Translations under genes and position numbers: made by a program | Assembly: GCF_017304635.1 (NCBI RefSeq) | Contig: NZ_JAFKMA010000001.1 | Coordinates: forward strand, 186,001-250,000 | Reading direction: 5' to 3' | Source of the DNA: Sphingomonas sp. | GTDB lineage: Bacteria; Pseudomonadota; Alphaproteobacteria; Sphingomonadales; Sphingomonadaceae | Length of the DNA: 64,000 nt | Notes under the pieces: generated by a model | Databases searched by the model: none | Seen by the model: the letters and a program-made list of their open reading frames with translations, nothing else | What the model was told of the DNA's origin: nothing | In this document: positions 1-64,000 of the stretch, one piece after another | Layout of the letters: the number at the start of each line of letters is the position of its first letter | Numbering within the stretch: the stretch's first letter is position 1

Positions 1-1155
1 ATGCGCCGTGCGATCGACGCCGCCGGCTATCGCGAGGTCAAGACGCCGCAGGTGATGGACGCGCGCCAGTGGGAGCAGTCCGGCCACTGGGGCAAGTATC
101 GCGAGAACATGTTCGTCATTCCCGACGAAGTGCCCAACGTCGAGGACGAGGGCCCGATCGTCTCGAACGATGCCGACTGGATGGCGCTCAAGCCGATGAA
201 CTGCCCGGCGCACGTCCTGATTTTCCGCCAGGGAATCAAGAGCTACCGCGATCTTCCTCTGCGGCTGTATGAAAACGGCTGTTGCCATCGCAACGAGCCG
301 CACGGTGCGCTCCACGGCCTAATGCGCGTGCGCCAGTTCACGCAGGACGACGCGCACATCTTCTGCCGCGAGGATCAGATCGTCGATGAGGTTCAGGATT
401 TCTGCCGCCTGGCCGATCGCATCTACAAGGATTTCGGCTTCACCTATTCGATCAAGCTGGCGCTGCGTCCCGACAAGCGCTTCGGCAGCGACGAGATGTG
501 GGACAAGGCCGAGTCCGAGCTCCGCGACGCCGTGATGCGCGCGGGCCTCGCGACCGAGCAATATGGCTGGGAGGAACTGCCGGGCGAGGGGGCGTTCTAT
601 GCGCCCAAGCTCGAATGGCATTTGACCGATGCGATCGGACGGACGTGGCAGGTCGGCACGATCCAGTCCGATCGCGTGCTGCCCGAACGGCTCGACGCGA
701 GCTATGTCGGCGAGGATGGCGAGCGCCATCGCCCGGTGATGCTCCACCGCGCGATCTTCGGGAGCTACGAACGCTTCATCGGTATCCTGATCGAGCATTT
801 CGCCGGCAAGCTGCCCGCTTGGTTGGCGCCGGTACAGGCTGTCGTCGCGACGATCGTGTCGGACGCCGACGAGTATGCCGGTCACGTCGCCGCCGAATTG
901 AGGCAGGCAGGGCTCCGCGTCGACACCGATCTCCGCAACGAGAAGATCAACTACAAGGTGCGCGAGCACAGCCTGGCTAAAGTCCCCAATCTGCTCGTTG
1001 TCGGCAAGCGCGAGGCCGACGAAGGGACCGTCGCACTGCGCCAGCTCGGCAGCGACCGGCAGCAGGTGATGACGCTGGCCGAGGCGATCGCGAAGCTGAC
1101 CGGCGAGGCGCGCGCGCCCGATCTGGCGACCGCATCGGCGGCGACCGCGGCTTAA
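1..1155 (+). CDS. thrS: Threonyl-tRNA synthetase, C-terminal part (5' end outside window)
   Basis: Charges tRNA-Thr with threonine in the cytoplasm. The 384 visible residues are the class II catalytic core and the C-terminal anticodon-binding domain; the N-terminal TGS and editing domains lie upstream of the window, so the Met at base 1 is internal. The zinc-site motifs of the family are visible: the Cys in MNCPAH, the His in DDAHIFC and the His in LHRAIFGS. Motif 2 is seen around [13 protein letters not shown], and the anticodon-binding fold covers roughly the last 110 residues ([11 protein letters not shown] to the end). The gene ends in TAA and is followed 74 bases later by infC, the usual thrS-infC order. 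The identification is secure. Confidence 0.97.
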
Positions 1156-1216
1156 TTGCCGCGGCCCGCTTTCGTTCGGGCGCGAAATTCACTATATTGG
1201 TGAAACGACAACCTAC

Positions 1217-1232
1217 AGGAGCTCTACCTATC
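1217..1232 (+). promoter_or_regulatory. infC ribosome binding site with a probable AUC start codon
   Basis: AGGAG at 1217-1221 lies 8 bases before an in-frame ATC at 1230-1232. The first in-frame ATG (1242) is 20 bases from this Shine-Dalgarno sequence, too far for normal initiation. infC genes in other bacteria are known to use rare non-AUG starts (AUU in E. coli), because IF-3 rejects such codons and so represses its own synthesis. ATC here fits that scheme. The spacing is seen directly; the autoregulation is inferred from the family. Confidence 0.6.
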
Positions 1233-1775
1233 CCACCGCCCATGATGCGCCGGCCGATGCAGGCGCCGCCGATGAACGGCCCCCGATTCAACGAATTCAT
1301 CCAATCGCCCAAGGTCCGCGTGATCGACCATGAGGGCGAGAATCTCGGCGTGATGTACACGCGCGAGGCAATCGAGCAGGCCGCCGAGGTCGGGCTCGAC
1401 CTTGTCGAGGTGTCGCCCAACGCCGATCCGCCGGTGGCCAAGTTCCTCGACGTCGGCAAGTTCAAGTACGAGGCGCAGAAGAAGGCGAACCTCGCCCGCA
1501 AGTCGCAGAAGACGCAGGAGATCAAGGAGATCAAGATGCGTCCGAACATCGACGACCACGACTACGACACCAAGATGAAGAAGGTCGTCGAATTCATCGG
1601 CGAAGGTGACAAGGTGAAGGTCACGATGCGCTTCCGCGGTCGCGAGCTCAGCCACGGCCAGCTCGGCATGGCGGTGCTCCAGCGCGTGGCGGAACAGGTC
1701 AACGAAGTGGCGAAGGTCGAGGCCTATCCCCGCATGGAAGGTCGCCAGATGCTGATGGTGCTGGCGCCGAAGTGA
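1230..1775 (+). CDS. infC: Translation initiation factor IF-3
   Basis: IF-3 binds the 30S subunit, prevents premature 50S joining and proofreads start codons. From the ATC at 1230 the protein has 181 residues, close to the family's usual 170-180. The N-terminal domain contains the IF-3 signature region RFNEFI...[14 protein letters not shown], followed by the lysine-rich linker ([19 protein letters not shown]) and a C-terminal domain with [14 protein letters not shown]. Candidate starts are TTG 1197, GTG 1200, ATC 1230 and ATG 1242. ATC is preferred because it alone sits at correct distance (8 nt) from the AGGAG at 1217-1221. It lies downstream of thrS on the same strand and is followed by a hairpin. 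Confidence 0.95.
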
Positions 1776-1782
1776 TGTCGTG

Positions 1783-1810
1783 CGCAGCGAGGTGAGAATG
1801 CCTCGCTGCG
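1783..1810 (+). terminator. Hairpin after infC, possible terminator
   Basis: A 10-bp perfect inverted repeat (CGCAGCGAGG at 1783-1792, its complement at 1801-1810) with an 8-base loop starts 7 bases after the infC stop codon. No T-run follows, so it may stabilise the mRNA end rather than terminate on its own. The rest of the gap up to the tRNA (1811-2008) shows nothing I can support. Confidence 0.45.
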
Positions 1811-2008
1811 TCGCTGCTTACGAGCCCATCGTTCTCGAGGATCGGCGGCGATGCCTGTCACGCGATTTTCGCAGGCATCGGACCTTCTCGATCGCATTCC
1901 GTCTGATCGGCGACTTTCGAACAGCGGGCGATGCCGAACTCGCTGATCTGCAACTCGGCGGATGATGCTGGCCGCTGGCGATGTTCCGCCGCATAAAATC
2001 ATCACGGT

Positions 2009-2083
2009 TGGCTGGGGCGCCAGGATTCGAACCTGGGAATGGCGGCACCAAAAGCCGCTGCCTTACCGCTTGGCGACGCCCCA
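2009..2083 (-). tRNA. tRNA-Gln (anticodon TTG)
   Basis: Read on the minus strand the sequence folds into a full cloverleaf: 7-bp acceptor TGGGGCG/CGCCCCA, D arm GCC...GGC, anticodon stem GCGGC/GCCGC with loop TTTTGGT (anticodon TTG, decoding CAA/CAG), and T arm CCAGG-TTCGAAT-CCTGG. The weak U1-A72 pair and discriminator G73 are hallmarks of tRNA-Gln recognised by GlnRS. The CCA end is encoded (2009-2011). Length is 75 nt. Confidence 0.97.
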
Positions 2084-2170
2084 ACACGTCCGCGCCGCGC
2101 GAGCCTTGCTCGCATCGGTGCCATGGCAGAGCGCGCGCTTATAGCGGCGCGCGCGCGTCTGCAAAGTCCC

Positions 2171-3262
2171 TTATAGCCGTTCGAGCCAATGATGCGCGTC
2201 GGGTGCGCGGCCGGTCTGGATCGCCACCAGCGCTTCGCGAAGGCTCATGCTCAGCTGGCCCGGACCGCCCGAGCCGATCGTGAAGTCGCCCGACGTCGCC
2301 TTGACCCCGCCGATCGGCGTGACGACCGCCGCCGTACCGCACGCGAATGCCTCGATCAGCCGGCCGCTCGCGGCGTCCGCGCGCCAGTCGTCGAGCGAAT
2401 AGCGCTCCTCTCGCACCGTGATGCCGCGGTCGCGCGCGAGACTGATGAGCGAATCGCGTGTGATCCCGGCCAGGATCGTGTCCGACAACGGCGGCGTCGC
2501 GATCGACCCATCGTCGAACACGAAGAACACGTTCATGCCGCCCAGTTCCTCGATCCAGCGGCGCTCGACCGCGTCGAGGAAGACGACCTGCTCGCACCCT
2601 TGCGCGATCGCCTCCGCCTGGGCGGCGAGGCTGGCAGCGTAATTGCCGCCGCACTTCGCGGCGCCCGTCCCGCCCGGCGCGGCGCGCGTGTAATTCTCCG
2701 ACGCCCAGATCGTCACCGCCGACGGGCCGCCCTTGAAATAGGCGCCGACCGACGAGGCGAGCACCATGTAGACGTATTCCGCCGAGGGCTTGACGCCCAG
2801 GAACACTTCGCTCGCGATCATGAACGGGCGGAGGTAGAGCGCGCCGCCGCTGTCGGCGCCGGGAATCCAGTCGGCTTCCTGCCGAACCAGCGCGCGACAC
2901 GAATCGACGAACAGTTCCTCGGGCAGTTCGGGCATCGCCAACCGCCGCGCGCTTGCCTGGAACCGGCGAGCATTGGCGTCGGCGCGGAACAGGCCGATCC
3001 CGCCATCGGCGAGACGGTATGCCTTCAGCCCCTCGAAAATCTCCTGCGCGTAATGCAGCACGGCGGAAGCGGGGTCGATCGTCAGCGGCTGGCGCGGCGC
3101 GATTGCCATGTCATGCCAGCCCTTCGCGCTGCTATATTGCGCGATCGCCATATGATCGGTGAATACGCGGCCGAAGCCGGGATCAACCATCCGCCCGACA
3201 CGGACATCGTCGGGAGTGGGCGAAGCGGTGGGATTGAGCGCGAAGGCGGTCGTATAGGTCAT
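2171..3262 (-). CDS. ilvE: Branched-chain amino acid aminotransferase
   Basis: PLP-dependent fold-type IV aminotransferase that performs the last step of leucine, isoleucine and valine synthesis (and the first of their breakdown) with glutamate/2-oxoglutarate. The 363-residue protein is of the longer eukaryote-like BCAT class. Visible landmarks are the EIFEGLKAYR motif near residue 75, the PLP lysine in GAAKCGGNYAASL, and ERRWIEELGGMNVFFV in the C-terminal half. It is transcribed divergently from the MarR-family gene at 3341, with a 78-base shared promoter gap. The function is clear from motif content and length. Confidence 0.95.
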   Translation of the reverse strand: MTYTTAFALNPTASPTPDDVRVGRMVDPGFGRVFTDHMAIAQYSSAKGWHDMAIAPRQPLTIDPASAVLHYAQEIFEGLKAYRLADGGIGLFRADANARRFQASARRLAMPELPEELFVDSCRALVRQEADWIPGADSGGALYLRPFMIASEVFLGVKPSAEYVYMVLASSVGAYFKGGPSAVTIWASENYTRAAPGGTGAAKCGGNYAASLAAQAEAIAQGCEQVVFLDAVERRWIEELGGMNVFFVFDDGSIATPPLSDTILAGITRDSLISLARDRGITVREERYSLDDWRADAASGRLIEAFACGTAAVVTPIGGVKATSGDFTIGSGGPGQLSMSLREALVAIQTGRAPDAHHWLERL

Positions 3263-3340
3263 GGCGATGCGCCCTTAGCGCGTCGAATGCGTCACGTCCA
3301 AGCCTTGCGATGTCGCGATCCCGATGGCAGACGTGGCAAT

Positions 3341-3856
3341 ATGACTGCCACAAGCATGCCGGCCTCGGCCCAGTTCCTGCGCGAATCCGAAATCCGCCGC
3401 GGCAGCGAATTGCTGTTCTTCGCCTATAGCCGCGTGACGCGCGCCGTGGACGAGCGGCTGGGCGCGAACAGCATCGGTCGCGCGCACCATCGCGCGCTCT
3501 ATTTCGTCGGCCGCCATCCGGGCATTTCGGTCAGCGAATTGCTGGCGATCCTGGGGGTGACCAAGCAATCGCTCGGCCGCGTGCTGACCGATCTCGACGA
3601 ACGCGGGCTGGTCGAGACGCGCATCGGCGACCGCGACCGGCGGCAACGCCTGCTGCGGCTGACCGACAAGGGCCACGCGCTCGACATGGAGCTGTTCCAC
3701 GCCAGTCGCGACATCATGGCGACCGCCTACACGCAGGCTGGGCAACAGGCAGTCAGCGGGTTCTGGTCGGTGCTCGAAGGGCTGATCCCCGAAAGCGAAC
3801 GCGCCCGCGTCAATTCGTGGCGCGAAACGTCGGTGCCACCGGGACAGCGGCCCTAA
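3341..3856 (+). CDS. MarR-family transcriptional regulator
   Basis: A 171-residue winged-helix protein. The helix-turn-helix is in ISVSELLAILGVTKQSLGRV and the wing in ETRIGDRDRRQRLLRLT, with helical dimerisation segments on both sides, as in MarR proteins. The ATG at 3341 was chosen because the same frame extends far upstream only as an antisense shadow of ilvE, whereas MarR homology starts about here. It is divergent from ilvE, so it may regulate itself and possibly ilvE, but no ligand or operator can be read from the sequence. Confidence 0.88.
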   Translation: MTATSMPASAQFLRESEIRRGSELLFFAYSRVTRAVDERLGANSIGRAHHRALYFVGRHPGISVSELLAILGVTKQSLGRVLTDLDERGLVETRIGDRDRRQRLLRLTDKGHALDMELFHASRDIMATAYTQAGQQAVSGFWSVLEGLIPESERARVNSWRETSVPPGQRP

Positions 3857-3863
3857 TCCTCGT

Positions 3864-4679
3864 CTAACGCCGCGCTTCCTCGGCCATTTCGCGGCCACGG
3901 CGTTCGGACGCGGCCAGCGTCTCGGTCAGCAAGCGAACCAATGCATCGTCACGGTCGAGCACGTTGAGACCCTGACGCGTTGAGCCGCCCGGACTGGCGA
4001 CGCGATCGGCCAGCGTCGCGGGCGGCGCGTCGGCGATCGCCGCCATCGCGGCCGAACCCTCCACGGTCGCCAGCGCCAGCCGCGCCGCTTGGTCGGCGGG
4101 GATGCCCAGCGCCTCGCCGGCCTTCGCCAGCGCATCGATGAAGCGAAACAGGAAGGCCGGACCGCATCCTTCGAGCATGCCCGCCGCGCCGTACAGCGCG
4201 TCGTCGTCGATCCACTCGACCAATCCGAGTGGTGCCATGAGCGCAGCAACCGTATCGCGTGCGGCCGGTGATGCGGCGTGCGCGTTGAGTGCCACTACTC
4301 CCTTGCCCAGCGCGACCGGCAGGTTGGGCATCGCGCGCACGATCGCGGGACCGGGAAAGCGCGCCGCCAGCGCCGCTTCGTCGGCACCCGACAGGATCGA
4401 CACCAGAATCGGCGCATCGGCGATCCGTGCGCCGTGCGTCGCCGCAACCTCGTCCAGTTGCTGCGGCTTCATCCCCAGCATCACCAGATCGGGCGGCGGC
4501 CCCGCCGGCAACGTCCGCGCCTGTCGCACCCCGACCGGTAGCGCGCGATCATGGCGATTAACGACATCGACTGCCTCCGCGGCGACCGTCCCGCTCTCGA
4601 TCCAGCGCGCCAGCATCGCGCCGGCCATGTTGCCGCAGCCAACCAGCCACAACCGCTTGGGAACAGCGCCCGTGCTCAC
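3864..4679 (-). CDS. proC: Pyrroline-5-carboxylate reductase
   Basis: Reduces 1-pyrroline-5-carboxylate to L-proline with NAD(P)H, the final step of proline synthesis. The 271-residue product starts with the Rossmann motif LVGCGNMAGAML and carries the C-terminal signature VASPGGSTRQGL; both are diagnostic of ProC. The start is GTG at 4679, which overlaps the stop of ybjN (GTGA), so the two genes are probably translationally coupled. The ybjN-proC pairing recurs in alphaproteobacteria. It converges on the MarR gene, with only 7 bases between the two stops. Confidence 0.94.
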   Translation of the reverse strand: MSTGAVPKRLWLVGCGNMAGAMLARWIESGTVAAEAVDVVNRHDRALPVGVRQARTLPAGPPPDLVMLGMKPQQLDEVAATHGARIADAPILVSILSGADEAALAARFPGPAIVRAMPNLPVALGKGVVALNAHAASPAARDTVAALMAPLGLVEWIDDDALYGAAGMLEGCGPAFLFRFIDALAKAGEALGIPADQAARLALATVEGSAAMAAIADAPPATLADRVASPGGSTRQGLNVLDRDDALVRLLTETLAASERRGREMAEEARR

Positions 4680-5182
4680 GCCTCGCCCTGCGTCTCCGTC
4701 AGCGACGCGGCCAGCGCTTCCTTCGGCGTCTTGCCGCCCCACAGGACGAACTGAAACACCGGGTAGAAGCGCTCGCACTCGTCGATCGCCGATTCTATGA
4801 TAAGCTCGGCACCCTCCAGGCTCAGCGTCCCGCCATCCTCGCCGCCGATCATCGCGGCGTGGCGATAGAGCACGATGCCCGACGACGACCACAGTTCGAA
4901 ATGGCCGAGCCACATCTGTTCGTTGATTAGCCCGATCGCTTCGTAGATCGCGGCGCGGCGATCGTCGTCGGTAACGCGGATGTCGGGGAACGTGAGGAAC
5001 TGCAATACGCTGTCCTCCTCGCGCCAAAGCGCGCGGAGCTCGTACTGCGCCCAGCTGCCCTTGACCGTCGCCACCACTTCATCGTCGTGACGCTGATGCT
5101 CCCAGCCATGCGCGGCGTAATAGCTCTCGATCATGTCGATCGGAGCGGCGTCCTCGCGACCGTAATCGGCCTCATCGAGCAT
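4676..5182 (-). CDS. YbjN domain-containing protein
   Basis: A 168-residue soluble protein matching the YbjN family, proposed to act as a chaperone-like or sensory protein but without defined biochemistry. Recognisable pieces are the acidic N-terminus, the region WAQYELRALWREEDSVLQF and the C-terminal CERFYPVFQFVLWGGKTP. The ATG at 5182 is preferred; a GTG four codons upstream (5194) is possible. The gene overlaps proC by 4 nt. Confidence 0.85.
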   Translation of the reverse strand: MLDEADYGREDAAPIDMIESYYAAHGWEHQRHDDEVVATVKGSWAQYELRALWREEDSVLQFLTFPDIRVTDDDRRAAIYEAIGLINEQMWLGHFELWSSSGIVLYRHAAMIGGEDGGTLSLEGAELIIESAIDECERFYPVFQFVLWGGKTPKEALAASLTETQGEA

Positions 5183-5270
5183 GGATGGTCTCACGCTTCA
5201 TCGCGGGCGAATCTGCCCGCCGCGGCCGGATCGCGCAACAACATGCGTGGAGAAAGCTGTGGAAATCAGG

Positions 5271-5537
5271 TTAGTCCTTTGTGGACTTGGGCTTTGCGGC
5301 CTTGGTCTCCAACGCGTCGAGCCGTGCCTTCAGCGCATCGGCTTCGTCGCGGGCGGCGGCGGCCATCGCCTTCACCGCTTCGAACTCGTCGCGGCTGACG
5401 AAGTCGAGACCGCCGATCCATTCGCGGGCGCGGGCGCGCGTCGCCGCTTCGGCCTCGCGGCCCATTCCCGCCAGCGTGCCAGCGGCGCCGTTCATGAACT
5501 TGACGACATCGTCGAACAGCCGGTTTTCGGATTGCAT
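5271..5537 (-). CDS. ubiK: Accessory factor UbiK family protein (membrane fusogenic coiled-coil protein)
   Basis: An 88-residue protein of the BMFP/YqiC/UbiK family. UbiK assists UbiJ in the ubiquinone-synthesis metabolon in E. coli. The sequence has an amphipathic N-terminal helix (RLFDDVVKFMNGAAGTL) and a C-terminal coiled coil (SRDEFEAVKAMAAAARDEAD and what follows) with a lysine-rich tail, as expected for the family. It lies alone between ybjN and tspO on the same strand. Family assignment is good; the role in ubiquinone synthesis is taken from the homologue. Confidence 0.85.
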   Translation of the reverse strand: MQSENRLFDDVVKFMNGAAGTLAGMGREAEAATRARAREWIGGLDFVSRDEFEAVKAMAAAARDEADALKARLDALETKAAKPKSTKD

Positions 5538-5562
5538 CTGATATTCCTCGAAAAATTATGCG

Positions 5563-6114
5563 TCAGATCGTCATCTGGGCATCCGACGACTGCGGCACAA
5601 GCGTGTCGGCGCCGGGATTGAGCTGGAGGATCTGCCAGTTGAGTCCGCCGGCGAAGCACAGCCACGCCAGATACGGCACCATCAACCAGGCTGCCGCGCT
5701 CCGGATCCGGCCGAACACGATCGTCGCGATCAGCGCGACGACGAAGATCGCGATCAGCAGGATCAGCGCCGCCAGCACCTTGTGCGCACCGAAGAAAATT
5801 GGTGTCCAGGCGAGGTTCAGCGCCATCTGCACCACGAACAGCCCGATCGCGAGCCCGCGATGCCGCGCGCCACGCGCGTTCAGGATCATCGCCAACGCCA
5901 GCCCGAGCAGGACATAGAGCAGGCTCCAGGCCACCGGGAACACCCAATCGGGCGGATTGACGGCGGGCTTGGTCAGCGACTGGTACCACGCGCTCTTGCC
6001 GCCCGACGGCGCGACCTGGCTCGAGGCGAAACCCAGCAACAGGATCAGCGGCACCGTCACCGCTGCCCAGCGCAGGAAGCCCCACCGCAACTGTCCCTTG
6101 GTCGCAAGTTCCAT
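5563..6114 (-). CDS. tspO: TspO/MBR family tryptophan-rich sensory protein
   Basis: An integral membrane protein of five predicted helices that binds porphyrins and other hydrophobic ligands; in Rhodobacter it affects tetrapyrrole and stress regulation. The 183-residue protein shows the family motifs WYQSLTKPAVNPPDWVFPVAW, LNLAWTPIFFGAHK and the aromatic-rich end WLCFAGGLNWQILQLNP. It is slightly longer than the usual 160 residues because of an N-terminal extension of about 15 residues. ATG 6114 was chosen because the membrane protein begins there and the upstream frame is a shadow of tlyA. Confidence 0.93.
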   Translation of the reverse strand: MELATKGQLRWGFLRWAAVTVPLILLLGFASSQVAPSGGKSAWYQSLTKPAVNPPDWVFPVAWSLLYVLLGLALAMILNARGARHRGLAIGLFVVQMALNLAWTPIFFGAHKVLAALILLIAIFVVALIATIVFGRIRSAAAWLMVPYLAWLCFAGGLNWQILQLNPGADTLVPQSSDAQMTI

Positions 6115-6200
6115 GCTCGTCCTCTCGGATGGCGTCCGCTCTCCCCTGTCGCGGGTGGGCGACGAAGGCAAGCGGATCGACGGCCAAACCGTCCTGATCT

Positions 6201-6275
6201 CGTCATTGCGAGCACAGCGAGGCAATCCAACGCCGGACCAGGACGCCCTGGATTGGTTCGCTACGCTCGCAACGA
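6201..6275. repeat. Dispersed inverted repeat (about 75 bp)
   Basis: Imperfect palindrome in the gap between tspO and tlyA: the left arm TCATTGCGAGCACAGCGAGG (near 6202) and the right arm GGTTCGCTACGCTCGCAACG (near 6256) are inverted copies with several mismatches. This is a type of dispersed extragenic palindrome widespread in sphingomonads and other alphaproteobacteria. It ends 7 bases from the tlyA stop, so it may also stabilise or terminate the tlyA transcript. Confidence 0.7.
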
Positions 6276-6281
6276 TGGAAA

Positions 6282-7016
6282 TCAGGAACGATGCGCGCCG
6301 ATCAGGAATTCGACATTGCCCTCCGGCCCGGTAATCGGGCTGGGTGTCACACCTTCGACTCGCCAGCCTTGCGTGCTCAGCCATGCCGCGACTTCGTCGC
6401 ACACGCGGACATGGACGGCGGGATCGCGCACGACGCCACCTTTGCCGACCTCGTTCCGTCCCGCCTCGAACTGCGGCTTGATGAGCGCGAGCAGGCGACC
6501 GCCCGGCTTCGCGAACCCGAGCGGCACGTCCAGCACCTTGGCCAACCCGATGAAGCTCGCATCGCAGACGATCAGGTCGACCGGTTCGGGAATGTGCGCT
6601 GCGGTCAGCACCCGCGCGCTGGTCTGTTCGTGGACGATCACGCGATCGTCCTGGCGCAGCTTCCACGCCAGCTGGTTGGTACCGCTGTCCACGGCGTAAA
6701 CGCGGCTCGCGCCCCGACTGAGCAACACGTCGGTAAAGCCACCCGTCGAACTGCCGACGTCGATCGCGATGGTGCCGCTCACGTCCCAACCGAAATGGTC
6801 GAGCCCATGCGCGAGCTTGATACCGCCGCGCGAGACCCACGGATGGTCGCGCCCACGCACCTCGATCGCCGCATCGGGCGCGACCGCCTCACCAGCCTTC
6901 GCGACCTTGCGTTCGCCGACGAACACCAATCCAGCCATGATAAGCGCCTGCGCCCGCGTCCGCGATTCGGCGAGCCCGCGTTCCACGAGCAACTGGTCGA
7001 TGCGTTGCTTGGCCAT
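6282..7016 (-). CDS. tlyA: TlyA family rRNA (cytidine-2'-O)-methyltransferase / hemolysin-like protein
   Basis: A 244-residue protein with an N-terminal S4 RNA-binding domain (RIDQLLVERGLAESRTRAQ) and a C-terminal FtsJ-type methyltransferase domain (IDVGSSTGGFTDVLL). The K-D-K-E catalytic tetrad of 2'-O-methyltransferases can be placed in SRGGIKL, CDASFIGL, LIKPQFEAG and EGNVEFLI. TlyA methylates 16S and 23S rRNA in mycobacteria; many homologues are annotated as hemolysins without direct proof. The start at ATG 7016 (MAKQRIDQ) fits the family start better than an upstream in-frame Met. Confidence 0.92.
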   Translation of the reverse strand: MAKQRIDQLLVERGLAESRTRAQALIMAGLVFVGERKVAKAGEAVAPDAAIEVRGRDHPWVSRGGIKLAHGLDHFGWDVSGTIAIDVGSSTGGFTDVLLSRGASRVYAVDSGTNQLAWKLRQDDRVIVHEQTSARVLTAAHIPEPVDLIVCDASFIGLAKVLDVPLGFAKPGGRLLALIKPQFEAGRNEVGKGGVVRDPAVHVRVCDEVAAWLSTQGWRVEGVTPSPITGPEGNVEFLIGAHRS

Positions 7017-7067
7017 AGGGCCGATTGCCTGCAAATTACACTGGTCGCAATCGCCGCGTATTACGAT

Positions 7068-8942
7068 CTAGTACCGTTCCATCAGAGCCGAAACGATCAT
7101 CTCGGCTGCCTCATTCGGGCTGATGGCGGTCGTATCGATGCGAATTTCGGCCTGATCGGGCACTTCGTACGGACTGTCGATCCCCGTGAAGTTCACGAGC
7201 TCGCCGGACCGCGCTTTCTTGTAGAGACCCTTGGTATCGCGCCCTTCTGCCACCGCGAGCGGCGTGTCGATGAAGATTTCGATGAATTCCCCCGGCGCCA
7301 TCATCTGGCGGACCGTCGCCCGTTCGGCGCGGAATGGCGAGATGAAGGCCGTGATGACGATCAGGCCGGCATCGGTCATCAGCTTGGCGACTTCGCCGAT
7401 CCGCCGGATATTCTCGACGCGATCTGCGTCGGTGAAGCCAAGGTCGCGGTTGAGCCCGTGTCGCACATTGTCGCCGTCCAGCAGGAACGTATGCCGACCG
7501 AGCAGCGACAGCTTCTTTTCGATCAGGTTCGCGATCGTCGATTTGCCCGCCCCGGACAGGCCCGTCAGCCACAGCACCGCAGGCTTTTGCCCCTTCAACC
7601 GGGCGTGATGCTCGCGACCGACGTCCAACGCCTGCCAATGCACGTTCTGGCTGCGGCGTAGCGCGAAGTGCATCAGTCCGGCGGCGACCGTTGCGTTGGT
7701 GACCTTGTCGATCAGGATAAAGCCGCCGAGTTCGCGGCTCGTGGCGTAGGGTTCGAAGACGATCGGCCGGTCGGTCGAAAGGTTGGCGACGCCGATCGCG
7801 TTCAGTTCCAGCGTTCGCGCCGCCAGATGTTCCATCGAATTGACGTTGATCTGGTATTTCGGCTGCTGGACATTGGCAGTGACCGTCTGTGTTCCGAGCT
7901 TCAGCCAGTACGAGCGCCCCGGCAGCATCTCGTCATCCGCCATCCATATGATGGTCGATTCGAATTGGTCGGCGATCTGCGGCGGCGAGGACGTGCTTGC
8001 AATCACATCACCTCGCGAACAGTCGACCGCATCGGTCAGCGTCAGCGTCACGGACTGACCCGCGGCGGCGCTCGGCAGGTCGCCGTCCATCGTTACGATG
8101 CGATCGACCTGCGCCGTCCGGCCCGACGGCAGGATGCGGACCTCATCGCCCGCTGCGATCCGCCCGCCGACGATCCTGCCGGCAAAGCCACGGAAATCGG
8201 GGTTCGGCCGGTTGACCCATTGAACCGGCAGACGAAACGGTGCCACTTGCTGTGCGACCTGACCGACGTCCACCGTCTCCAGATATTCCATCAGGCTCGG
8301 GCCGCCATACCAAGGCGTGTTGTCCGAGCGGTTCGTCACATTGTCGCCGACCAGCCCGGAGACGGGGATCGGCACGAAATGCTCGATCGCCAGCGTGTCG
8401 GCGAACGCCCGATACTCGGCGACGATCGCGTCGAATGTCGCCCGATCGTAGCCGACCAGATCCATCTTGTTGATCGCCAGGACGATGTTTCGAATACCGA
8501 GCAGGTACGCGAGGTAGGAATGCCGCCGCGTCTGGGTGAGCACACCCCTGCGCGCATCGACCAGGATCACGGCCAGGTCGGCAGTCGACGCGCCGGTCAC
8601 CATATTTCGGGTATATTGTTCATGTCCAGGCGTATCGGCGACGATGAATTTGCGTCGCTCGGTTTCGAAGAAGCGATAGGCGACGTCGATGGTGATGCCT
8701 TGCTCGCGTTCGGCGGCGAGCCCGTCGACGAGCAGCGCTAGGTCGAGCTGCACGCCCTGGGTGCCGAAACGGCGCGAGTCGGCTTCGAGCAACGTCAATT
8801 GGTCCGCCAGCACCGCCTTACTGTCGTACAGGAGCCGCCCGACCAGCGTCGATTTCCCGTCGTCAACCGAGCCGCACGTGATGAGGCGCAGCAGCGACTT
8901 GTCTTCTGTGAGAAATGCCGCGACGTCAGGCTCGCTTACCAT
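7068..8942 (-). CDS. cysNC: Bifunctional sulfate adenylyltransferase subunit 1 / adenylylsulfate kinase
   Basis: Fusion of the CysN GTPase, which drives ATP sulfurylase, with CysC APS kinase, together converting sulfate to PAPS in the cytoplasm. The 624-residue protein starts with a GTPase domain (GSVDDGKST P-loop near residue 24, DTPGHEQY and NKMD motifs), followed by EF-Tu-like beta-barrel domains. The C-terminal about 180 residues are the APS kinase with its own P-loop GLSGAGKST and the DNVRHGLNRDLGF signature. It lies 31 bases downstream of cysD on the same strand, as in other sulfate assimilation operons. Length agrees with known CysNC proteins. Confidence 0.97.
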   Translation of the reverse strand: MVSEPDVAAFLTEDKSLLRLITCGSVDDGKSTLVGRLLYDSKAVLADQLTLLEADSRRFGTQGVQLDLALLVDGLAAEREQGITIDVAYRFFETERRKFIVADTPGHEQYTRNMVTGASTADLAVILVDARRGVLTQTRRHSYLAYLLGIRNIVLAINKMDLVGYDRATFDAIVAEYRAFADTLAIEHFVPIPVSGLVGDNVTNRSDNTPWYGGPSLMEYLETVDVGQVAQQVAPFRLPVQWVNRPNPDFRGFAGRIVGGRIAAGDEVRILPSGRTAQVDRIVTMDGDLPSAAAGQSVTLTLTDAVDCSRGDVIASTSSPPQIADQFESTIIWMADDEMLPGRSYWLKLGTQTVTANVQQPKYQINVNSMEHLAARTLELNAIGVANLSTDRPIVFEPYATSRELGGFILIDKVTNATVAAGLMHFALRRSQNVHWQALDVGREHHARLKGQKPAVLWLTGLSGAGKSTIANLIEKKLSLLGRHTFLLDGDNVRHGLNRDLGFTDADRVENIRRIGEVAKLMTDAGLIVITAFISPFRAERATVRQMMAPGEFIEIFIDTPLAVAEGRDTKGLYKKARSGELVNFTGIDSPYEVPDQAEIRIDTTAISPNEAAEMIVSALMERY

Positions 8943-8973
8943 GAGCCATCTCGGGTCTTCCGAACGGGGCGCA

Positions 8974-9867
8974 TCAGAAGTACCCGTCCTGCTTCTTCAT
9001 CTCCATCGACATGTCCGGATCGTGATCGATGGCGCGCGCGTGACGTTCCGATGTTGCGGCCATCAGGTTCTCCCGGATGACTTGCGGCAGGGTCGTCGCT
9101 TCGCTTTCGATCGCGCCCGTCAGCGGATAGCAGCCCAGCGTGCGAAACCGGATCGATCGTTCGACCGGCACTTCGCCCGGCATCAGCGGTAGCCGATCGT
9201 CGTCGACCATTATCAGTTGTCCGTCGCGAACCACTGTTGGTCGTTTGGCAGCGAAATAGAGCGGCACGACCGGAATGTTCTCGGCCCAGATATACCGCCA
9301 GACGTCGGCTTCGGTCCAGTTGGAGATCGGAAAGGCCCGGAGACTTTCGCCACGATTCTTGCGGGCATTGTAGAGATGCCAAAGCTCCGGCCGCTGGTCC
9401 TTCGGGTCCCAGCGATGGCTGGCCGATCGGAATGACAGGACACGTTCCTTCGCGCGGCTCTTTTCCTCGTCCCGACGCGCGCCACCAAATGCAGCATCGA
9501 AGTCGAACGTATCCAGCGCCTGCTTCAATCCGTCGGTCTTCCACATCGTCGTATGGAGAAAGCCGTGGTCGAACGGATTGATGCCGCGCTTCTCGGCTTC
9601 CGGGTTGCGGTGGACGATCAACGTCATGCCGCTCTCTTGTGCGGCGCGGTCCCGGAAGTCGTACATCGCCTGGAATTTCCAAGTCGTGTCGACGTGGAGC
9701 AACGGGAAGGGCGGTGGCGATGGATAAAATGCTTTCCGCGCCAGGTGCAGCATCACGGCGGAGTCCTTGCCCGCCGAAAATAGCATGACGGGATTTCGCG
9801 TTTCGGCGACCACCTCTCGCAGGATGTGGATGCTTTCCGCTTCGAGGCGCTGCAGGTGCGTCAGCAT
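8974..9867 (-). CDS. cysD: Sulfate adenylyltransferase subunit 2
   Basis: Small subunit of ATP sulfurylase, forming APS from ATP and sulfate with CysN. The 297-residue protein has the PP-loop [12 protein letters not shown] near residue 30 and the conserved segments [26 protein letters not shown] and [12 protein letters not shown], all typical of CysD. It starts only 7 bases after the stop of the mutarotase gene and has no strong Shine-Dalgarno sequence, so translation may depend on the upstream gene. Confidence 0.97.
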
Positions 9868-9874
9868 CGTACGC

Positions 9875-10216
9875 TTACTGGTCGGCCAGATTGAAAATCT
9901 GTGCGGCGCGTTGCCAGTGGCACTCGGCGACGCCGGGCAGCGCGCGCTGGCTGCGTTGCATCAGGGTTTCCCAACGCGTCACTACGGGGTCGGCGGCGTC
10001 GCTTGCTGCTTTCGCTTCGAAGCTGAAATCGGGGCTGGTTTCCATGACCATCACCAGGCGTGTGGCGAGACGATAGATGCGCATGGCGTGGATGCCCGAC
10101 GCGCGGATCGCGGCGGTTACCTCGGGCCAGACGCGGCCGGCGGCGTGATGCGCTTCATATTCCGCGATCAAGTCGGCATCGTCGGCCAGGTCGAGGAGCA
10201 GGACGTGTTGCGCCAC
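9875..10216 (-). CDS. L-rhamnose/L-fucose mutarotase family protein
   Basis: A 113-residue protein of the RhaM family, small cytoplasmic enzymes that interconvert alpha and beta anomers of L-rhamnose (or related 6-deoxy sugars). Typical pieces are [15 protein letters not shown] near the N-terminus with the catalytic-region His pair, the METSPDF strand, and the C-terminal [10 protein letters not shown]. The GTG at 10216 follows the IclR stop by 5 bases. A fucose role is plausible because a fucose pathway lies 30 kb away, but the substrate cannot be read from sequence. Its placement directly before cysD is unusual. Confidence 0.82.
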
Positions 10217-10221
10217 AGTGG

Positions 10222-11073
10222 TCAGTCGGCTCGGACGCGCCGCTGGCGGCGCGGCGGGGTTGCGACCGACAGCCGCGGCACGACCGGCGCCGCCTCGCGG
10301 TCGTACCAGCCGAGGATCGAGGAAATGTCGGTCGCGGTCGCCTTCAACAGCGCCAGCGTCTCGTCGAACGACAGATGCGGGGCATCGTCGATCGCGGCGA
10401 GGAAGGGGATGGTCAGCGCCGCGACGACATGGCCGTCGAACCCGAAGATCGGACAGGACAGGTCGGACACGCCGGCCATCCGCGCGCTGGGGCTGGTCGC
10501 GTAGCCCTGCGCGCGGATCGCGGCCAGTTGGTCGGTGAGCGCGCGCGGCGCCGACTTGCCGAGCAGGTCGGCCCGCCGGTCGTCCTCGGCAAAGGCGAGC
10601 AGCACGCGGCCCGAACACGTGGTCTGAAGGTCGATCGCGGTGCCCAGCCGCACCGCGAACCCGGCGGTGTCGGGGCTTTCCTGGCGCGCGACGATCAGCC
10701 CGCGCGCGCCGTTGACGACGACCAGATGGCACGACTGCAACGCGGCTGCGGCGAGTGCATGCATCAGCGGGGTCGCGACATGCGTCAGTTCCTGCGCGGG
10801 GGTCGCGCGATGCGCCAGTTCGAGCAGCTTGTAGGTCACCCGATAGCGGTCGCTGGCCATGTCCTTGTGCAGCCAGCCGCGACGGTCGAGCACGACGACG
10901 ACGCGGAACAGTTCGCTGACCGACCGGCCGAGCCGCTGCGCGATTTCGGTGATGGTCAGCCCGAACGGCTCGTCGCCGAGCAGTTCGAGGATGTCGATGC
11001 CCTTTTCGAGCGCGGGCGCGCTGTAGTTGGGCGATGCCGACGATTTGTCGGCGGAAGCGGTGCGATCAGCCAT
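10222..11073 (-). CDS. IclR-family transcriptional regulator
   Basis: A 283-residue regulator with an N-terminal winged helix (LEKGIDILELLGDEPFGLTI, HTH around EIAQRLGRSVSELFRVVVVL) and a C-terminal IclR effector-binding domain (QSCHLVVVNGARGLIVA, TTCSGRVLLAF). IclR proteins usually sense small carboxylates or sugar-derived metabolites. The gene is the first of a minus-strand series that continues into the mutarotase and cysD-cysNC with very short gaps. An arginine-rich C-terminal tail is present. Confidence 0.9.
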   Translation of the reverse strand: MADRTASADKSSASPNYSAPALEKGIDILELLGDEPFGLTITEIAQRLGRSVSELFRVVVVLDRRGWLHKDMASDRYRVTYKLLELAHRATPAQELTHVATPLMHALAAAALQSCHLVVVNGARGLIVARQESPDTAGFAVRLGTAIDLQTTCSGRVLLAFAEDDRRADLLGKSAPRALTDQLAAIRAQGYATSPSARMAGVSDLSCPIFGFDGHVVAALTIPFLAAIDDAPHLSFDETLALLKATATDISSILGWYDREAAPVVPRLSVATPPRRQRRVRAD

Positions 11074-11162
11074 TGTCGGGCATGGTAACGACCGGTGACG
11101 GGCTTGTCATGCCTCTGCCGGGACGGCGGCATTGGCGGCGTGGATCGCACGATCTCAACGGG

Positions 11163-12866
11163 TTAGAGCGTATCGGGAGCGATCAGCACATGGACGACGT
11201 CGGGTGCCGGCGAGACGACCGAGCGCGCGCCGAGCGAGGCCAGGGCGGACACGTCGATCCGGTCGGCGTGCGCCAGCGTGGCCCTGATCCGGCCAGGCAC
11301 GACCGAACAGATTTCGACGTTATGCTCGCCGCCCAACGCCGCGAGCCAGGGTTGGGGGAGGGAGGTCGCCGCCCCGGGTGACGGCGGCGAAGGCGTCGGC
11401 GCTGACGCCGATTGATCGAGCGCCGTCCGCATCTCCATCGCGAGACCATCCGCGATGCCGCCGACGATCACCTGCACGGTGGTCGGCGAGGGGCGCAGCA
11501 CGCCGCGCGCGCCGAGCCGGCGCAAGGCCGGTTCGTCGATCGCGTTGGCGTCGGCGACCGCCAGTCGCAGCCGTGTCGCGCACGCGTCGATCTGGCAAAG
11601 ATTGTCCCGACCGCCCAGCGCCGCGACGAATGCCGCAGCCTTGTCGTCCGCCGCTACTGGCGCGGCCGGCGCGGTGGTATCGAGCGGCTCGCGGCCCGGC
11701 GTCGGCAGGTTGAAGCGGACGATGAACCAGCGGAACGTGGCGTAATAGATGACGGCATAGGCCAGCCCGACCGGCAGCAGCAGAATCGGGCGAGTGGCGC
11801 GGCCGAAGTTGAGGATGTAATCGAGCAGACCGGCCGAAAAGCCATAACCCAGCCGCACGCCGAGCGCATACATCACCACTTCGGCAAGGCCGGTCAGCAG
11901 CGCGTGGATCACGTATAGCACCGGGGCCAGGAACATGAAGCTGAACTCGATCGGCTCGGTAACGCCGGTCAGGAACGAGGTCAGCGCGAGGCTCAGCAGC
12001 AGGCCGCCGACCGCCGGCCGTCGCGTCGGGGCGGCCGAGCGGTACATGGCGAGGCAGGCGGCGGGCAAGCCGAACATCATGACCGGGAAGAACCCGCTCA
12101 TGAACACCCCCGCGCTCGGGTCGCCGGCGAAGAAGCGCGTCAGGTCGCCGGTCTTGCCGTGATAGTCGCCGACCAGGAAATAGGCGACGTTATTGAGGAT
12201 GTGGTGCAGCCCGGTGACGATCAGCAGCCGGTTGAGCACGCCGAACGCGAACAATCCCCATGCTCCCGTTGCGACGATGCCGTGGCTGAGCGCGTCGACC
12301 GCGGCGGCGATCGCGCCGTAGCTCGGGCCGAGCAAGGCGGCGAAGCCGAGTCCCGCGACACCGGCGAGGATCGGCACCAGCCGCCGCCCGCCGAAAAAGG
12401 CCAGATAATCGGGCAGCCTGACCGTCGAAAAGCGATTGTAGAAGCCGCCGCCGACCAGCCCGGCGACGATGCCGATCGGCACCTGCAGCTTGTCGATCGC
12501 TGCGGCCTTCCATGCCGCGGTCAGCGTTGTGGCGATCGCCGACGCGGTGCCCGGCGGGACCGTGTCCGGCGGCACCACGAGGAACACCTGGCTGGCATTG
12601 CCGATCACCAGATAGCAGACGACTCCTGCCATAGCAGCGGCCCCGTTGCCGTCGCGCGCTACCCCGGTCGCGACGCCGACCGCGAACAGCAGCCCGAGAT
12701 GCTGGAAGATCGCATCGCCCGCCGCGCTCACGAAGCCGATATTCAGCAGATCCGGCTGCCCCAGTCGCAGCAACAGGCCCGCGACCGGCAGTACTGCGAT
12801 CGGCAGCATCAGCGCGCGGCCCAGCGTCTGCAACAGCGGCATCGGCGAACGGATCGTGAGGGTCAT
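11163..12866 (-). CDS. nagE: PTS N-acetylglucosamine transporter EIICB (NagE-like) with a second, degenerate EIIB domain
   Basis: Inner-membrane PTS permease that imports N-acetylglucosamine and phosphorylates it at C6. Residues 1-380 form the EIIC channel of the glucose/GlcNAc family (LLLRLGQPDLLNIGFVSAAG, VTGLHHILNNVAYFLVGDYHG, LTGVTEPIEFSF). An EIIB domain follows with phosphoryl-accepting Cys429 in the motif DACATRLR. A second EIIB-like copy occupies about the last 60 residues; aligned on its GG...N and R-I-R landmarks it has Val in place of the Cys, so it cannot be phosphorylated at that position. Length is 567 residues. The start overlaps the stop of the EIIA-HPr-EI gene (ATGA), which supplies its phosphoryl donors. 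Confidence 0.93.
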   Translation of the reverse strand: MTLTIRSPMPLLQTLGRALMLPIAVLPVAGLLLRLGQPDLLNIGFVSAAGDAIFQHLGLLFAVGVATGVARDGNGAAAMAGVVCYLVIGNASQVFLVVPPDTVPPGTASAIATTLTAAWKAAAIDKLQVPIGIVAGLVGGGFYNRFSTVRLPDYLAFFGGRRLVPILAGVAGLGFAALLGPSYGAIAAAVDALSHGIVATGAWGLFAFGVLNRLLIVTGLHHILNNVAYFLVGDYHGKTGDLTRFFAGDPSAGVFMSGFFPVMMFGLPAACLAMYRSAAPTRRPAVGGLLLSLALTSFLTGVTEPIEFSFMFLAPVLYVIHALLTGLAEVVMYALGVRLGYGFSAGLLDYILNFGRATRPILLLPVGLAYAVIYYATFRWFIVRFNLPTPGREPLDTTAPAAPVAADDKAAAFVAALGGRDNLCQIDACATRLRLAVADANAIDEPALRRLGARGVLRPSPTTVQVIVGGIADGLAMEMRTALDQSASAPTPSPPSPGAATSLPQPWLAALGGEHNVEICSVVPGRIRATLAHADRIDVSALASLGARSVVSPAPDVVHVLIAPDTL

Positions 12867-15328
12867 CGGCCGTTCTCCTCGGCGAAGCGGCGGGCGAGGT
12901 CGCGAACCTCGGTCGCGGCGGCGCAGGCGAGCGCGGTGCGAGCATGGTCGGTGGCGGCCGCCAGCGTGATCGCGGTGACCAGCGCCTTGGTCGCGGGGAC
13001 GCGCGACGGCGGCACCGAGAGCGTGCGCACGCCGAGCCCGATCAGGATCGGCGCGGCGAGAGGATCGGCGGCCAATCCGCCGCAGACGCTGACCGGCGTC
13101 GAACCGGCGCGCGCGCAGGTCTCGCCGATCAATCGCAACACGGCCGGGTGTAGCCCGTCGAGCATTCCAGCAACCCCCGCATTCCCGCGATCGGCGGCCA
13201 GGGTGTATTGCGTGAGGTCGTTGCTGCCGATCGACAGGAAGTCGGCCTCGCGAGCGATCAGATCGGCGCCGATCGCGGCAGCAGGCGTCTCGATCATCGC
13301 CCCCAGCGATATCGTGCGGTCGCCGCGCACCCGGTCGAGCACGGCGCGGACGGCGGCGACTTCGCTCGCGCTCGCGACCATCGGTACCATGATCCTGGCA
13401 TGCGTATCGTCGTTCAGCGCCAGGATCGCCGCCACCTGCGCCTCGAGAATATCGGGACGAGCCAGCGCCACGCGGATCCCGCGCAGCCCGAGTGCGGGAT
13501 TCTCTTCGGACGGCAGCGCCAGATAGGGGGCGGGCTTGTCGCCGCCGACATCGAGCAGGCGGATCGTCACCGGGCGATCGGGCAGCGCGTCGAGCACCGC
13601 GCGATACGCTTTTGTCTGTTCGGCCACATCGGGCGCGGCGTCGCGATCGAGGAACAGGAATTCGGTGCGGAGCAATCCGCAGCCGTCCGCCCCCGCCGCC
13701 ATGCCGGCGGCCGCGTCGGCGGCCGACCCGCAATTGACGTGCACGGCGATCGCGATGCCGTCCGCCGTCGCCACCGACGCGCTGCCGATGTCGCGCGCGC
13801 GCGCCTCGGCGGCATGGCGGCGAGCGATCGTCGCGTCGGCATGGCCGCGCAATGCCGCATCGGGCGACGCGACGACGAAGCCGGCATCGCCGTCGAGCAG
13901 GACCGGCACGGCGTCGGCGATCGATTCCAGTGCCTCGCCGAGCGCGACCGCCATCGGCAGGCCGGCACCGGCCGCCAGGATCGCGACATGCGCGGTCGGT
14001 CCGCCGCGAACCAGCGCGACCCCGGCTACGCCCGCCGCATCGAGCGCGGCGAATTGCGACGGCAACAGGTCGTCCGCCAGCACGATCGCGCCAGCCGGTG
14101 GCGCGGCCTGTCCGCCGTGCGTGCCCAGGATGGCATGGGCGACGCGTTCGCCGACATCGACGATATCGTCGGCGCGTTCGGCGATCCGCGCGTCGCCGCT
14201 CTGGCGCAAGCCGGCGGCCTGCGACTCGGTCGCGGCCATGATCGCGGCGGCGGCGCTGTCGCCGGCTTCGATGGCGGTGATCGCGGCCGTTAGCAGCGTC
14301 GGATCGTCGAGGATTTCGCGATGCGCGCCGAAAATGCCGGCGGTGGCGCCGGGCCGTTGCGCGGCTTCGTCGAGTTCCGCGCTGACGGCCGCGATTCCCG
14401 TCGTCAGCCGCTCGCGCTCGGTCGCGACGCCGTCGCCGCGCGCCGGCGGTTCCGGGCGAATGCGGCGCAGCCAATGCGCTGAACCGATCGCCAGTCCGGG
14501 GGCGGCGGCGACACCCGGGATCGCGGCTTCCGGTCGAGCGAGCGACGGGGCAGGCGCCGGAACGCTGGTGGCCACCGGGGCTTCGACCTCATGCGCCAGC
14601 AGCGCTTCGATGGCGTCGATCGCGGCGGCGGCATCTTTGCCCGTTGCGATGATTGTCGGCTCGGCACCGTGGCTCAGGCCGAGCCCGAGCATCGTGATCG
14701 AACTCGCAGCTGAAGCGCGCTTGTCGCCAAGCTCCAGCGTCGCATCGGCGTCGAGCGCGCGCAACGCTGCGACGATCCGCGCGGCCGGGCGAGCATGCAG
14801 GCCGTGTGGCAAATCCACTCGCACGCGGCGCGCCAGCGTCGGGCCGCCGCTTGCCGCGCCGGCCTCGCGTGCGGTCCGCTCGATGCGCAGCACCAACTCG
14901 CCGACCGCGACCATGCCGCCGGCATGGCGCCATGTGACATGGCTGTCCTCGCCGACCACGATCAGCGGCGTCGCCGCCGCGCTCGCGCGCGTTACCAGCC
15001 GGTCGAGATCGAAGCGGATCAACGGATCGCCCGTCGCCACACGATCGCCCGCTTTCACCAGCGCGGTGAACCCGTCGCCCGCCATCGCGACGCTATCGAT
15101 GCCGATATGCATCAGCAACTCGACGCCGTCCTCGGTCGCCAGCGTGATGGCATGGCGCGCGTCGTGGATCGTCAGGATCGTGCCGGCGCACGGCGCATGC
15201 AGCGTGTCGCCGGTCGGATCGATCGCCGCGCCATCGCCCATCATCCCTTGCGCGAAGACGGGGTCGGGCACCTCGGCGAGCGGCATCGCCCAACCGGCGA
15301 GCGGGGCGAGCAAGGTGATGTCGGTCAT
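12863..15328 (-). CDS. nagF: PTS phosphotransferase fusion EIIA(Glc-type)-HPr-Enzyme I
   Basis: A single 821-residue cytoplasmic chain carrying all soluble PTS steps. EIIA of the glucose family spans about residues 1-150 with His74 in LLMHIGID; HPr spans about 165-250 with His178 in PHGLHARPAAR; Enzyme I occupies the rest, with His447 in GGPTAHVAIL and the PEP-binding-domain Cys749 in SVCGGLAAD. All four functional residues are intact. Phosphate from PEP passes His447, His178 and His74 to Cys429 of the adjacent NagE. The same fusion next to nagE is known in Pseudomonas (NagF) and Xanthomonadales relatives. Both ends overlap neighbouring genes by ATGA. Confidence 0.94.
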   Translation of the reverse strand: MTDITLLAPLAGWAMPLAEVPDPVFAQGMMGDGAAIDPTGDTLHAPCAGTILTIHDARHAITLATEDGVELLMHIGIDSVAMAGDGFTALVKAGDRVATGDPLIRFDLDRLVTRASAAATPLIVVGEDSHVTWRHAGGMVAVGELVLRIERTAREAGAASGGPTLARRVRVDLPHGLHARPAARIVAALRALDADATLELGDKRASAASSITMLGLGLSHGAEPTIIATGKDAAAAIDAIEALLAHEVEAPVATSVPAPAPSLARPEAAIPGVAAAPGLAIGSAHWLRRIRPEPPARGDGVATERERLTTGIAAVSAELDEAAQRPGATAGIFGAHREILDDPTLLTAAITAIEAGDSAAAAIMAATESQAAGLRQSGDARIAERADDIVDVGERVAHAILGTHGGQAAPPAGAIVLADDLLPSQFAALDAAGVAGVALVRGGPTAHVAILAAGAGLPMAVALGEALESIADAVPVLLDGDAGFVVASPDAALRGHADATIARRHAAEARARDIGSASVATADGIAIAVHVNCGSAADAAAGMAAGADGCGLLRTEFLFLDRDAAPDVAEQTKAYRAVLDALPDRPVTIRLLDVGGDKPAPYLALPSEENPALGLRGIRVALARPDILEAQVAAILALNDDTHARIMVPMVASASEVAAVRAVLDRVRGDRTISLGAMIETPAAAIGADLIAREADFLSIGSNDLTQYTLAADRGNAGVAGMLDGLHPAVLRLIGETCARAGSTPVSVCGGLAADPLAAPILIGLGVRTLSVPPSRVPATKALVTAITLAAATDHARTALACAAATEVRDLARRFAEENGR

Positions 15329-17853
15329 GCGCCCACTCCTGAACGGCCCGCATCGGTGGAGCGGCGGATCGCGACCGGTTCCTGGGGCCGCGGTGCCACC
15401 GCCAGCCGGTCGATCGTGAGCGTCGCCGGGCGCAGGCCCGGTGCCGATGCCCGCAGCGTGAGGCGTCCGCGTCCGGCATCGGCCGCGACGATAACCTGCG
15501 CGAGACCGTTGAACAGCGACCGGGCGCCACCCTTTTCGGGCTCGTGGATGTTGGGGTCGCCGTTGCCGACGCCAATGATCGCGCCGCCCGCGATCGTGAA
15601 GCGCGCGGGCAGGTTGGCGGTCGGTACGTGGCGGCCCTGTGCGTCGATCGCATCGATCGTCACCGGCTGGGCGTCCTCGCCATCGCCGGCCATCACGCGC
15701 CGCGCCGGCGTCAGGCGAAGCGCGACCGGTGCGCCCGCGGTCTCATGCACCGCGCGCGCCACTTCGCGACCGCCGCGATAGGCGATCGCCTCGATCCGGC
15801 CGGGCGCGTACGGCACCGTCCATTCGTTGCCCATGATGCGATCGACGGCGCCTTCCGCGACCTGCTTGCCGTTCAATCGTACGATGACCCGCTCGGCATT
15901 GCTCGTCACCAGCAGCTTGATAGGCTGGCCCTCGCGCCCCGGCCAGGTCCAGTGCGGCGCGATCGCCACCACGGCCATTTCGTCGATCCACTGCGCGCGG
16001 CGAATGTCATAGGCGGTCTTGGGAAAGCCGCACAAATCGAGGATGCCGAAGAAGCTCGATATGGTCGGCCAGGCATAGGGCGTCGGTTCGCCGTGATAGT
16101 CGAACCCCGTCCAGGCGAAGCCGCCGGCCACGAACGGCCGGCGCTCGATCGCCTGCCAGCTCTTGCGGTGCGTCGCGCCCCAGCTGGCCGCCTCGGTGTC
16201 GTAGGACGAGATGACGTGGCGCGCAGGGTCATTGGCGAAGGCGCCGCGGGTCATGAACGCGCTGGTATCCTCCGAACTGGTCATCGGCTTGGCCGGGTTG
16301 GCCGCGTGGAACTTGTCGTAATCGCCCTGATAGTAATTGAACCCCATCACGCCGACCACCTGCGACACGTTGGCGGGCGCGTAGAACATCCCGTTCATCG
16401 CCGCCGTCACCGGCCGGCTGTCGTCGAGCCGATGCACGGCGGCGGCCATTCGGCGCACCATCGCGACGCCGGCGGGCGTGCCCTGCATCGGTTCCTCGTT
16501 GAACACCGACCACAGGACGACGCTGGGATGGTTGCGGTCGCGCCGCACCATCCATTCGAGCTGGGCGAGGTAATCGGGCGCGGGGTCGAACCGGCGGTTC
16601 TCGTCCATCACCAGAAAGCCCATCCGGTCGGCGAGGTCGAGCAGTTCGGCGGCGGGGGCGTTGTGCGAACAGCGGATCGCGTTGCACCCCATGTCCTTCA
16701 ACCGGCCGAGCCGCCACGCGAGCAACGCATCGGGAATCGCCGTGCCGACCCCGGCATGGTCCTGGTGCAGGCACACGCCCTTCAGCTTCACCGGGCGATC
16801 GTTGATCGACACGCCGTGATCGGGATCGAACGTCACCGTGCGAAACCCGATCGCCGTGCGGCGCTCGTCGGTCGTCGCGCCATCACGCACGATCCGCGTC
16901 ACCAGCGTATGGAGCGTCGGCCGTTCGAGCGACCACAGGGCAGGAGTGCCGGCGTCGAGCGTCAGGCGTGCTTCGCCCCGATCGAACGTCGGCACGCGGG
17001 CGGTGGCCGTTCCCCGGGCCATGGTGCGCCCATTCGGATCGAGCAACATCGCTTCGACCGTCGCGTCGGCGTCGCTTGTCTCGATACTCTCGAGCGTCAC
17101 CGTGACGGGCACGTCCCAGCCGCCGTCGCTGCGCCGTCGCGGGTCGCCATGGACGCCGTCGGTCGCGATCGACACCGGCGGCCGCCGCGCCAGCCAGACG
17201 TGGCGGTAGATGCCGGCCCCTTCGTACCACCAGCCCTCCATCGCGGTCGCATCGACGCGGACCGCGACGACGTTGAGGTCGTCGCCGAACCGCGCGAACG
17301 GGGTCAGGTCGACATAGATGCCGGTATAGCCCGACCAGCTGTGCGCGACGACGTTGCCGTTGATCCAGATCGTGGCGTTGGTCGCGATGCCGCCGAACTG
17401 CAGTTCCAGTTTGCGCCCGCGATCGGCGGGGTCGAGCCGCAGCGTGCGGCGGTACCAGCCGATGCCGCGCGGGCGATAGCCCTGGCTGACATTGGCGCTT
17501 TCGACGAACGGCTGGAACGACGCTCAGTCGTGCGGCAGTGTGACGTCCTGCCAGCCATCGTCGTCGTGGCGGATCGCGGCGGCACCGCGCGCGGCCCCGG
17601 CCTTGACGCTGTTGTACGTCTCGTCGTGCGTCGCCGGCGGCGGGGGCACGATGTCGCCCTCGTGGAACCGCCAGCCGCGATCGAGCAGGACGCGCGACGG
17701 ATCGGTCTCCGGCAGGCGCGGCGGCAATCGATCGACCGGCGCTGGCATGGGAAAACCCGTCGCCGTTTCCGCTGCCGCGCCTTTGCCGGGTAGGGCGAGC
17801 ACCGCGCCCAGCGCGGCCGATCCCTGCAACATCGCGCGGCGGTCGATCGTCAT
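15325..17853 (-). pseudogene. GH2 beta-galactosidase-like glycosidase interrupted by an in-frame TGA
   Basis: The frame encodes an 842-residue GH2 protein except for one TGA at 17524-17526, directly after LPHD. GH2 proteins normally read LPHDW here, so a TGG tryptophan codon has become TGA; the frame is otherwise open on both sides. The N-terminus (TIDRRAMLQGSAALGAVLAL) is a Tat-type signal peptide. After the stop come the jelly-roll domain, the barrel with acid/base Glu in LWSVFNEEP and a likely nucleophile Glu in TSSEDTS, then C-terminal beta domains. Start (ATG 17853) and stop (15325) keep ATGA overlaps with nagA and the PTS gene. It is either a recent nonsense mutation or a sequencing error. 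Its role would be removal of terminal beta-galactose. Confidence 0.82.
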
Positions 17854-18998
17854 GCCGCCCCCGCGGCGTGATGCTTGCCGCCGATCCACGTGCCCACCGG
17901 CATCAGGTCGGCATCGAGCTGCACCCAATCAGCGCGCCGCCCCGCCGCCAACGCGCCGCGCTCCGCCGTCAGGCCGAGGAACGCGGCCGGATTGGTCGCG
18001 GCCATCTGCGCGGCGATGTCCGGCGTCACGGCCATCATGTGCACGGCATTGCGCACCGCGCCCGCCATGTCGAGATCGGAACCGGCGAGCGTGCCGTCCT
18101 CATATGCGCACTTGCCGTCGGCGACCCGGATGCGCCGCCCCTGCAACACGAAATCCTTCTCGACCGCCCCGACCGACGGCATCGCGTCGGTGACGAGCAT
18201 CAGCCGATCGGTACCCCGCGCCCGCGCGGCGATCCGCAGCATCACCGGCGAGACGTGGATACCATCGGCGATCAGGCCGCACCATGGCCGTGGATCGTCG
18301 AGCGCGGCGCCGACCAGTCCGGGCTTGCGATGGAGCATCGGCAGCATGGCGTTGAACAGGTGCGTGACGGCGCCCAGCCCGGCATCGAATGCAGCGCGCG
18401 CGCCGGCCTCGTCCACTTCGGTATGCCCGGCGCTGACCAGGACGCCGGCTGCGGCCAGCGCGCGGATCTGGTCGAGTTCGGCCAGTTCGGGCGCGATCGT
18501 CACCATCACCTGCCCTCGATGCGGGCGCGACAGCAGCGCGATCATCGCATCGTCGAGCCGCCGGAACCGCGACGCGTCGTGGATGCCCTTGCGTGCATCC
18601 GCGAGGAACGGCCCCTCGATATGCACGCCCAGCACGCCGGGCACGCCGGCCGCGATCGCGGCGTCGCTCGCCTCCAGCGCCAGCGCGATGCGATCGGGAT
18701 GGTCGCTGATGAGCGTCGGCAGGAAGCCGGTTGTGCCATAACCCGCATGCGCGGCGCCGATCGCGGCGATGCCCGCGACGCTCGTCGCGTCGTTGAACAG
18801 CACGCCGCCGCCGCCATTGACCTGCGTATCGATGAAGCCCGGCATGATCCAGCCGCCGGCGAGGTCGATCGCGTTCGCGGGCGTGTCGGTCAGGGGCGAG
18901 AGGTCGGCGATCCGGTCGCCCTCGACGCGCATCTCCGCGCCCGTCCAGACGCCGGCGGCGGTCGCGACATGGCCGTTGACGAAGCAATAAAGGGTCAT
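17850..18998 (-). CDS. nagA: N-acetylglucosamine-6-phosphate deacetylase
   Basis: Deacetylates GlcNAc-6-phosphate to glucosamine-6-phosphate in the cytoplasm. The 382-residue amidohydrolase shows the family motifs GFIDTQVNGGGG, GVHIEGPFL (metal-ligand Glu), SAGHTEVDEAG, THLFNAMLPM and LVTDAMPSVG (catalytic Asp), in the expected order. The ATG at 18998 overlaps the stop of the deaminase gene (ATGA); the frame is open farther upstream only as a shadow. It acts on the product of NagE and hands glucosamine-6-phosphate to the SIS-domain deaminase encoded before it. Confidence 0.95.
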   Translation of the reverse strand: MTLYCFVNGHVATAAGVWTGAEMRVEGDRIADLSPLTDTPANAIDLAGGWIMPGFIDTQVNGGGGVLFNDATSVAGIAAIGAAHAGYGTTGFLPTLISDHPDRIALALEASDAAIAAGVPGVLGVHIEGPFLADARKGIHDASRFRRLDDAMIALLSRPHRGQVMVTIAPELAELDQIRALAAAGVLVSAGHTEVDEAGARAAFDAGLGAVTHLFNAMLPMLHRKPGLVGAALDDPRPWCGLIADGIHVSPVMLRIAARARGTDRLMLVTDAMPSVGAVEKDFVLQGRRIRVADGKCAYEDGTLAGSDLDMAGAVRNAVHMMAVTPDIAAQMAATNPAAFLGLTAERGALAAGRRADWVQLDADLMPVGTWIGGKHHAAGAA

Positions 18999-20059
18999 CG
19001 CGTCTGCGTCACCTTCGCCAGATGCGGCGGCTGGTCGGGGTCGAGCCCGCGCGTCCGGGCCAGCTGCTCGGCGAGACCATAGAAGCTCGCCAATTGCAGG
19101 ATCGGTTCGATCGCCGGGTGCGCGGCGATCGCGGGCAGCGTCGACTCGCCCCCCGGCCGCGCCGTCAGCACGACCGCGCCCCGCGCGGCAAATTCGCGCG
19201 CGACCGTCATCACGTCGTCGCCCGAGACGTCGGACGTCGCGAACGCCAGGATCGGGAAGCCCGGCCCGACGATCGTCATCGGCCCGTGCCGCACCTCGGC
19301 CGCGCTGAACGGCTCGGCCTGGACCGCGCAGGTCTCCTTCAACTTGAGCGCCGCTTCCTGTGCGATGCCGAAACCGTAGCCGCGGCCCAGCACGAACATC
19401 TGCCGCGCGGTCGACAGGGGAGCGAGCCCGGGGCTCCAATCGAGCTGGGCTGCCCGTGCCAGCAGGTCGGGCAACGCCGCCACCGCCTCGGCGAGCGCGT
19501 CGTCGCCGGACCATGCCGCCGCCAGCGCCGCCAGGCCGGCCATCGCCGCGATGCAGGACTTGGTGGCCGCCACCGATCGTTCCGCCCCGGCGCTGAGCGG
19601 CAATAGCCAATCGGCGCGTTCGGCCAGCGGCGACGTCTCGTCGTTGACCAGCGCCACGACCGGCACGTCCGCTTTGGCATAGGCATCGACCGTCGCCAGC
19701 AGGTCGGGACTGCGCCCCGATTGCGAGATCGCGATGCACAAGGCGTCGCCGGTCGTCACCCGCGACGCGAAGACGGAGGCGACCGAGGGCGCGGCCGAGG
19801 CGACGGGCACGCCAATCAGCGTCTCGATCAGATATTTGCCGTAGGTCGCGGCATGGTCCGACGATCCGCGCGCGCAGGTGCTGACCACATTGACCGGTCG
19901 CGCCCGCAATTGCGCGGCCAGTTCCGCCAGCGCGTCGCCGTTGCGCGCGAGCATCCGTCGGACTGCGTCGGGGGCCTCCAGCGTTTCCCGCCGCATCAGG
20001 CTTGCGGTCGGCTCGATCGTCGCGGCGTCAGACATCGGCGAGCTCTGCAACGAAGTCAT
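18995..20059 (-). CDS. nagB-II: SIS-domain glucosamine-6-phosphate deaminase (NagB-II type)
   Basis: A 354-residue protein made of two SIS (sugar isomerase) domains, like the isomerase half of GlmS but lacking the glutaminase domain. Motifs: CARGSSDHAATYGKYLIE, ISQSGRSPDLLATV, ERSVAATKS and AEVRHGPMTIV. In Shewanella and relatives this type replaces classical NagB and converts glucosamine-6-phosphate to fructose-6-phosphate plus ammonia; the position between nagR and nagA supports this here. The ATG at 20059 has GGAG 6 bases upstream and overlaps the GntR gene by 32 bases; an internal ATG at 20035 is the alternative start. Confidence 0.9.
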   Translation of the reverse strand: MTSLQSSPMSDAATIEPTASLMRRETLEAPDAVRRMLARNGDALAELAAQLRARPVNVVSTCARGSSDHAATYGKYLIETLIGVPVASAAPSVASVFASRVTTGDALCIAISQSGRSPDLLATVDAYAKADVPVVALVNDETSPLAERADWLLPLSAGAERSVAATKSCIAAMAGLAALAAAWSGDDALAEAVAALPDLLARAAQLDWSPGLAPLSTARQMFVLGRGYGFGIAQEAALKLKETCAVQAEPFSAAEVRHGPMTIVGPGFPILAFATSDVSGDDVMTVAREFAARGAVVLTARPGGESTLPAIAAHPAIEPILQLASFYGLAEQLARTRGLDPDQPPHLAKVTQTR

Positions 20060-20765
20060 AGGCGTCTCCGCGGTAATAGGATTGGGTGAATTCGACCGCC
20101 CGCCCGTCGCGCAGGAACCCGCGACGCTCGATCAACAGCCCCGGGCTGCCGGCATCGACGCCCAGCATCCGGGCATGCGTGCCGAGAAAGGGGACGGCGC
20201 GGAGCCGTTGCAGCGCGCGGGCGGGGCGGTACCCTGCCGCTTCCAACGCCGCGTAGAGCGAGTCGCCGACGTCATCGACGCTCGTCAGATAGGCGGCGGC
20301 GATCGTCGAGAATTCGAGCGCCATCGGCGCCTCGTCGGCATAGCGGATGCGGTGGAAGCGGAACACCGGCGCCCCCGGCGACAGGCCGAGCGCCAATGCC
20401 TCCTCCGGCGTCACGAAGCCAGGCGCGCGCATGATCCAGCTGCTGCTGGCGACGCGACCGCGGGCATTCATATCCTCCGAGAACGAGGAGATCTTGGCGA
20501 AATTCTTTTCGATGCGGCGCGTGACGGCCGTACCCGCGCCGCGCCGGCGGACCAGTAGGCCCTCCTCGACCAGATCGGCGAGCGCCTTGCGCACGGTGAT
20601 CCGCGATACGCCGAACTCGACCGCCAGGTCGCGCTCGGCTGGAATGGCGGCATTATCGACGAGGACGCTGTTCTCGATCGCCGACCGGATCAGGCGGGCC
20701 AGCTGCACGTATAGCGGCGCCGGGTCGTCCGAGCGCACCGTGCCGATCTGATCCGAGAACGTCAT
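20028..20765 (-). CDS. nagR: GntR-family (HutC/NagR subfamily) transcriptional regulator
   Basis: A 245-residue repressor with an N-terminal winged helix (PLYVQLARLIRSAIENS, HTH at DLAVEFGVSRITVRKALADL, wing VRRRGAGTAV) and a C-terminal UTRA ligand-binding domain (FRFHRIRYADEAPMALE, GLLIERRGFLRDGRAVEFTQ). UTRA domains of NagR/YvoA bind phosphorylated amino sugars, which fits its position as first gene of the GlcNAc operon. ATG 20765 is used; the frame upstream has no support. A sequence shared with the TonB-receptor promoter lies 66 bases upstream and may be its operator. Confidence 0.9.
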   Translation of the reverse strand: MTFSDQIGTVRSDDPAPLYVQLARLIRSAIENSVLVDNAAIPAERDLAVEFGVSRITVRKALADLVEEGLLVRRRGAGTAVTRRIEKNFAKISSFSEDMNARGRVASSSWIMRAPGFVTPEEALALGLSPGAPVFRFHRIRYADEAPMALEFSTIAAAYLTSVDDVGDSLYAALEAAGYRPARALQRLRAVPFLGTHARMLGVDAGSPGLLIERRGFLRDGRAVEFTQSYYRGDAYDFVAELADV

Positions 20766-20830
20766 GACGACGGCGGCCCCTCCATTGCAACATCTGCGTA
20801 ACATCGCGATTGATGATACGCAATGGACCT

Positions 20831-20840
20831 ATTGGTTATA
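20831..20840. promoter_or_regulatory. Candidate NagR operator upstream of the nag operon
   Basis: ATTGGTTATA at 20831-20840 recurs exactly at 21736-21745 before the TonB receptor, and I noticed it in no other intergenic region of the window. It overlaps the cutC stop codon and lies 66 bases from the nagR start. The flanks ACCT...AGGT give weak dyad symmetry. Binding by the GntR protein is inferred from the shared position in front of two units of the same locus. Confidence 0.4.
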
Positions 20841-21597
20841 TACAGGTGCTATCGATTATTTGGCGGAGTTGCTGGACGATTGCGGCATCGGTCGCTGCCG
20901 GATTGATGCCGAAGCAGAGTCGATCTTCGGCGATCGGTGTTGCCTCGCCGCGCGCCGTACCGTGCAAGCCATCGACTTGCGAGTCGGTTAGAAGCTGCGC
21001 GGCAAGGTCTGGTTGGACGCCCGCTCCGGCGACAATCCGACAGCGGCTTGCTGCCGCATCGACCATGCGCGCCAGCGTCGCTCGGCCCGTCCAGGCGGTG
21101 GCTTGGCCGCCCGAACTGAGAATCTGATCGAAACCGAGCGCGATCGCCTGCTCGACGGCCGCTACCGGATCGGCGACCACATCGATCGCGCGATGCAGCG
21201 TCAGGCCGATATCGCCTCGCGCGGTGCGGGCCGCATCGACGAAGCGCGTCAATGCCTCCACGTCCAAGGCGTCATCATGGACGGCGCCGAACACCACGCC
21301 GTCGACACCCGCGGCGATCAATGTCCGGGCATCCGCCAAGGATAATGCAAGCTCGTCGGCATCGTAGGTGAAATCGCCCGGCCGCACGCGGACCATGGCG
21401 CGAACCTTCACATCGGCGACACGGCACAGTTCGATCGTCGCTTGAGCCAGGCCGGCGGATGGGGTCAGTCCACCAATCGCGAGCGCGGCGCACAATTCCA
21501 CCTGGTCGGCGCCGCCGGCAATGGCCGCAGCCACGCTGCGCGGTGATTCGACGCAGATTTCCAGAATCCGTGCCGCGTCGGTTTTAATGCTCGTCAT
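20836..21597 (-). CDS. cutC: CutC family protein
   Basis: A 253-residue TIM-barrel protein of the CutC family (EICVESPRSVAAAIAGGADQVELC near the N-terminus, then MVRVRPGDFTY, GVVFGAVHDD and TLHRAIDVVADP). The family was named for copper sensitivity in E. coli, but its enzymatic function is uncertain and several homologues sit in sugar catabolism loci. Here it lies upstream of nagR in the same direction, inside the GlcNAc locus. That suggests a role in amino-sugar metabolism rather than copper homeostasis; this is inference. Confidence 0.88.
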   Translation of the reverse strand: MTSIKTDAARILEICVESPRSVAAAIAGGADQVELCAALAIGGLTPSAGLAQATIELCRVADVKVRAMVRVRPGDFTYDADELALSLADARTLIAAGVDGVVFGAVHDDALDVEALTRFVDAARTARGDIGLTLHRAIDVVADPVAAVEQAIALGFDQILSSGGQATAWTGRATLARMVDAAASRCRIVAGAGVQPDLAAQLLTDSQVDGLHGTARGEATPIAEDRLCFGINPAATDAAIVQQLRQIIDSTCI

Positions 21598-21735
21598 CGG
21601 CCCCCCGGCTACTTCGCGAAAGCGTCCATCGACCTCCAGCGTAGCGCAGCAAAACTGCCCCTGCGATCACGATATTACAACGGCGTTTTTATAAGCGAAA
21701 CAAATTTGCAAAAAACGGTAGCGGAATGGTCCGTA

Positions 21736-21745
21736 ATTGGTTATA
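21736..21745. promoter_or_regulatory. Candidate NagR operator upstream of the N-glycan TonB receptor
   Basis: Second exact copy of ATTGGTTATA. The core GGT-TAT-ACC (21739-21747) is a short inverted repeat of the kind bound by HutC-subfamily GntR proteins. It lies about 100 bases before the receptor start in the 247-base divergent gap between cutC and the receptor, which also contains an A+T-rich stretch (21670-21720) suited to promoters. If real, it ties expression of receptor and glycosidases to amino-sugar availability. Confidence 0.42.
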
Positions 21746-21844
21746 CCGGCCTCGAAGCTGCTCGGATGCACGCCGAAAGGGGTGCGACAAGAAGCGGCAA
21801 GACGGTCCGTCGCGGGAATGGTTCGGCTCTGGTTGGGGGTGGAT

Positions 21845-24577
21845 ATGAAGCTACGTTTTGCGCTGTTGATGGGTTCGGCGATCATGGTCGCCACGCCGGC
21901 TTTCGCTCAGGATCGCGATGGATCGGCCACGAGCGACCGCGACGACATCGTCGTCACCGGGATCCGCAAGAGTCTTCAGGATGCGATTGACACGAAGCGC
22001 AAGGCGAATTCGATCGTCGACGTCATCAGTGCCGAGGATGTCGGCAAGTTCCCCGATACCAACGTCGCCGAGTCGCTGTCGCACTTGCCTGGCGTGACGG
22101 TCGACCACCAGTTCGGCGAGGGCGAGCAGGTCTCGATCGCCGGTGTCGAGCCCGCGCTCAACCGCGTGCTGATCGACGGTCACTCGATCGCGTCGGCGGA
22201 CTGGGGCGGCAACCCCGGCGACCGGTCGAGCCGCACGTTCAATTATTCGTTGCTCTCGCCCGAAATCATCAGCCAGGCGGTCGTCTACAAGACGCCCGAA
22301 GCGCGGTTGCAGGAAGGTGCGATCGGCGGCACCGTCGACATCGTCACGCGCAAGCCGCTCGATCTCAAGCCGAACACGGTCACCGCGACCGCGGGCTATG
22401 AATATAACGACCGGTCCAAGACGGGCAATTTCCGCGGGTCGGCGCTCTACAGCTGGCACAATGCCAGCGACACGTTCGCTTTCCTGGGGTCAGTCAATTA
22501 CGACAAGGAAAACCTCGCTCGTGCCGGCGTCGCGGTCTACGGCTACCTGACCGGCGACAGCTTCGTGCAGCATTACACCGATGCGAGTGGCAATTCGCAA
22601 GTCCTTCGCGATGCCAATGGGCAGGCGGTTTTGCAGAATACCAGTGCCAAGGTCACCGGCGGGACCAATAACGACCTGTTGACCGCGCGCTTGCCGGCGT
22701 TCCTGGCGCACGAATATTTCCAGCAGACGCGTCAGCGGTTGGGTTTCACCGGCACGATGCAGTTCAAGCCGGCGCCGAACTTCACTTTGACCGCCAATGC
22801 GATCGTGATCCGCGGCAACTACGACAACTTCAGCAATTCCGAATACAGCTACAACGTGCGCGGGTCGCAGCTGACCGCGGCCACGATCACCAACGGCCTC
22901 ATCACCTCGGCGACGTTCGCGGCGCAGCCCAGCACCAGCAAGACCTGGATGGGCGAACTCGACACCAATTTCCGTCGCACGCGGATCAAGAACGACAGCT
23001 TCAGCATGCTGTTCGACTGGGATCTGGACGGGTGGAAGATCACCGGCAACGGCGGTTACACCCGTGCGAGCGGCGGTAAGAACCCCGAATATCTGCTGAA
23101 CTTCCGCACGCGCCAAGGCTTCACGGTCGGCGCGAACGGTCGCGACACGATGCTCAACTGGAACTATCCGGCGAGCGACGGCACGCAATGGATCAGCACG
23201 TCGCCGGCGGAATCGAAGCTGCGGACCGAGCCGGCCGTGCTGGCGGCGACCAACGGCGCCGGCTTCTTCGGCGCACAGATCGGCGGCATCACCAATGCCG
23301 AACAGACGGTCGACCAAGAGAAGTTCGGCCAGATCGATTTCTCGCACGATCTCGATGCCGGGCCGTTCAAGAAGGTGTGGTTCGGCGTCCGCGCCAGCAT
23401 CCACAATAACCAGCAGACCACCTATGGCGGCGCGACCTTCTACAATGGCTTCTTCACGCTGGCCGATCTCGGCTCGTATACGCTCGATAGCAGCGTGTAT
23501 GACGGTCTCTCGACCACCGGCAACGCGACGCCCTATGCGACGCTGACCCAGGCCAACGCGATCAAGGCGCTGAATATGCCGGGCACGCTCAACGTCACGC
23601 GTCCGCTCGACACGGGCAGCTTCTTCAAGGTCGAGGAGCGGATCGGCACCGCCTATGTCCAGCTCGACTACGAGATGGGCAAGTTCCGCGGTAATGTCGG
23701 TGGACGGTTCGTTCGGACCAAGGACATCTCGTCTTACTACCTGTCGTCCGCCGGGCAGACCCAACTCGTGGTGGCGCCACGTACCGACGATCGCTTCCTG
23801 CCGGCGGCCAACCTCGCCTATCAGGCGTCCGACGACGTCATCCTGCGCGCGGCGGCGGCGAAGGTCATTGCCCGGCCCCGCTACAGCGACCTTGCCGGTT
23901 CGCTGTCGCTCGACGACACGCAGAAGACGGGCAGCGGCGGCAACCCCGACCTGAAGCCTTATGCCGCGACCAATTTCGGCCTGTCGGCGGAATGGTATTT
24001 CGCCAAGGCGAGCTACCTGTCGGGCGAAGTATTCTACCGCGACATCTCGAACTATATCGGGAACACGACGTACAACCAGACGATCACCAACCAGCTGACC
24101 GGCCAGACCAACACGTACAGCGTGTCGCGGCCGATCAACGGCGGCAAGGCGTCGGTGACGGGCTTCTCGCTCACCGCGCAGGCCAATCTGTTCTGGGGCT
24201 TCGGCATCCAGTCCAACTACACCTTCGCCAGTGCAGATACCGGGGTGAACGGCCAGGGCCTGCCGTACCTGTCGCGCAACACGTTCAACATCATTCCGTA
24301 TTTCGAGAAGGGGCCGTTCCAGGCGCGGTTGAGCTACAACTACCGTTCGAAATATTATTACGGCTATGGCCGTCTGCAGTCGGCGAACTTCACCGATGCG
24401 TATCGCCAGCTCGATTTCTCGGCGTCGTACAGCATCACGCCGAACTTCCGGGTTACCGCGAACGCGTCGAACCTGCTCGACGAGACGTACTACCAGTACA
24501 GTCAGACGCCGTCGGCACCGACCGCGCTCTACAAGAACGGCCGCGTGTTCTCGATCAACGCGACCATCAAGATGTAA
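21845..24577 (+). CDS. TonB-dependent receptor (carbohydrate uptake type)
   Basis: Outer-membrane receptor of 910 residues. It has a Sec signal peptide (MKLRFALLMGSAIMVATPAFA), a TonB-box-like DDIVVTG, a plug domain (KSLQDAIDTKRKANSIVDVI, EDVGKFPDTNVAESL, LPGVTV, RVLIDG) and a 22-strand barrel ending in NATIKM-like aromatic-poor strand SINATIKM. The plug motif KFPDTNVAESL is typical of the sphingomonad/Xanthomonas/Caulobacter receptor family (TIGR01782) that takes up oligosaccharides. Placement directly before seven glycosidase-type genes indicates import of N-glycan fragments into the periplasm. ATG 21845 gives the proper signal peptide; the frame upstream does not. Confidence 0.92.
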   Translation: MKLRFALLMGSAIMVATPAFAQDRDGSATSDRDDIVVTGIRKSLQDAIDTKRKANSIVDVISAEDVGKFPDTNVAESLSHLPGVTVDHQFGEGEQVSIAGVEPALNRVLIDGHSIASADWGGNPGDRSSRTFNYSLLSPEIISQAVVYKTPEARLQEGAIGGTVDIVTRKPLDLKPNTVTATAGYEYNDRSKTGNFRGSALYSWHNASDTFAFLGSVNYDKENLARAGVAVYGYLTGDSFVQHYTDASGNSQVLRDANGQAVLQNTSAKVTGGTNNDLLTARLPAFLAHEYFQQTRQRLGFTGTMQFKPAPNFTLTANAIVIRGNYDNFSNSEYSYNVRGSQLTAATITNGLITSATFAAQPSTSKTWMGELDTNFRRTRIKNDSFSMLFDWDLDGWKITGNGGYTRASGGKNPEYLLNFRTRQGFTVGANGRDTMLNWNYPASDGTQWISTSPAESKLRTEPAVLAATNGAGFFGAQIGGITNAEQTVDQEKFGQIDFSHDLDAGPFKKVWFGVRASIHNNQQTTYGGATFYNGFFTLADLGSYTLDSSVYDGLSTTGNATPYATLTQANAIKALNMPGTLNVTRPLDTGSFFKVEERIGTAYVQLDYEMGKFRGNVGGRFVRTKDISSYYLSSAGQTQLVVAPRTDDRFLPAANLAYQASDDVILRAAAAKVIARPRYSDLAGSLSLDDTQKTGSGGNPDLKPYAATNFGLSAEWYFAKASYLSGEVFYRDISNYIGNTTYNQTITNQLTGQTNTYSVSRPINGGKASVTGFSLTAQANLFWGFGIQSNYTFASADTGVNGQGLPYLSRNTFNIIPYFEKGPFQARLSYNYRSKYYYGYGRLQSANFTDAYRQLDFSASYSITPNFRVTANASNLLDETYYQYSQTPSAPTALYKNGRVFSINATIKM

Positions 24578-24583
24578 GCCTTG

Positions 24584-24615
24584 GCTCATGCCCGGTCACA
24601 TGGCCGGGCATGAGC
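24584..24615 (+). terminator. Hairpin after the TonB receptor
   Basis: Perfect 12-bp inverted repeat (GCTCATGCCCGG at 24584-24595, complement at 24604-24615) with an 8-base loop, 6 bases after the receptor stop. No T-run follows. It could partly terminate transcription or protect the receptor mRNA so that it is made in excess over the downstream enzymes. Confidence 0.6.
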
Positions 24616-24677
24616 AAACGCCAGGATGTTTCCCCGCGATGTCGGCCTCTTCCTTCCGCATCTGGCATCGCTACTCT

Positions 24678-24712
24678 GCCGCCGACGGTGCATGACCGTC
24701 GGCGGCATTTTT
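24678..24712 (+). terminator. Rho-independent terminator between receptor and glycosidase operon
   Basis: Perfect 12-bp stem GCCGCCGACGGT / ACCGTCGGCGGC with loop GCATG, followed by ATTTTTG. This is a strong canonical terminator. It lies 50 bases before the hexosaminidase start, so the seven-gene glycosidase operon probably depends on read-through or on a promoter in the short gap 24713-24761. Confidence 0.85.
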
Positions 24713-24761
24713 GTCGGGCGGGACGGGCGGCAGCCCGATCCACGATAGTGATGATGGGAGC

Positions 24762-27095
24762 ATGAGCGTGCTGGTACGTCCTTGGTTGTCGATGGTTCTG
24801 GCGACGAGCGCGCTGGCGGGGCCAGTCCACGCGCAAACCCTGCCGCTGGTGCCGATGCCGGCGTCGATCGTGCCGGCCAGCGGTTCGTTCACGCTGCACG
24901 ATGGCCAGGCGATCTCGGCGAAGGCGACCGATGGCGCCGCCATGACAGCGGCGCGGCTTCTGGCCGACCAGATCCGGGTGCAGCGCCATCTGACGCTGAC
25001 GATCGCCGACACGCGCGGCGTGGCCATCGCTTTCGTCCGCGACGGATCGATCGCGGGTCGCGAGGCCTATCGCCTGACCGTCACCCCGCGCGGCATCACG
25101 ATCGCGGCGTCGGGCGATGCCGGGTTGCTGTACGGCGCGATGACGCTCGCGCAGCTGGCGAGCCCCGACCGGAAGCTGGGCCAGCCGGTTGCGATCCCTG
25201 CGCTGACGATCGCCGACGCGCCGCGCTTCGCCTGGCGCGGGCTGATGGTCGACGTGACGCGTCATTTCCAGCCGATCGCGGTGCTGCGCACGATCGTCGA
25301 CCAGATGGCCGCGGTGAAGTTGAACACGTTGCACATGCACCTGACCGACGATCAGGGTTGGCGCGTCGAGATCCGCAAATATCCCAAGTTGACGACAGTC
25401 GGCGGCTGGCGCACGCCGCCCTCGACCGGTGGCGCCCCCGGTGCGCCGGTCGGTGGATTCTACACGCAGGCCGAGTTGCGCGAGTTCGTCGCCTATGCCG
25501 CTGCGCGCGGTATCACCATTGTGCCGGAGGTCGACCTGCCCGGCCATGCGCAGGCACTGGTCGCGGCCTATCCCGAACTCGGCGTCGTCGGTGACCAGCC
25601 GGCGGTCGGCCACGATTGGGGCGTCAACCCGTACCTGTTCGACCCCGGGCCGAAGGGCATCGCATTCGTCAAGGACGTGCTCGACGAGTTGATGACGATC
25701 TTCCCCGGCACCTACATCCATCTCGGCGGCGACGAGGCGGTGAAGGAACAGTGGCAGCGCAGCCCGCGCGTCCAGGCGCAGATCGCTGCACTCGGCCTGA
25801 AGGACGAGGAAGCGCTGCAAAGCTGGATGATCGATCAGTTCGGCGGCTATCTGGAATCGAAGGGGCGTCGGCTGATCGGCTGGGACGAGATTTTGGAAGG
25901 CGGACTGCCGCCGTCCGCTTCGGTGATGTCGTGGCGCGGTGAAAAGGGCGCGGTCGATGCCGCGGGCCAAGGGCACGACGTCGTCCTGTCGCCGGGCGGG
26001 CCGCTTTATTTCGATCATTTCCAGAGCGACCGCAGCGACGAGCCGCCCGGGCGGTTCGATATCAACACGCTGGCCGCGGTCTATGCCTATGATCCGATGC
26101 CGGTGGGCATTCCGGCCGATCGCGCGGCGCACGTGCTGGGCGCGCAGGCTAACGTCTGGAGTGAGTTCCTGGTCACGCCGGCCGAGGTCGAGCACAAGAT
26201 GTTCCCGCGTGCGGCGGCGCTCGCGGAGATCACATGGTCGCCCAAGGCGGCACGCGACTGGACCGGTTTCCTGCCGCGCGTCCGGAGGCAGAGCGATCGC
26301 TGGACCGCGAGTGGCGTGACCGTCGCCGATAGCGCGTTCGCCGTCGCCTTCGCGATCGACGGCGGGCGCGGTGCGGCGTTGCGCGCGGGCGTGATGCCGG
26401 TCACGCTGACGACGCAGGCCGGCTACGGCACGATCCGCTACACGCTCGACGGTAGCGAACCGACGGCGGCCTCGACCGCCTATGCCGGCAAGTTCACCGC
26501 GCCGCTGGGCGCGACCGTGCGGGCCGTCGCGTTCGACGCGAACGGTGAGGCCACCGCCGCTGTGCGCAACCTCGACACCTCGCGCGCCGCCCTGCTGAGG
26601 CGCACGAGCAGCGAGATGGAGGCGTGCCCGGCCGGCGCGCTGGGGATGCGCGTGCCGCTGACGCCGGACGCCACCGCCGCGACGCCGGCTTATGCGATCA
26701 ACATCTTCGATACCTGCACGCTCTATCCCGATGCGCCGCTCGACATCGCGACCGGTTACCGCGTGGAAGTGGTCCGGCTGGCGCGCAACTATGGGCTGGC
26801 GCACGACGCGTCGGCGTTGCGGTCGCATTACGCGGTCTCCGACCATGGCGAACTGCTCGTTCAGGTCGGTTGTCGTGCGGCGGCAGCGGCGCGGGTGGCG
26901 GGCGACAAATCGGCGCGGCCGATCGCCGCCGGCATCTTCCCGTTGCCCGACCCGACCACCGCGCCGCAGCGCTTCGCCTTCACTGGCGCGTTGCCGCACG
27001 GGACGGGGGACGGCGATATCTGTTTCCAGTTCACCTCGCCGCTTTCCGACCCGTTCTACACGGTCGAGCGCGTCCAGCTGACCGAGGCGAAATGA
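24762..27095 (+). CDS. GH20 beta-N-acetylhexosaminidase, secreted
   Basis: Releases terminal beta-linked GlcNAc (or GalNAc). The 777-residue protein has a Sec signal (ending about AGPVHAQ), a GH20b alpha/beta domain, and the GH20 barrel starting at FAWRGLMVDVTRHFQP. The catalytic pair Asp324-Glu325 lies in HLGGDEAV, the Asp stabilising the substrate-assisted oxazolinium intermediate. A C-terminal chitobiase-type beta domain (GYGTIRYTLDGSEPT) and a further about 150-residue beta domain follow. ATG 24762 has a purine-rich stretch too close to be ideal; it was chosen for the signal peptide. The stop overlaps the next start (ATGA). In an N-glycan scheme it would trim antennary GlcNAc and finally split chitobiose. 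Confidence 0.93.
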   Translation: MSVLVRPWLSMVLATSALAGPVHAQTLPLVPMPASIVPASGSFTLHDGQAISAKATDGAAMTAARLLADQIRVQRHLTLTIADTRGVAIAFVRDGSIAGREAYRLTVTPRGITIAASGDAGLLYGAMTLAQLASPDRKLGQPVAIPALTIADAPRFAWRGLMVDVTRHFQPIAVLRTIVDQMAAVKLNTLHMHLTDDQGWRVEIRKYPKLTTVGGWRTPPSTGGAPGAPVGGFYTQAELREFVAYAAARGITIVPEVDLPGHAQALVAAYPELGVVGDQPAVGHDWGVNPYLFDPGPKGIAFVKDVLDELMTIFPGTYIHLGGDEAVKEQWQRSPRVQAQIAALGLKDEEALQSWMIDQFGGYLESKGRRLIGWDEILEGGLPPSASVMSWRGEKGAVDAAGQGHDVVLSPGGPLYFDHFQSDRSDEPPGRFDINTLAAVYAYDPMPVGIPADRAAHVLGAQANVWSEFLVTPAEVEHKMFPRAAALAEITWSPKAARDWTGFLPRVRRQSDRWTASGVTVADSAFAVAFAIDGGRGAALRAGVMPVTLTTQAGYGTIRYTLDGSEPTAASTAYAGKFTAPLGATVRAVAFDANGEATAAVRNLDTSRAALLRRTSSEMEACPAGALGMRVPLTPDATAATPAYAINIFDTCTLYPDAPLDIATGYRVEVVRLARNYGLAHDASALRSHYAVSDHGELLVQVGCRAAAAARVAGDKSARPIAAGIFPLPDPTTAPQRFAFTGALPHGTGDGDICFQFTSPLSDPFYTVERVQLTEAK

Positions 27096-29659
27096 TGAAG
27101 TGGCTGGCGGCCGCCTCGCTGCTGGTCGCCATGCCGGCCATGGCAGAGCCGAAGCAGGTCACACCGCTCGACCAGGGCTGGCAAGTGCGGCTCGATCCCG
27201 CCGATCCGGCGGTCAAGGACCATCCGCGCGAGGCCGAGTGGTTCGCCGCGACCGTACCGGGCAGCGTGCAGCAGGATTTGATCGCGGCGGGCCGCGTGCC
27301 CGATCCGTATATCGGCCGTAACGAAGCGGCAATCCAATGGGTCGGGCTCGCCGGCTGGCAGTGGCGGCGGACGATCGACGTGACGCCGGCGATGCTGGCG
27401 CGGCGGCATATCGAGCTGGTCTTCGATGGCCTCGACACGTTCGCGACCGTCAGCGTCAACGGGCAGCAATTGCTGGTCGCCGCCAACGCGCATCGCCGCT
27501 GGCGGATCGATGCGAAGGCGGCGCTGCACGCCGGGCGCAACACGATCACCATCGCAATCGCTTCGCCGATCAAGCGCTTGCAGCCGATGGTACTGGCGAT
27601 AGCGCATCCGCTGCCCGGCGAATATGACAGCGCGTTCGGCGACGAGCCGAAGGGGCGGCAGACCTCGCCTTACATCCGCAAGCCGAAATACCAGTACGGT
27701 TGGGACTGGGGGCCGCGCATCGTTTCGATCGGCCCGTGGCGGCCGATCCGGATCGAGGCGTGGGACGATGCCCGGCTCGATACGCTGCGGGTCGAGCAGG
27801 AAGCGCTGAACGATACCGAAGCGCGGGTAATCGCGCGGCTCGACGTGGTCGCCGACGCGGCGGTACGGCGGCGGGTGCGAGCGGTGGTGACGACGCCCGA
27901 CGGGCGCACCGTTGCGGTCGAGCGCGACGTCGCGCTGGCACCCGGCGCGAATCATGTCGCCGTGCCGCTGACGATTGCTCGTCCGCAGCGCTGGTGGCCG
28001 GCCGGAGCGGGTGCGCAGCCGCTGTACAAGGTCACGGCGACGATCGGCGACGACGATCGGGCAGAGCGGCGCATCGGCTTGCACACGGTCGAGCTCGATC
28101 GTGTCAGCGGGGCGCTGACATTGCGCATCAACGGCCGGCCGATCTTCGCCAAGGGTGCCAATCTGATCCCGTTCGACGAGTTTCCGGCGCGTGTCACGCC
28201 TGCGCGGATGCGGTCGCTGCTGGCCGATGCCCGCACCGCCAATATGAACATGCTCCGCGTATGGGGTGGCGGCTATTACCTCGACGATGCGTTCTACGAC
28301 GCCGCCGACGCGATGGGGCTAATGGTGTGGCAGGACTTCATGTTCGGCGGCGCGGTGACGCCGCCCGACGCCGACTTCCGCGCCAGCGTCGTCGCCGAAG
28401 CCGACGAGCAGGTTGCACGGTTGCAGGCGCATCCGTCGATCGTCCTATGGTCGGGCGGCAACGAGATCCTGGCCGGCTGGGAGAATTGGAGCGACCGCAA
28501 GGCGTTCAAACGCGCGGTCGGCGCCGATGAGCAGGAGCGGATCGGTACCGGGATGGCCGTGTTGTTCGATCGCGTGCTGCGCGACGCGGTGGTGCGCAAC
28601 GCACCCGGCACGCCGTATTGGAACAACTCGCCGTCGAGCGACTATGAAGGGCCGATCGACACCGACGCGAACGGCGACCGTCATTTCTGGGACGTGTGGT
28701 CGGGGTCAAAACCGGTCGAGCGCTACCTCGACGGCTGCCCGCGCTTCATGTCAGAATATGGCTTCCAGGCGATGCCGGTGATGGTCACTATCCGCGCGTT
28801 CGCCGGCGATGGTCCGTTGACGCCCGACAGCGCGGTGATGAAGACGCATCAGAAGTTCCTCGACGGCGAGGGCAATGCACGGCTGCAATTCTACCTCGAT
28901 CAACGGCTGCGGCCGGCGCGCGATTTCGCCGATTTCGTGTACCTGACGCAGGTCGACCAGGCGCAGGCGATCGCGATGGCGGCGCTGCACCATCGCGCCT
29001 GCCGGCCTGTCACGATGGGATCGCTCTATTGGCAGCTCAACGATGTCTGGCCAGGGACGTCGTGGTCGAGCATCGATTATTACGGTCGGTGGAAGCTGCT
29101 GCATTATGCCGCGCGCCGCTTCTACGCGCTGCAGGCGATCGTCGCCGAGCATGTCGGCGGTGCGACGCGGATCGCTCTCGTGTCGGATGCCGCCGCGCCG
29201 ACTCCGGCAATGTGGCGAGTGCGTGCGATGGCGATGGACGGACGGTTGCTGAAACAGAGCAGCGCGACGGTCGTGCTGGCGCCCGACACCGCAATGGAGG
29301 CGGCGCGGCTCGACGATGCCGGGCTGTTCGGCGATGCGCCGGTGCCGTCGAGCTATGCGGTCGCCGAGCTGCTGGTCGGCGGCAAGGTCGTCAGCCGCAC
29401 GATCGTCGAGCGCGCTGTGCCCAGGGACATGGCGTATCCAGACCCCGGCCTGACCGTACGCTGGCAGGGCAATCGCGTGACGGTCACTGCGGCGCGGCTT
29501 GCCCGCGCGGTCATGCTCGATTTCGGAGCGGTGGCGGCGCAACCGTCGGATAACGGATTCGACCTCTTGCCGGGGGAGAGCGTGACGGTCACCGTCACCG
29601 CCGACGCGACGCCGGCCATCCTGGCCGGTGCGCTGACATTGCGGAGCCTTGCCCGATGA
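27092..29659 (+). CDS. GH2 beta-mannosidase, periplasmic
   Basis: Hydrolyses the single beta-1,4-mannose of the N-glycan core. The 855-residue protein has a Sec signal (MMKWLAAASLLVAMPAMA), a GH2 sugar-binding domain (VPGSVQQDLIAAGRVPDPY), the beta-mannosidase hallmark KPKYQYGWDWGPR, and a barrel with acid/base Glu458 in WSGGNEIL and nucleophile Glu555 in FMSEYGFQ. GGGYYLDDAFYDAADAMGL and GSLYWQLNDVWP further mark the beta-mannosidase branch rather than beta-galactosidase. It is linked by ATGA overlaps on both sides. Confidence 0.93.
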   Translation: MMKWLAAASLLVAMPAMAEPKQVTPLDQGWQVRLDPADPAVKDHPREAEWFAATVPGSVQQDLIAAGRVPDPYIGRNEAAIQWVGLAGWQWRRTIDVTPAMLARRHIELVFDGLDTFATVSVNGQQLLVAANAHRRWRIDAKAALHAGRNTITIAIASPIKRLQPMVLAIAHPLPGEYDSAFGDEPKGRQTSPYIRKPKYQYGWDWGPRIVSIGPWRPIRIEAWDDARLDTLRVEQEALNDTEARVIARLDVVADAAVRRRVRAVVTTPDGRTVAVERDVALAPGANHVAVPLTIARPQRWWPAGAGAQPLYKVTATIGDDDRAERRIGLHTVELDRVSGALTLRINGRPIFAKGANLIPFDEFPARVTPARMRSLLADARTANMNMLRVWGGGYYLDDAFYDAADAMGLMVWQDFMFGGAVTPPDADFRASVVAEADEQVARLQAHPSIVLWSGGNEILAGWENWSDRKAFKRAVGADEQERIGTGMAVLFDRVLRDAVVRNAPGTPYWNNSPSSDYEGPIDTDANGDRHFWDVWSGSKPVERYLDGCPRFMSEYGFQAMPVMVTIRAFAGDGPLTPDSAVMKTHQKFLDGEGNARLQFYLDQRLRPARDFADFVYLTQVDQAQAIAMAALHHRACRPVTMGSLYWQLNDVWPGTSWSSIDYYGRWKLLHYAARRFYALQAIVAEHVGGATRIALVSDAAAPTPAMWRVRAMAMDGRLLKQSSATVVLAPDTAMEAARLDDAGLFGDAPVPSSYAVAELLVGGKVVSRTIVERAVPRDMAYPDPGLTVRWQGNRVTVTAARLARAVMLDFGAVAAQPSDNGFDLLPGESVTVTVTADATPAILAGALTLRSLAR

Positions 29660-32178
29660 TATGGATTCTGCTCGCCGCGCAGGCGGCCGACCCGATCGCC
29701 GCCACGATCGCCACCATGACGATCGAGCAGAAGGCGGCCCAGCTGCAATCGAGCGCGCCCGCCGACGCGAAGGCGGAACTGCCCGCCTATGACTGGTGGA
29801 ACGAGGGGCTGCATGGCCTGGCGCGCAACGGCCCGGCGACGGTCTTCCCGCAGGCGATCGCGCTGGCGGCGACATGGGACCCCGACCTGCTCGGCCGCAT
29901 CGGCGATGTCGTTGCGACCGAGGCGCGCGCCAAGTTCAACGCGCGGCCGATCACCGCCAACCGGCGCCTGTACGAGGGGCTGACGATCTGGTCGCCCAAC
30001 ATCAACATCTTCCGCGATCCGCGCTGGGGGCGCGGGCAGGAAACCTATGGCGAGGACCCGTACCTGACCGGGCGGCTCGCGGTGTCGTTCATCGGCGGTT
30101 TGCAGGGGCCGGACCCGCGCCATCCCAAGGTCGTCGCCACGCCAAAGCATTTCGCGGTGCATAGCGGGCCGGAGGCGGGGCGCGACGGCTTCGACGTCGA
30201 TCCGTCCCCACGCGATCTGGAGGCGACCTACTTCCCCGCCTTTCGCATGGCGATGACCGAAGGCCACGCGCGGTCGCTGATGTGCGCGTACAACGCCATT
30301 CACGGCACGCCGGTCTGCGCGCTGCCCGCGCTGCTGGTCGATCGGCTGCGGCATGATTGGGGTTTTACTGGCTTCACCGTATCGGATTGCGACGCAGTCG
30401 CGAACATCGCGACGTTCCACCATTACCGGCTCGACAGCCCCGCGGCGGCGGCGGCGGCCCTGCGTGCCGGGACCGACATCAATTGCGGCTCGACATATGC
30501 GGCGCTGCCCGCGGCGGTCGCCGGCGGCCTGGTCGGCGTCGGCGAGGTCGATGCGGCGCTGACGCGGGCGTTCACGGCGCGCCGCGACCTCGGCATCGCA
30601 TTCGGCGGGACGTCGCCTTGGTCACGTATCGCGCCGAGCGAGGTGGCGACGCCGGCGCACCGTGCCGTCGCGCTGGAGGCGGCGCGCAAGTCGATCGTGC
30701 TGCTCCAGAACGCCAACGATCTGCTGCCATTGAAGGCGACGACGCGGCTCGCCGTGATCGGCGCCGATGCCGACGATCTCGGCGTGCTCCAGGGCAATTA
30801 CAACGGCGCGGCGTTCGCACCGGTGACGCCGCTGGAAGGGTTGGCGGCGCGGTTCGCGAGCGTCGACTATGCGCAAGGATCGGTGCTCGCGGAAGGCGCG
30901 CCGGTCGTCATGCCGCGCACCGCGCTGCGCAACCTGACCGCAACCTACACCGTCGCGGGCAAACCGATCGTCACGCGGCGCGAGGCGCGTATCGACCTCA
31001 ACCTCACGCGCATGCCGCCCGCCGCGGGCTTGCCGGTCAGTGGGTGGCAGGGGCATTGGGCCGCGACCTTCACGCCGCCGGGGCCGGGTCGCTACCGCCT
31101 GGTGCTGCAACAGGCGCAATGCTGGAAGGATTGCACGGAACATGACCGCGCCACGCTGACGCTGGGCGGTCACGTGTTGCACGACGGCGCGGTGCCGCAC
31201 GGACGGGTCGAGTTGACGATCGATAGCGACGGCACACCACAGCCGCTGGTACTCGATCTCGATCATCGCAGCGAGGACGAGAGCGTGCGGCTGCTGTGGT
31301 TGCCCCCCGCCGCGCCGTTGCTCGACGAAGCGGTGGCGAAGGCGAAGGCGGCGGATGTCGTCGTGCTGGTCGCCGGCCTCTCGCCCGATCTCGAGGGGGA
31401 AGCGCTGCCGGTGCGGGTGCCTGGTTTCGTCGGCGGCGACCGCACCGACATTGCCTTGCCCGAGCCGCAGGCGAAGCTGGCCGCAGCGTTGCGCGCGACC
31501 GGCAAGCCCGTCGTCCTGGTGCTGGCGAGCGGCAGCGCGGTCTCGGTCGATCCGGCATCGGCCGACGCGATCGTTGCGGCGTGGTATTCGGGCGAAGCGG
31601 GTGGGACGGCGCTGGCCGATACACTGGTCGGTGCGAACAACCCGTCCGGGCGGTTGCCGGTGACTTTCTATCGCTCGACCGCCGATCTGCCGGCGTTCGT
31701 CGATTATGGCATGAAGGAGCGGACCTACCGCTACTTCACCGGCACGCCGCTCTGGGGTTTCGGCCATGGGCTGAGTTACACGCGGTTCGGCTATGGCGAT
31801 GTTACTGCCACGGGAGCCGCGACCGGATCGCCGATCACGATCCGCGCGCGCGTCGCCAACCAGGGCGCGCGGGCTGGCGAGGAAGTCGTCCAGGCCTATG
31901 TCGTCCCGCCCGTCAGCGACGAGCAAACCGGCTTCACCGATCCCGTCCTGCAACGACAACTCGCCGGTTTCGCGCGGGTCGCGTTGCGGCCGGGGGAAGC
32001 ACGCACGGTCGCGATCACGCTCGATCCGCGCCGGCTGTCGACGGTCGCGCGCGACGGCACGCGCCGAGTTCTGCCCGGACGCTACCGCATCTGGATCGGC
32101 GGCGGCCAGCCGGGCGACGGGCCGGGCCAGTGGGTCGAGGTCGACCTGACTGGCAGTGCCGTGGTGCTGCCGAAGTGA
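29656..32178 (+). CDS. GH3 glycosidase with PA14-like insert, beta-xylosidase type
   Basis: An 840-residue GH3 enzyme. The N-terminal barrel opens with PAYDWWNEGLHGLARNG and IFRDPRWGRGQETYGEDP, which characterise the xylan beta-xylosidase branch; the nucleophile is Asp244 in TVSDCDAV. The second domain is split by a PA14-like module (about residues 410-540), and an Fn3-like domain ends the protein after GFGHGLSYTRF. The signal peptide is short (MIWILLAAQAA). In the X. campestris plant N-glycan cluster the GH3 member removes beta-1,2-xylose from the core; the same role is inferred here from gene order. A glucosidase activity cannot be excluded. Confidence 0.88.
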   Translation: MIWILLAAQAADPIAATIATMTIEQKAAQLQSSAPADAKAELPAYDWWNEGLHGLARNGPATVFPQAIALAATWDPDLLGRIGDVVATEARAKFNARPITANRRLYEGLTIWSPNINIFRDPRWGRGQETYGEDPYLTGRLAVSFIGGLQGPDPRHPKVVATPKHFAVHSGPEAGRDGFDVDPSPRDLEATYFPAFRMAMTEGHARSLMCAYNAIHGTPVCALPALLVDRLRHDWGFTGFTVSDCDAVANIATFHHYRLDSPAAAAAALRAGTDINCGSTYAALPAAVAGGLVGVGEVDAALTRAFTARRDLGIAFGGTSPWSRIAPSEVATPAHRAVALEAARKSIVLLQNANDLLPLKATTRLAVIGADADDLGVLQGNYNGAAFAPVTPLEGLAARFASVDYAQGSVLAEGAPVVMPRTALRNLTATYTVAGKPIVTRREARIDLNLTRMPPAAGLPVSGWQGHWAATFTPPGPGRYRLVLQQAQCWKDCTEHDRATLTLGGHVLHDGAVPHGRVELTIDSDGTPQPLVLDLDHRSEDESVRLLWLPPAAPLLDEAVAKAKAADVVVLVAGLSPDLEGEALPVRVPGFVGGDRTDIALPEPQAKLAAALRATGKPVVLVLASGSAVSVDPASADAIVAAWYSGEAGGTALADTLVGANNPSGRLPVTFYRSTADLPAFVDYGMKERTYRYFTGTPLWGFGHGLSYTRFGYGDVTATGAATGSPITIRARVANQGARAGEEVVQAYVVPPVSDEQTGFTDPVLQRQLAGFARVALRPGEARTVAITLDPRRLSTVARDGTRRVLPGRYRIWIGGGQPGDGPGQWVEVDLTGSAVVLPK

Positions 32179-33584
32179 TCGATCGTCGCGCGGTGCTGGC
32201 GGGCGGCGCGGCGCTGGTGGCGGGCCCGGTGCTGGCCGCCGTTCCTCGGTTCGCGTCGCGCCGACCGGCCCCGGGCGAGCGTCGCTTCGTCAGCCCGGCT
32301 GTCGAGCGGACGATCGTCGACGTCGGCCGGCGGATCGGCGATCCCAAGCTGGCCTGGATGTTCGCCAACGCCTGGCCCAACACGCTCGACACGACGGTGC
32401 TCGCGGCGAGCGAGAGCGACAGTTTCGTCATCACCGGCGACATACCGTGCCTGTGGCTGCGCGATTCCGCGGCGCAGATGCATTCGTACATGCCGCTGCT
32501 GCGCGACGATCCCAAGCTGGCAATGCTGGTTCGTGGCCTGATCGCGCGGCAGGCGCGGTCGATCCTGATCGATCCGTACGCCAACGCCTTCATGCAGGAT
32601 CCCGCTGCGGCGACCAGCCTCGACTGGGCGAAGCACGACGACACGGTGATGAAGCCGGGTGTCGCCGAGCGGAAGTGGGAAGTCGATTCGCTCTGCTACG
32701 CCATCCGGCTCGCGTACGGTTACTGGCAGGCGACGCGCGATCCGCGGCCGTTCGATGCGACCTGGGCGGAGGCGGCGCGGACGATCGTGCGCACGTTCCG
32801 CGAGCAGCAGCGCAAGCACGGCGAGGGGCCGTACCGTTTCCGTCGCAGCGCGCCGGAGCCGACCGAAACGCTGTCGGGTGGGTATGGCGCGCCGACGCGC
32901 AAGATCGGGCTGATCCATTCAGGGTTCCGGCCGTCCGACGATTCGTGCACCTATCCGTTCCTGATCCCCGCCAATCTGTTTGCGGTGACGGCGCTGCGCG
33001 AGCTTGCGGTGTTGGCGCGCGATGTGCGGCCGGAGCCGACGCTGGCCGCGGAGGCGACGGCGCTGGCCGACGAAGTGGCAAAGGCGCTCACGGCGCATGG
33101 CCGGATGCGCCTGCCCGACGGCCGTGCGGTCTGGGCCTATGAAATCGATGGGTACGGCAACGCGCTGTTCATGGACGACGCCAACGTCCCGTCGCTGTCG
33201 GGGCTGGCCTATCTCGGCTGCGTGACGCCGCGTGACCCGCTGTGGCGCACGACCGCGGCGGCGGCGTGGAGCGACGCCAACCCCTGGTTCTTCCGTGGCC
33301 GCGCCGGTGAGGGGATCGGCGGGCCGCATGTCGGGCGCCGCTACATCTGGCCGATGTCGCTGATCGTCCGTGCGCTGTCGAGTGACGACGACGCCACGAT
33401 CCGCGCCTGCCTCGCCACGCTGCGTGCGACCGACGCCGATACAGGCTTCATCCACGAGGCGTTCGACATGGACGATGCAGCGACGTTCACGCGGCCGTGG
33501 TTCGCCTGGGCCAATGGCCTGTTCGGCGAACTGATCCTGAAACTCGCGGCGAAGCGTCCGCATCTGTTGGAGGCGTTCGCGTGA
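32175..33584 (+). CDS. GH125 exo-alpha-1,6-mannosidase
   Basis: A 469-residue protein of the metal-independent alpha-mannosidase family GH125. It starts at GTG 32175 (GTGA overlap with GH3) with a twin-arginine signal (DRRAVLAGGAALVAG). Family motifs are GDIPCLWLRDSAAQMHSY with a conserved Asp, DDTVMKPGVAERKWEVDSL, SGFRPSDDSCTYPFLIPANL, MDDANVPSLSGL and TGFIHEAFDMDD with a conserved Glu. GH125 enzymes remove alpha-1,6-linked mannose from N-glycan cores after the alpha-1,3 arm is gone. Its order after GH3 and before GH92 matches nixI-J-K of Xanthomonas. Confidence 0.93.
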   Translation: MIDRRAVLAGGAALVAGPVLAAVPRFASRRPAPGERRFVSPAVERTIVDVGRRIGDPKLAWMFANAWPNTLDTTVLAASESDSFVITGDIPCLWLRDSAAQMHSYMPLLRDDPKLAMLVRGLIARQARSILIDPYANAFMQDPAAATSLDWAKHDDTVMKPGVAERKWEVDSLCYAIRLAYGYWQATRDPRPFDATWAEAARTIVRTFREQQRKHGEGPYRFRRSAPEPTETLSGGYGAPTRKIGLIHSGFRPSDDSCTYPFLIPANLFAVTALRELAVLARDVRPEPTLAAEATALADEVAKALTAHGRMRLPDGRAVWAYEIDGYGNALFMDDANVPSLSGLAYLGCVTPRDPLWRTTAAAAWSDANPWFFRGRAGEGIGGPHVGRRYIWPMSLIVRALSSDDDATIRACLATLRATDADTGFIHEAFDMDDAATFTRPWFAWANGLFGELILKLAAKRPHLLEAFA

Positions 33585-35905
33585 GGATCAGCCGGCGGAC
33601 GCTGCTGCAATCCTCGGCGCTCGCGCTCGCGATCCCGCGTGTCGCGCAGGCCGCGACGCGTACCGCGCCCAATCTGTTCGTCGGTACCGGCGGGCACGGG
33701 CATACCTATCCCGGCGCGACCCTGCCCTGGGGTATGGTCCAGCTGTCGCCCGACACCGATGTCGAGCGGTGGGATGCCTGTTCCGGCTATCATCGCGGCG
33801 ACACTTCGATCATGGGGTTCAGCCACACGCATCTGTCGGGCACCGGGATCGGCGACATGCTCGACGTGCTAGTGGTGCCGACTGCCAGCAAGGACAGAAA
33901 CGCGCCGGTGAAGCTCGTGCCGGGGACGCTTGCCGATCCGGGCGCGGGGTATCGCCAGCGCTTCACCGCAGAAGCCGCCGAGCCCGGTTATTACCGCGTC
34001 GCGCTGGAGAGCGGTGTGCGGTCCGAGTTGACGGTGACCGAGCGCACCGGCTGGCATCGGCATACGTTCCCGCCCGGACCGGGGCATGTTCTGATCGACC
34101 TGTCGCACCTTGTGCTGGACTCGTCCGACAAGCAGCCGCTGATCGACGATGCGCATATCGCGATCGATGCCAATGGCACGCTGACCGGCGGGCGGCGGGT
34201 GTTCCGCTGGGCGAAGGGGCGGCGGATCTTCTTCGCGATGCAGCTGTCGCGCCGGCCTAACCGCGTGACGCTGTACGGCGACGGCGATGTCGCGCAGCCG
34301 GGCGGTACGACGCGCGTCGACGGGCGGCGGCTGAAAGCCGTGTTGCACTATGACGATGCCGGGGCGGCACCGCTGTTGATCCGGTGCGGCCTGTCGGCGG
34401 TGAACGTCGATGGCGCGCGCGCCAATCTGGCGGCGGAGGCGCCGCATTGGCATTTCGACCATGTCCGCCACACGGCTCGCCGTCGCTGGGCGGGTTTGCT
34501 CGATCGCATCCGCGTCGACGGCGGCAGCGAGGACCAGCGCGTCATCATGGCCTCCGCGCTATATCATGCGTTGCTGGCACCGACCTTGGTATCCGACGTC
34601 AATGGGCGCTACCCGGCGCTCGACGGCAGTATCGCGCAAGTCCCGGCCAATGGCGCGGCGCACAGCACCTGGTCGCTATGGGATACGTACCGCGCGCTGC
34701 ATCCCCTGATGACCCTGATCGCGCCGGAGCGCACGAAGCTGCTGATCGACGATCTGATCCGTCAGACGGCGCAGTCGCCCTACGGCCCGCTGGTCTGGCC
34801 GTTGCAGGGCAAGGAAACGGGGACGATGATCGGCTGGCACGGCGTCGTGCCGCTCGCCGAAGCGCAGGCGAAGGGCATCCCCGCCGATTACGCCGCCGCC
34901 TGGCCGGCGATCCGCAAGCGCTCGTTCGATTTTACGGCGCCCGATCAGGACAACAGCCTTGGCCGTGACCTGTACGATGCCAAGGGGTATGTCCCCGCCG
35001 ATAAGGTGTTCGAAAGCGTCAGTCGAACGCAGGAATATGCCTATGACGACTGGGCGTCGTCGCATCTGGCGGGTGCGGCGGGCGCGGGCGCCGATGCCGA
35101 CCGGCTGCGCCAGCGATCGGGCAATTGGCGCAACGTCATCGACGGCACGATCGGCTTCGCCCGCCCGCGGTTCGCCGACGGCAGCTGGTGGACGCCGTAC
35201 GACCCGATCCAGCTCGGCCACATGCCCAAGCCGTGGTGGCGCGATTATACCGAGGCCAACGGCTGGCAGGCGACGTTCCTCAACCAGCACGACGTCTATG
35301 GCCTGATCGCACACATCGGCGGCGATGCGACGTTCGAGGCGAAGCTCGACGCGCTGTTCACCGCGCCCTCGACGCTGCCGGCGAACGCGCCACCCGACAT
35401 ATCGGGACTGGTCGGGCAATATGCCCACGGCAACGAGCCCGACCAGCACGCGGCCTATCTCTACGCCTTCGCCGGACTGCCGTGGAAGACGCAGGCGATG
35501 GTACGGCGTTTGTGCACCGAAATGTACCGGAACGACCCCGACGGCGTCATCGGCAACGACGATTGCGGCCAGATGAGCGCGTGGTTCGTGCTGTCGGCGC
35601 TCGGCTTTTATCCGGTCGATCCGGTCGAGGCGGTGTACGTGTTCGGATCGCCGCTGTTCGAACGTGCCGTGGTTTCGATGAGGGAGGGGCGGCGGCTCGT
35701 CATCGAAGCGCCGGGTAATAGCGCCATGACGCCATATGTGCAGTCGGTGACGTGGAACGGCGAGCCATGGACGCGGAGCTGGATCGCGCATGCCGATCTG
35801 GTGCGCGGCGGCAGGTTGCGCTTCACTATGAGCGCGACGCCCAATCGGACGTTCGGCCGCGCGCTCGCCGATCGGCCACCGTCGTTCGGTCGACAGCCCG
35901 GGTGA
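33581..35905 (+). CDS. GH92 exo-alpha-mannosidase
   Basis: A 774-residue calcium-dependent alpha-mannosidase of GH92. The GTG at 33581 overlaps the GH125 stop; the N-terminus (RISRRTLLQSSALALAIP) is a twin-arginine signal peptide. Diagnostic motifs are GTGGHGHTYPGATLPWGMVQ, GFSHTHLSGTG, SLWDTYRALHPL, and near the end GNDDCGQMSAWFVLSALGFY and GSPLFERAV. Linkage specificity (alpha-1,2, -1,3, -1,4) varies in GH92; by analogy with NixK, alpha-1,3-mannose is likely. Confidence 0.95.
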   Translation: MRISRRTLLQSSALALAIPRVAQAATRTAPNLFVGTGGHGHTYPGATLPWGMVQLSPDTDVERWDACSGYHRGDTSIMGFSHTHLSGTGIGDMLDVLVVPTASKDRNAPVKLVPGTLADPGAGYRQRFTAEAAEPGYYRVALESGVRSELTVTERTGWHRHTFPPGPGHVLIDLSHLVLDSSDKQPLIDDAHIAIDANGTLTGGRRVFRWAKGRRIFFAMQLSRRPNRVTLYGDGDVAQPGGTTRVDGRRLKAVLHYDDAGAAPLLIRCGLSAVNVDGARANLAAEAPHWHFDHVRHTARRRWAGLLDRIRVDGGSEDQRVIMASALYHALLAPTLVSDVNGRYPALDGSIAQVPANGAAHSTWSLWDTYRALHPLMTLIAPERTKLLIDDLIRQTAQSPYGPLVWPLQGKETGTMIGWHGVVPLAEAQAKGIPADYAAAWPAIRKRSFDFTAPDQDNSLGRDLYDAKGYVPADKVFESVSRTQEYAYDDWASSHLAGAAGAGADADRLRQRSGNWRNVIDGTIGFARPRFADGSWWTPYDPIQLGHMPKPWWRDYTEANGWQATFLNQHDVYGLIAHIGGDATFEAKLDALFTAPSTLPANAPPDISGLVGQYAHGNEPDQHAAYLYAFAGLPWKTQAMVRRLCTEMYRNDPDGVIGNDDCGQMSAWFVLSALGFYPVDPVEAVYVFGSPLFERAVVSMREGRRLVIEAPGNSAMTPYVQSVTWNGEPWTRSWIAHADLVRGGRLRFTMSATPNRTFGRALADRPPSFGRQPG

Positions 35906-38157
35906 TCGCCGCGGCGATCCTGCTGGCCGGCATGGCGCGGTTCGATTGCGTCGTCGCCGGGCCAGGCGGTGCGGTGGCGGCCGACCTGCTGGCGGCCCGA
36001 TTGGCGGAGCGAACCGGACGCGCGGTGTCGCGTGAACCGTGCCGGCGGATGCTGCTGATCGCTCCGACGCCCGCGATCACCGCGCAATTGCCGCGAGGAG
36101 CGAGGGGCGAGTGGCAGCGAGTCCGTCCGCGTCGTCAACCGGCCGAGGGCTATGCGGTGCGACGCGTGGGCGAGATGACCGTGATCGCCGCGCCCCGGCT
36201 GCGCGGGCTCGTCTACGGCGCGGGGTGGGCGTTGCGCGCGCTACGCGGGGACAACAGGCTGGCAGGGGCGATGCGGATCGATGCCGCGCCAGCCTATCCG
36301 GCGCGGCTGACCCAGATCGGCTATCGTGCTAAGAACAATACCTACGATGCCTGGACGCTGGCGATGTTTCAGCGACGGATCGAGGATCTCGCGCTGTGGG
36401 GAGCAAGCGGGGTGCAGGTGATCGCGCCGGTGTCCGACGATGCGGCGGCCAGCTCGCTGTTTCCGGCACCGCCGTTGCCGACGCTCGCCGGGATCGGCCG
36501 GATCGCGCATCGGCTGGGGATCGATTTCGCGCTCTATTACCCGCTGCTCGGCGATTACGACAAGTCGGGGGAAACGGCGGCGGAGATGGGCCGGCTCCGC
36601 GATCTGCTCGCTTCCTTGCCGCAGGTCGATGCGCTCTACATTCCGGGCGGCGACCCTGGGCACAGCCCGCCGCCCACGCTGTTTCGCGTCGCGCGACAGG
36701 CGGCCGAGTTCGCGCGCGCAGCCAATCCGGCGACCCGGCTGTGGGTATCGACGCAAGGGTTCGATGCCGCGGGATACGAGGCGTTCTACGCCGAACTGGC
36801 GAAGCGGCGGGACTGGCTGACCGGCATCTTCGTGGGCCCGCAATCGCGCGACCCGCTGCCGCGGCAACGCGCGCGCATCCTGGCGCGCTATCCGGTCGAG
36901 CTCTATCCCGACATCGGCCACACGATGCACGCGCAGTTTCCGGTCGATCGCTGGCACCCGGCGTTCGCTCTAACGGAGGGACGGGAGCCGATCGACCCGC
37001 GCCCGGTCGCGTTCGCCGCGATCTTCCGCCGCTTCGCTCCCTTGTCGCAGGGGTTCGTGACCTATTCGGAGGGGGTCAATGACGACGCCAACCAGTATCT
37101 CTGGATGCGGCTCGGATGGACGCCACAAACCGATCCGGCGTCGGTGATGGCGGAATACGGGCGCACCGTCGTCGGCGACGAACGCGCGGGCGCGCTGACG
37201 GTCGCGCTCGAGCGGAACTGGGTGGGCGACCCGGCCGGCAATGACGGCATCGACGCGACGCTGGCGATGGCGGACGGGCTGCGCGGCGACGGGTGGCAGG
37301 CGGACAGCCTGCGATATCGCACAGTGTACGATGCGCTGGTTCGGGCGCGACTGATCGCGGCGCGGGCACGCGATGCGGCGGCGACGATGGCGTTGAGGCG
37401 CGGTGACGCCGATGGTGCGCTGGCGGCCTATTCGACGCCGGATGGTCAGCGCGCGACGAAGCTGCGCAACCGCCTGTTCGCGTTGGCGGCGCGCTTGTAC
37501 GCCAAGGCGCGGCTGCAGCTCAGCGTGCCGCTCTATGGCGCGTCGGATGTCGAGCGCGGCGCCAATCTCGATCGCGTCGACGTGCCGCTCGACGATCGCA
37601 CCTGGTTGACGCCACGGATCGCGGCGGCGCGGGGCGATCGGACGGCACTCGCGCGTCTGGCGGATAATGCGCGGGCGAGCGAAGGCGCGCTCTACGACGA
37701 CCTCGGCGATCCCGATCACGAGCCGCATCTGGTGCGCGGGCAAGGGCTGACAACCGATCCGCAAGGCTTCGCGACGGCGATCGACGGCATCGCCGACCGC
37801 ACGCCGGCGGACGGCTGGCGCCTGTCGCAGATCAGCTATGCCGAGACGCTCTACGACGCGCCGCTGCGGTTACATTATGCCGGGCTCGACCCGCGTCGCG
37901 CCTATCGCCTGATCGCGACTTGGGCGGGCGAGGATTACGCGCTGCCGATGCAGCTCGTCGCCAACGGCACGATCGAACTTCATCCCTTCCGCCCTCGGAC
38001 CGGCAATCCCGAGACAGTCGAGATCGCGATCCCGCGCGCCGCCACCGCGCGCGGCACGCTCGACCTCGCGTGGCGACGACCGCCTGGCATGGGGGGCAGT
38101 GGACGCGGCCACCAGATCGCCGAAACCTGGCTCATCCCTGAAGGAGCGACAAAGTGA
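35902..38157 (+). CDS. Unclassified putative glycoside hydrolase, 751 aa
   Basis: I do not recognise an established CAZy family. Residues about 1-115 look like the alpha/beta accessory domain placed before GH20/GH67/GH84 barrels (YAVRRVGEMTVIAAPRLRGLVYGAGWALRAL, the strand-helix pattern ending in 'GLxYG'). A TIM-barrel-like domain starts near residue 137 (QIGYRAKNNTYDAW, then LYYPLLGDYD, YIPGGDPGHSPPPT at about 248, YPDIGHTMHAQFP at about 335, TYSEGVNDDANQYLW at about 387). The end (AYRLIATWAGEDYALPMQLV) suggests a beta-sandwich. Acidic residues in GGDPGH and SEGVNDD are candidate catalytic groups. The N-terminal hydrophobic stretch is weak as a signal. GTGA overlaps with GH92 and GH29 place it firmly in the glycosidase operon. 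Confidence 0.8.
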   Translation: MIAAAILLAGMARFDCVVAGPGGAVAADLLAARLAERTGRAVSREPCRRMLLIAPTPAITAQLPRGARGEWQRVRPRRQPAEGYAVRRVGEMTVIAAPRLRGLVYGAGWALRALRGDNRLAGAMRIDAAPAYPARLTQIGYRAKNNTYDAWTLAMFQRRIEDLALWGASGVQVIAPVSDDAAASSLFPAPPLPTLAGIGRIAHRLGIDFALYYPLLGDYDKSGETAAEMGRLRDLLASLPQVDALYIPGGDPGHSPPPTLFRVARQAAEFARAANPATRLWVSTQGFDAAGYEAFYAELAKRRDWLTGIFVGPQSRDPLPRQRARILARYPVELYPDIGHTMHAQFPVDRWHPAFALTEGREPIDPRPVAFAAIFRRFAPLSQGFVTYSEGVNDDANQYLWMRLGWTPQTDPASVMAEYGRTVVGDERAGALTVALERNWVGDPAGNDGIDATLAMADGLRGDGWQADSLRYRTVYDALVRARLIAARARDAAATMALRRGDADGALAAYSTPDGQRATKLRNRLFALAARLYAKARLQLSVPLYGASDVERGANLDRVDVPLDDRTWLTPRIAAARGDRTALARLADNARASEGALYDDLGDPDHEPHLVRGQGLTTDPQGFATAIDGIADRTPADGWRLSQISYAETLYDAPLRLHYAGLDPRRAYRLIATWAGEDYALPMQLVANGTIELHPFRPRTGNPETVEIAIPRAATARGTLDLAWRRPPGMGGSGRGHQIAETWLIPEGATK

Positions 38158-40064
38158 CCGACCTGACCCGCCGCAGCCTCGTCGCGTCCGGCCTGGCGCT
38201 GTCCGCCGCGCCGGCGCTGGCCCGTGCCGACGTGGCGCCGCCCGCACCCTGGGGCGCCGTCCCCTCCGCGCGGCAATGGGCGTGGCATAAGCGCGAGCGC
38301 TACGCCTTCGTCCACTTCTCGATCAACACCTTCACCGACAAGGAATGGGGCTATGGCGATGAAAGCCCGGCGCTGTTCAATCCGACCGATTTCGATCCCG
38401 ACCAGATCGTCGCGGCGGCGAAGTCGGCGGGGCTGACCGGGCTGATCCTGACGGCCAAACACCATGACGGCTTCTGCCTGTGGCCGACGCTGCTGACCGA
38501 GCATTGCATCCGGAATTCGCCGTACAAGGGTGGCAAGGGCGATATCGTCGGCGAACTGGAGCGCGCGGTCCGCCGCGCCGGGCTGTCGTTCGGCCTGTAC
38601 CTGTCGCCGTGGGACCGCAACCACGCCGAATACGGCCGCCCGGCTTATGTCGATTATTACCGCCAGCAGGTCGTCGAGCTTTGCACGCGCTACGGCGAGT
38701 TGTTCGAGTTCTGGTTCGACGGCGCGAATGGCGGCGACGGCTATTATGGCGGGGCGCGCGAGACGCGGAAGATCGACGCGCCGCGCTACTACGACTGGCC
38801 GTCGATCATCCGGCTGGTTCACCGGCACCAGCCGATGGCATGTACGTTCGATCCGCTCGGCGCCGATATCCGCTGGGTGGGCAACGAGGACGGCGTGGCG
38901 GGCGATCCGTGCTGGCCGACCATGCCGAACCATCCCTACGTCCAGGCCGAAGGCAATAGCGGGGTGCGCGGAGCGCCGCTGTGGTGGCCGGCGGAGACCG
39001 ACGTGTCGATTCGCCCCGGCTGGTTCTATCATGCCGACGAGGATGCGCGGGTGAAGACGCCCGAGCGGCTGGTGCGGCTTTACGATGAGTCGGTCGGGCG
39101 AGGAACGAACCTCAATCTCAACCTGCCGCCCGATCGGCGCGGGAGGATCGCCGATGCCGATTTGGCGTCGCTTGCGTCGTTCGGCGCGGCGATGCGCGCG
39201 ACGTTCGCCAGTGATCTGGCGCGAGGAGCCGTCGCGCATGCCAGTGCGTCGCGTGGCGCGCGATTCGCGCCGTCGCGCGTGCTCGACGGGGATCGCGAGA
39301 GCTATTGGTCGACCCCGGATGACGTCACCACGCCCAGCCTCACGCTCGATCTCCCGCCGGGGCGGTCGTTCGACCTGATCCGGTTGCGCGAATATCTGCC
39401 GCTCGGCGCCCGCGTCACACGGTTCGCGCTCGATGCCGAGGTCGATGGCGCCTGGCGGACGCTGGCCGAGCATGACTGCATCGCGGCGCAGCGACTGATC
39501 CGCTTGCCGCAGCCGATCGCCGCGCGACGCGTGCGGCTGCGCATTCTCGAGGCGCCCGTCTGCCCGGCGGTCAGCGAGGTCGCGCTGTTCCGCCAAGTCG
39601 CACCGACGCCTGTCGCGGTCGCGCGCGTGAGCGATCCAACGGTGCTCTCGAATACGCATTGGTCAATAGTGACGGCGTCGGGAGGCGATGCCCGACGATC
39701 GATCGACAGCGACCCAACCACCGCCTGGGTCGTGCCGGCGCCGAACGCCGTCCGGCCAGCCAGCGTCACGATCGATCTCGGCACGCCGGAAGCGCTTGCC
39801 GGCTTTTCGCTGACTCCGAGCCGCGCCGTCATGACCGGCACCGCACCGCCGCGCGGCTACGTCGCGGAGACGAGTATCGATGGCAAGGCATGGGCCATGG
39901 CCGCGATAGGGGAGTTTCCAAACATCGCCTACGCTTTGTCGACGCAGCGCATCGTTTTTGCGGTGGCACGACCGGCGCGATTCCTGCGGCTTACCTTCGC
40001 TGCGACCGCTATCCCCGCCGAGAAGCTCGGTATCGCCGAGATCGGTGCTTTCGTCGCCAAATAA
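38154..40064 (+). CDS. GH29 alpha-L-fucosidase with C-terminal F5/8-type domains
   Basis: Removes alpha-linked fucose from glycans. The 636-residue protein has a twin-arginine signal (LTRRSLVASGLALSA), then a GH29 barrel with YAFVHFSINTFTDKEWGYG, TAKHHDGFCLWP and the nucleophile Asp189 in FEFWFDGANGG. This pattern suits the GH29-B subfamily, which prefers alpha-1,3/1,4-fucose, as found on plant core GlcNAc and Lewis antennae. After about residue 345 come one or two discoidin (F5/8C)-like modules that probably bind carbohydrate. GTG 38154 overlaps the previous stop and has AAGGAG 7 bases upstream. Free fucose would feed the next four genes. Confidence 0.93.
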   Translation: MTDLTRRSLVASGLALSAAPALARADVAPPAPWGAVPSARQWAWHKRERYAFVHFSINTFTDKEWGYGDESPALFNPTDFDPDQIVAAAKSAGLTGLILTAKHHDGFCLWPTLLTEHCIRNSPYKGGKGDIVGELERAVRRAGLSFGLYLSPWDRNHAEYGRPAYVDYYRQQVVELCTRYGELFEFWFDGANGGDGYYGGARETRKIDAPRYYDWPSIIRLVHRHQPMACTFDPLGADIRWVGNEDGVAGDPCWPTMPNHPYVQAEGNSGVRGAPLWWPAETDVSIRPGWFYHADEDARVKTPERLVRLYDESVGRGTNLNLNLPPDRRGRIADADLASLASFGAAMRATFASDLARGAVAHASASRGARFAPSRVLDGDRESYWSTPDDVTTPSLTLDLPPGRSFDLIRLREYLPLGARVTRFALDAEVDGAWRTLAEHDCIAAQRLIRLPQPIAARRVRLRILEAPVCPAVSEVALFRQVAPTPVAVARVSDPTVLSNTHWSIVTASGGDARRSIDSDPTTAWVVPAPNAVRPASVTIDLGTPEALAGFSLTPSRAVMTGTAPPRGYVAETSIDGKAWAMAAIGEFPNIAYALSTQRIVFAVARPARFLRLTFAATAIPAEKLGIAEIGAFVAK

Positions 40065-40120
40065 TACTCTTGCTATAAAAACTATTTTGACTGATGAAAT
40101 ACGCAAGAGAGAGGGTGGGC

Positions 40121-40861
40121 ATGCGCTTCGATGACAAGGTCGCGCTCGTCACGGCAGCGGGCAATGGCATCGGCCGGGCGGTCGCGGAGCGGCTGCGCGA
40201 CGAGGGCGCGCGCGTCTGGGCGCTCGATCGCGATGCCGCGGCGCTGGCGACGATCGCCGGTGTCGAACGGGTGACGATCGACCTCACCGATGCGGAGGCG
40301 GTTGCGGCATTGCCTGATCGCGTCGGTCCGGTCGACGTCATCGCCAATATCGCGGGATTTGTGGCGGCAGGGGACATCCTGACGTGCAGCGATGCCGACT
40401 GGGCCTTGTCGTTCGACCTCAACGTCACCGCGATGCATCGCGTCATCCGCGCGTTCCTGCCCGGCATGCTGGCGCACGGCGGCGGTGCGATCGTCAACAT
40501 GAGCAGCATCGCGTCGAGTGAGAAAGGCATCCCCGGCCGCTATGCCTATGGCGCGTCCAAGGCGGCGGTGATCGGGCTGACCAAGTCGATCGCGGCGGAC
40601 TTCGTCGGTCGCGGTATCCGGTGCAACGCGGTGTGTCCGGGAACGGTCGAGACGCCTTCTTTGCGCGAGCGGATTGCCGCGCAGGCGAGTGCCACCGACA
40701 GTTCGGTCGACGAGGTTACTGCGGTCTTCGTCGCGCGCCAGCCGATGGGTCGCCTCGGCCGCGCGGACGAGATCGCCGCGCTCGTCACGTATCTTGCCAG
40801 CGACGAAGCTGGCTTCACCACCGGCGCCGTCCACGTGATCGACGGCGGCTGGCTGACATGA
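40121..40861 (+). CDS. SDR dehydrogenase, probable 2-keto-3-deoxy-L-fuconate dehydrogenase
   Basis: A 246-residue short-chain dehydrogenase: NAD-binding TAAGNGIG near the N-terminus, NIAGF, and catalytic Ser (NMSSIAS) with YGASK. Segments such as CPGTVETPSL and FVARQPMGRLG resemble the BDH2/DHRS6 group, which includes the 2-keto-3-deoxy-L-fuconate dehydrogenase of Xanthomonas. The adjacent hydrolase and fuconate dehydratase support that role; L-fucose dehydrogenase is the alternative. ATG 40121 is preceded by a GAGAGGG ribosome site. The gap of 56 bases after the fucosidase may hold its own promoter. Confidence 0.85.
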   Translation: MRFDDKVALVTAAGNGIGRAVAERLRDEGARVWALDRDAAALATIAGVERVTIDLTDAEAVAALPDRVGPVDVIANIAGFVAAGDILTCSDADWALSFDLNVTAMHRVIRAFLPGMLAHGGGAIVNMSSIASSEKGIPGRYAYGASKAAVIGLTKSIAADFVGRGIRCNAVCPGTVETPSLRERIAAQASATDSSVDEVTAVFVARQPMGRLGRADEIAALVTYLASDEAGFTTGAVHVIDGGWLT

Positions 40862-40871
40862 AGGCATTGCC

Positions 40872-41717
40872 ATGAAGCTGCTGCGCTATGGTCCGATCGG
40901 CGAGGAACGCGCCGGTCTTCTCGATGCGGACGGGGCGATCCGCGCGTTGCCCGAGGCGCTGGGCGATCTTGGTGGCGCGCGGCTGACGCCCGCCGGCCTG
41001 GCGGAGATTGCGGCGCTCGATCCGGCCGCGCTGCCGGTCGTGCCCGGCAACCCCCGCATCGGCGCCTGCATCGCGCGGCCGGGCAAGTTCGTCTGCATCG
41101 GACTCAATTATTCGGATCACGCCGCCGAGACCGGTGCCCAGCCGCCCGCCGAGCCGATCGTGTTCGGCAAATGGACCAGCGCCGTGGTCGGGCCGGACGA
41201 CGACGTCATCATTCCGCGCGGGTCGGAAAAGACCGACTGGGAGGTCGAGCTCGGTGTCGTGATCGGTAGTGCGGCGCGCCATGTCGATGCCGCCGACGCG
41301 CTGGCGCACGTCGTGGGCTATTGCGTGGTCCACGACGTGTCGGAGCGCGCGTTCCAGCTCGAGCGCGGCGGGATGTGGGACAAGGGCAAGGGGTGCGACA
41401 GCTTCGGCCCGATCGGCCCGTGGCTGGTGACGACCGACGACATTCCCGACCCGCAGGCATTGCGGCTGTGGCTGGAGGTGGACGGGCATCGCTATCAGGA
41501 CGGCACCACCGCCAACATGATCTTCACCGTCGCCGAACTGGTCGCCTATGTCAGCGGGTTCTGCACGCTGGAACCTGGCGACATCATCGCGACGGGCACG
41601 CCGGCCGGTGTCGGGCTTGGGCAGAAGCCGCCGGTGTTCCTGCGGCCCGGCCAGACCGTGCGGCTCGGTATCGACGGGCTCGGCGCGCAGACCCAGCGGA
41701 CGGTCGCCGCAGCATGA
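40872..41717 (+). CDS. Fumarylacetoacetate hydrolase-family protein, probable 2,4-diketo-3-deoxy-L-fuconate hydrolase
   Basis: A 281-residue FAH-fold enzyme. Its divalent-metal site is visible in FVCIGLNYSDHA, TDWEVELGVVIG (acidic ligands) and VGYCVVHDVSERAFQ; KGKGCDSFGPIGPWL and ATGTPAGVG are further family landmarks. In the non-phosphorylated L-fucose route this enzyme splits 2,4-diketo-3-deoxy-L-fuconate into pyruvate and L-lactate, fitting its place between the dehydrogenase (10 bases upstream) and fuconate dehydratase (ATGA overlap). Confidence 0.88.
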   Translation: MKLLRYGPIGEERAGLLDADGAIRALPEALGDLGGARLTPAGLAEIAALDPAALPVVPGNPRIGACIARPGKFVCIGLNYSDHAAETGAQPPAEPIVFGKWTSAVVGPDDDVIIPRGSEKTDWEVELGVVIGSAARHVDAADALAHVVGYCVVHDVSERAFQLERGGMWDKGKGCDSFGPIGPWLVTTDDIPDPQALRLWLEVDGHRYQDGTTANMIFTVAELVAYVSGFCTLEPGDIIATGTPAGVGLGQKPPVFLRPGQTVRLGIDGLGAQTQRTVAAA

Positions 41718-42991
41718 CGCGCATCGTCGGGATGCGAACCGTGGACTTGCGGTTCCCGACCAGCCTGGCGCTGGACGGGTCCGACGCGATGAATCCCGAC
41801 CCCGATTATTCGGCCGCTTATGTCATTCTCGACACCGACACGCCGGGCCTCGCGGGACATGGCCTGACCTTCACGATCGGTCGCGGCAACGAGGTGTGCA
41901 TCGCCGCGATCGAGGCGATGCGGCATCTGGTGATCGGGCTCGATCTCGACTGGATCGCCGCGCATCCGGGCGAGATGTGGCGGCGGTTGACCGGCGATAG
42001 CCAGTTGCGCTGGATCGGGCCGGACAAGGGCGCGATGCATCTGGCGACCGGTGCGGTCGTCAACGCGATCTGGGATTTGTGGGCGAAGGCGGCGGGCAAG
42101 CCGCTGTGGCGGCTGGTAGCCGACATGACGCCGGCGGAGATCATCGCCGCGATCGATTTCCGCTATCTGACCGACGCGATCACCCCGGATCAGGCGCTCG
42201 CGCTGCTGACGGAACGCGCCGCCGGCAAGGCGGAGCGGATCGCGCGGCTCCAGCGCGAAGGCTATCCCTGCTACACGACCTCGGCCGGGTGGCTCGGCTA
42301 TCCCGACGACAAGCTGCGCCGCCTGGCCCGCGAGGCAGCCGCGGCCGGGTTCGAGCATGTGAAGCTGAAGGTCGGCCGCGACCTTGACGACGATGTCCGC
42401 CGCGTGCGCATCGCGCGTGATGAGCTCGGGCCCGACCGGCGGCTGATGATCGACGCGAACCAGGTGTGGGAGGTCGGCCAGGCGATCGAATGGATCAACG
42501 CGCTCGCCTTCGCCGATCCGTGGTTCGTCGAGGAACCGACCAGCCCCGACGATGTGCTGGGCCATCGCGCGATCCGCGACGGCATCGGCGGGATCCGCGT
42601 TGCGACCGGCGAGATGTGCCAGAACCGCATCCTGTTCAAACAGTTCATGGCGGCGGGCGCGGTCGATGTGGTCCAGCTCGATGCGTGTCGCGTCGGCGGG
42701 GTGAACGAGGCGCTGGCGGTGCTGTTGCTGGCGGCGCGGTTCGACTTGCCGGTCTGTCCGCATGCCGGCGGGGTCGGGCTGTGCGAATATGTCCAGCATC
42801 TGTCGATGATCGATTACCTGTGCTTCTCCGGCACGACCGACGGGCGCGTCGCGGAATATGTCGATCACCTGCACGAGCATTTCGTCGATCCGTGCATCGT
42901 CGAACACGCCGCCTATCGCGCGCCCGCTCAGCCGGGCTATTCGATCGAGATGAAGCCGGAGACGCTGGTCGATTATCGCTATGTGCCATGA
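41714..42991 (+). CDS. fucD: L-fuconate dehydratase
   Basis: Enolase-superfamily enzyme that removes water from L-fuconate to give 2-keto-3-deoxy-L-fuconate, in the cytoplasm. The 425-residue protein has the K-x-K motif (Lys217, Lys219 in HVKLKVG), metal ligands in DANQVW, VEEPTSPDD and ATGEMCQNR, and the catalytic His in CPHAGGVGL. This arrangement matches the characterised Xanthomonas L-fuconate dehydratase. The ATG at 41714 overlaps the upstream stop. Confidence 0.94.
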   Translation: MTRIVGMRTVDLRFPTSLALDGSDAMNPDPDYSAAYVILDTDTPGLAGHGLTFTIGRGNEVCIAAIEAMRHLVIGLDLDWIAAHPGEMWRRLTGDSQLRWIGPDKGAMHLATGAVVNAIWDLWAKAAGKPLWRLVADMTPAEIIAAIDFRYLTDAITPDQALALLTERAAGKAERIARLQREGYPCYTTSAGWLGYPDDKLRRLAREAAAAGFEHVKLKVGRDLDDDVRRVRIARDELGPDRRLMIDANQVWEVGQAIEWINALAFADPWFVEEPTSPDDVLGHRAIRDGIGGIRVATGEMCQNRILFKQFMAAGAVDVVQLDACRVGGVNEALAVLLLAARFDLPVCPHAGGVGLCEYVQHLSMIDYLCFSGTTDGRVAEYVDHLHEHFVDPCIVEHAAYRAPAQPGYSIEMKPETLVDYRYVP

Positions 42992-43048
42992 CGTCGCGGT
43001 CTGTCGGCAATAAGCTCGACGGCGCGAGGAAATAGGAGAGGGGGGAAG

Positions 43049-44323
43049 ATGACCGCTGGAACCGGACGCCGCTACGTTCCCGCCATCGTCCTGACCGTGT
43101 CGCTGTTCTTCCTGTGGGGGATGGCGAACAACCTCAACGATATCCTGATCGCGCAGTTCAAGCGCAGCTTTACGCTTACGGATTTCGAAACCAGCTTCGT
43201 TCAGCAATCCTTCTATGTCGGGTATTTCCTGTTCGCGATTCCGGCGGCGATCGTCGCGCGGCGGGGTGGATACAAGGCGGCGATCGTCACCGGGTTGCTG
43301 CTATACGCGGCCGGCGCGTTGCTGTTCTATCCGGCGGCACGGTTCGCCGAATATCGCTGGTTCCTGGCGGCTCTGTTCGTGATCGCGAGCGGTCTGGCGT
43401 TCCTGGAGACGGCGGCGAACCCGCTGGTCACCGAACTGGGCGCGCCGGAGGGGGCCGCGTGGCGGCTGACGCTCGCGCAGGCGGCGAACCCGCTCGGCAC
43501 GGTCACCGGCGTCCTGATCGGGCGATTCTTCATCCTGTCCGACTTGCCCGCCGACCCAGCGCGGATCGCGACGCTAAGCGCGGCCGAGCGCGCGGCATTG
43601 CTGCGCGCCGACGTCGCCGCGGTGCAGGCGCCGTACATCGCGATCGGCGTCGTAGTGCTCGCGTTCGCGCTCGCGGCGGCACTGATCCGCTTTCCCGAGC
43701 GGGCCGAGGTGGAGACCAACGGCCAGGGCGGCGGCGCGCGCGATGTCGCGCAGGCGCTGCGCGATCCACGGCTGCGCTTCGCGGCGGTCGCGCAATTCTT
43801 CTATGTCGGCGCGCAGGTCGGCCTGTGGAGCTACACGATCCGCTACGCCCAGGCGAACGTGCCGGGGATGAGCGAGCGTACCGCCGCTGACTATCTGTTC
43901 GCCAGCTTGGTCCTGTTCGGATTCGGCCGGTTGGCGGGCTCGGCCCTGATGCGCCGCATCGCGCCGCCGCTGCTGCTCGCCGCCTTCGCGCTCGCCAGTC
44001 TGACCCTCGCGATTGCCGCCGCGCTGATCGGCGGCGAGGCCGGCCTGTGGGCGCTGGTCGCGACGAGCTTCTTCATGTCGGTGCAGTTCCCGACGATCTT
44101 TGCGTTGGGTATCGAGCGGCTGGGGCCGCTGCGGCGCGCCGGGTCGTCGATCATCGTGATGGCGGTGATCGGCGGCGCGGTCGTCACCGCGATCATGGGG
44201 CGCGTGTCGGACCTCGCGAGCATCGATCGCGCCATGCTGGTGCCGGCGGTCTGCTTCGTCGTCGTGCTGTTGTTTGCGCGTCGCGTTCGCAGTAGCGCGC
44301 CCGTTGCGATGCGCGTTCATTAA
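43049..44323 (+). CDS. fucP: L-fucose:H+ symporter, MFS family
   Basis: A 424-residue membrane protein with about 12 helices. MANNLNDILIAQF near residue 25 and LAFLETAANPLV near 115 correspond to the E. coli FucP segments holding the proton-coupling Asp and Glu, and both acidic residues are present. The family also contains glucose and GlcNAc transporters, so the substrate is inferred from the adjacent fucose genes. The start ATG 43049 is preceded by GAGAGGGG. A terminator follows about 50 bases after the stop. Confidence 0.88.
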   Translation: MTAGTGRRYVPAIVLTVSLFFLWGMANNLNDILIAQFKRSFTLTDFETSFVQQSFYVGYFLFAIPAAIVARRGGYKAAIVTGLLLYAAGALLFYPAARFAEYRWFLAALFVIASGLAFLETAANPLVTELGAPEGAAWRLTLAQAANPLGTVTGVLIGRFFILSDLPADPARIATLSAAERAALLRADVAAVQAPYIAIGVVVLAFALAAALIRFPERAEVETNGQGGGARDVAQALRDPRLRFAAVAQFFYVGAQVGLWSYTIRYAQANVPGMSERTAADYLFASLVLFGFGRLAGSALMRRIAPPLLLAAFALASLTLAIAAALIGGEAGLWALVATSFFMSVQFPTIFALGIERLGPLRRAGSSIIVMAVIGGAVVTAIMGRVSDLASIDRAMLVPAVCFVVVLLFARRVRSSAPVAMRVH

Positions 44324-44376
44324 TCGCCGCCCCACCCCCTTTACGCCGCTGCTTTTCGCTGCTTGACCGACGTTGA

Positions 44377-44403
44377 GGCCGGACGCGATCCGGCCCTATT
44401 TTA
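44377..44403 (+). terminator. Rho-independent terminator after fucP
   Basis: A 7-bp stem GGCCGGA/TCCGGCC with loop CGCGA is followed by CTATTTTAG. It closes the fucose transcription unit and separates it from mbfA, whose start lies 20 bases further on. Confidence 0.75.
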
Positions 44404-44422
44404 GTCATTCAGGAACCAGCAT

Positions 44423-45379
44423 ATGCGATCGTTCGATCAACTCAGCGAGCGTGAAGTCCTCGCGCTGGCGATCAGCAACGAGGAAGAGGATCGCCGCATC
44501 TACGGCGATTTCGCCGAGCATCTGCGTGAGAATTATCCGGATTCGGCCAAGGTGTTCGACGATATGGCGGCGGAAGAGGACGAGCATCGCCGCCTGCTGC
44601 TCGATCTGTACGAGGAGCGGTTCGGGCGGCACTTGCCCTACATCACGCGGCGCGAGGTGCGCGGAGCGCCACATCCGCGCGAGCCGCGCCAGGTGATTCG
44701 GCGCGGGATCGACGCGATCCGCGACGCCGCGCGCATGATGGAGCGCGACGCTAGCCGCTTCTACCAGCAGGCATCGGCGCGGACGACCGACCCCGCGATC
44801 CGCAAGTTGCTCGGGGATCTGGCGGCGGCCGAGATGGACCATATGGCCAGCGCCGAGGAAGTGCAGCAACGCCACCTGACCCCCGGCAAGCGCGATGCCG
44901 AGGACGACAGCGCGCGCCGCCGCTTCGTGCTGCAGATCGTGCAGCCGGGCTTGGTCGGGCTGATGGACGGATCGGTCTCGACGCTGGCGCCGGTCTTCGC
45001 TGCCGCCTTCGCCACGCACCAGCCGTTCAACGCGTTCCTGGTCGGGATGGCGGCGTCGATCGGCGCAGGCATCTCGATGGGGTTCGCCGAGGCGCTGGCC
45101 GATGACGGCAAGCTGTCGGGGCGCGGCGCGCCGTTTCTGCGCGGCGCGGTGTGCGGGCTGATGACGACGGCGGGCGGGATCGGCCACACGCTGCCGTTCC
45201 TGATCGGCGATTTCCGGCTGGCGATCATCGTCGCCGGCATCGTCGTGCTGATCGAACTCGGCACGATCGCGTGGATTCAGTACAAATATATGGAAACGCC
45301 GCCGCTGTCCGCCGCCGCCAAGGTCATGCTGGGCGGTCTACTCGTGCTGGCGGCGGGCATCCTGATCGGGAGCGGGTGA
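44423..45379 (+). CDS. mbfA: Membrane-bound ferritin MbfA (ferritin-like domain fused to a VIT1/CCC1 transporter)
   Basis: A 318-residue two-domain protein. The N-terminal 145 residues form a ferritin-like four-helix bundle with iron-ligand patterns SNEEEDRRIYGDF, AAEEDEHRRLL and AAAEMDHM; the C-terminal half is a VIT1/CCC1-type transporter (QPGLVGLMDGSVSTLAPVFAAA, then hydrophobic helices). MbfA of rhizobia and Agrobacterium exports iron and protects against acid and peroxide stress. Irr usually represses it; I could not identify an Irr box in the short upstream gap, which is mostly taken up by the fucP terminator. Confidence 0.92.
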   Translation: MRSFDQLSEREVLALAISNEEEDRRIYGDFAEHLRENYPDSAKVFDDMAAEEDEHRRLLLDLYEERFGRHLPYITRREVRGAPHPREPRQVIRRGIDAIRDAARMMERDASRFYQQASARTTDPAIRKLLGDLAAAEMDHMASAEEVQQRHLTPGKRDAEDDSARRRFVLQIVQPGLVGLMDGSVSTLAPVFAAAFATHQPFNAFLVGMAASIGAGISMGFAEALADDGKLSGRGAPFLRGAVCGLMTTAGGIGHTLPFLIGDFRLAIIVAGIVVLIELGTIAWIQYKYMETPPLSAAAKVMLGGLLVLAAGILIGSG

Positions 45380-45401
45380 CCGGCACGCGGCGCGCGCCGG
45401 T
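45379..45401. terminator. Weak bidirectional hairpin between mbfA and the siderophore receptor
   Basis: ACCGGC at 45379-45384 pairs with GCCGGT at 45396-45401 in the 30-base gap between two convergent genes. It has no T-run on either strand. It may serve both transcripts but is weak. Confidence 0.3.
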
Positions 45402-45409
45402 CCGATACC

Positions 45410-47791
45410 CTACAGCTTGATCCGCGCGGTCAGCGTCAGCAGCCGCGGCATGCCCGGCACCAGCTGGATGTCGCCGGTCAGACCCGCGCTTTCGATATAG
45501 CGCGTGTCGAACAGGTTGGTGACCTTCAGCGTCAGGTTGAGCCGGTCGCTGGGATTGTAATACAGGCCGGCATCGACCGTGGTGTAGCCTTTGAGCGGCA
45601 GCGTGCCGTTTTCCGGCCCCGCAGCGATCGGGCTGACCGGCAACAGGCCGACGCGCTTGCCGATATAGGACACGCCCAAGCCGAGCCCGAGCCGCGCCAG
45701 CGCGCCGTCCTGAATGTCGTAACGCGTCCAGAAATTGAACGCGTCGTCCGGCGAGTTGGTCTGTCGCGCGCCGACCTGGGTCGCGACGTTCGAGCTGACG
45801 ACCCGCGCCTTGGTATGGGCGTAGCCGCCGGTGATATTCCAGCCGGGCAGGGGGTTGGCGTTGACTTCGACCTCGAAGCCGCGTGAACGGTCGGCGCCGA
45901 GCTGGTTGGAGCACGTACCGGTGGCGATCGTCGCCCCGGTCGGAATGGCGATTCCCGCCGCGATCAACTGCGCCTGTGTCAGGCAGTTGAAGGTGTTGAG
46001 CACGTTCTTGCGCTCGATATCGAAATAGGCGGCGGTGAGATTCAGCCGGCCGTCGAACAGGTTGGTCTTGACGCCGCCCTCATACGATTTCGCCTCGGTC
46101 GGCTTGAACGGGTTGAGCCCGAAATTATCCTGCGAGGACGCCGCGACCGGGACGAACGACGTGCTGTAGCTGGCATAGAAGGTCAGGTGCCGGTTGGGCT
46201 CGATCAGCAACCCGGCCTGCGGCAACAACTTGGTGTCCTTCTTGTAGATCGGCACGAACGTGGTGATGCGCTTGTCGGAGATCGCCTGCCGCTCGTTGGC
46301 GTAGCGGACGCCGACCATCAGTTTCACGATGTCACCGAACGAGATCAGGTCGGACGCATAGGCGCCGAGCGAATTCTGCGACGTGTAGCGCCAGTTCAAG
46401 TTGGCCGATTGCCCGGTATTGTAGAGCGGAAAGCTTTCGAGCGCCGGCGCCACGCCGAGCGCCGGGTTGTAGATCGACAGGTTGAGCGAGGTGCAAGCCG
46501 GTGTCGGGGTCGGCTGGCAGTTGTAGAATTGCGTGCGGTCGAAGCTCGACGTCTCCTGCCCGCCATTGAACCCGACCAGCAGCGTGTTGCCGATCCCGGC
46601 GACCGTGAACTTGGCCGACAGGTTGGTGTCGACGAAGCTGTAGGTGCGCAGGTTGATCTGACCGCGCGCGCGGCGCGTGATCGTGGTCAGCGGGCTGGTC
46701 GAAGAGAAACCGATGACGTCGTAATTGCGCTGGCGATCATCGTGATCGACGTAGCGATAGCCGACGTAGAACTTCACTGCGTCACTGAACTGATGGTTGA
46801 AATAGACGTTGCCGATCGCCCCGCGCTCGGCGAGGAAATCGCCCGGCTCCTGATAGCTGGTGTCGATATTGGCGATCAGGTTCGCATCCTTGCCGGGCGC
46901 GACCAGATAGGTGTCCTGGTGAGTTTTCACGTAGCGATATTCGCCGCCCACGGTCAGCGTGGTGCGCGGCGACAGGCGCCAGGTCAGGCTGGGGGCAATG
47001 TAGATCGGCTGCTCATAGGCATATTGCCGGAAGCCGCGGGTATAGCCGGTCTCCCCGACCACGCGGACGGCCAGGTTCTCGGCACTGTCGACCGGCCCGG
47101 TGAAGTCGAAAGACACCAGCCCACCGAGCTGGCGGTTGTACGGGCCGAGCCCGGTCAGCCCCTTGAACTCGACCTCGAACTCGGGCGTGAACTTGGGCTT
47201 CTTGGTTATGATATTGATGAAGCCGCCGGGCTGGCCCTGGCCGTAGAGGACGGCGGTCGGGCCCTTGACCAGATCGATATGGTCGGTGCCGATGGTCGGC
47301 GGCGATCCGAACCGCACCGACAGGCCGGGCAGGCCGTCGGTCAGGATCGCGCCGCGATCACTGCCCGACGTCTTGAACCCGCGGAAGGTGATGTCGTACC
47401 CGGTGTTGCCGGCGCGCTGGATGCCGGTCATGTAGCGGTAGAGGTCGGAGACGTTGGTCGTCTCGATCGCCTTCAGGAAATTGCCGTTGTAGCTGTCGGT
47501 ACTGGCCGGCGTGTCGAGCAGGCGGATGTCCATCTTCGACGCGGTCGATCCTTGCGTATCGACGAAGCGGCCGGTGACGACGATATCCTTCTCATCGGCG
47601 GCGGCGGCGTCCGCTGCCGGTTTCGCAGTCTGGCCGGCGGCTTGGTCTGAGGGAGCCGGGGCGGCGGCCGGGTTGGGACCGGTCTGCGCGGAAGCGGGCG
47701 TCGCCAGCACGACCGCGAGCGCGCCCAGCGAGCAAGCGCCGATCGTCTTGATCCAAACGGCCCGGCCGGCCGCCATCGCTTCACCCGTCAT
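45410..47791 (-). CDS. TonB-dependent siderophore receptor
   Basis: Outer-membrane receptor of 793 residues with a Sec signal (cleavage after TPASAQ), an Ala/Pro-rich spacer, the TonB-box-like KDIVVTGR, and a plug domain with YRYMTGIQRAGNTGYDITFRG and DLVKGPTAVLYGQGQPGGFIN, typical of ferric-siderophore receptors (FhuE/FpvA/Fiu type, TIGR01783-like). It ends in a canonical aromatic-poor strand with VTNLFDTRYI before it. Neighbouring mbfA and the PepSY reductase support an iron role. The 135-base upstream region shows no clear Fur box. The ferric ligand cannot be deduced. Confidence 0.9.
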   Translation of the reverse strand: MTGEAMAAGRAVWIKTIGACSLGALAVVLATPASAQTGPNPAAAPAPSDQAAGQTAKPAADAAAADEKDIVVTGRFVDTQGSTASKMDIRLLDTPASTDSYNGNFLKAIETTNVSDLYRYMTGIQRAGNTGYDITFRGFKTSGSDRGAILTDGLPGLSVRFGSPPTIGTDHIDLVKGPTAVLYGQGQPGGFINIITKKPKFTPEFEVEFKGLTGLGPYNRQLGGLVSFDFTGPVDSAENLAVRVVGETGYTRGFRQYAYEQPIYIAPSLTWRLSPRTTLTVGGEYRYVKTHQDTYLVAPGKDANLIANIDTSYQEPGDFLAERGAIGNVYFNHQFSDAVKFYVGYRYVDHDDRQRNYDVIGFSSTSPLTTITRRARGQINLRTYSFVDTNLSAKFTVAGIGNTLLVGFNGGQETSSFDRTQFYNCQPTPTPACTSLNLSIYNPALGVAPALESFPLYNTGQSANLNWRYTSQNSLGAYASDLISFGDIVKLMVGVRYANERQAISDKRITTFVPIYKKDTKLLPQAGLLIEPNRHLTFYASYSTSFVPVAASSQDNFGLNPFKPTEAKSYEGGVKTNLFDGRLNLTAAYFDIERKNVLNTFNCLTQAQLIAAGIAIPTGATIATGTCSNQLGADRSRGFEVEVNANPLPGWNITGGYAHTKARVVSSNVATQVGARQTNSPDDAFNFWTRYDIQDGALARLGLGLGVSYIGKRVGLLPVSPIAAGPENGTLPLKGYTTVDAGLYYNPSDRLNLTLKVTNLFDTRYIESAGLTGDIQLVPGMPRLLTLTARIKL

Positions 47792-47926
47792 GATCCCTCT
47801 CCCCAGCGGTCACGGGCTCCGGCCTTTTGCCGTGTCCGGACATCGTAGGGAAGGTCTTTGCATATGAGAGCGCGACCCAATCTAAACTGCGCATGAAAAC
47901 GCGTTAAGCTGAGTGTCAGGACGGCC

Positions 47927-48726
47927 TCAGCTTCGCCGCCCGAGGTAGAGAGGGGTGAGCACGACATTGGGCGCCGCGCCGCCGAAGCGCCGCTCTACCA
48001 GATCGCCGATGCGGTCGAGCAGGCGGTGGCGATCGGCATCCGGCAGCAATCGCACGAACGAGAAACTGGCATAGAGCCCGCGCATCGCGGCGGCGTCGAG
48101 CATGCGTTCGGTGGTGAACACCTCCGCTTGCACCGCATCGAACCCGCCGTCGGCCAGTTCGGCGCACTGGCGCTCGCGGTCGAGGTAGCGATGGCCGCCG
48201 GCACCCTCGGACGGCGGCAGGGCGAGGCCGTGCAGCGATTCCGCCAGCGCGTCGAAGAACGGATCGCGGTGCGGGTTGCGTAGGAATGCCACCACAATGC
48301 GACCGCGCCGCCGCGTCGCACGATCGCGCGCAGCTTGGCATGGCCGGCGGCCGGCTCGATCCAGTGGAACGCGCACGCCGCCACGGCGAGGTCGAACGCG
48401 GCGTGCGGCAGGTCGGTATCGACGAACCCGGAATCCACGATGTGGAGACGGCGGTCGGCGATTGTCGCGCGGAGGTATTCGACCATGCCCGCATCAGGCT
48501 CGACCGCGACGAGATCGGCGACGCCGCGATCGAGCAGCGCGCGGGTCGCGAGTCCGGTGCCCGGCCCGATTTCGACCACGCGCGGCGCGCTGTCGCCGGC
48601 ATAGGTCAGGATGCGGTCGAACAGCGCGTCCGGATAGCCGAGGCGCGCCGCGTGATAGCCCGTCGCATCGCTGCCGAAGACGACGCTGCCCGCCGACCGG
48701 GCGAGCAACGTCGGGTCGTCGCGCAC
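47927..48726 (-). pseudogene. SAM-dependent methyltransferase disrupted by a one-base frameshift
   Basis: The first part (from GTG 48726) encodes a class I methyltransferase with VVEIGPGTGLATRALL and AFHWIEPAAGHAKL, running to GGAVALWWHSY. The homologous continuation, RNPHRDPFFDAL to TPLYLGRRS, lies in the -1 frame and ends at 47927. One missing C at about 48280/48281 explains the shift: TACGC is present where TACCGC would restore the frame. It is thus a pseudogene or carries a sequencing error. The start lies 1 base after the transporter stop, so it is last in that operon. Substrate unknown. Confidence 0.78.
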
Positions 48727-48727
48727 G

Positions 48728-50095
48728 TCAGCCGCCAAACCGTGCGAACAGCGCCAGCGCGACGGTCACCGTCAGCGCGCCGCCGATCCGCGTCGCGACC
48801 TGCGCGAATGGCATCAGCACCATCCGGTTCGACGCGCTGAGGATCGCGACGTCGCCGGTCCCGCCCTGACTCGCGCGGCACGCGGTGACGATGCCCGCTT
48901 CGACCGGATGGATATTCACCAGCCGCCCGGTCACGAAGCCGGTCACGACCAGCGCGCCGACGGTCGCGACGATCGTCAGGATCTCGGCGACGTTGAATGC
49001 GCTCATCAGCTTTTCCCACGGCGTCTTGGCGACGCCCAGCGCGAACAGCAGCGGGTAGGTCACCACCTGCGCGAAGAACTGGTAGCTGCGATAGGCGCCC
49101 TGTTCGAGCTGCGGCGACACCAGCCGGCCAAGTTTCAGCGCCAGTGCCACGAACAGCATCGTCACCGGCCCGGGAAATCCGGTCAGCTGCTGGACCAAAG
49201 CGCCGATCGTGTAGAGCGTCATCGCCAGCACGACCGCGCCGCCGATCGTCGGCAGATCGGGCAGGAAGCGGGGCGCCGCGGAACCGCTCAGCGGCACGTC
49301 GTGCTCGCCCGGTTGCAACTCGCCGTCGCCGGTCAGGTGCGGATGTCGCTTGCCGAGCAGGTTGAGCCCGCCAGCGCTCAGCACGGCGGCGAGGTTGCCG
49401 AACATCACCGCCGGCAGGATTTCGGCGAGCATATCGCCCTGCGGCATGCCGGACAGCGCGGCGTACCCGATCGACAGCGGAATCGCGCCTTCGCCGACCC
49501 CGCCGCCCAGCACCGGCACGACGATGAAGAATGCGACGTGCGACAGGCTGAACCCCAGCGCCACCCCGACCGTGCACCCGGCGATCACCGCGGCGATCGA
49601 CCCCGCCAGCATCGGCGCCAGAATCTTCAGGAAACCGCCGATCAGCATCCGGCGGTCCATCCCAAGGATCGACCCGACGATGATCGTGCCGATGAACAGA
49701 TAGAGGAAGTTGCTCTGGTCGGTAAAAGTGGCGATCGACGCCTTGAGCGGGGCCGGGATGATGCCGAGCCAGACCAGCAGCGACGGCACGAATGCGGCCA
49801 GGATCGCGGCGGCCCCGACGCGGCGCAACCCGGGCAGATGCTTGCCGACCTCCGCACAGGCGAACCCGCCGGCGGTCAGGATCAGGATATTGGTGGTCAG
49901 GTCCGCCGGCACCTTGCCCAGCCGGACATAGGCCGCGATCAGGCCGACGATCACCACGAATACCGGCAGCGGAACGATACCGATTCGCGTCTCCATGATC
50001 CGCCACCACCAGCCCGGGCCGCTCTCGCCATCGGCAGTGTGTGCCGGGTCGACCGGCGTCACCTCGACCTGCGCAGAGCCGGCGAGCGGGGTCAC
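48728..50095 (-). CDS. 2-hydroxycarboxylate transporter (CitS/MaeN family)
   Basis: An inner-membrane secondary transporter of 455 residues for citrate, malate or related hydroxyacids, usually coupled to Na+. Two re-entrant-loop signatures of the family are present: VLGGGVGEGAIPLS in the first half and CRASQGGTGDVAILSASNRM in the second, indicating the usual inverted repeat topology with about 11 helices. The GTG at 50095 overlaps the stop of the outer-membrane gene (GTGA). It lies opposite a response regulator gene, an arrangement like that of carboxylate-responsive two-component systems. Confidence 0.92.
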   Translation of the reverse strand: MTPLAGSAQVEVTPVDPAHTADGESGPGWWWRIMETRIGIVPLPVFVVIVGLIAAYVRLGKVPADLTTNILILTAGGFACAEVGKHLPGLRRVGAAAILAAFVPSLLVWLGIIPAPLKASIATFTDQSNFLYLFIGTIIVGSILGMDRRMLIGGFLKILAPMLAGSIAAVIAGCTVGVALGFSLSHVAFFIVVPVLGGGVGEGAIPLSIGYAALSGMPQGDMLAEILPAVMFGNLAAVLSAGGLNLLGKRHPHLTGDGELQPGEHDVPLSGSAAPRFLPDLPTIGGAVVLAMTLYTIGALVQQLTGFPGPVTMLFVALALKLGRLVSPQLEQGAYRSYQFFAQVVTYPLLFALGVAKTPWEKLMSAFNVAEILTIVATVGALVVTGFVTGRLVNIHPVEAGIVTACRASQGGTGDVAILSASNRMVLMPFAQVATRIGGALTVTVALALFARFGG

Positions 50096-50859
50096 CGGAA
50101 CGGCACCCCGACGATCGCCTTGACCGTCCAATGGTCCTTGTTGGCGCCGTAGCCGCGGCCGACCCCGACATTCAGGTCCCATTTGCCGACATGCGTATCG
50201 GCGGTCAGGTAGGTCGACTGGTCGCTGGTACCGAACCGCCCCAGCCGGCGAAATTCGCCGACGCCGTTGTAGTTCTCGATTCCGATCGAGAAGCCGCGCG
50301 TCACCGCATAGCTGATCTTGCTCGCGATCTCGAGCGAGGCGGGACCGGGGGCGGGACCTGACACGGTGAAATCGATATTGGCGTTCGCCGCCACCGTCCA
50401 GCGTCCGGCATGGACGCCGCCGATCAGCTTGGCCTCGGCATTGTAGGGGTTCTGGTCGAGCGCGTAGCGGACGCGGCCGATCTCGAAATTGGCCCCCCAG
50501 AATACTTTGGTGTCGCGTTGGCTGCCGATATATTTCAGCCGGAACTTGATTCCGTCGACGGTGAAGCGGCCGCGATGGTCGATCGCCGCCAGCGGCAGAT
50601 ACGCGCCGAGCTCGAAATGATCGGACAGGCCGTAGGAGAATTCGGGCGTGATGCGATATTGGTGCAGCGACTGCCGCTCACCGAGATAATCGGGGGTGCG
50701 GTCGCCGCTCAGGACGTAATTATTGTGGATGTCGAGCCCGAACTCGCGCGCCCGGCTCATCTCGTCCATATATACCTGGATTTCCTCGGGCGCCGCCGGC
50801 GCCGCGACCGGCCAGATCGCGGCCATGACGGACGCCATCGCCACCAGATTGTGCCGCAT
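50092..50859 (-). CDS. Putative outer-membrane beta-barrel protein
   Basis: A 255-residue protein with a Sec signal (cleavage near AAPAAPEE) followed by many alternating amphipathic strands (HQYRITPEFSYGLSDHFELGAYL, KFRLKYIGSQRDTKVFWGANFEIG) and a C-terminal VGVPFR with terminal aromatic two from the end, typical of outer-membrane barrels. I do not recognise a specific family. Overlap with the hydroxycarboxylate transporter gene suggests a porin-like passage for the same substrate. Confidence 0.7.
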   Translation of the reverse strand: MRHNLVAMASVMAAIWPVAAPAAPEEIQVYMDEMSRAREFGLDIHNNYVLSGDRTPDYLGERQSLHQYRITPEFSYGLSDHFELGAYLPLAAIDHRGRFTVDGIKFRLKYIGSQRDTKVFWGANFEIGRVRYALDQNPYNAEAKLIGGVHAGRWTVAANANIDFTVSGPAPGPASLEIASKISYAVTRGFSIGIENYNGVGEFRRLGRFGTSDQSTYLTADTHVGKWDLNVGVGRGYGANKDHWTVKAIVGVPFR

Positions 50860-50947
50860 CGTCTCAATCCTCCCCCAGCGCGATCGTTCGCTGACGGGCC
50901 TGCTACCGAAGCGGCGCGCGGCGGGGCTGTATTTTTCCCTAATTCCA

Positions 50948-50964
50948 TTTCAGGTTGCCTTCAG
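50948..50964 (+). promoter_or_regulatory. Direct repeat TTCAGG-N5-TTCAGG, candidate response-regulator box
   Basis: Two TTCAGG hexamers separated by 5 bases (period 11, one helical turn) lie 49 bases before the response-regulator start in the divergent gap. A near-identical repeat precedes the PepSY reductase at 53027. The 6-5-6 layout is that of PmrA/QseB-type OmpR-family binding sites. Autoregulation and control of the divergent transporter operon are inferred. Confidence 0.6.
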
Positions 50965-51013
50965 GCAGCGTCGCGCGGCGCCTGTTACGCGCGACGGTGG
51001 AGAGGACAGGCGG

Positions 51014-51676
51014 ATGAAGATTCTGGTGGTCGAGGACCACGCCCAGCTCGCCGCCTTCGTTCGGCGGGCACTGACCGAGCAGAGTTATTCAGTGTCGCTC
51101 GCGACGACTTGTGCCGAGGCGGCGGACATGCTGGCCGAGGAGAAGTTCGACCTAGTCGTGCTCGATATCGGCCTGCCCGACGGCAGCGGGCTCGGGCTGC
51201 TGCGCGCCTGGCGGGAGACCGGGTTTAACGAGCCGGTGCTGATCCTGAGCGCGCGCGACGCGGTCGACGATCGCGTGACCGGGCTCGATATCGGCGCCGA
51301 CGTATACCTCGCTAAGCCGTTCCAGGTGAACGAACTGCTGGCGAACGTGCGTGCGCTGCTTCGCCGCCAGTCGATCGCGCGCAAGACCATCCTGACCCAT
51401 CGCGGCATCACGCTCGACCTCGTCGCGCACACCGCGATGCTCGACGGCCGCGCGCTCGAGTTGACCGCCCGCGAGTTCGCGTTGCTCGAAATCTTCCTCC
51501 ACAATGCCGGCCGCATCCTGACCCGTACCTTCATCAGCGAGAAGATTTGGCAGAGCCACGAGGACGTCGATACCAACCTGCTCGACGTCTATATGAGCCG
51601 GTTGCGCGCGCGGATCGAAACGCCGGAGGACAAATATTTCCGCACCGTGCGCGGCGTCGGATACCAGCTGCAATGA
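51014..51676 (+). CDS. OmpR-family response regulator (QseB/PmrA/TctD type)
   Basis: A 220-residue two-domain regulator. The receiver has the acidic pair (VVEDHAQ), phospho-acceptor Asp51 in VVLDIGLPDGSG and Lys in YLAKPF; the C-terminal winged helix has LTAREFALLEIFLHNAGRI and the end VRGVGYQLQ. ATG 51014 is the family-typical start (MKILVVEDH). The stop overlaps the kinase start (ATGA). A candidate self-binding site lies upstream. Confidence 0.94.
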   Translation: MKILVVEDHAQLAAFVRRALTEQSYSVSLATTCAEAADMLAEEKFDLVVLDIGLPDGSGLGLLRAWRETGFNEPVLILSARDAVDDRVTGLDIGADVYLAKPFQVNELLANVRALLRRQSIARKTILTHRGITLDLVAHTAMLDGRALELTAREFALLEIFLHNAGRILTRTFISEKIWQSHEDVDTNLLDVYMSRLRARIETPEDKYFRTVRGVGYQLQ

Positions 51677-53019
51677 CCTCGCTCGCGGCACGGCTGACGT
51701 TGCTCTATGCCGCGACCTTCCTGATCGCGACTGCCGGCATCCTCGGCATCGGCTATTGGCAGATCGACAACCGGCTGGTCGCGGGCGTCGACCGGCTGCT
51801 GACCACCGAGAACCAGCGGATCGACACCCACCTCGATCTGCTGGGGAAGGCCGACGATCCCGCGGTGCTGGCGCGCGGATTGCGGCGGACGACCGACAAT
51901 GCGGCGGCGCTGTTCCGGGTCGAGATCAAGGATGCGGCGGGGCGCTCGCTGTTCCGCTCGACCAACCTGGCGCAGCCGATCGTGTCGGCCGGCGGCGCGC
52001 CCGCGTTTCACAGCATCACCATGCCCGATGGCGAGCGAGTTCGTGTCGGCCGGTTCGCGCACGCCAACGTCTTCGCGCTGATCGCGACGCCGCTGACCAA
52101 CGTGACCGCCGGGATGTGGGCCTATGTCGAGATGTCGGCGGTATTGCTGGTCGCGATGATCGGGGTGGGGGTGGGGCTGGGCTATGTGCTGAGCCAGGTC
52201 GCGCTGCGTCCCTTGCGCGATATCGCGGCGACCGCGTCGCGGGTTGGGTCCGACAATCTCGCCGAGCGGATCCCGGTCGGGCGGCGCGACGACGAGGTGG
52301 GGGCGCTGGCGCGGTTGCTGAACGCGATGCTCGATCGCATCGAATCGTCGTTCCGCCAGATCCGCCAGTTCACCGCCGATGCCAGCCATGAGCTCAAGAC
52401 GCCGCTGTCGCTCGTCCGCCTGCATGCCGAAGCGCTGCTGACCGGCCCGCCACTGTCCGAGCCGCAGGAGAACCATGTCGTCGCGCAGGTGGCGCAGATC
52501 GATCAGCTGTCGGCGATGATCGAGGATCTGCTGGTGCTGGCGCGCGCCGATTCGAGCAGCATGGCCTTGGCGATTGCTCCACATGACCCGAGCGCGTTCC
52601 TCGACCTGCTCGCGCCCGACGCGCGCGTGCTGGCGGAGGCGAGCCAGTGCCGGCTCGAGATCGCCCATCGCGGCACCGGGACGGCCGCGTTCGATGCCGT
52701 CTGGCTGCGGCGGATCGTCTTCAACCTCTTGTCCAACGCCTTTCGCGCGAGCCCGGCGGGCGGCACGGTGACGGTCACGTCGATCCGCGACGCCCGCGGC
52801 TGGCGGCTGGCGGTGCGCGACGAGGGCCCGGGCGTGTCGGCCGACGTGCGCGAGCGGTTGTTCGACCGCTTCTTCACCAATGCCGATGGCGGAACAGGGC
52901 TCGGGCTCGCGATCTGCCGGAGCATCGTCGAGCTCCATGACGGTACCATCACGGCGGCGCCGGCGCCGGATGGCGGACTCGAAGTCGCATTCGCGATCCC
53001 GCACCCGCCGATCACCTGA
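51673..53019 (+). CDS. Sensor histidine kinase
   Basis: A 448-residue membrane kinase partnered with the preceding regulator. It has a transmembrane helix near residues 5-28, a periplasmic sensor of about 125 residues with no recognised fold, a second helix near 155-180, and a HAMP linker (ALRPLRDIAATASRVGSDNL). The dimerisation domain carries phospho-acceptor His239 in DASHELKTPL. The ATPase domain has N (NLLSNAFRAS), DEGPGV and GTGLGLAIC boxes. The overlap ATGA with the regulator indicates coupled translation. Confidence 0.94.
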   Translation: MTSLAARLTLLYAATFLIATAGILGIGYWQIDNRLVAGVDRLLTTENQRIDTHLDLLGKADDPAVLARGLRRTTDNAAALFRVEIKDAAGRSLFRSTNLAQPIVSAGGAPAFHSITMPDGERVRVGRFAHANVFALIATPLTNVTAGMWAYVEMSAVLLVAMIGVGVGLGYVLSQVALRPLRDIAATASRVGSDNLAERIPVGRRDDEVGALARLLNAMLDRIESSFRQIRQFTADASHELKTPLSLVRLHAEALLTGPPLSEPQENHVVAQVAQIDQLSAMIEDLLVLARADSSSMALAIAPHDPSAFLDLLAPDARVLAEASQCRLEIAHRGTGTAAFDAVWLRRIVFNLLSNAFRASPAGGTVTVTSIRDARGWRLAVRDEGPGVSADVRERLFDRFFTNADGGTGLGLAICRSIVELHDGTITAAPAPDGGLEVAFAIPHPPIT

Positions 53020-53026
53020 ATACGGT

Positions 53027-53043
53027 TTCAGGCGGCTTTCAGT
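53027..53043 (+). promoter_or_regulatory. Direct repeat TTCAGG-N5-TTCAGT, candidate response-regulator box
   Basis: Second copy of the 11-bp-period repeat, differing in one base from that at 50948, in the 90-base gap between the kinase stop and the PepSY reductase start (66 bases before it). This links the reductase to the same two-component system. Inference only; the repeat itself is seen directly. Confidence 0.58.
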
Positions 53044-53109
53044 CATCCCGCCGACCGTGCCGCTATCCTTTGCCATCCGCACGCATCACGCGCGCCGGCA
53101 GGATCGATC

Positions 53110-55140
53110 ATGAGCAGGATCAAGCGCTTCGCGACCTTCACGCATCTGTGGTTCGGGCTCACGGTCGGCCTGCTCGGCTGTTTCCTGGCGGCGACCGGCG
53201 GGTGGGTGTTGTTGCGGCCGCAGGGCGATGCGATCGCCAACACCTATCTGGTTTCGCCGACACGGTGCGCGACGCCGACCTCGTTCGACGGCATCCTGAA
53301 GACCGCGCGCGGGGTGCACGCGTCGCCGGTCGATTCGCTGTGGTGGAAGGCCGATCCGGCGGCGTCGCTGATGGTGCGGTACAAGGATGAGCAACAGGCC
53401 TATTTCGATCGCTGTGACGGGCATCTGCTCGGGCTGCATTCGCGCTGGGACGGCGCGTTCGGGTTCATCGAGAAGCTCCACCGCCTGCGCTTCCTGCCGA
53501 CCGATATCGCGGGTCAGGTTGCCGCGACGATCGCCGCGTGCATGGCGGTGGTGATGGCGGGGTTCGGGCTGTTCATCTGGTGGCCGCGGCGACGATCGGC
53601 GTGGAAGCCGGCGCTGCGCTTCGACGGGTCGCTCGACGGTCGCGCGCGGACGCGCAACCGGCATTCGGTGGTGGGCGCGTTCGCGGCGCCGATGCTGCTG
53701 CTGATCGCGGCGACCGGCGTCGTGATCGGGTTCGACTCGGTGCAGGCGTTCATCATGACCGTCACTGGCTCGAAGCCGCTGCACAAGCCCAGGCCGGCGG
53801 CATTGCCCAAGGGCCGGCCGGCGGCGGTGGACGCGGCATGGCGCAACGTCGTGGCGCTTGCCGGCACCCTGCCGCGCACCGCGACGCTGAAGCCGCCATC
53901 GGCCAAGCAATCCGCGATCGAAATCTATTATAATCTGCCGAGCGACGCGCATCGCGAGATCCGCAACTATGCCTATGCCGAAGCGGCGACGGGCAGCATC
54001 GTCCAGGCGACGCCCTACGCCAGATTGTCGCTCGGCCAGCGCATCTATCAATGGATCCTGGGATTGCATCAGGGTGCGGTCGGTGGACTGTTCGGCCAGT
54101 TGCTGACGCTCGCGGCGATGCTCGCGATCCTCTATCTCGGCTATAGCGGCGTGCGCAGCTACGTGCAGAAGCGGCTGGGCAAGCGTCCGCCGCTGCTCGT
54201 CCGCGTCGCCGCGATCCGGGACGAAGCGCCGGGGATCAAGTCGTTCGAACTGACCTCGGTCGGCCGCCGCCTGCCGCGCTTCGCGGCCGGCGCGCATATC
54301 GACGTGCACGTGCCCGATGGCCCCAAGCGGCAATTCTCGCTGACCAACGGTCCGCGCCAGCGCGACCGCTTCACCATCGCGGTGCGGCTGGAGGACGAGT
54401 CGCGCGGCGGGTCGCGCGGGATGCACAAGCTGGTGCCGGGGCAGGAACTGCGTATCGGGGCGCCGCGCAACCTGTTCCCGATCGATCGCGCGACGCGCCA
54501 TGCGACGCTGATCGCGGCGGGCATCGGCATCACGCCGATCCTGAGCATGGCGCGACATCTGGCAGCGCGGCGGGTGCCGTTCGTGATCCACTATTTCGGC
54601 CGCGACGCCGAAGGGATGGCGTTCCGCGACGCGCTCGCCGAGCCGCCGCTGGCGGGGCATGTCCAGACGCATGTCGGCCTCGGCCGTGCGGCCATTCCCG
54701 CGGCGCTGTCGGCCATCCTCGCGAATCGGCCAGTCGGCGGGCACCTCTACATGTGCGGGCCGGACGGGTTCATGACCGCGGTCGACGAAGTGGTGCAAGC
54801 AGCCGGCTGGCCAGCCCGCGCGATCCATCGCGAGCATTTCGCCGCGCCGCTCGCCGCCTCGGCCGGCCCGCGCGAGGCGATCGAGGTCACGCTGGCGCGA
54901 TCGGGCCGCAAGCTGCTCGTCGCGGCCGACGAAAGCATCCTCGACGCGCTGAAGGCGGCGGGCGTCGCCAGTTCGAGCTCGTGCGAGCAGGGCACCTGTG
55001 GCGACTGTGCGCTACGCGTGTGCGCCGGCGAGGTCGACCATCGCGACCACTTTCTGACCGAGGCACAGCGCCAGCGCGGCGACGTCATGCTGCCGTGCGT
55101 GTCGCGTGCGCGGGGTCGAGCGTTGACGCTCGACCGGTGA
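53110..55140 (+). CDS. PepSY membrane domain fused to ferredoxin-NADP reductase and 2Fe-2S ferredoxin domains
   Basis: A 676-residue chimaera. Residues 1-350 form a PepSY-TM protein with about four helices (HLWFGLTVGLLGCFLAATGGW, GLFIWWPRR, LHQGAVGGLFGQLLTL), as in ferric-siderophore reductases. Then come an FAD domain (KRQFSLTNGPRQRDRFTIAV), an NAD domain (AAGIGITPILSM, YMCGPDGFM) and a C-terminal plant-type 2Fe-2S domain with Cys pattern SCEQGTCGDC...LPC. The last three correspond to phthalate-dioxygenase-reductase-type electron transfer. The whole could pass electrons from NAD(P)H across the membrane, for example to reduce ferric chelates in the periplasm; this is inference. Confidence 0.9.
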   Translation: MSRIKRFATFTHLWFGLTVGLLGCFLAATGGWVLLRPQGDAIANTYLVSPTRCATPTSFDGILKTARGVHASPVDSLWWKADPAASLMVRYKDEQQAYFDRCDGHLLGLHSRWDGAFGFIEKLHRLRFLPTDIAGQVAATIAACMAVVMAGFGLFIWWPRRRSAWKPALRFDGSLDGRARTRNRHSVVGAFAAPMLLLIAATGVVIGFDSVQAFIMTVTGSKPLHKPRPAALPKGRPAAVDAAWRNVVALAGTLPRTATLKPPSAKQSAIEIYYNLPSDAHREIRNYAYAEAATGSIVQATPYARLSLGQRIYQWILGLHQGAVGGLFGQLLTLAAMLAILYLGYSGVRSYVQKRLGKRPPLLVRVAAIRDEAPGIKSFELTSVGRRLPRFAAGAHIDVHVPDGPKRQFSLTNGPRQRDRFTIAVRLEDESRGGSRGMHKLVPGQELRIGAPRNLFPIDRATRHATLIAAGIGITPILSMARHLAARRVPFVIHYFGRDAEGMAFRDALAEPPLAGHVQTHVGLGRAAIPAALSAILANRPVGGHLYMCGPDGFMTAVDEVVQAAGWPARAIHREHFAAPLAASAGPREAIEVTLARSGRKLLVAADESILDALKAAGVASSSSCEQGTCGDCALRVCAGEVDHRDHFLTEAQRQRGDVMLPCVSRARGRALTLDR

Positions 55141-55143
55141 GGG

Positions 55144-56052
55144 TTACTGGCTGAGTGCGCCCTGGAAGGTGTCGCACTGCTGCGGGTCGCCGGTGTCCAT
55201 CCCGCGCTTCAGCCATTCCATCCGCTGCGCCGAGGTGCCGTGGGTGAAGCTGTCAGGCACGATGCGGCCCTGCGTCTCCTGCTGCAACGTGTCGTCGCCG
55301 ATCGCGCGGGCGGCGGTCATGCCTTCCTGGACGTCGCCCGGGTCCATCCGGTCGCGATTCTTTGCCGCCCAGACGCCGGCGAAACAGTCGGCCTGGAGTT
55401 CGAGCATCACCGAATAGCGATTGCCCTCCGCCTGGCTCGACCGGGCCTCCATGCGGGTGACCTGATCGGAAATACCGAGCAGGTTCTGGATGTGATGGCC
55501 GAATTCGTGCGCGATCACGTAGTCCTGCGCGAAATCGCCCTTCGCGCCGAAGCGGCTGGCGAGTTCGTCGAAGAAGCTGGTGTCGAGGTAAATGTCATGG
55601 TCGGTCGGGCAATAGAATGGCCCCATCGCCGATTGCGCCGCACCGCACCCGGACTGGCCAGATCCCGAATAGAAGCGCAGGCCCGGCTTCTGGAAAGTGC
55701 GCCCTTGCTGCGCGAAGATCGCTGCCCACGTCTTTTGCGCCGAATCAAAGGCGTTGCATGCGGACTTCGCGTTTGCATTCGCGGTGCAGAGCCGGGTGAC
55801 TTCCGCCGGACCAGTCGTGGTCTGTTGCGACTGCGGTGCTCCCCCGCTCAATAATCCGCCAAGATTGCCGAATCCGCCGAACACCAGCAACAACCCGAGC
55901 ACGATCGCCGTTCCGAGACAGCCGAGCCGGCTGAATAGCATCGGCAGGAACGCGAACAGCAGACCGCCACCGCCACCGCCAAGGTTGAACCCGCCGCCGC
56001 CACGGGCCTCGCCAACGTCGATGTCGTTAGGATCGAAATCGTCGAGCCGCAT
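55144..56052 (-). CDS. Neutral zinc metallopeptidase, YpfJ family
   Basis: A 302-residue membrane-anchored putative protease. A glycine-rich N-terminus is followed by one transmembrane helix (GTAIVLGLLLVFGGFGNL) and the zinc motif HEFGHH starting at His182, with ELQADCFAGVWA supplying the further conserved Glu. GPFYCPTDHDIYLDTSFF and HGTSAQRMEWLKRG are family-wide. Biological role is unknown. ATG 56052 is chosen; the frame continues upstream without support. Its stop lies 3 bases from the convergent reductase stop. Confidence 0.9.
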   Translation of the reverse strand: MRLDDFDPNDIDVGEARGGGGFNLGGGGGGLLFAFLPMLFSRLGCLGTAIVLGLLLVFGGFGNLGGLLSGGAPQSQQTTTGPAEVTRLCTANANAKSACNAFDSAQKTWAAIFAQQGRTFQKPGLRFYSGSGQSGCGAAQSAMGPFYCPTDHDIYLDTSFFDELASRFGAKGDFAQDYVIAHEFGHHIQNLLGISDQVTRMEARSSQAEGNRYSVMLELQADCFAGVWAAKNRDRMDPGDVQEGMTAARAIGDDTLQQETQGRIVPDSFTHGTSAQRMEWLKRGMDTGDPQQCDTFQGALSQ

Positions 56053-56191
56053 CGCGGATGCCCCCTTGGTCGTTGCCGTCGCGTACCAAATGCGCCGCGC
56101 TCGTCCGAGTTGCAATCGACGCGTGCAATCGTGCGGTTGATCGCCGGCCTGGCTTGGCCCATGCGATAGCCGCAATCACGAAAGGCACGAC

Positions 56192-56977
56192 ATGTTCCTG
56201 AAGGGCAAGAGCGCGATCGTCACCGGTTCGACGTCGGGGATCGGCCTGGCTTACGCAAGGGCGCTGGCGGCGGAAGGTGCGGCGGTGGTCATCAACGGCT
56301 TCGGCGACGCTGCCGCGATCGAGGCGGAACGCGCGGCGCTGGCGGCGGCGAGCGGATCCGTCGCCCTGTACGACCCCGCCGACATGACGAAGCCGGACGA
56401 GATCGCGGCGATGGTGCAGCGTTGCACCGACACGCTCGGCGGCCCCGACATCGTCATCAACAATGCCGGTATCCAGCACGTTGCGCCGGTCGACCAGTTC
56501 CCGACCGACAAATGGGACGCGATCATCGCGATCAACCTGTCGAGCGCGTTCCACGTCATCCACGCCGCGGTGCCGGCGATGAAGGCGAAGGGCTGGGGGC
56601 GCATCATCTCGACCGCCTCGGCGCACAGCCTGGTCGCGAGCCCCAACAAATCGGCCTATGTCGCGGCCAAGCACGGCGTCGTCGGGCTGAGCAAGGCCGT
56701 CGCGCTGGAGGTTGCGCGCGACGGCATCACGGTCAATTGCATCTCGCCCGGCTACGTCTGGACGCCGCTGGTCGAGAACCAGATCCCCGACACGATGAAG
56801 GCGCGCGGGCTGACGCGCGAGCAAGTGATGAACGACGTGCTGCTGGCGGCGCAACCGACCAAGCAGTTCGTGACGCCCGAGCAGGTCGCGGCGCTGGCGC
56901 TGTTCCTCTGCCGCGACGAAGCGAGCGCGATCACCGGCGCCAATCTGTCGGTCGACGGCGGGTGGACCGCGGCATGA
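56192..56977 (+). CDS. bdhA: 3-hydroxybutyrate dehydrogenase
   Basis: A 261-residue SDR enzyme that oxidises D-3-hydroxybutyrate to acetoacetate in polyhydroxybutyrate and ketone metabolism. It has TGSTSGIG, NNAGIQHVAPV, the catalytic Ser and YVAAKHG, and the BdhA-specific stretch GYVWTPLVENQIPD plus SVDGGWTAA at the end. The 139-base upstream gap is a divergent promoter region with the metallopeptidase gene. The stop overlaps the next gene (ATGA). Confidence 0.93.
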   Translation: MFLKGKSAIVTGSTSGIGLAYARALAAEGAAVVINGFGDAAAIEAERAALAAASGSVALYDPADMTKPDEIAAMVQRCTDTLGGPDIVINNAGIQHVAPVDQFPTDKWDAIIAINLSSAFHVIHAAVPAMKAKGWGRIISTASAHSLVASPNKSAYVAAKHGVVGLSKAVALEVARDGITVNCISPGYVWTPLVENQIPDTMKARGLTREQVMNDVLLAAQPTKQFVTPEQVAALALFLCRDEASAITGANLSVDGGWTAA

Positions 56978-57585
56978 CGGCGTTGCGCTGGGCGATGCTC
57001 GCGGGGCTGGCGCTGGTCGCGGCGCCGGCGGCGGCGCGCGATTCGGTGCCGACCAACTGGCGCAACGTCGTGGCGGAGCACGACGCGATCAGCCTGCGCA
57101 ACACGCGCCAGGCGTGGATCGATGCGCTGGCGAAGGCGCGGGCCGGCGGGGCGGGCGCGAGGATCGCGGCGGAGGGCGCCCTGTTCGATTTCGATCGAGC
57201 CCAGCCCAAGGTGAAGCTGCCGGTCGGCGAATATCGCTGCCGCGTGTTCAAGCTGGGGGCGAAGGCGGCGGGCAATCTCGATTTCGTCGCCTATCCCTGG
57301 GCGCATTGCCAGGTGACCGCCGACGGTCCGCTGACGCACCTGACCAAGCTGGACGGGGCGCAGCGGCAGGACGGGCGGCTGTACGACGATGGTACCGCAA
57401 GGCAGGTGTTCCTGGGCACGCTGGCGCTGGCGGACGAGACGAAGTGGCTGACCTATGGCCGCGACACGCTGCGCGACGTCGCGGGCATGGTCGAGCGGGT
57501 CGGGCCGGCGCGGTGGCGGATCGCAATCCCCTATCCGAAATTCGAATCCATGCTCGACGTGATCGAGCTGGTGCCGGCGAGTTAG
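56974..57585 (+). CDS. DUF4893 domain-containing secreted protein
   Basis: A 203-residue protein with a Sec signal (TALRWAMLAGLALVAAPAAA) and a single domain matching the sphingomonad-enriched DUF4893 pattern (WRNVVAEHDAISLRNTRQAW, GEYRCRVFKLGAK, WLTYGRDTLRDVAGMVERVG). Function unknown; probably periplasmic. It overlaps bdhA by ATGA, so it is cotranscribed although no functional link is evident. The 52 bases after it carry a short remnant resembling the dispersed repeats. Confidence 0.8.
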   Translation: MTALRWAMLAGLALVAAPAAARDSVPTNWRNVVAEHDAISLRNTRQAWIDALAKARAGGAGARIAAEGALFDFDRAQPKVKLPVGEYRCRVFKLGAKAAGNLDFVAYPWAHCQVTADGPLTHLTKLDGAQRQDGRLYDDGTARQVFLGTLALADETKWLTYGRDTLRDVAGMVERVGPARWRIAIPYPKFESMLDVIELVPAS

Positions 57586-57637
57586 GCGCCACTGGCCTCG
57601 CAATGACGAGGGGAAGTCGTCTTGAGGGTATCCCGCG

Positions 57638-58225
57638 CTAAACGGTCAGTCCGAACTCGCCGACCAGCCAGTCGTATATCTCGGGCAGCTTCTGCCGCAC
57701 CAGCATGCGCGTATAGGGCGGCCGGGCGGCGTGGCCGCACAACGTCACCGACGCCACCATCGCGAAGAATTCGAGCGGGTTGGTGTAGAGATACGCCTGG
57801 GCCGGCCAGTCGCCGCGCGCCTTCGCCGCATCGTAGAAACGGATCACCGTCCGGTTGGCGCGACCGTCGGGCAGGCGCAGCAAATGGTAGCGATGGAGCA
57901 GTTCGTGGAGCAGCACCGGATCCTCGGGCGGCGGCAGCGGCGATCGTTGGAAAAACACGCCGCGCGGGCCGGCGCGCGTCTTCGTACCGGCCTCGCGATC
58001 GACGGTGATGACCTGATCGGCGAAGAAGGTCGCGATGCCGGGCTTGATCCGCAACGCCTTCACGATCGCGATCTGCGCGTCGAGCGCGGCGGCAAGTTCG
58101 GGCGTCCGTTCGCCGCCCTGCCAGTCGATGACGAAGGCGCGCTCGCTCTGGCCGAACGCCAGCCGCGGCAGGGTCGCGGCCGCCGCGCCGGCCAGCAGCG
58201 CGCGGCGCGTCGTCGTCGCCGTCAC
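57638..58225 (-). CDS. Putative secreted metallohydrolase with HELLHRYH motif
   Basis: A 195-residue protein starting with GTG at 58225. The N-terminus TTTRRALLAGAAAATLPRLA is a twin-arginine signal. His107 opens HELLHRYH, a zincin-like HExxH motif with a third His three residues later, so metal binding is likely. YTNPLEFFAM supplies another acidic residue. I know no named family; it could be a peptidase-like or inactive zincin. It overlaps the aldo/keto reductase start region: its GTG overlaps the TGA of that upstream gene. Confidence 0.72.
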   Translation of the reverse strand: MTATTTRRALLAGAAAATLPRLAFGQSERAFVIDWQGGERTPELAAALDAQIAIVKALRIKPGIATFFADQVITVDREAGTKTRAGPRGVFFQRSPLPPPEDPVLLHELLHRYHLLRLPDGRANRTVIRFYDAAKARGDWPAQAYLYTNPLEFFAMVASVTLCGHAARPPYTRMLVRQKLPEIYDWLVGEFGLTV

Positions 58226-59166
58226 GCGCCTGCCGTATCGAGGGCGTCGATTTGCGCCGGTGTCAGCGCCAGATCCATTGCCGGCAGCAGTTCCTGCAAT
58301 TGCGCGACGCTGGTTGCGCTAGCGATCGGCGCGGTGATGCCGGGTTGCGCGGCCAGCCACGCCAGCGCGATCTGTGCCAGCGTCGCGCCGGTTTCCGCGG
58401 CGATCGCATCCATCGCCGCCAGCACTGCCGGCCCCGTGCCGTCGAGATAGGCCTGCATCCGGCTGCCGCGCACGCTCTTCCCGAAATCCGCGGCGGAGCG
58501 GTACTTGCCGGTCAGGAATCCCGAGGCGAGCCCGTAATAGGGCAGCACGCCGATATTGTGCTCGACGCAATAGTCCTGCAACTCGCCCTCGTACTTGTGC
58601 CGGCTGACCAGATTGTATTCGGGTTGCAGCGCCTTGAAATGCGGCGCGCCGGCGGCTCGCGCAATGTCGTTGGCCGACTTGAGCCGCGCGGCGTGAAAGT
58701 TGGACGCGCCGAGCGTCGCGACCTTGCCCGCCGCGACCAGCTTGGCGAACGCCTCCATATACGCCTCCTGCGGCGTCGCATCGTCGTCCTGGTGCGCGTA
58801 GTAGAGCGCGATCTGCTCGACCCCGAGCCGCTTGAGCGAGGCTTCACACGCCGCCGCGATCCGCGCCGGTGCCAGCTTCTCGCCGCCTTCGCCGGGCAGC
58901 ATGCCGACCTTGGTCGCGACGCCGACCTGCTTGCCGCTCGTCTTCAGCCATTCGCCGATCACGCTCTCCGACTCGCCACCCCGATGCCCCGGCACCCAGG
59001 CCGAATAGACATCGGCGGTGTCGACCAATGTCCCGCCGGCATCGACAAAGGCGTCGAGCACGGCGAAGCTGGTCGCCTTGTCCGCGGTCCAGCCGAACAC
59101 GTTGCCGCCCAGGCACAATTTGGGGGTGTGGAGGTGGCTGGCACCGACGCGGCGCTGTTCGGTCAT
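58222..59166 (-). CDS. Aldo/keto reductase
   Basis: A 314-residue NADPH-dependent oxidoreductase of TIM-barrel fold. The catalytic tetrad can be placed: Asp and Tyr in DTADVYSAW, Lys in VATKVGML, His in YYAHQDD. QPEYNLVSRHKYEGEL and GVLPYYGLASGFLTGKY mark the YghZ/Tas-like branch. The physiological substrate is unknown. Its stop overlaps the next gene by 4 nt; the small lipoprotein gene lies 11 bases upstream in the same direction. Confidence 0.92.
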   Translation of the reverse strand: MTEQRRVGASHLHTPKLCLGGNVFGWTADKATSFAVLDAFVDAGGTLVDTADVYSAWVPGHRGGESESVIGEWLKTSGKQVGVATKVGMLPGEGGEKLAPARIAAACEASLKRLGVEQIALYYAHQDDDATPQEAYMEAFAKLVAAGKVATLGASNFHAARLKSANDIARAAGAPHFKALQPEYNLVSRHKYEGELQDYCVEHNIGVLPYYGLASGFLTGKYRSAADFGKSVRGSRMQAYLDGTGPAVLAAMDAIAAETGATLAQIALAWLAAQPGITAPIASATSVAQLQELLPAMDLALTPAQIDALDTAGA

Positions 59167-59177
59167 TGCTGATTTCC

Positions 59178-59357
59178 CTAATCGGCGGGGGCGGTTGCGT
59201 TAGCGGCAGGCGCGCTGGTGGCGGCGTTCGGCGCTTCCTGCGAGGCGGCGGCCTCGTTCAGCATGCGGTCCTCCTCGGGCGACACCGCGCCGGGATCGGC
59301 GCGGTGCGAGTTGCACGCCGCCAGCAGGAGTAGGGGCACGGCGAGGGCGAGGCGCAC
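59178..59357 (-). CDS. Small lipoprotein, 59 aa
   Basis: A short frame starting at GTG 59357. It encodes RLALAVPLLLLAAC with a lipobox LAAC, so the mature protein is a lipid-anchored peptide of about 45 residues rich in Ala, Asn and Pro. It follows the next-described lipoprotein gene by 5 bases and precedes the aldo/keto reductase by 11, as in an operon. No homologue recognised; the signal peptide and spacing are the support. Confidence 0.6.
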   Translation of the reverse strand: MRLALAVPLLLLAACNSHRADPGAVSPEEDRMLNEAAASQEAPNAATSAPAANATAPAD

Positions 59358-59362
59358 GCGCG

Positions 59363-59632
59363 TCAGTCCTCGATGTCGTTGCCGATGTCCTTCATCGCGG
59401 CGCCGGCCTTGTGCTTGGCGTCGTCGGCGGCGTTGCTGATCTGGTCGGCCTTGTTCTGGGCGTCGCCGAACGCCTTGTCGGCGGCGGCATCGACCGAGTT
59501 GACCGCGCGGGCCATCGTGGCGTTGGCGTCGGCGGACATGGTGTTGCCCGCCTGGCCGAGCTCGTCCTGCGCCTTCTGGCTACAGGCGGCGAGCGCGAGC
59601 GACGCGAGGGCGAGCGTGAGGGGAAGGCGCAT
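59363..59632 (-). CDS. Small lipoprotein with apolipoprotein/LEA-like helix
   Basis: An 89-residue protein: signal RLPLTLALASLALAAC with lipobox LAAC, then a long amphipathic helix with repeating Ala/Asp/Lys (SVDAAADKAFGDAQNKADQI, NAADDAKHKAGAAMKDIG), similar to YtxH/LEA-type stress proteins. ATG 59632 starts the signal peptide properly; upstream in-frame Met codons do not. It is divergent from the SahR-like regulator. Confidence 0.72.
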   Translation of the reverse strand: MRLPLTLALASLALAACSQKAQDELGQAGNTMSADANATMARAVNSVDAAADKAFGDAQNKADQISNAADDAKHKAGAAMKDIGNDIED

Positions 59633-59751
59633 CGACGGTCTCCGAAGGTGTAAAAGGGATCGGGCGGGAAACGTACCGGAGGGCGATCGGCTCCGCAACG
59701 ATCGGCGGAAGGTGACGAAGTTGACGCGGAGAGGCTAGTTCTCGTTGACCG

Positions 59752-59773
59752 GATATAAAGATATCTTTATATC
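59752..59773. promoter_or_regulatory. 22-bp perfect palindrome, candidate SahR operator
   Basis: Half site GATATAAAGAT followed directly by its exact complement, ending 10 bases before the ATG of the ArsR/methyltransferase gene. The A+T-rich palindrome stands out from the surrounding G+C-rich DNA and would also cover promoter elements. SahR regulators of proteobacterial methionine genes recognise palindromes with a GATATC-like centre, and GATATC is at this centre. It probably controls the sahR-metF-metH unit and perhaps the divergent lipoproteins. Confidence 0.75.
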
Positions 59774-59783
59774 TATAAGCGAC

Positions 59784-60755
59784 ATGCCGAACACGCTCGA
59801 CATCTTCCGCGCGCTGGCCGACTCGACGCGGCTGCGAATCGTCGCGCTGGTGCGGTCGATGGAATTGTCGGTCGGCGAACTGGCGCAAGTGCTGGGACAG
59901 AGCCAGCCGCGTGTGTCGCGTCACGTCAAAATCCTCGCCGATGCGGGCATTGTCGAGCGTCGCAAGGAAGGAAGTTGGGTTTTCGTGGCGCTGGGCGCTC
60001 CGGAAGTTGCCGCCCCTTTGTGCACCGCGCTCGATACGTGGGAGGGCGATCGCGCGCATGCCCGGGCCGAGGCCGACACTGCGCGGCTGGCGGCCGTGCG
60101 GGCCGATCGTGCGGCGCATGCGGCGGGCTGGTTCGAACATCATGCCGGCGAATGGGACGCGATCCGCTCGCTCCACGTCGCCGAGGAACAGGTCGAGGCG
60201 GCGATGGCCGCGGCGCTGGGCGACGTCCGCATCGGCCAGCTGGTCGATATCGGCACCGGTACCGGGCGGATGCTGGAGTTGTTCGGCCGCCGCGCCGACC
60301 ATGCGCTGGGGATCGACCGCAGTTCGGAGATGCTGCGGCTGGCCCGCGCCAAGCTGAGCGAGCAAGGCCTCGACCATGCCGAACTGCGCCAGGCCGATCT
60401 CTACGCGCTACCGCTCGACGGCGGGTCGGCCGACCTCGCGATCCTGCACCACGTGCTGCACTTCGCGCAGAGCCCCGACGCGGCGATCGCGGAGGCCGCG
60501 CGCGTGCTCGGCGCGGGCGGACGGCTGCTGATCGCCGACTTCGCGCCGCACGGTCGCGAGGAGTTGCGGACGCGCGACGCGCACGCCCGGCTCGGCTTTT
60601 CGGACGAGCAGATGCTCGGCTGGTTCGAGGCGGCGGGGCTCGCGCCGGTGCGGACCGAAACGCTGGAGGGCGGCGAGTTGACGGTGAAATTGTGGCTCGC
60701 GCGCAAGGCCGCCGAGCCGACCACGGGGAAAGTCAGGGTGAAGGAAGCGGCGTGA
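59784..60755 (+). CDS. sahR: ArsR-type regulator fused to a SAM-dependent methyltransferase domain (SahR-like)
   Basis: A 323-residue fusion. The first about 90 residues are an ArsR winged helix (DIFRALADSTRLRIVALV, HTH in SVGELAQVLGQSQPRVSRHV); the rest is a class I methyltransferase (VDIGTGTGRMLELFG, HHVLHFAQSPDAAIAEAARV). In alphaproteobacteria this architecture next to metF/metH is SahR, which senses S-adenosylhomocysteine or SAM and represses methionine-cycle genes. The methyltransferase domain probably serves as the sensor. The stop shares one base with the metF start (TGATG). Confidence 0.88.
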   Translation: MPNTLDIFRALADSTRLRIVALVRSMELSVGELAQVLGQSQPRVSRHVKILADAGIVERRKEGSWVFVALGAPEVAAPLCTALDTWEGDRAHARAEADTARLAAVRADRAAHAAGWFEHHAGEWDAIRSLHVAEEQVEAAMAAALGDVRIGQLVDIGTGTGRMLELFGRRADHALGIDRSSEMLRLARAKLSEQGLDHAELRQADLYALPLDGGSADLAILHHVLHFAQSPDAAIAEAARVLGAGGRLLIADFAPHGREELRTRDAHARLGFSDEQMLGWFEAAGLAPVRTETLEGGELTVKLWLARKAAEPTTGKVRVKEAA

Positions 60756-61693
60756 TGAAATCGGTCAAGCAGATCAGCGAGGCGCGCCGCGCCGCCGCCA
60801 GCCCGATGTTCGCCGATCTGGCCGGCGATGCTAGTATAAGCTTCGAATTCTTCCCGCCCAAGACGGAGAAGATGGAGGAAACGCTGTGGGAGTCGCTCCA
60901 GACGCTCCGGCCGCTCGGTCCGCGCTTCGTCTCGGTGACGTATGGTGCCGGCGGGTCGACCCGCGAACGCACGCACGCGACCGTCGCCCGGATCGCGCGT
61001 GAGACCGACATCCCGGCCGCCGCGCACCTGACCTGCGTCGAGGCGACGCGCGACGAGATCGACCAGGTCGCGGAGGATTACTGGAACGCCGGCGTGCGCC
61101 ACATCGTCGCGTTGCGCGGCGATCCGCCGGTCGCGGGCACCAAGTTCCAGTCGCCGGCGGGGGGCTACGAGAATGCCGCCGCGTTGGTCGCGGGACTGCG
61201 CAAGCTGCACCCGTTCGAGATTTCGGTCGCGGCCTATCCCGAATGCCATCCAGATTCGCCCGATGCCGCGCACGACCTCGACAATCTGAAGCGCAAGATC
61301 GACGCCGGTGCGACGCGCGCGATCACGCAATTCTTTCACGAGGCCGACACCTTCTTCCGCTTCCGCGACGCCGCGGCGGCGGCGGGGATCGACGCGGAGA
61401 TCGTGCCGGGCATCATGCCGGTGATGAACTTCGCCAGCGTACAGCGCATGTCGGCGATGTGCGGGACGGCGGTGCCGGCGTGGATGGCGCAATTGTTCGA
61501 CGGGCTCGACGACCGCCCCGCCGCGCGCCAGTTGGTCGCGGGGACGATCGCGGCGGAGCTCAGCCGCCGGCTCTATGCGGGCGGGGTGCGCGACTTCCAC
61601 TTCTACACGCTCAACCGCGCCGAACTGAGCTACGCGATCTGCCACTTGCTCGGCATCCGGCCGCAAGGCGCGGCGAAGGCGGCGGCGGCGTAA
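60755..61693 (+). CDS. metF: Methylenetetrahydrofolate reductase
   Basis: Reduces 5,10-methylene-THF to 5-methyl-THF with FAD and NAD(P)H, supplying the methyl group for methionine synthase. The 312-residue barrel shows SFEFFPPKTEKMEETLW, VSVTYGAGGSTRERT, HLTCVEATRDEI, ALRGDPP, ITQFFHEADTFFRF and GIMPVMNFASVQRM, all canonical MetF motifs. It is the second gene of the methionine unit and is followed by an inverted repeat before metH. Confidence 0.95.
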   Translation: MKSVKQISEARRAAASPMFADLAGDASISFEFFPPKTEKMEETLWESLQTLRPLGPRFVSVTYGAGGSTRERTHATVARIARETDIPAAAHLTCVEATRDEIDQVAEDYWNAGVRHIVALRGDPPVAGTKFQSPAGGYENAAALVAGLRKLHPFEISVAAYPECHPDSPDAAHDLDNLKRKIDAGATRAITQFFHEADTFFRFRDAAAAAGIDAEIVPGIMPVMNFASVQRMSAMCGTAVPAWMAQLFDGLDDRPAARQLVAGTIAAELSRRLYAGGVRDFHFYTLNRAELSYAICHLLGIRPQGAAKAAAA

Positions 61694-61700
61694 CAATGCC

Positions 61701-61788
61701 GTCATCCCCGCGAAAGCGGGGACCCAGCTCCTTCGGGTGCAACGGGTGAGACGGTCGGGAGATGGGTTCCCGCTTTCGCGGGAATGAC
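61701..61788. repeat. Dispersed inverted repeat between metF and metH part 1
   Basis: Left arm GTCATCCCCGCGAAAGCGGG (from 61701, continuing GACCCA) and right arm TGGGTTCCCGCTTTCGCGGG (from 61763, continuing AATGAC) pair almost perfectly around a 36-base centre. The left arm also contains a nested hairpin CCCGC-GAAA-GCGGG. Such elements are spread through many alphaproteobacterial genomes. The right end lies directly before the GAGGA ribosome site of metH part 1. Confidence 0.85.
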
Positions 61789-61800
61789 GAGGAATTGATG

Positions 61801-62847
61801 ATGACGGCTCGAGAAAAACTGTTGGCCGAAGCGGCCAAGCGCATCCTCATCACCGACGGTGCGTTCGGGACCGAGATCCAGAACTGGAAGCTGGCCGAGG
61901 CCGACTATGCCGGCACGCTGGGCCTGAGCCACGACCAGAAGGGCAACAACGACATCCTGGCGCTGACCAAGCCCGAAGTGCCGGAGACGATCCATCGCGC
62001 GTACTTCGCGGCCGGGGCGGACATCGCCGAGACCAACACCTTCTCCGCCAACCGTATCAGCCAGGCCGATTACGGCGCTGAACATCTGGTCCGCGAGATC
62101 AATGTCGAGAGCGCGAAGCTCGCGCGGCGGATCGCCGACGAGTTCCAGGCAAAGGATGGCCGCCCGCGCTTCGTGGCGGGCGCGATCGGGCCGACCAACA
62201 AGACGCTGTCGCTGTCGCCCGACGTCAACGATCCGGGCTATCGCGAGATCGACTTCGATTATCTCAAGGACGTGTATCGCGAGCAGATCGACGCGCTGGT
62301 CGAAGGGGGCGCGGACTTCGTGCTGATCGAGACGGTATTCGATACGCTGAACGCCAAGGCCGGCATCATGGCGGCGATCGAGGCGGGCGAGGCGCTGGGT
62401 CGCGACCTGCCGATCATGCTGTCGATGACGCTGACCGATCTGTCCGGGCGCAACCTGTCGGGACATACGGTCGAGGCGTTCTGGCACGCAGTGCGGCACG
62501 CCCGGCCGTTGACGATCGGGCTGAATTGTTCGTTCGGAGCCGAGCAGTTACGTCCGCATGTGAAGACGCTGTCGGAACTCGCCGACACGCTCATCATGGT
62601 CTATCCGAACGCCGGCCTGCCTAACGAACTGGGTGCGTATGACGAACTGCCCGCGACGACCGCGGGGCTGGTCGGCGAGTGGGCGGAAGCGGGCCAGGTC
62701 AACGTGCTCGGCGGTTGCTGCGGCTCGACGCCCGCGCATATCAAGGCGATCGCCGACTTCGTCGCGACCCTGCCGGCGCGCAAAGCGCCGGTCGCGGAGG
62801 TGCGGACGCGGCTGGCCGGGCTCGAACCGATGACGATGGCGGCGTGA
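61801..62847 (+). CDS. metH: Methionine synthase (cobalamin-dependent), homocysteine-binding subunit
   Basis: A 348-residue protein equal to the first module of MetH, which activates homocysteine on zinc. ITDGAFGTEIQNWKL begins the barrel; zinc ligands are the Cys of GLNCSFGAEQLRPH and the CysCys of LGGCCGSTPAH. The protein ends after this module, so the methyltransferase is split, as seen in other sphingomonads and Caulobacter. Two adjacent ATGs (61798, 61801) are possible; the second lies 7 bases after GAGGA. Confidence 0.94.
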   Translation: MTAREKLLAEAAKRILITDGAFGTEIQNWKLAEADYAGTLGLSHDQKGNNDILALTKPEVPETIHRAYFAAGADIAETNTFSANRISQADYGAEHLVREINVESAKLARRIADEFQAKDGRPRFVAGAIGPTNKTLSLSPDVNDPGYREIDFDYLKDVYREQIDALVEGGADFVLIETVFDTLNAKAGIMAAIEAGEALGRDLPIMLSMTLTDLSGRNLSGHTVEAFWHAVRHARPLTIGLNCSFGAEQLRPHVKTLSELADTLIMVYPNAGLPNELGAYDELPATTAGLVGEWAEAGQVNVLGGCCGSTPAHIKAIADFVATLPARKAPVAEVRTRLAGLEPMTMAA

Positions 62848-62851
62848 CGTT

Positions 62852-62962
62852 CCCTCTCCCCTTCGGGGAGAGGGTGCCGAGCGAAGCGAAGGCGGGAGAG
62901 GGGCCCGCCGTTTGTGAGACACACTGCCCCTCTCCCCGACCCTCTCCCCGATGGGGAGAGGG
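62852..62962. repeat. Dispersed CCCTCTCCCC hairpin repeat between the two metH genes
   Basis: Two hairpins: CCCTCTCCCC-TTCG-GGGAGAGGG (62852-62874), closing on a very stable C(UUCG)G tetraloop, and CCCTCTCCCC-GAT-GGGGAGAGGG (62940-62962). Between them is GCGAAGCGAAGGCGGGAGAG, the usual centre of this dispersed repeat. The second stem ends inside the GGAG ribosome site of metH part 2 (62961-62964), so the structure could hide that site. Confidence 0.8.
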
Positions 62963-62971
62963 AGAAAGCAG

Positions 62972-64000
62972 ATGATGACCAACCTCTCCACCAATTTCGT
63001 CAATATCGGCGAGCGGACCAACGTCACCGGCTCGGCGCGGTTCAAGAAGCTCGTCATGGCGGGCGACTATACCGCCGCGATCGAGGTCGCGCGGCAGCAG
63101 GTCGAGGCGGGCGCGCAGGTGCTCGACGTCAACATGGACGAGGGGTTGCTCGACGCGCATGCGGCAATGACGACCTTCCTCAAGCTAATCGCCGCCGAAC
63201 CCGATATCGCGCGCATCCCGGTGATGGTCGATTCGTCCAAGTGGGACGTGATCGAGGCGGGGCTGAAGTGCGTGTCCGGCAAGCCGATCGTCAATTCGAT
63301 CAGCATGAAGGAAGGCGAGGACAAGTTCCTCGCCGAGGCGCGCAAGTGCATGAATTACGGCGCGGCGGTCGTGGTGATGGCGTTCGACGAGGTCGGCCAA
63401 GCAGACACCCAGGCGCGCAAGATCGAGATCTGCGAACGCGCCTACAGCGTCCTGATGTCGATCGGCTTCCCGCCCGAGGACATCATCTTCGACGCCAACG
63501 TCTTCGCGGTCGCGACCGGGATCGAGGAGCACAACAATTACGCGGTCGACTTCATCGAGGCGGTGAAGGAGATCAAGGCCCGCTGCCCCCACGTCCACTT
63601 CTCGGGCGGCCTGTCGAACCTGTCGTTCAGCTTCCGCGGCAACGAGCCGGTGCGCCGCGCGATGCACTCGGTGTTCCTCTACCACGCGATCCCCGCCGGG
63701 CTCGACATGGCGATCGTCAACGCCGGACAATTGGACGTTTACGATACGATCGACCCGGAACTTCGCACCGCGTGTGAAGACGTCATCCTCAACAAGGACC
63801 CCGACGCGGGCGAGCGGCTGGTCGCGCTGGCGGAGAAGTTTCGCGGCACCGACGCAGCGGCGGAAAAGGCGGCGGAGGAATGGCGTGGCTGGCCGGTCGC
63901 CAAGCGGCTGGAGCATGCGCTGGTCAAGGGCCTCGACCAATATGTCGTCGAGGATACCGAGGAAGCGCGCCAGTCTGCCGCACGGCCGATCGAAGTGATC
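62972..64000 (+). CDS. metH: Methionine synthase, folate/cobalamin part (3' end outside window)
   Basis: The 343 visible residues are the pterin-binding (methyl-THF) domain of Met[82 protein letters not shown] and [20 protein letters not shown], followed by the start of the cobalamin cap domain ([18 protein letters not shown]). The gene continues beyond 64000. ATG 62972 has GGAG 7 bases upstream. Together with the preceding gene it rebuilds a full MetH. Confidence 0.95.

Follow-up and report, generated by a model that had tools for sequence, protein, structure and literature searches.

Plant N-glycans contain mannose, xylose, fucose, beta-mannose and GlcNAc, and they bear core alpha1,3-fucose and beta1,2-xylose; to our knowledge, they contain no uronic acid. 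Among the bacterial systems described for N-glycans, the nix cluster of Xanthomonas campestris, which Dupoiron is said to have reported in 2015, reportedly has GH3, GH92 and GH125 members, and the product of its nixF gene is of the GH18 type. Passages of PMC5700972 present this cluster as a multi-glycosidase N-glycan system in which NixF acts on GlcNAc-beta1,4-GlcNAc and nixF belongs to COG3858. Other routes for plant N-glycans, as outlined in parts of PMC10154615 and PMC9522356, use PNGases, stepwise exo-enzymes and a GH20 on the last chitobiose, and a section of PMC9522356 reports a Bacteroides GH20 that hydrolyses leftover chitobiose. A GH163 cleaves GlcNAc-beta1,2-Man endo-wise according to a portion of PMC10154615; the corresponding section of that 2023 review states that no GH18 or GH85 had shown endo activity on the xylosylated, core-alpha1,3-fucosylated plant N-glycan core. 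DUF4838 is printed as GH163 in a passage of PMC9870897. Our literature search returned nothing combining N-glycan degradation, Sphingomonas and glycoside hydrolase, and, in titles and abstract starts, no description of the protein reported here; for GH163/DUF4838, no GH163 structure paper was among the matches listed.

The stretch of 64,000 nucleotides from Sphingomonas sp. analysed here (the window) likewise holds a multi-glycosidase locus (Table 1). Whereas the nix cluster has nixF, the genome of the window has instead a 751-residue protein, here called X, and no compact GH18 (an open frame of less than 700 aa, picked by eye). GH85 gave no match in this genome, its single GH18 match lies inside a GH18-deacetylase-GT2 fusion, and its Asparaginase_2 bears GTVG and presumably is an isoaspartyl peptidase. 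We take the GH3 of the window to be a beta-xylosidase by analogy with Xanthomonas NixI. The genes behind the GH29 gene would serve L-fucose catabolism and uptake, and the divergent block would serve GlcNAc uptake and catabolism. Beside the GlcNAc genes, the GalA-like beta-galactosidase gene is interrupted by an in-frame stop codon within its N-terminal domain, across which the protein of a relative (L077) aligns in one frame with 67% identity over 787 positions; this gene is likely broken, or the stop is a sequence error.

We consider that X would be an exported glycoside hydrolase with an architecture of the GH84/GH115/GH67/GH20 type, and that in Alphaproteobacteria it would work within a plant-type N-glycan utilisation system. 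In such a system, the TonB-dependent receptor would import glycopeptides, the GH92, GH3, GH125 and GH2 enzymes would strip mannose, xylose and beta-mannose, GH29 would take off fucose, and the released GlcNAc and fucose would go to the flanking catabolic genes. X itself would hydrolyse a beta-N-acetylglucosaminide bond, which we hold to be probable when core, antenna and exo-acting modes are taken together. Because, by subtraction, the window has no dedicated enzyme for GlcNAc-beta1,4-GlcNAc unless its GH20 is one, this bond of the chitobiose core is the first candidate, a tentative assignment that falls short of an even chance. The GH20 of the window already speaks against it, considering the Bacteroides GH20 that acts on leftover chitobiose (a section of PMC9522356).

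Table 1. Features of the X locus in the window and of the X protein
Feature	Position	Strand	Basis
PTS EIIBC, EI-HPr-EIIA, GalA-like GH2, NagA-like amidohydrolase, SIS, GntR/UTRA regulator and CutC genes	11163..21597	-	
GalA-like beta-galactosidase gene	15325..17733	-	
CutC-family gene	20836..21597	-	
TonB-dependent receptor	21737..24577	+	Pfam
GH20 gene	24711..27095	+	Pfam
GH2 gene with beta-mannosidase-type Ig domains (longest ORF)	26624..29659	+	Pfam
GH3 gene	29656..32178	+	Pfam
GH125 gene (longest ORF; true start probably later)	31296..33584	+	Pfam
GH92 alpha-mannosidase-family gene, overlaps X start	33497..35905	+	Pfam
X, glycosidase-like protein	35902..38157	+	Frame; without Pfam/NCBIfam family; predicted model
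X residues 1-130, N-terminal region, GH67N/GH20b-type alpha/beta domain	35902..36291	+	Profile matches
X residues 131-391, (beta/alpha)8 barrel	36292..37074	+	Model, fold matches
X barrel strands, residues 134-139, 170-174, 208-212, 244-247, 279-283, 308-311, 332-334, 384-388			Model
X Asp251 after strand 4 (PGGDPGH), candidate catalytic acid	36652..36654	+	Conservation; putative role
X Asp337 after strand 7 (YPDIGH), candidate second catalytic residue	36910..36912	+	Conservation; putative role
X Glu390 to Asp395 after strand 8 (EGVNDD), conserved acidic patch	37069..37086	+	
X residues 392-596, helical part	37075..37689	+	Model
X residues 597-751, C-terminal beta sandwich	37690..38154	+	Model
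GH29 alpha-L-fucosidase-family gene, overlaps X end	38154..40064	+	Pfam
SDR, FAA-hydrolase, enolase-superfamily dehydratase and MFS genes	40094..44323	+	

X is a real, conserved and unassigned protein family with a known type of predicted fold and, in Alphaproteobacteria, a clear N-glycan-type context. Its frame begins with GTG, which overlaps the TGA of the GH92 frame, and ends with TGA, which overlaps the GTG of the GH29 frame. The frame is also open further upstream, to a GTG at 35752; the start in Table 1 is the same begin point as in the closest relatives (L004/L032 and L005/L033), the starts of relatives having been chosen by closeness to the expected place. An earlier, sequence-only reading of this DNA had described a 751-residue frame in a glycosidase operon, tied to GH92 and GH29 by GTGA overlaps and without a family assignment; the frame proved open and conserved in relatives, both overlaps are present, and, with the X of the window (P0001) as query, Pfam, NCBIfam and PDB sequences likewise gave no family. 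The phmmer search of PDB sequences with P0001 returned two rows, both at chance level, and A1 and L139 gave no meaningful match there. Two alignments were used further: A2, with 41 rows (P0001 and 40 of 66 loci), and A3, with 28 rows, two of which are the outgroups L139 and L133, which are omitted from counts over 26. A3 does not include L114, whose gene is that of L079, nor L130 and L136, which are partial, and both alignments leave out L095, whose frame ends early, and L096, at a contig edge.

Neither P0001 nor the 41 A2 members matched the Pfam NAGidase domain of GH84 (E up to 1), and they also gave no Pfam match to the catalytic domain of GH20 (Glyco_hydro_20), the middle and C-terminal domains of GH67 (GH67M, GH67C), GH115, Glyco_hydro_18 or Glyco_hydro_85. 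At E up to 1, the GH67 N-terminal domain was matched by 24 of the 41 A2 members (best 7.4e-5) and the GH20b-type N-domain by 17 (best 1.5e-4), while P0001 alone matched neither. Through its N-domain, the A3 profile reaches PDB entries of GH84, GH67 and GH20, the first two at E 1e-6 to 1e-5. In hhalign, the full-length X profile gave 89.5% and 95.5% against GH67 (comparison set L099-L103, of which Pfam confirmed four of five, L102 not being among those scanned). When the profile was split, the N-domain gave 96.3% with GH67 and 92.4% with GH20; the barrel alone gave 30.6% with GH29, 14.6% with GH67, 0.4% with GH20 and 5.1% with one protein annotated as GH84-type, and the C part gave 0.2% with GH67 and no match. 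We therefore rejected the placement of X in GH67, because the signal is that of the N-domain and not of the barrel. These results accord with the kind of N-domain that the sequence-only reading had recognised, one preceding GH20, GH67 and GH84 barrels, since profiles and hhalign show it to be of the GH67/GH20 type.

The predicted model of X (pLDDT 90, pTM 0.91) has the accessory alpha/beta domain, the barrel and the beta-rich end that had been proposed from the letters, and in addition a helical part between barrel and beta sandwich that was absent from that description. The four motifs quoted there all occur in the translation, after predicted barrel strands 1, 4, 7 and 8, and the acidic residues expected at strand ends have conserved counterparts in the alignments. 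The same reading had named a clear match to a characterised family, or a fold lacking a barrel, as telling against it; the Pfam, NCBIfam and PDB searches gave no such match, and the fold comparison it had proposed for a GH67/GH84-like barrel found, among the matches listed, the GH84/GH115/GH67/GH20 architecture in the predicted N-domain and barrel. The short hydrophobic start of the N-terminal region may be signal-like. X differs from each of these families: in the model it shares with GH84 (NagJ/O-GlcNAcase) the overall N-domain and barrel fold, but is without the Pfam catalytic match; it shares with GH67 alpha-glucuronidase the N-domain type, but not the two further domains, and has a C-terminal beta sandwich; and it is smaller than GH115 alpha-glucuronidase. 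Judged against Pfam, NCBIfam and PDB sequences, X is a promising candidate for a glycoside hydrolase family of its own.

Among the matches listed, the best fold row is GH115, but with an rmsd of 16.4, and GH67 is nearly level. In fold, these two alpha-glucuronidase families are as good a match as GH84 and GH20, which counts against cleavage of the chitobiose core and favours a different proposal, in which X acts, like GH67, GH115 or alpha-galacturonidases, on a uronic acid or another non-GlcNAc sugar and trims a rarer N-glycan decoration. In its favour, the N-domain of the relative L081 weakly matches the NCBIfam alpha-galacturonidase model (18 bits, cut-off 1300), and a carboxylate could be bound by the invariant Arg142 and the conserved Lys144, which both follow strand 1. 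The lack of uronic acid in plant N-glycans as we know them and the window, among whose scanned genes no uronate genes were noticed, argue the other way, and we regard this proposal as unlikely.

Asp251 is invariant (41/41 in A2, 26/26 in A3), as is Asp337 in the same counts, and Pro252 next to Asp251 is also invariant in A2. L139 keeps Asp251, L133 has no acid there, and both have Glu in place of Asp337. Glu390 is found in 41/41 A2 members and in A3 as 23 Glu and 3 Asp of 26, and Asp394 and Asp395 are conserved in 26/26 of A3. Other conserved residues are Asn146, with Arg142, after strand 1, Asp180 after strand 2, Gln285 after strand 5, Tyr335 and His340 after strand 7, and, on the way from strand 7 to strand 8, Arg361 and Glu362. 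From conservation and the model, Asp251 and Asp337 may be the likeliest catalytic pair, and catalysis would use Asp251 together with Asp337 and/or the patch of Glu390, Asp394 and Asp395. After strand 4, GH84 carries an Asp-Asp pair and GH20 an Asp-Glu pair (GGDE), whereas X has GGDP, a single Asp251 followed by Pro. As strand 4 has only this one acid, the standard substrate-assisted mechanism of GH84 and GH20 is not apparent in X, and the difference weighs against a cut in the chitobiose core. It also weighs, together with the lack of a Pfam GH20 or GH84 catalytic match, against X being a sequence-divergent exo-beta-hexosaminidase that takes the role of GH20 or GH84. For such an enzyme speak the fold matches to both families and the fact that no more than 28 of 66 X loci have a GH20 like that of the window; in those 28, however, GH20 coexists with X, and we find this alternative rather improbable. 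We think even less of another exo-glycosidase, such as a xylosidase or an arm-specific mannosidase, or of a non-catalytic barrel protein. No single result here fixes the bond, which leaves room for them, but GH3, GH92, GH125 and GH2 already seem to cover such bonds, and the acidic residues that are invariant at the ends of several strands point to catalysis.

A further candidate role is suggested by DUF4838. X might be GH163-like and cut GlcNAc-beta1,2-Man, removing a whole antenna or GlcNAc alone and baring mannose for GH92, whose gene is no more than 600 bp from the X match in 41 of the 66 loci. The link runs through L139, a 910-aa Acidobacteriota frame that the X profile matches in four collinear stretches (positions 79-760, E 6.8e-50), that matches P0001 directly (E 8e-24) and that exceeds the DUF4838 cut-off (32.1 vs 26.6 bits), the family printed as GH163 (a passage of PMC9870897). 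However, the DUF4838 match of L139 is confined to roughly the final 50 positions of the profile, and P0001 itself, seen at a looser limit with a weak segment near YSEGVNDD, reaches 10.3 bits, below the 12.3-14.5 bits at which true GH67 proteins weakly touch the same tail; because of this, we consider the link only suggestive. DUF4838 was found in 0/99 genomes of the order and, over the cut-off, in 0/11 X-bearing genomes. GH20 could do the same job in the 28 loci that have it. Cutting at the antenna is a doubtful assignment, though it fits the distribution of GH18 and GH85 relative to X (below) as well as core cleavage does and gains from the GH163 link. L139 and L133 (639 aa), both from Acidobacteriota, are only remotely related to X and match no NCBIfam model, and L139, joining X and DUF4838, may stand for a further family.

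Among genomes sampled from the order, X was found in 3/296, which belong to a single genus, and within that genus in 43/295, the window's own genome being counted in both. A species-genome scan with two peptide patterns, which misses distant relatives, gave 66 loci, whose record titles include Sphingomonas, Sphingobium, Novosphingobium, Caulobacter, Asticcacaulis, Nitrospirillum, Niveispirillum and Acidobacteriota. By strain name, several X-bearing Alphaproteobacteria are leaf isolates, and one is from Chinese cabbage; X also occurs in three plasmid records, annotated "hypothetical protein" in all three. In the phylum of a Terriglobus relative, the A2 profile matches 15/199 sampled genomes, five of them over an N-domain-sized stretch only, leaving near full-length relatives in 10/199. 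In the 28-row tree, Pseudomonadota rows are nested among Acidobacteriota rows. We read this as a possible Acidobacteriota origin of the family, which is not proven because the nesting forks are unstarred (84/84, 89/96, 92/90) and the root is the midpoint.

Inside the X frame of some relatives, in the N-domain, there is a palindromic repeat with the exact arm CTTCGCCGGAATGAC (L029, L030, L031, L051, L058, L061, L064, L068, L070 and L075, some of these loci being the same genome fetched twice). Each locus has one exact arm and no other, the inverted partner being a variant in the loci looked at; the repeat resembles elements invading protein genes, and the window is without it.

By tblastn, the genes of the window recur in the 66 loci as follows: GH92 in 54, GH29 in 47, GH3 in 39, GH2 in 38, GH125 in 31, the TonB receptor in 26 and CutC in 22, counted over flanks of at most 10 kb and with some loci cut by contig ends. 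GH29 lies within 600 bp of the X match in 45. The CutC family is named for copper homeostasis, and its recurrence in these sugar loci suggests that it may take part in the metabolism of amino sugars or glycans. In Novosphingobium L088, the TonB receptor, GH92, X and Asparaginase_2 stand beside CutC, SIS and NagA-like genes, and in Nitrospirillum-type loci X adjoins SIS, NagA-like and ROK genes. X lies behind such genes in L054 (where two ROK genes were read), L059, L060, L063, L069 and L090; all six have GH29 and GH92 in the opposite direction, and five of them GH125 as well. In Granulicella tundricola, X is accompanied by GH29, a GH20-fold protein and a TonB receptor. The GH20-fold proteins (L155:16341-18494 (+), L082:12354-14522 (+), L084:18613-20751 (+)) lie directly behind X in two Granulicella loci and about 6 kb away in a third, and their Pfam GH20 catalytic match is weak (L082 and L084).

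The tight linkage to GH92, GH29 and GlcNAc genes in Pseudomonadota speaks against a uronic-acid substrate. On the other hand, GH92 and GH29 like those of the window are both missing from 12 of the 66 loci (of these, L073 and L096 are truncated at a contig end or are short contigs), and some Acidobacteriota relatives neighbour sugar-acid-type genes, a BNR-repeat gene or unrelated genes; both observations tell against cleavage of the chitobiose core. The divergent relatives support a uronic-acid substrate where L147 stands beside HpcH/HpaI aldolase, 2-hydroxyacid dehydrogenase and GH4 genes, L152 beside DHDPS-family and FAA-hydrolase genes, and the relatives in two Acidobacteriaceae loci beside DHDPS-family genes. 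On a Sphingomonas parapaucimobilis plasmid, the neighbours of X are DISARM and cas3 genes, and the surrounding 10 kb contain no gene annotated as a glycosidase; like the two observations above, this speaks against a role in N-glycan use only. An Asticcacaulis plasmid carries near X a gene annotated as a beta-N-acetylglucosaminidase domain protein, again a point against X as the core-cutting enzyme; searched with tblastn, this gene had no counterpart in the window, in the 66 loci or in 13 Acidobacteriota stretches.

GH125 is present in 43/43 X-bearing genomes against 180/295 genus-wide (hypergeometric 6e-11, kinship ignored), and 137 of the 180 are without X. GH85 occurs in 9/43 X-positive and 9/252 X-negative genomes (odds ratio 7.1), lying outside the X locus in those nine; it is inside only 2 of the 66 loci, L053 and L086. 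We rejected a displacement of GH85 by X, as the two are positively associated. With compact GH18, found in at least 22 genomes, X overlaps in 0/43 (P 0.027, kinship ignored; one compact frame, G398, may be a cut fusion), and within GH125-positive genomes in 0/11 among the matches listed (P 0.045, kinship ignored), a weak negative association that could reflect displacement of compact GH18 by X. Among the matches listed, GH85 or compact GH18 is found in only 16 of the 137 GH125-positive, X-negative genomes and neither in 121, so no such core-cutting enzyme seems obligatory.

The sequence-only reading had inferred that X supplies a bond cleavage missing from the set, for example at the chitobiose core or the GlcNAc-Asn linkage. 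The occurrence of GH85 in X-bearing genomes, which also weighs against X as the core-cutting enzyme, the many GH125-bearing genomes without X, and the hydrolysis of remaining chitobiose by GH20 elsewhere (a section of PMC9522356) weaken this view. A GlcNAc-Asn amidase is less likely in particular, because 14 of the 66 X loci hold a separate Asparaginase_2 gene, which in Asticcacaulis L053 accompanies GH85. The one Asparaginase_2 read from X loci has an NHDT motif, which we take to be glycosylasparaginase-like. For a cut at the antenna, the coexistence of X with GH85 and Asparaginase_2 would be no problem.

Returning to the chitobiose core, a bolder and unlikely extension would be that X founds a new glycoside hydrolase family, in which a differently built site (the single Asp251 of strand 4, Asp337 of strand 7 and the Glu/Asp patch of strand 8) cuts the xylosylated, core-alpha1,3-fucosylated core, and which arose in Acidobacteriota and passed to plant-associated Alphaproteobacteria. 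Our study indicates that X is kept in N-glycan-type loci of Alphaproteobacteria and in Acidobacteriota, and X may bear on how the core is handled in plant-associated bacteria without PNGase or compact GH18. An activity assignment of X could label the whole family and might give a tool for editing plant glycans.
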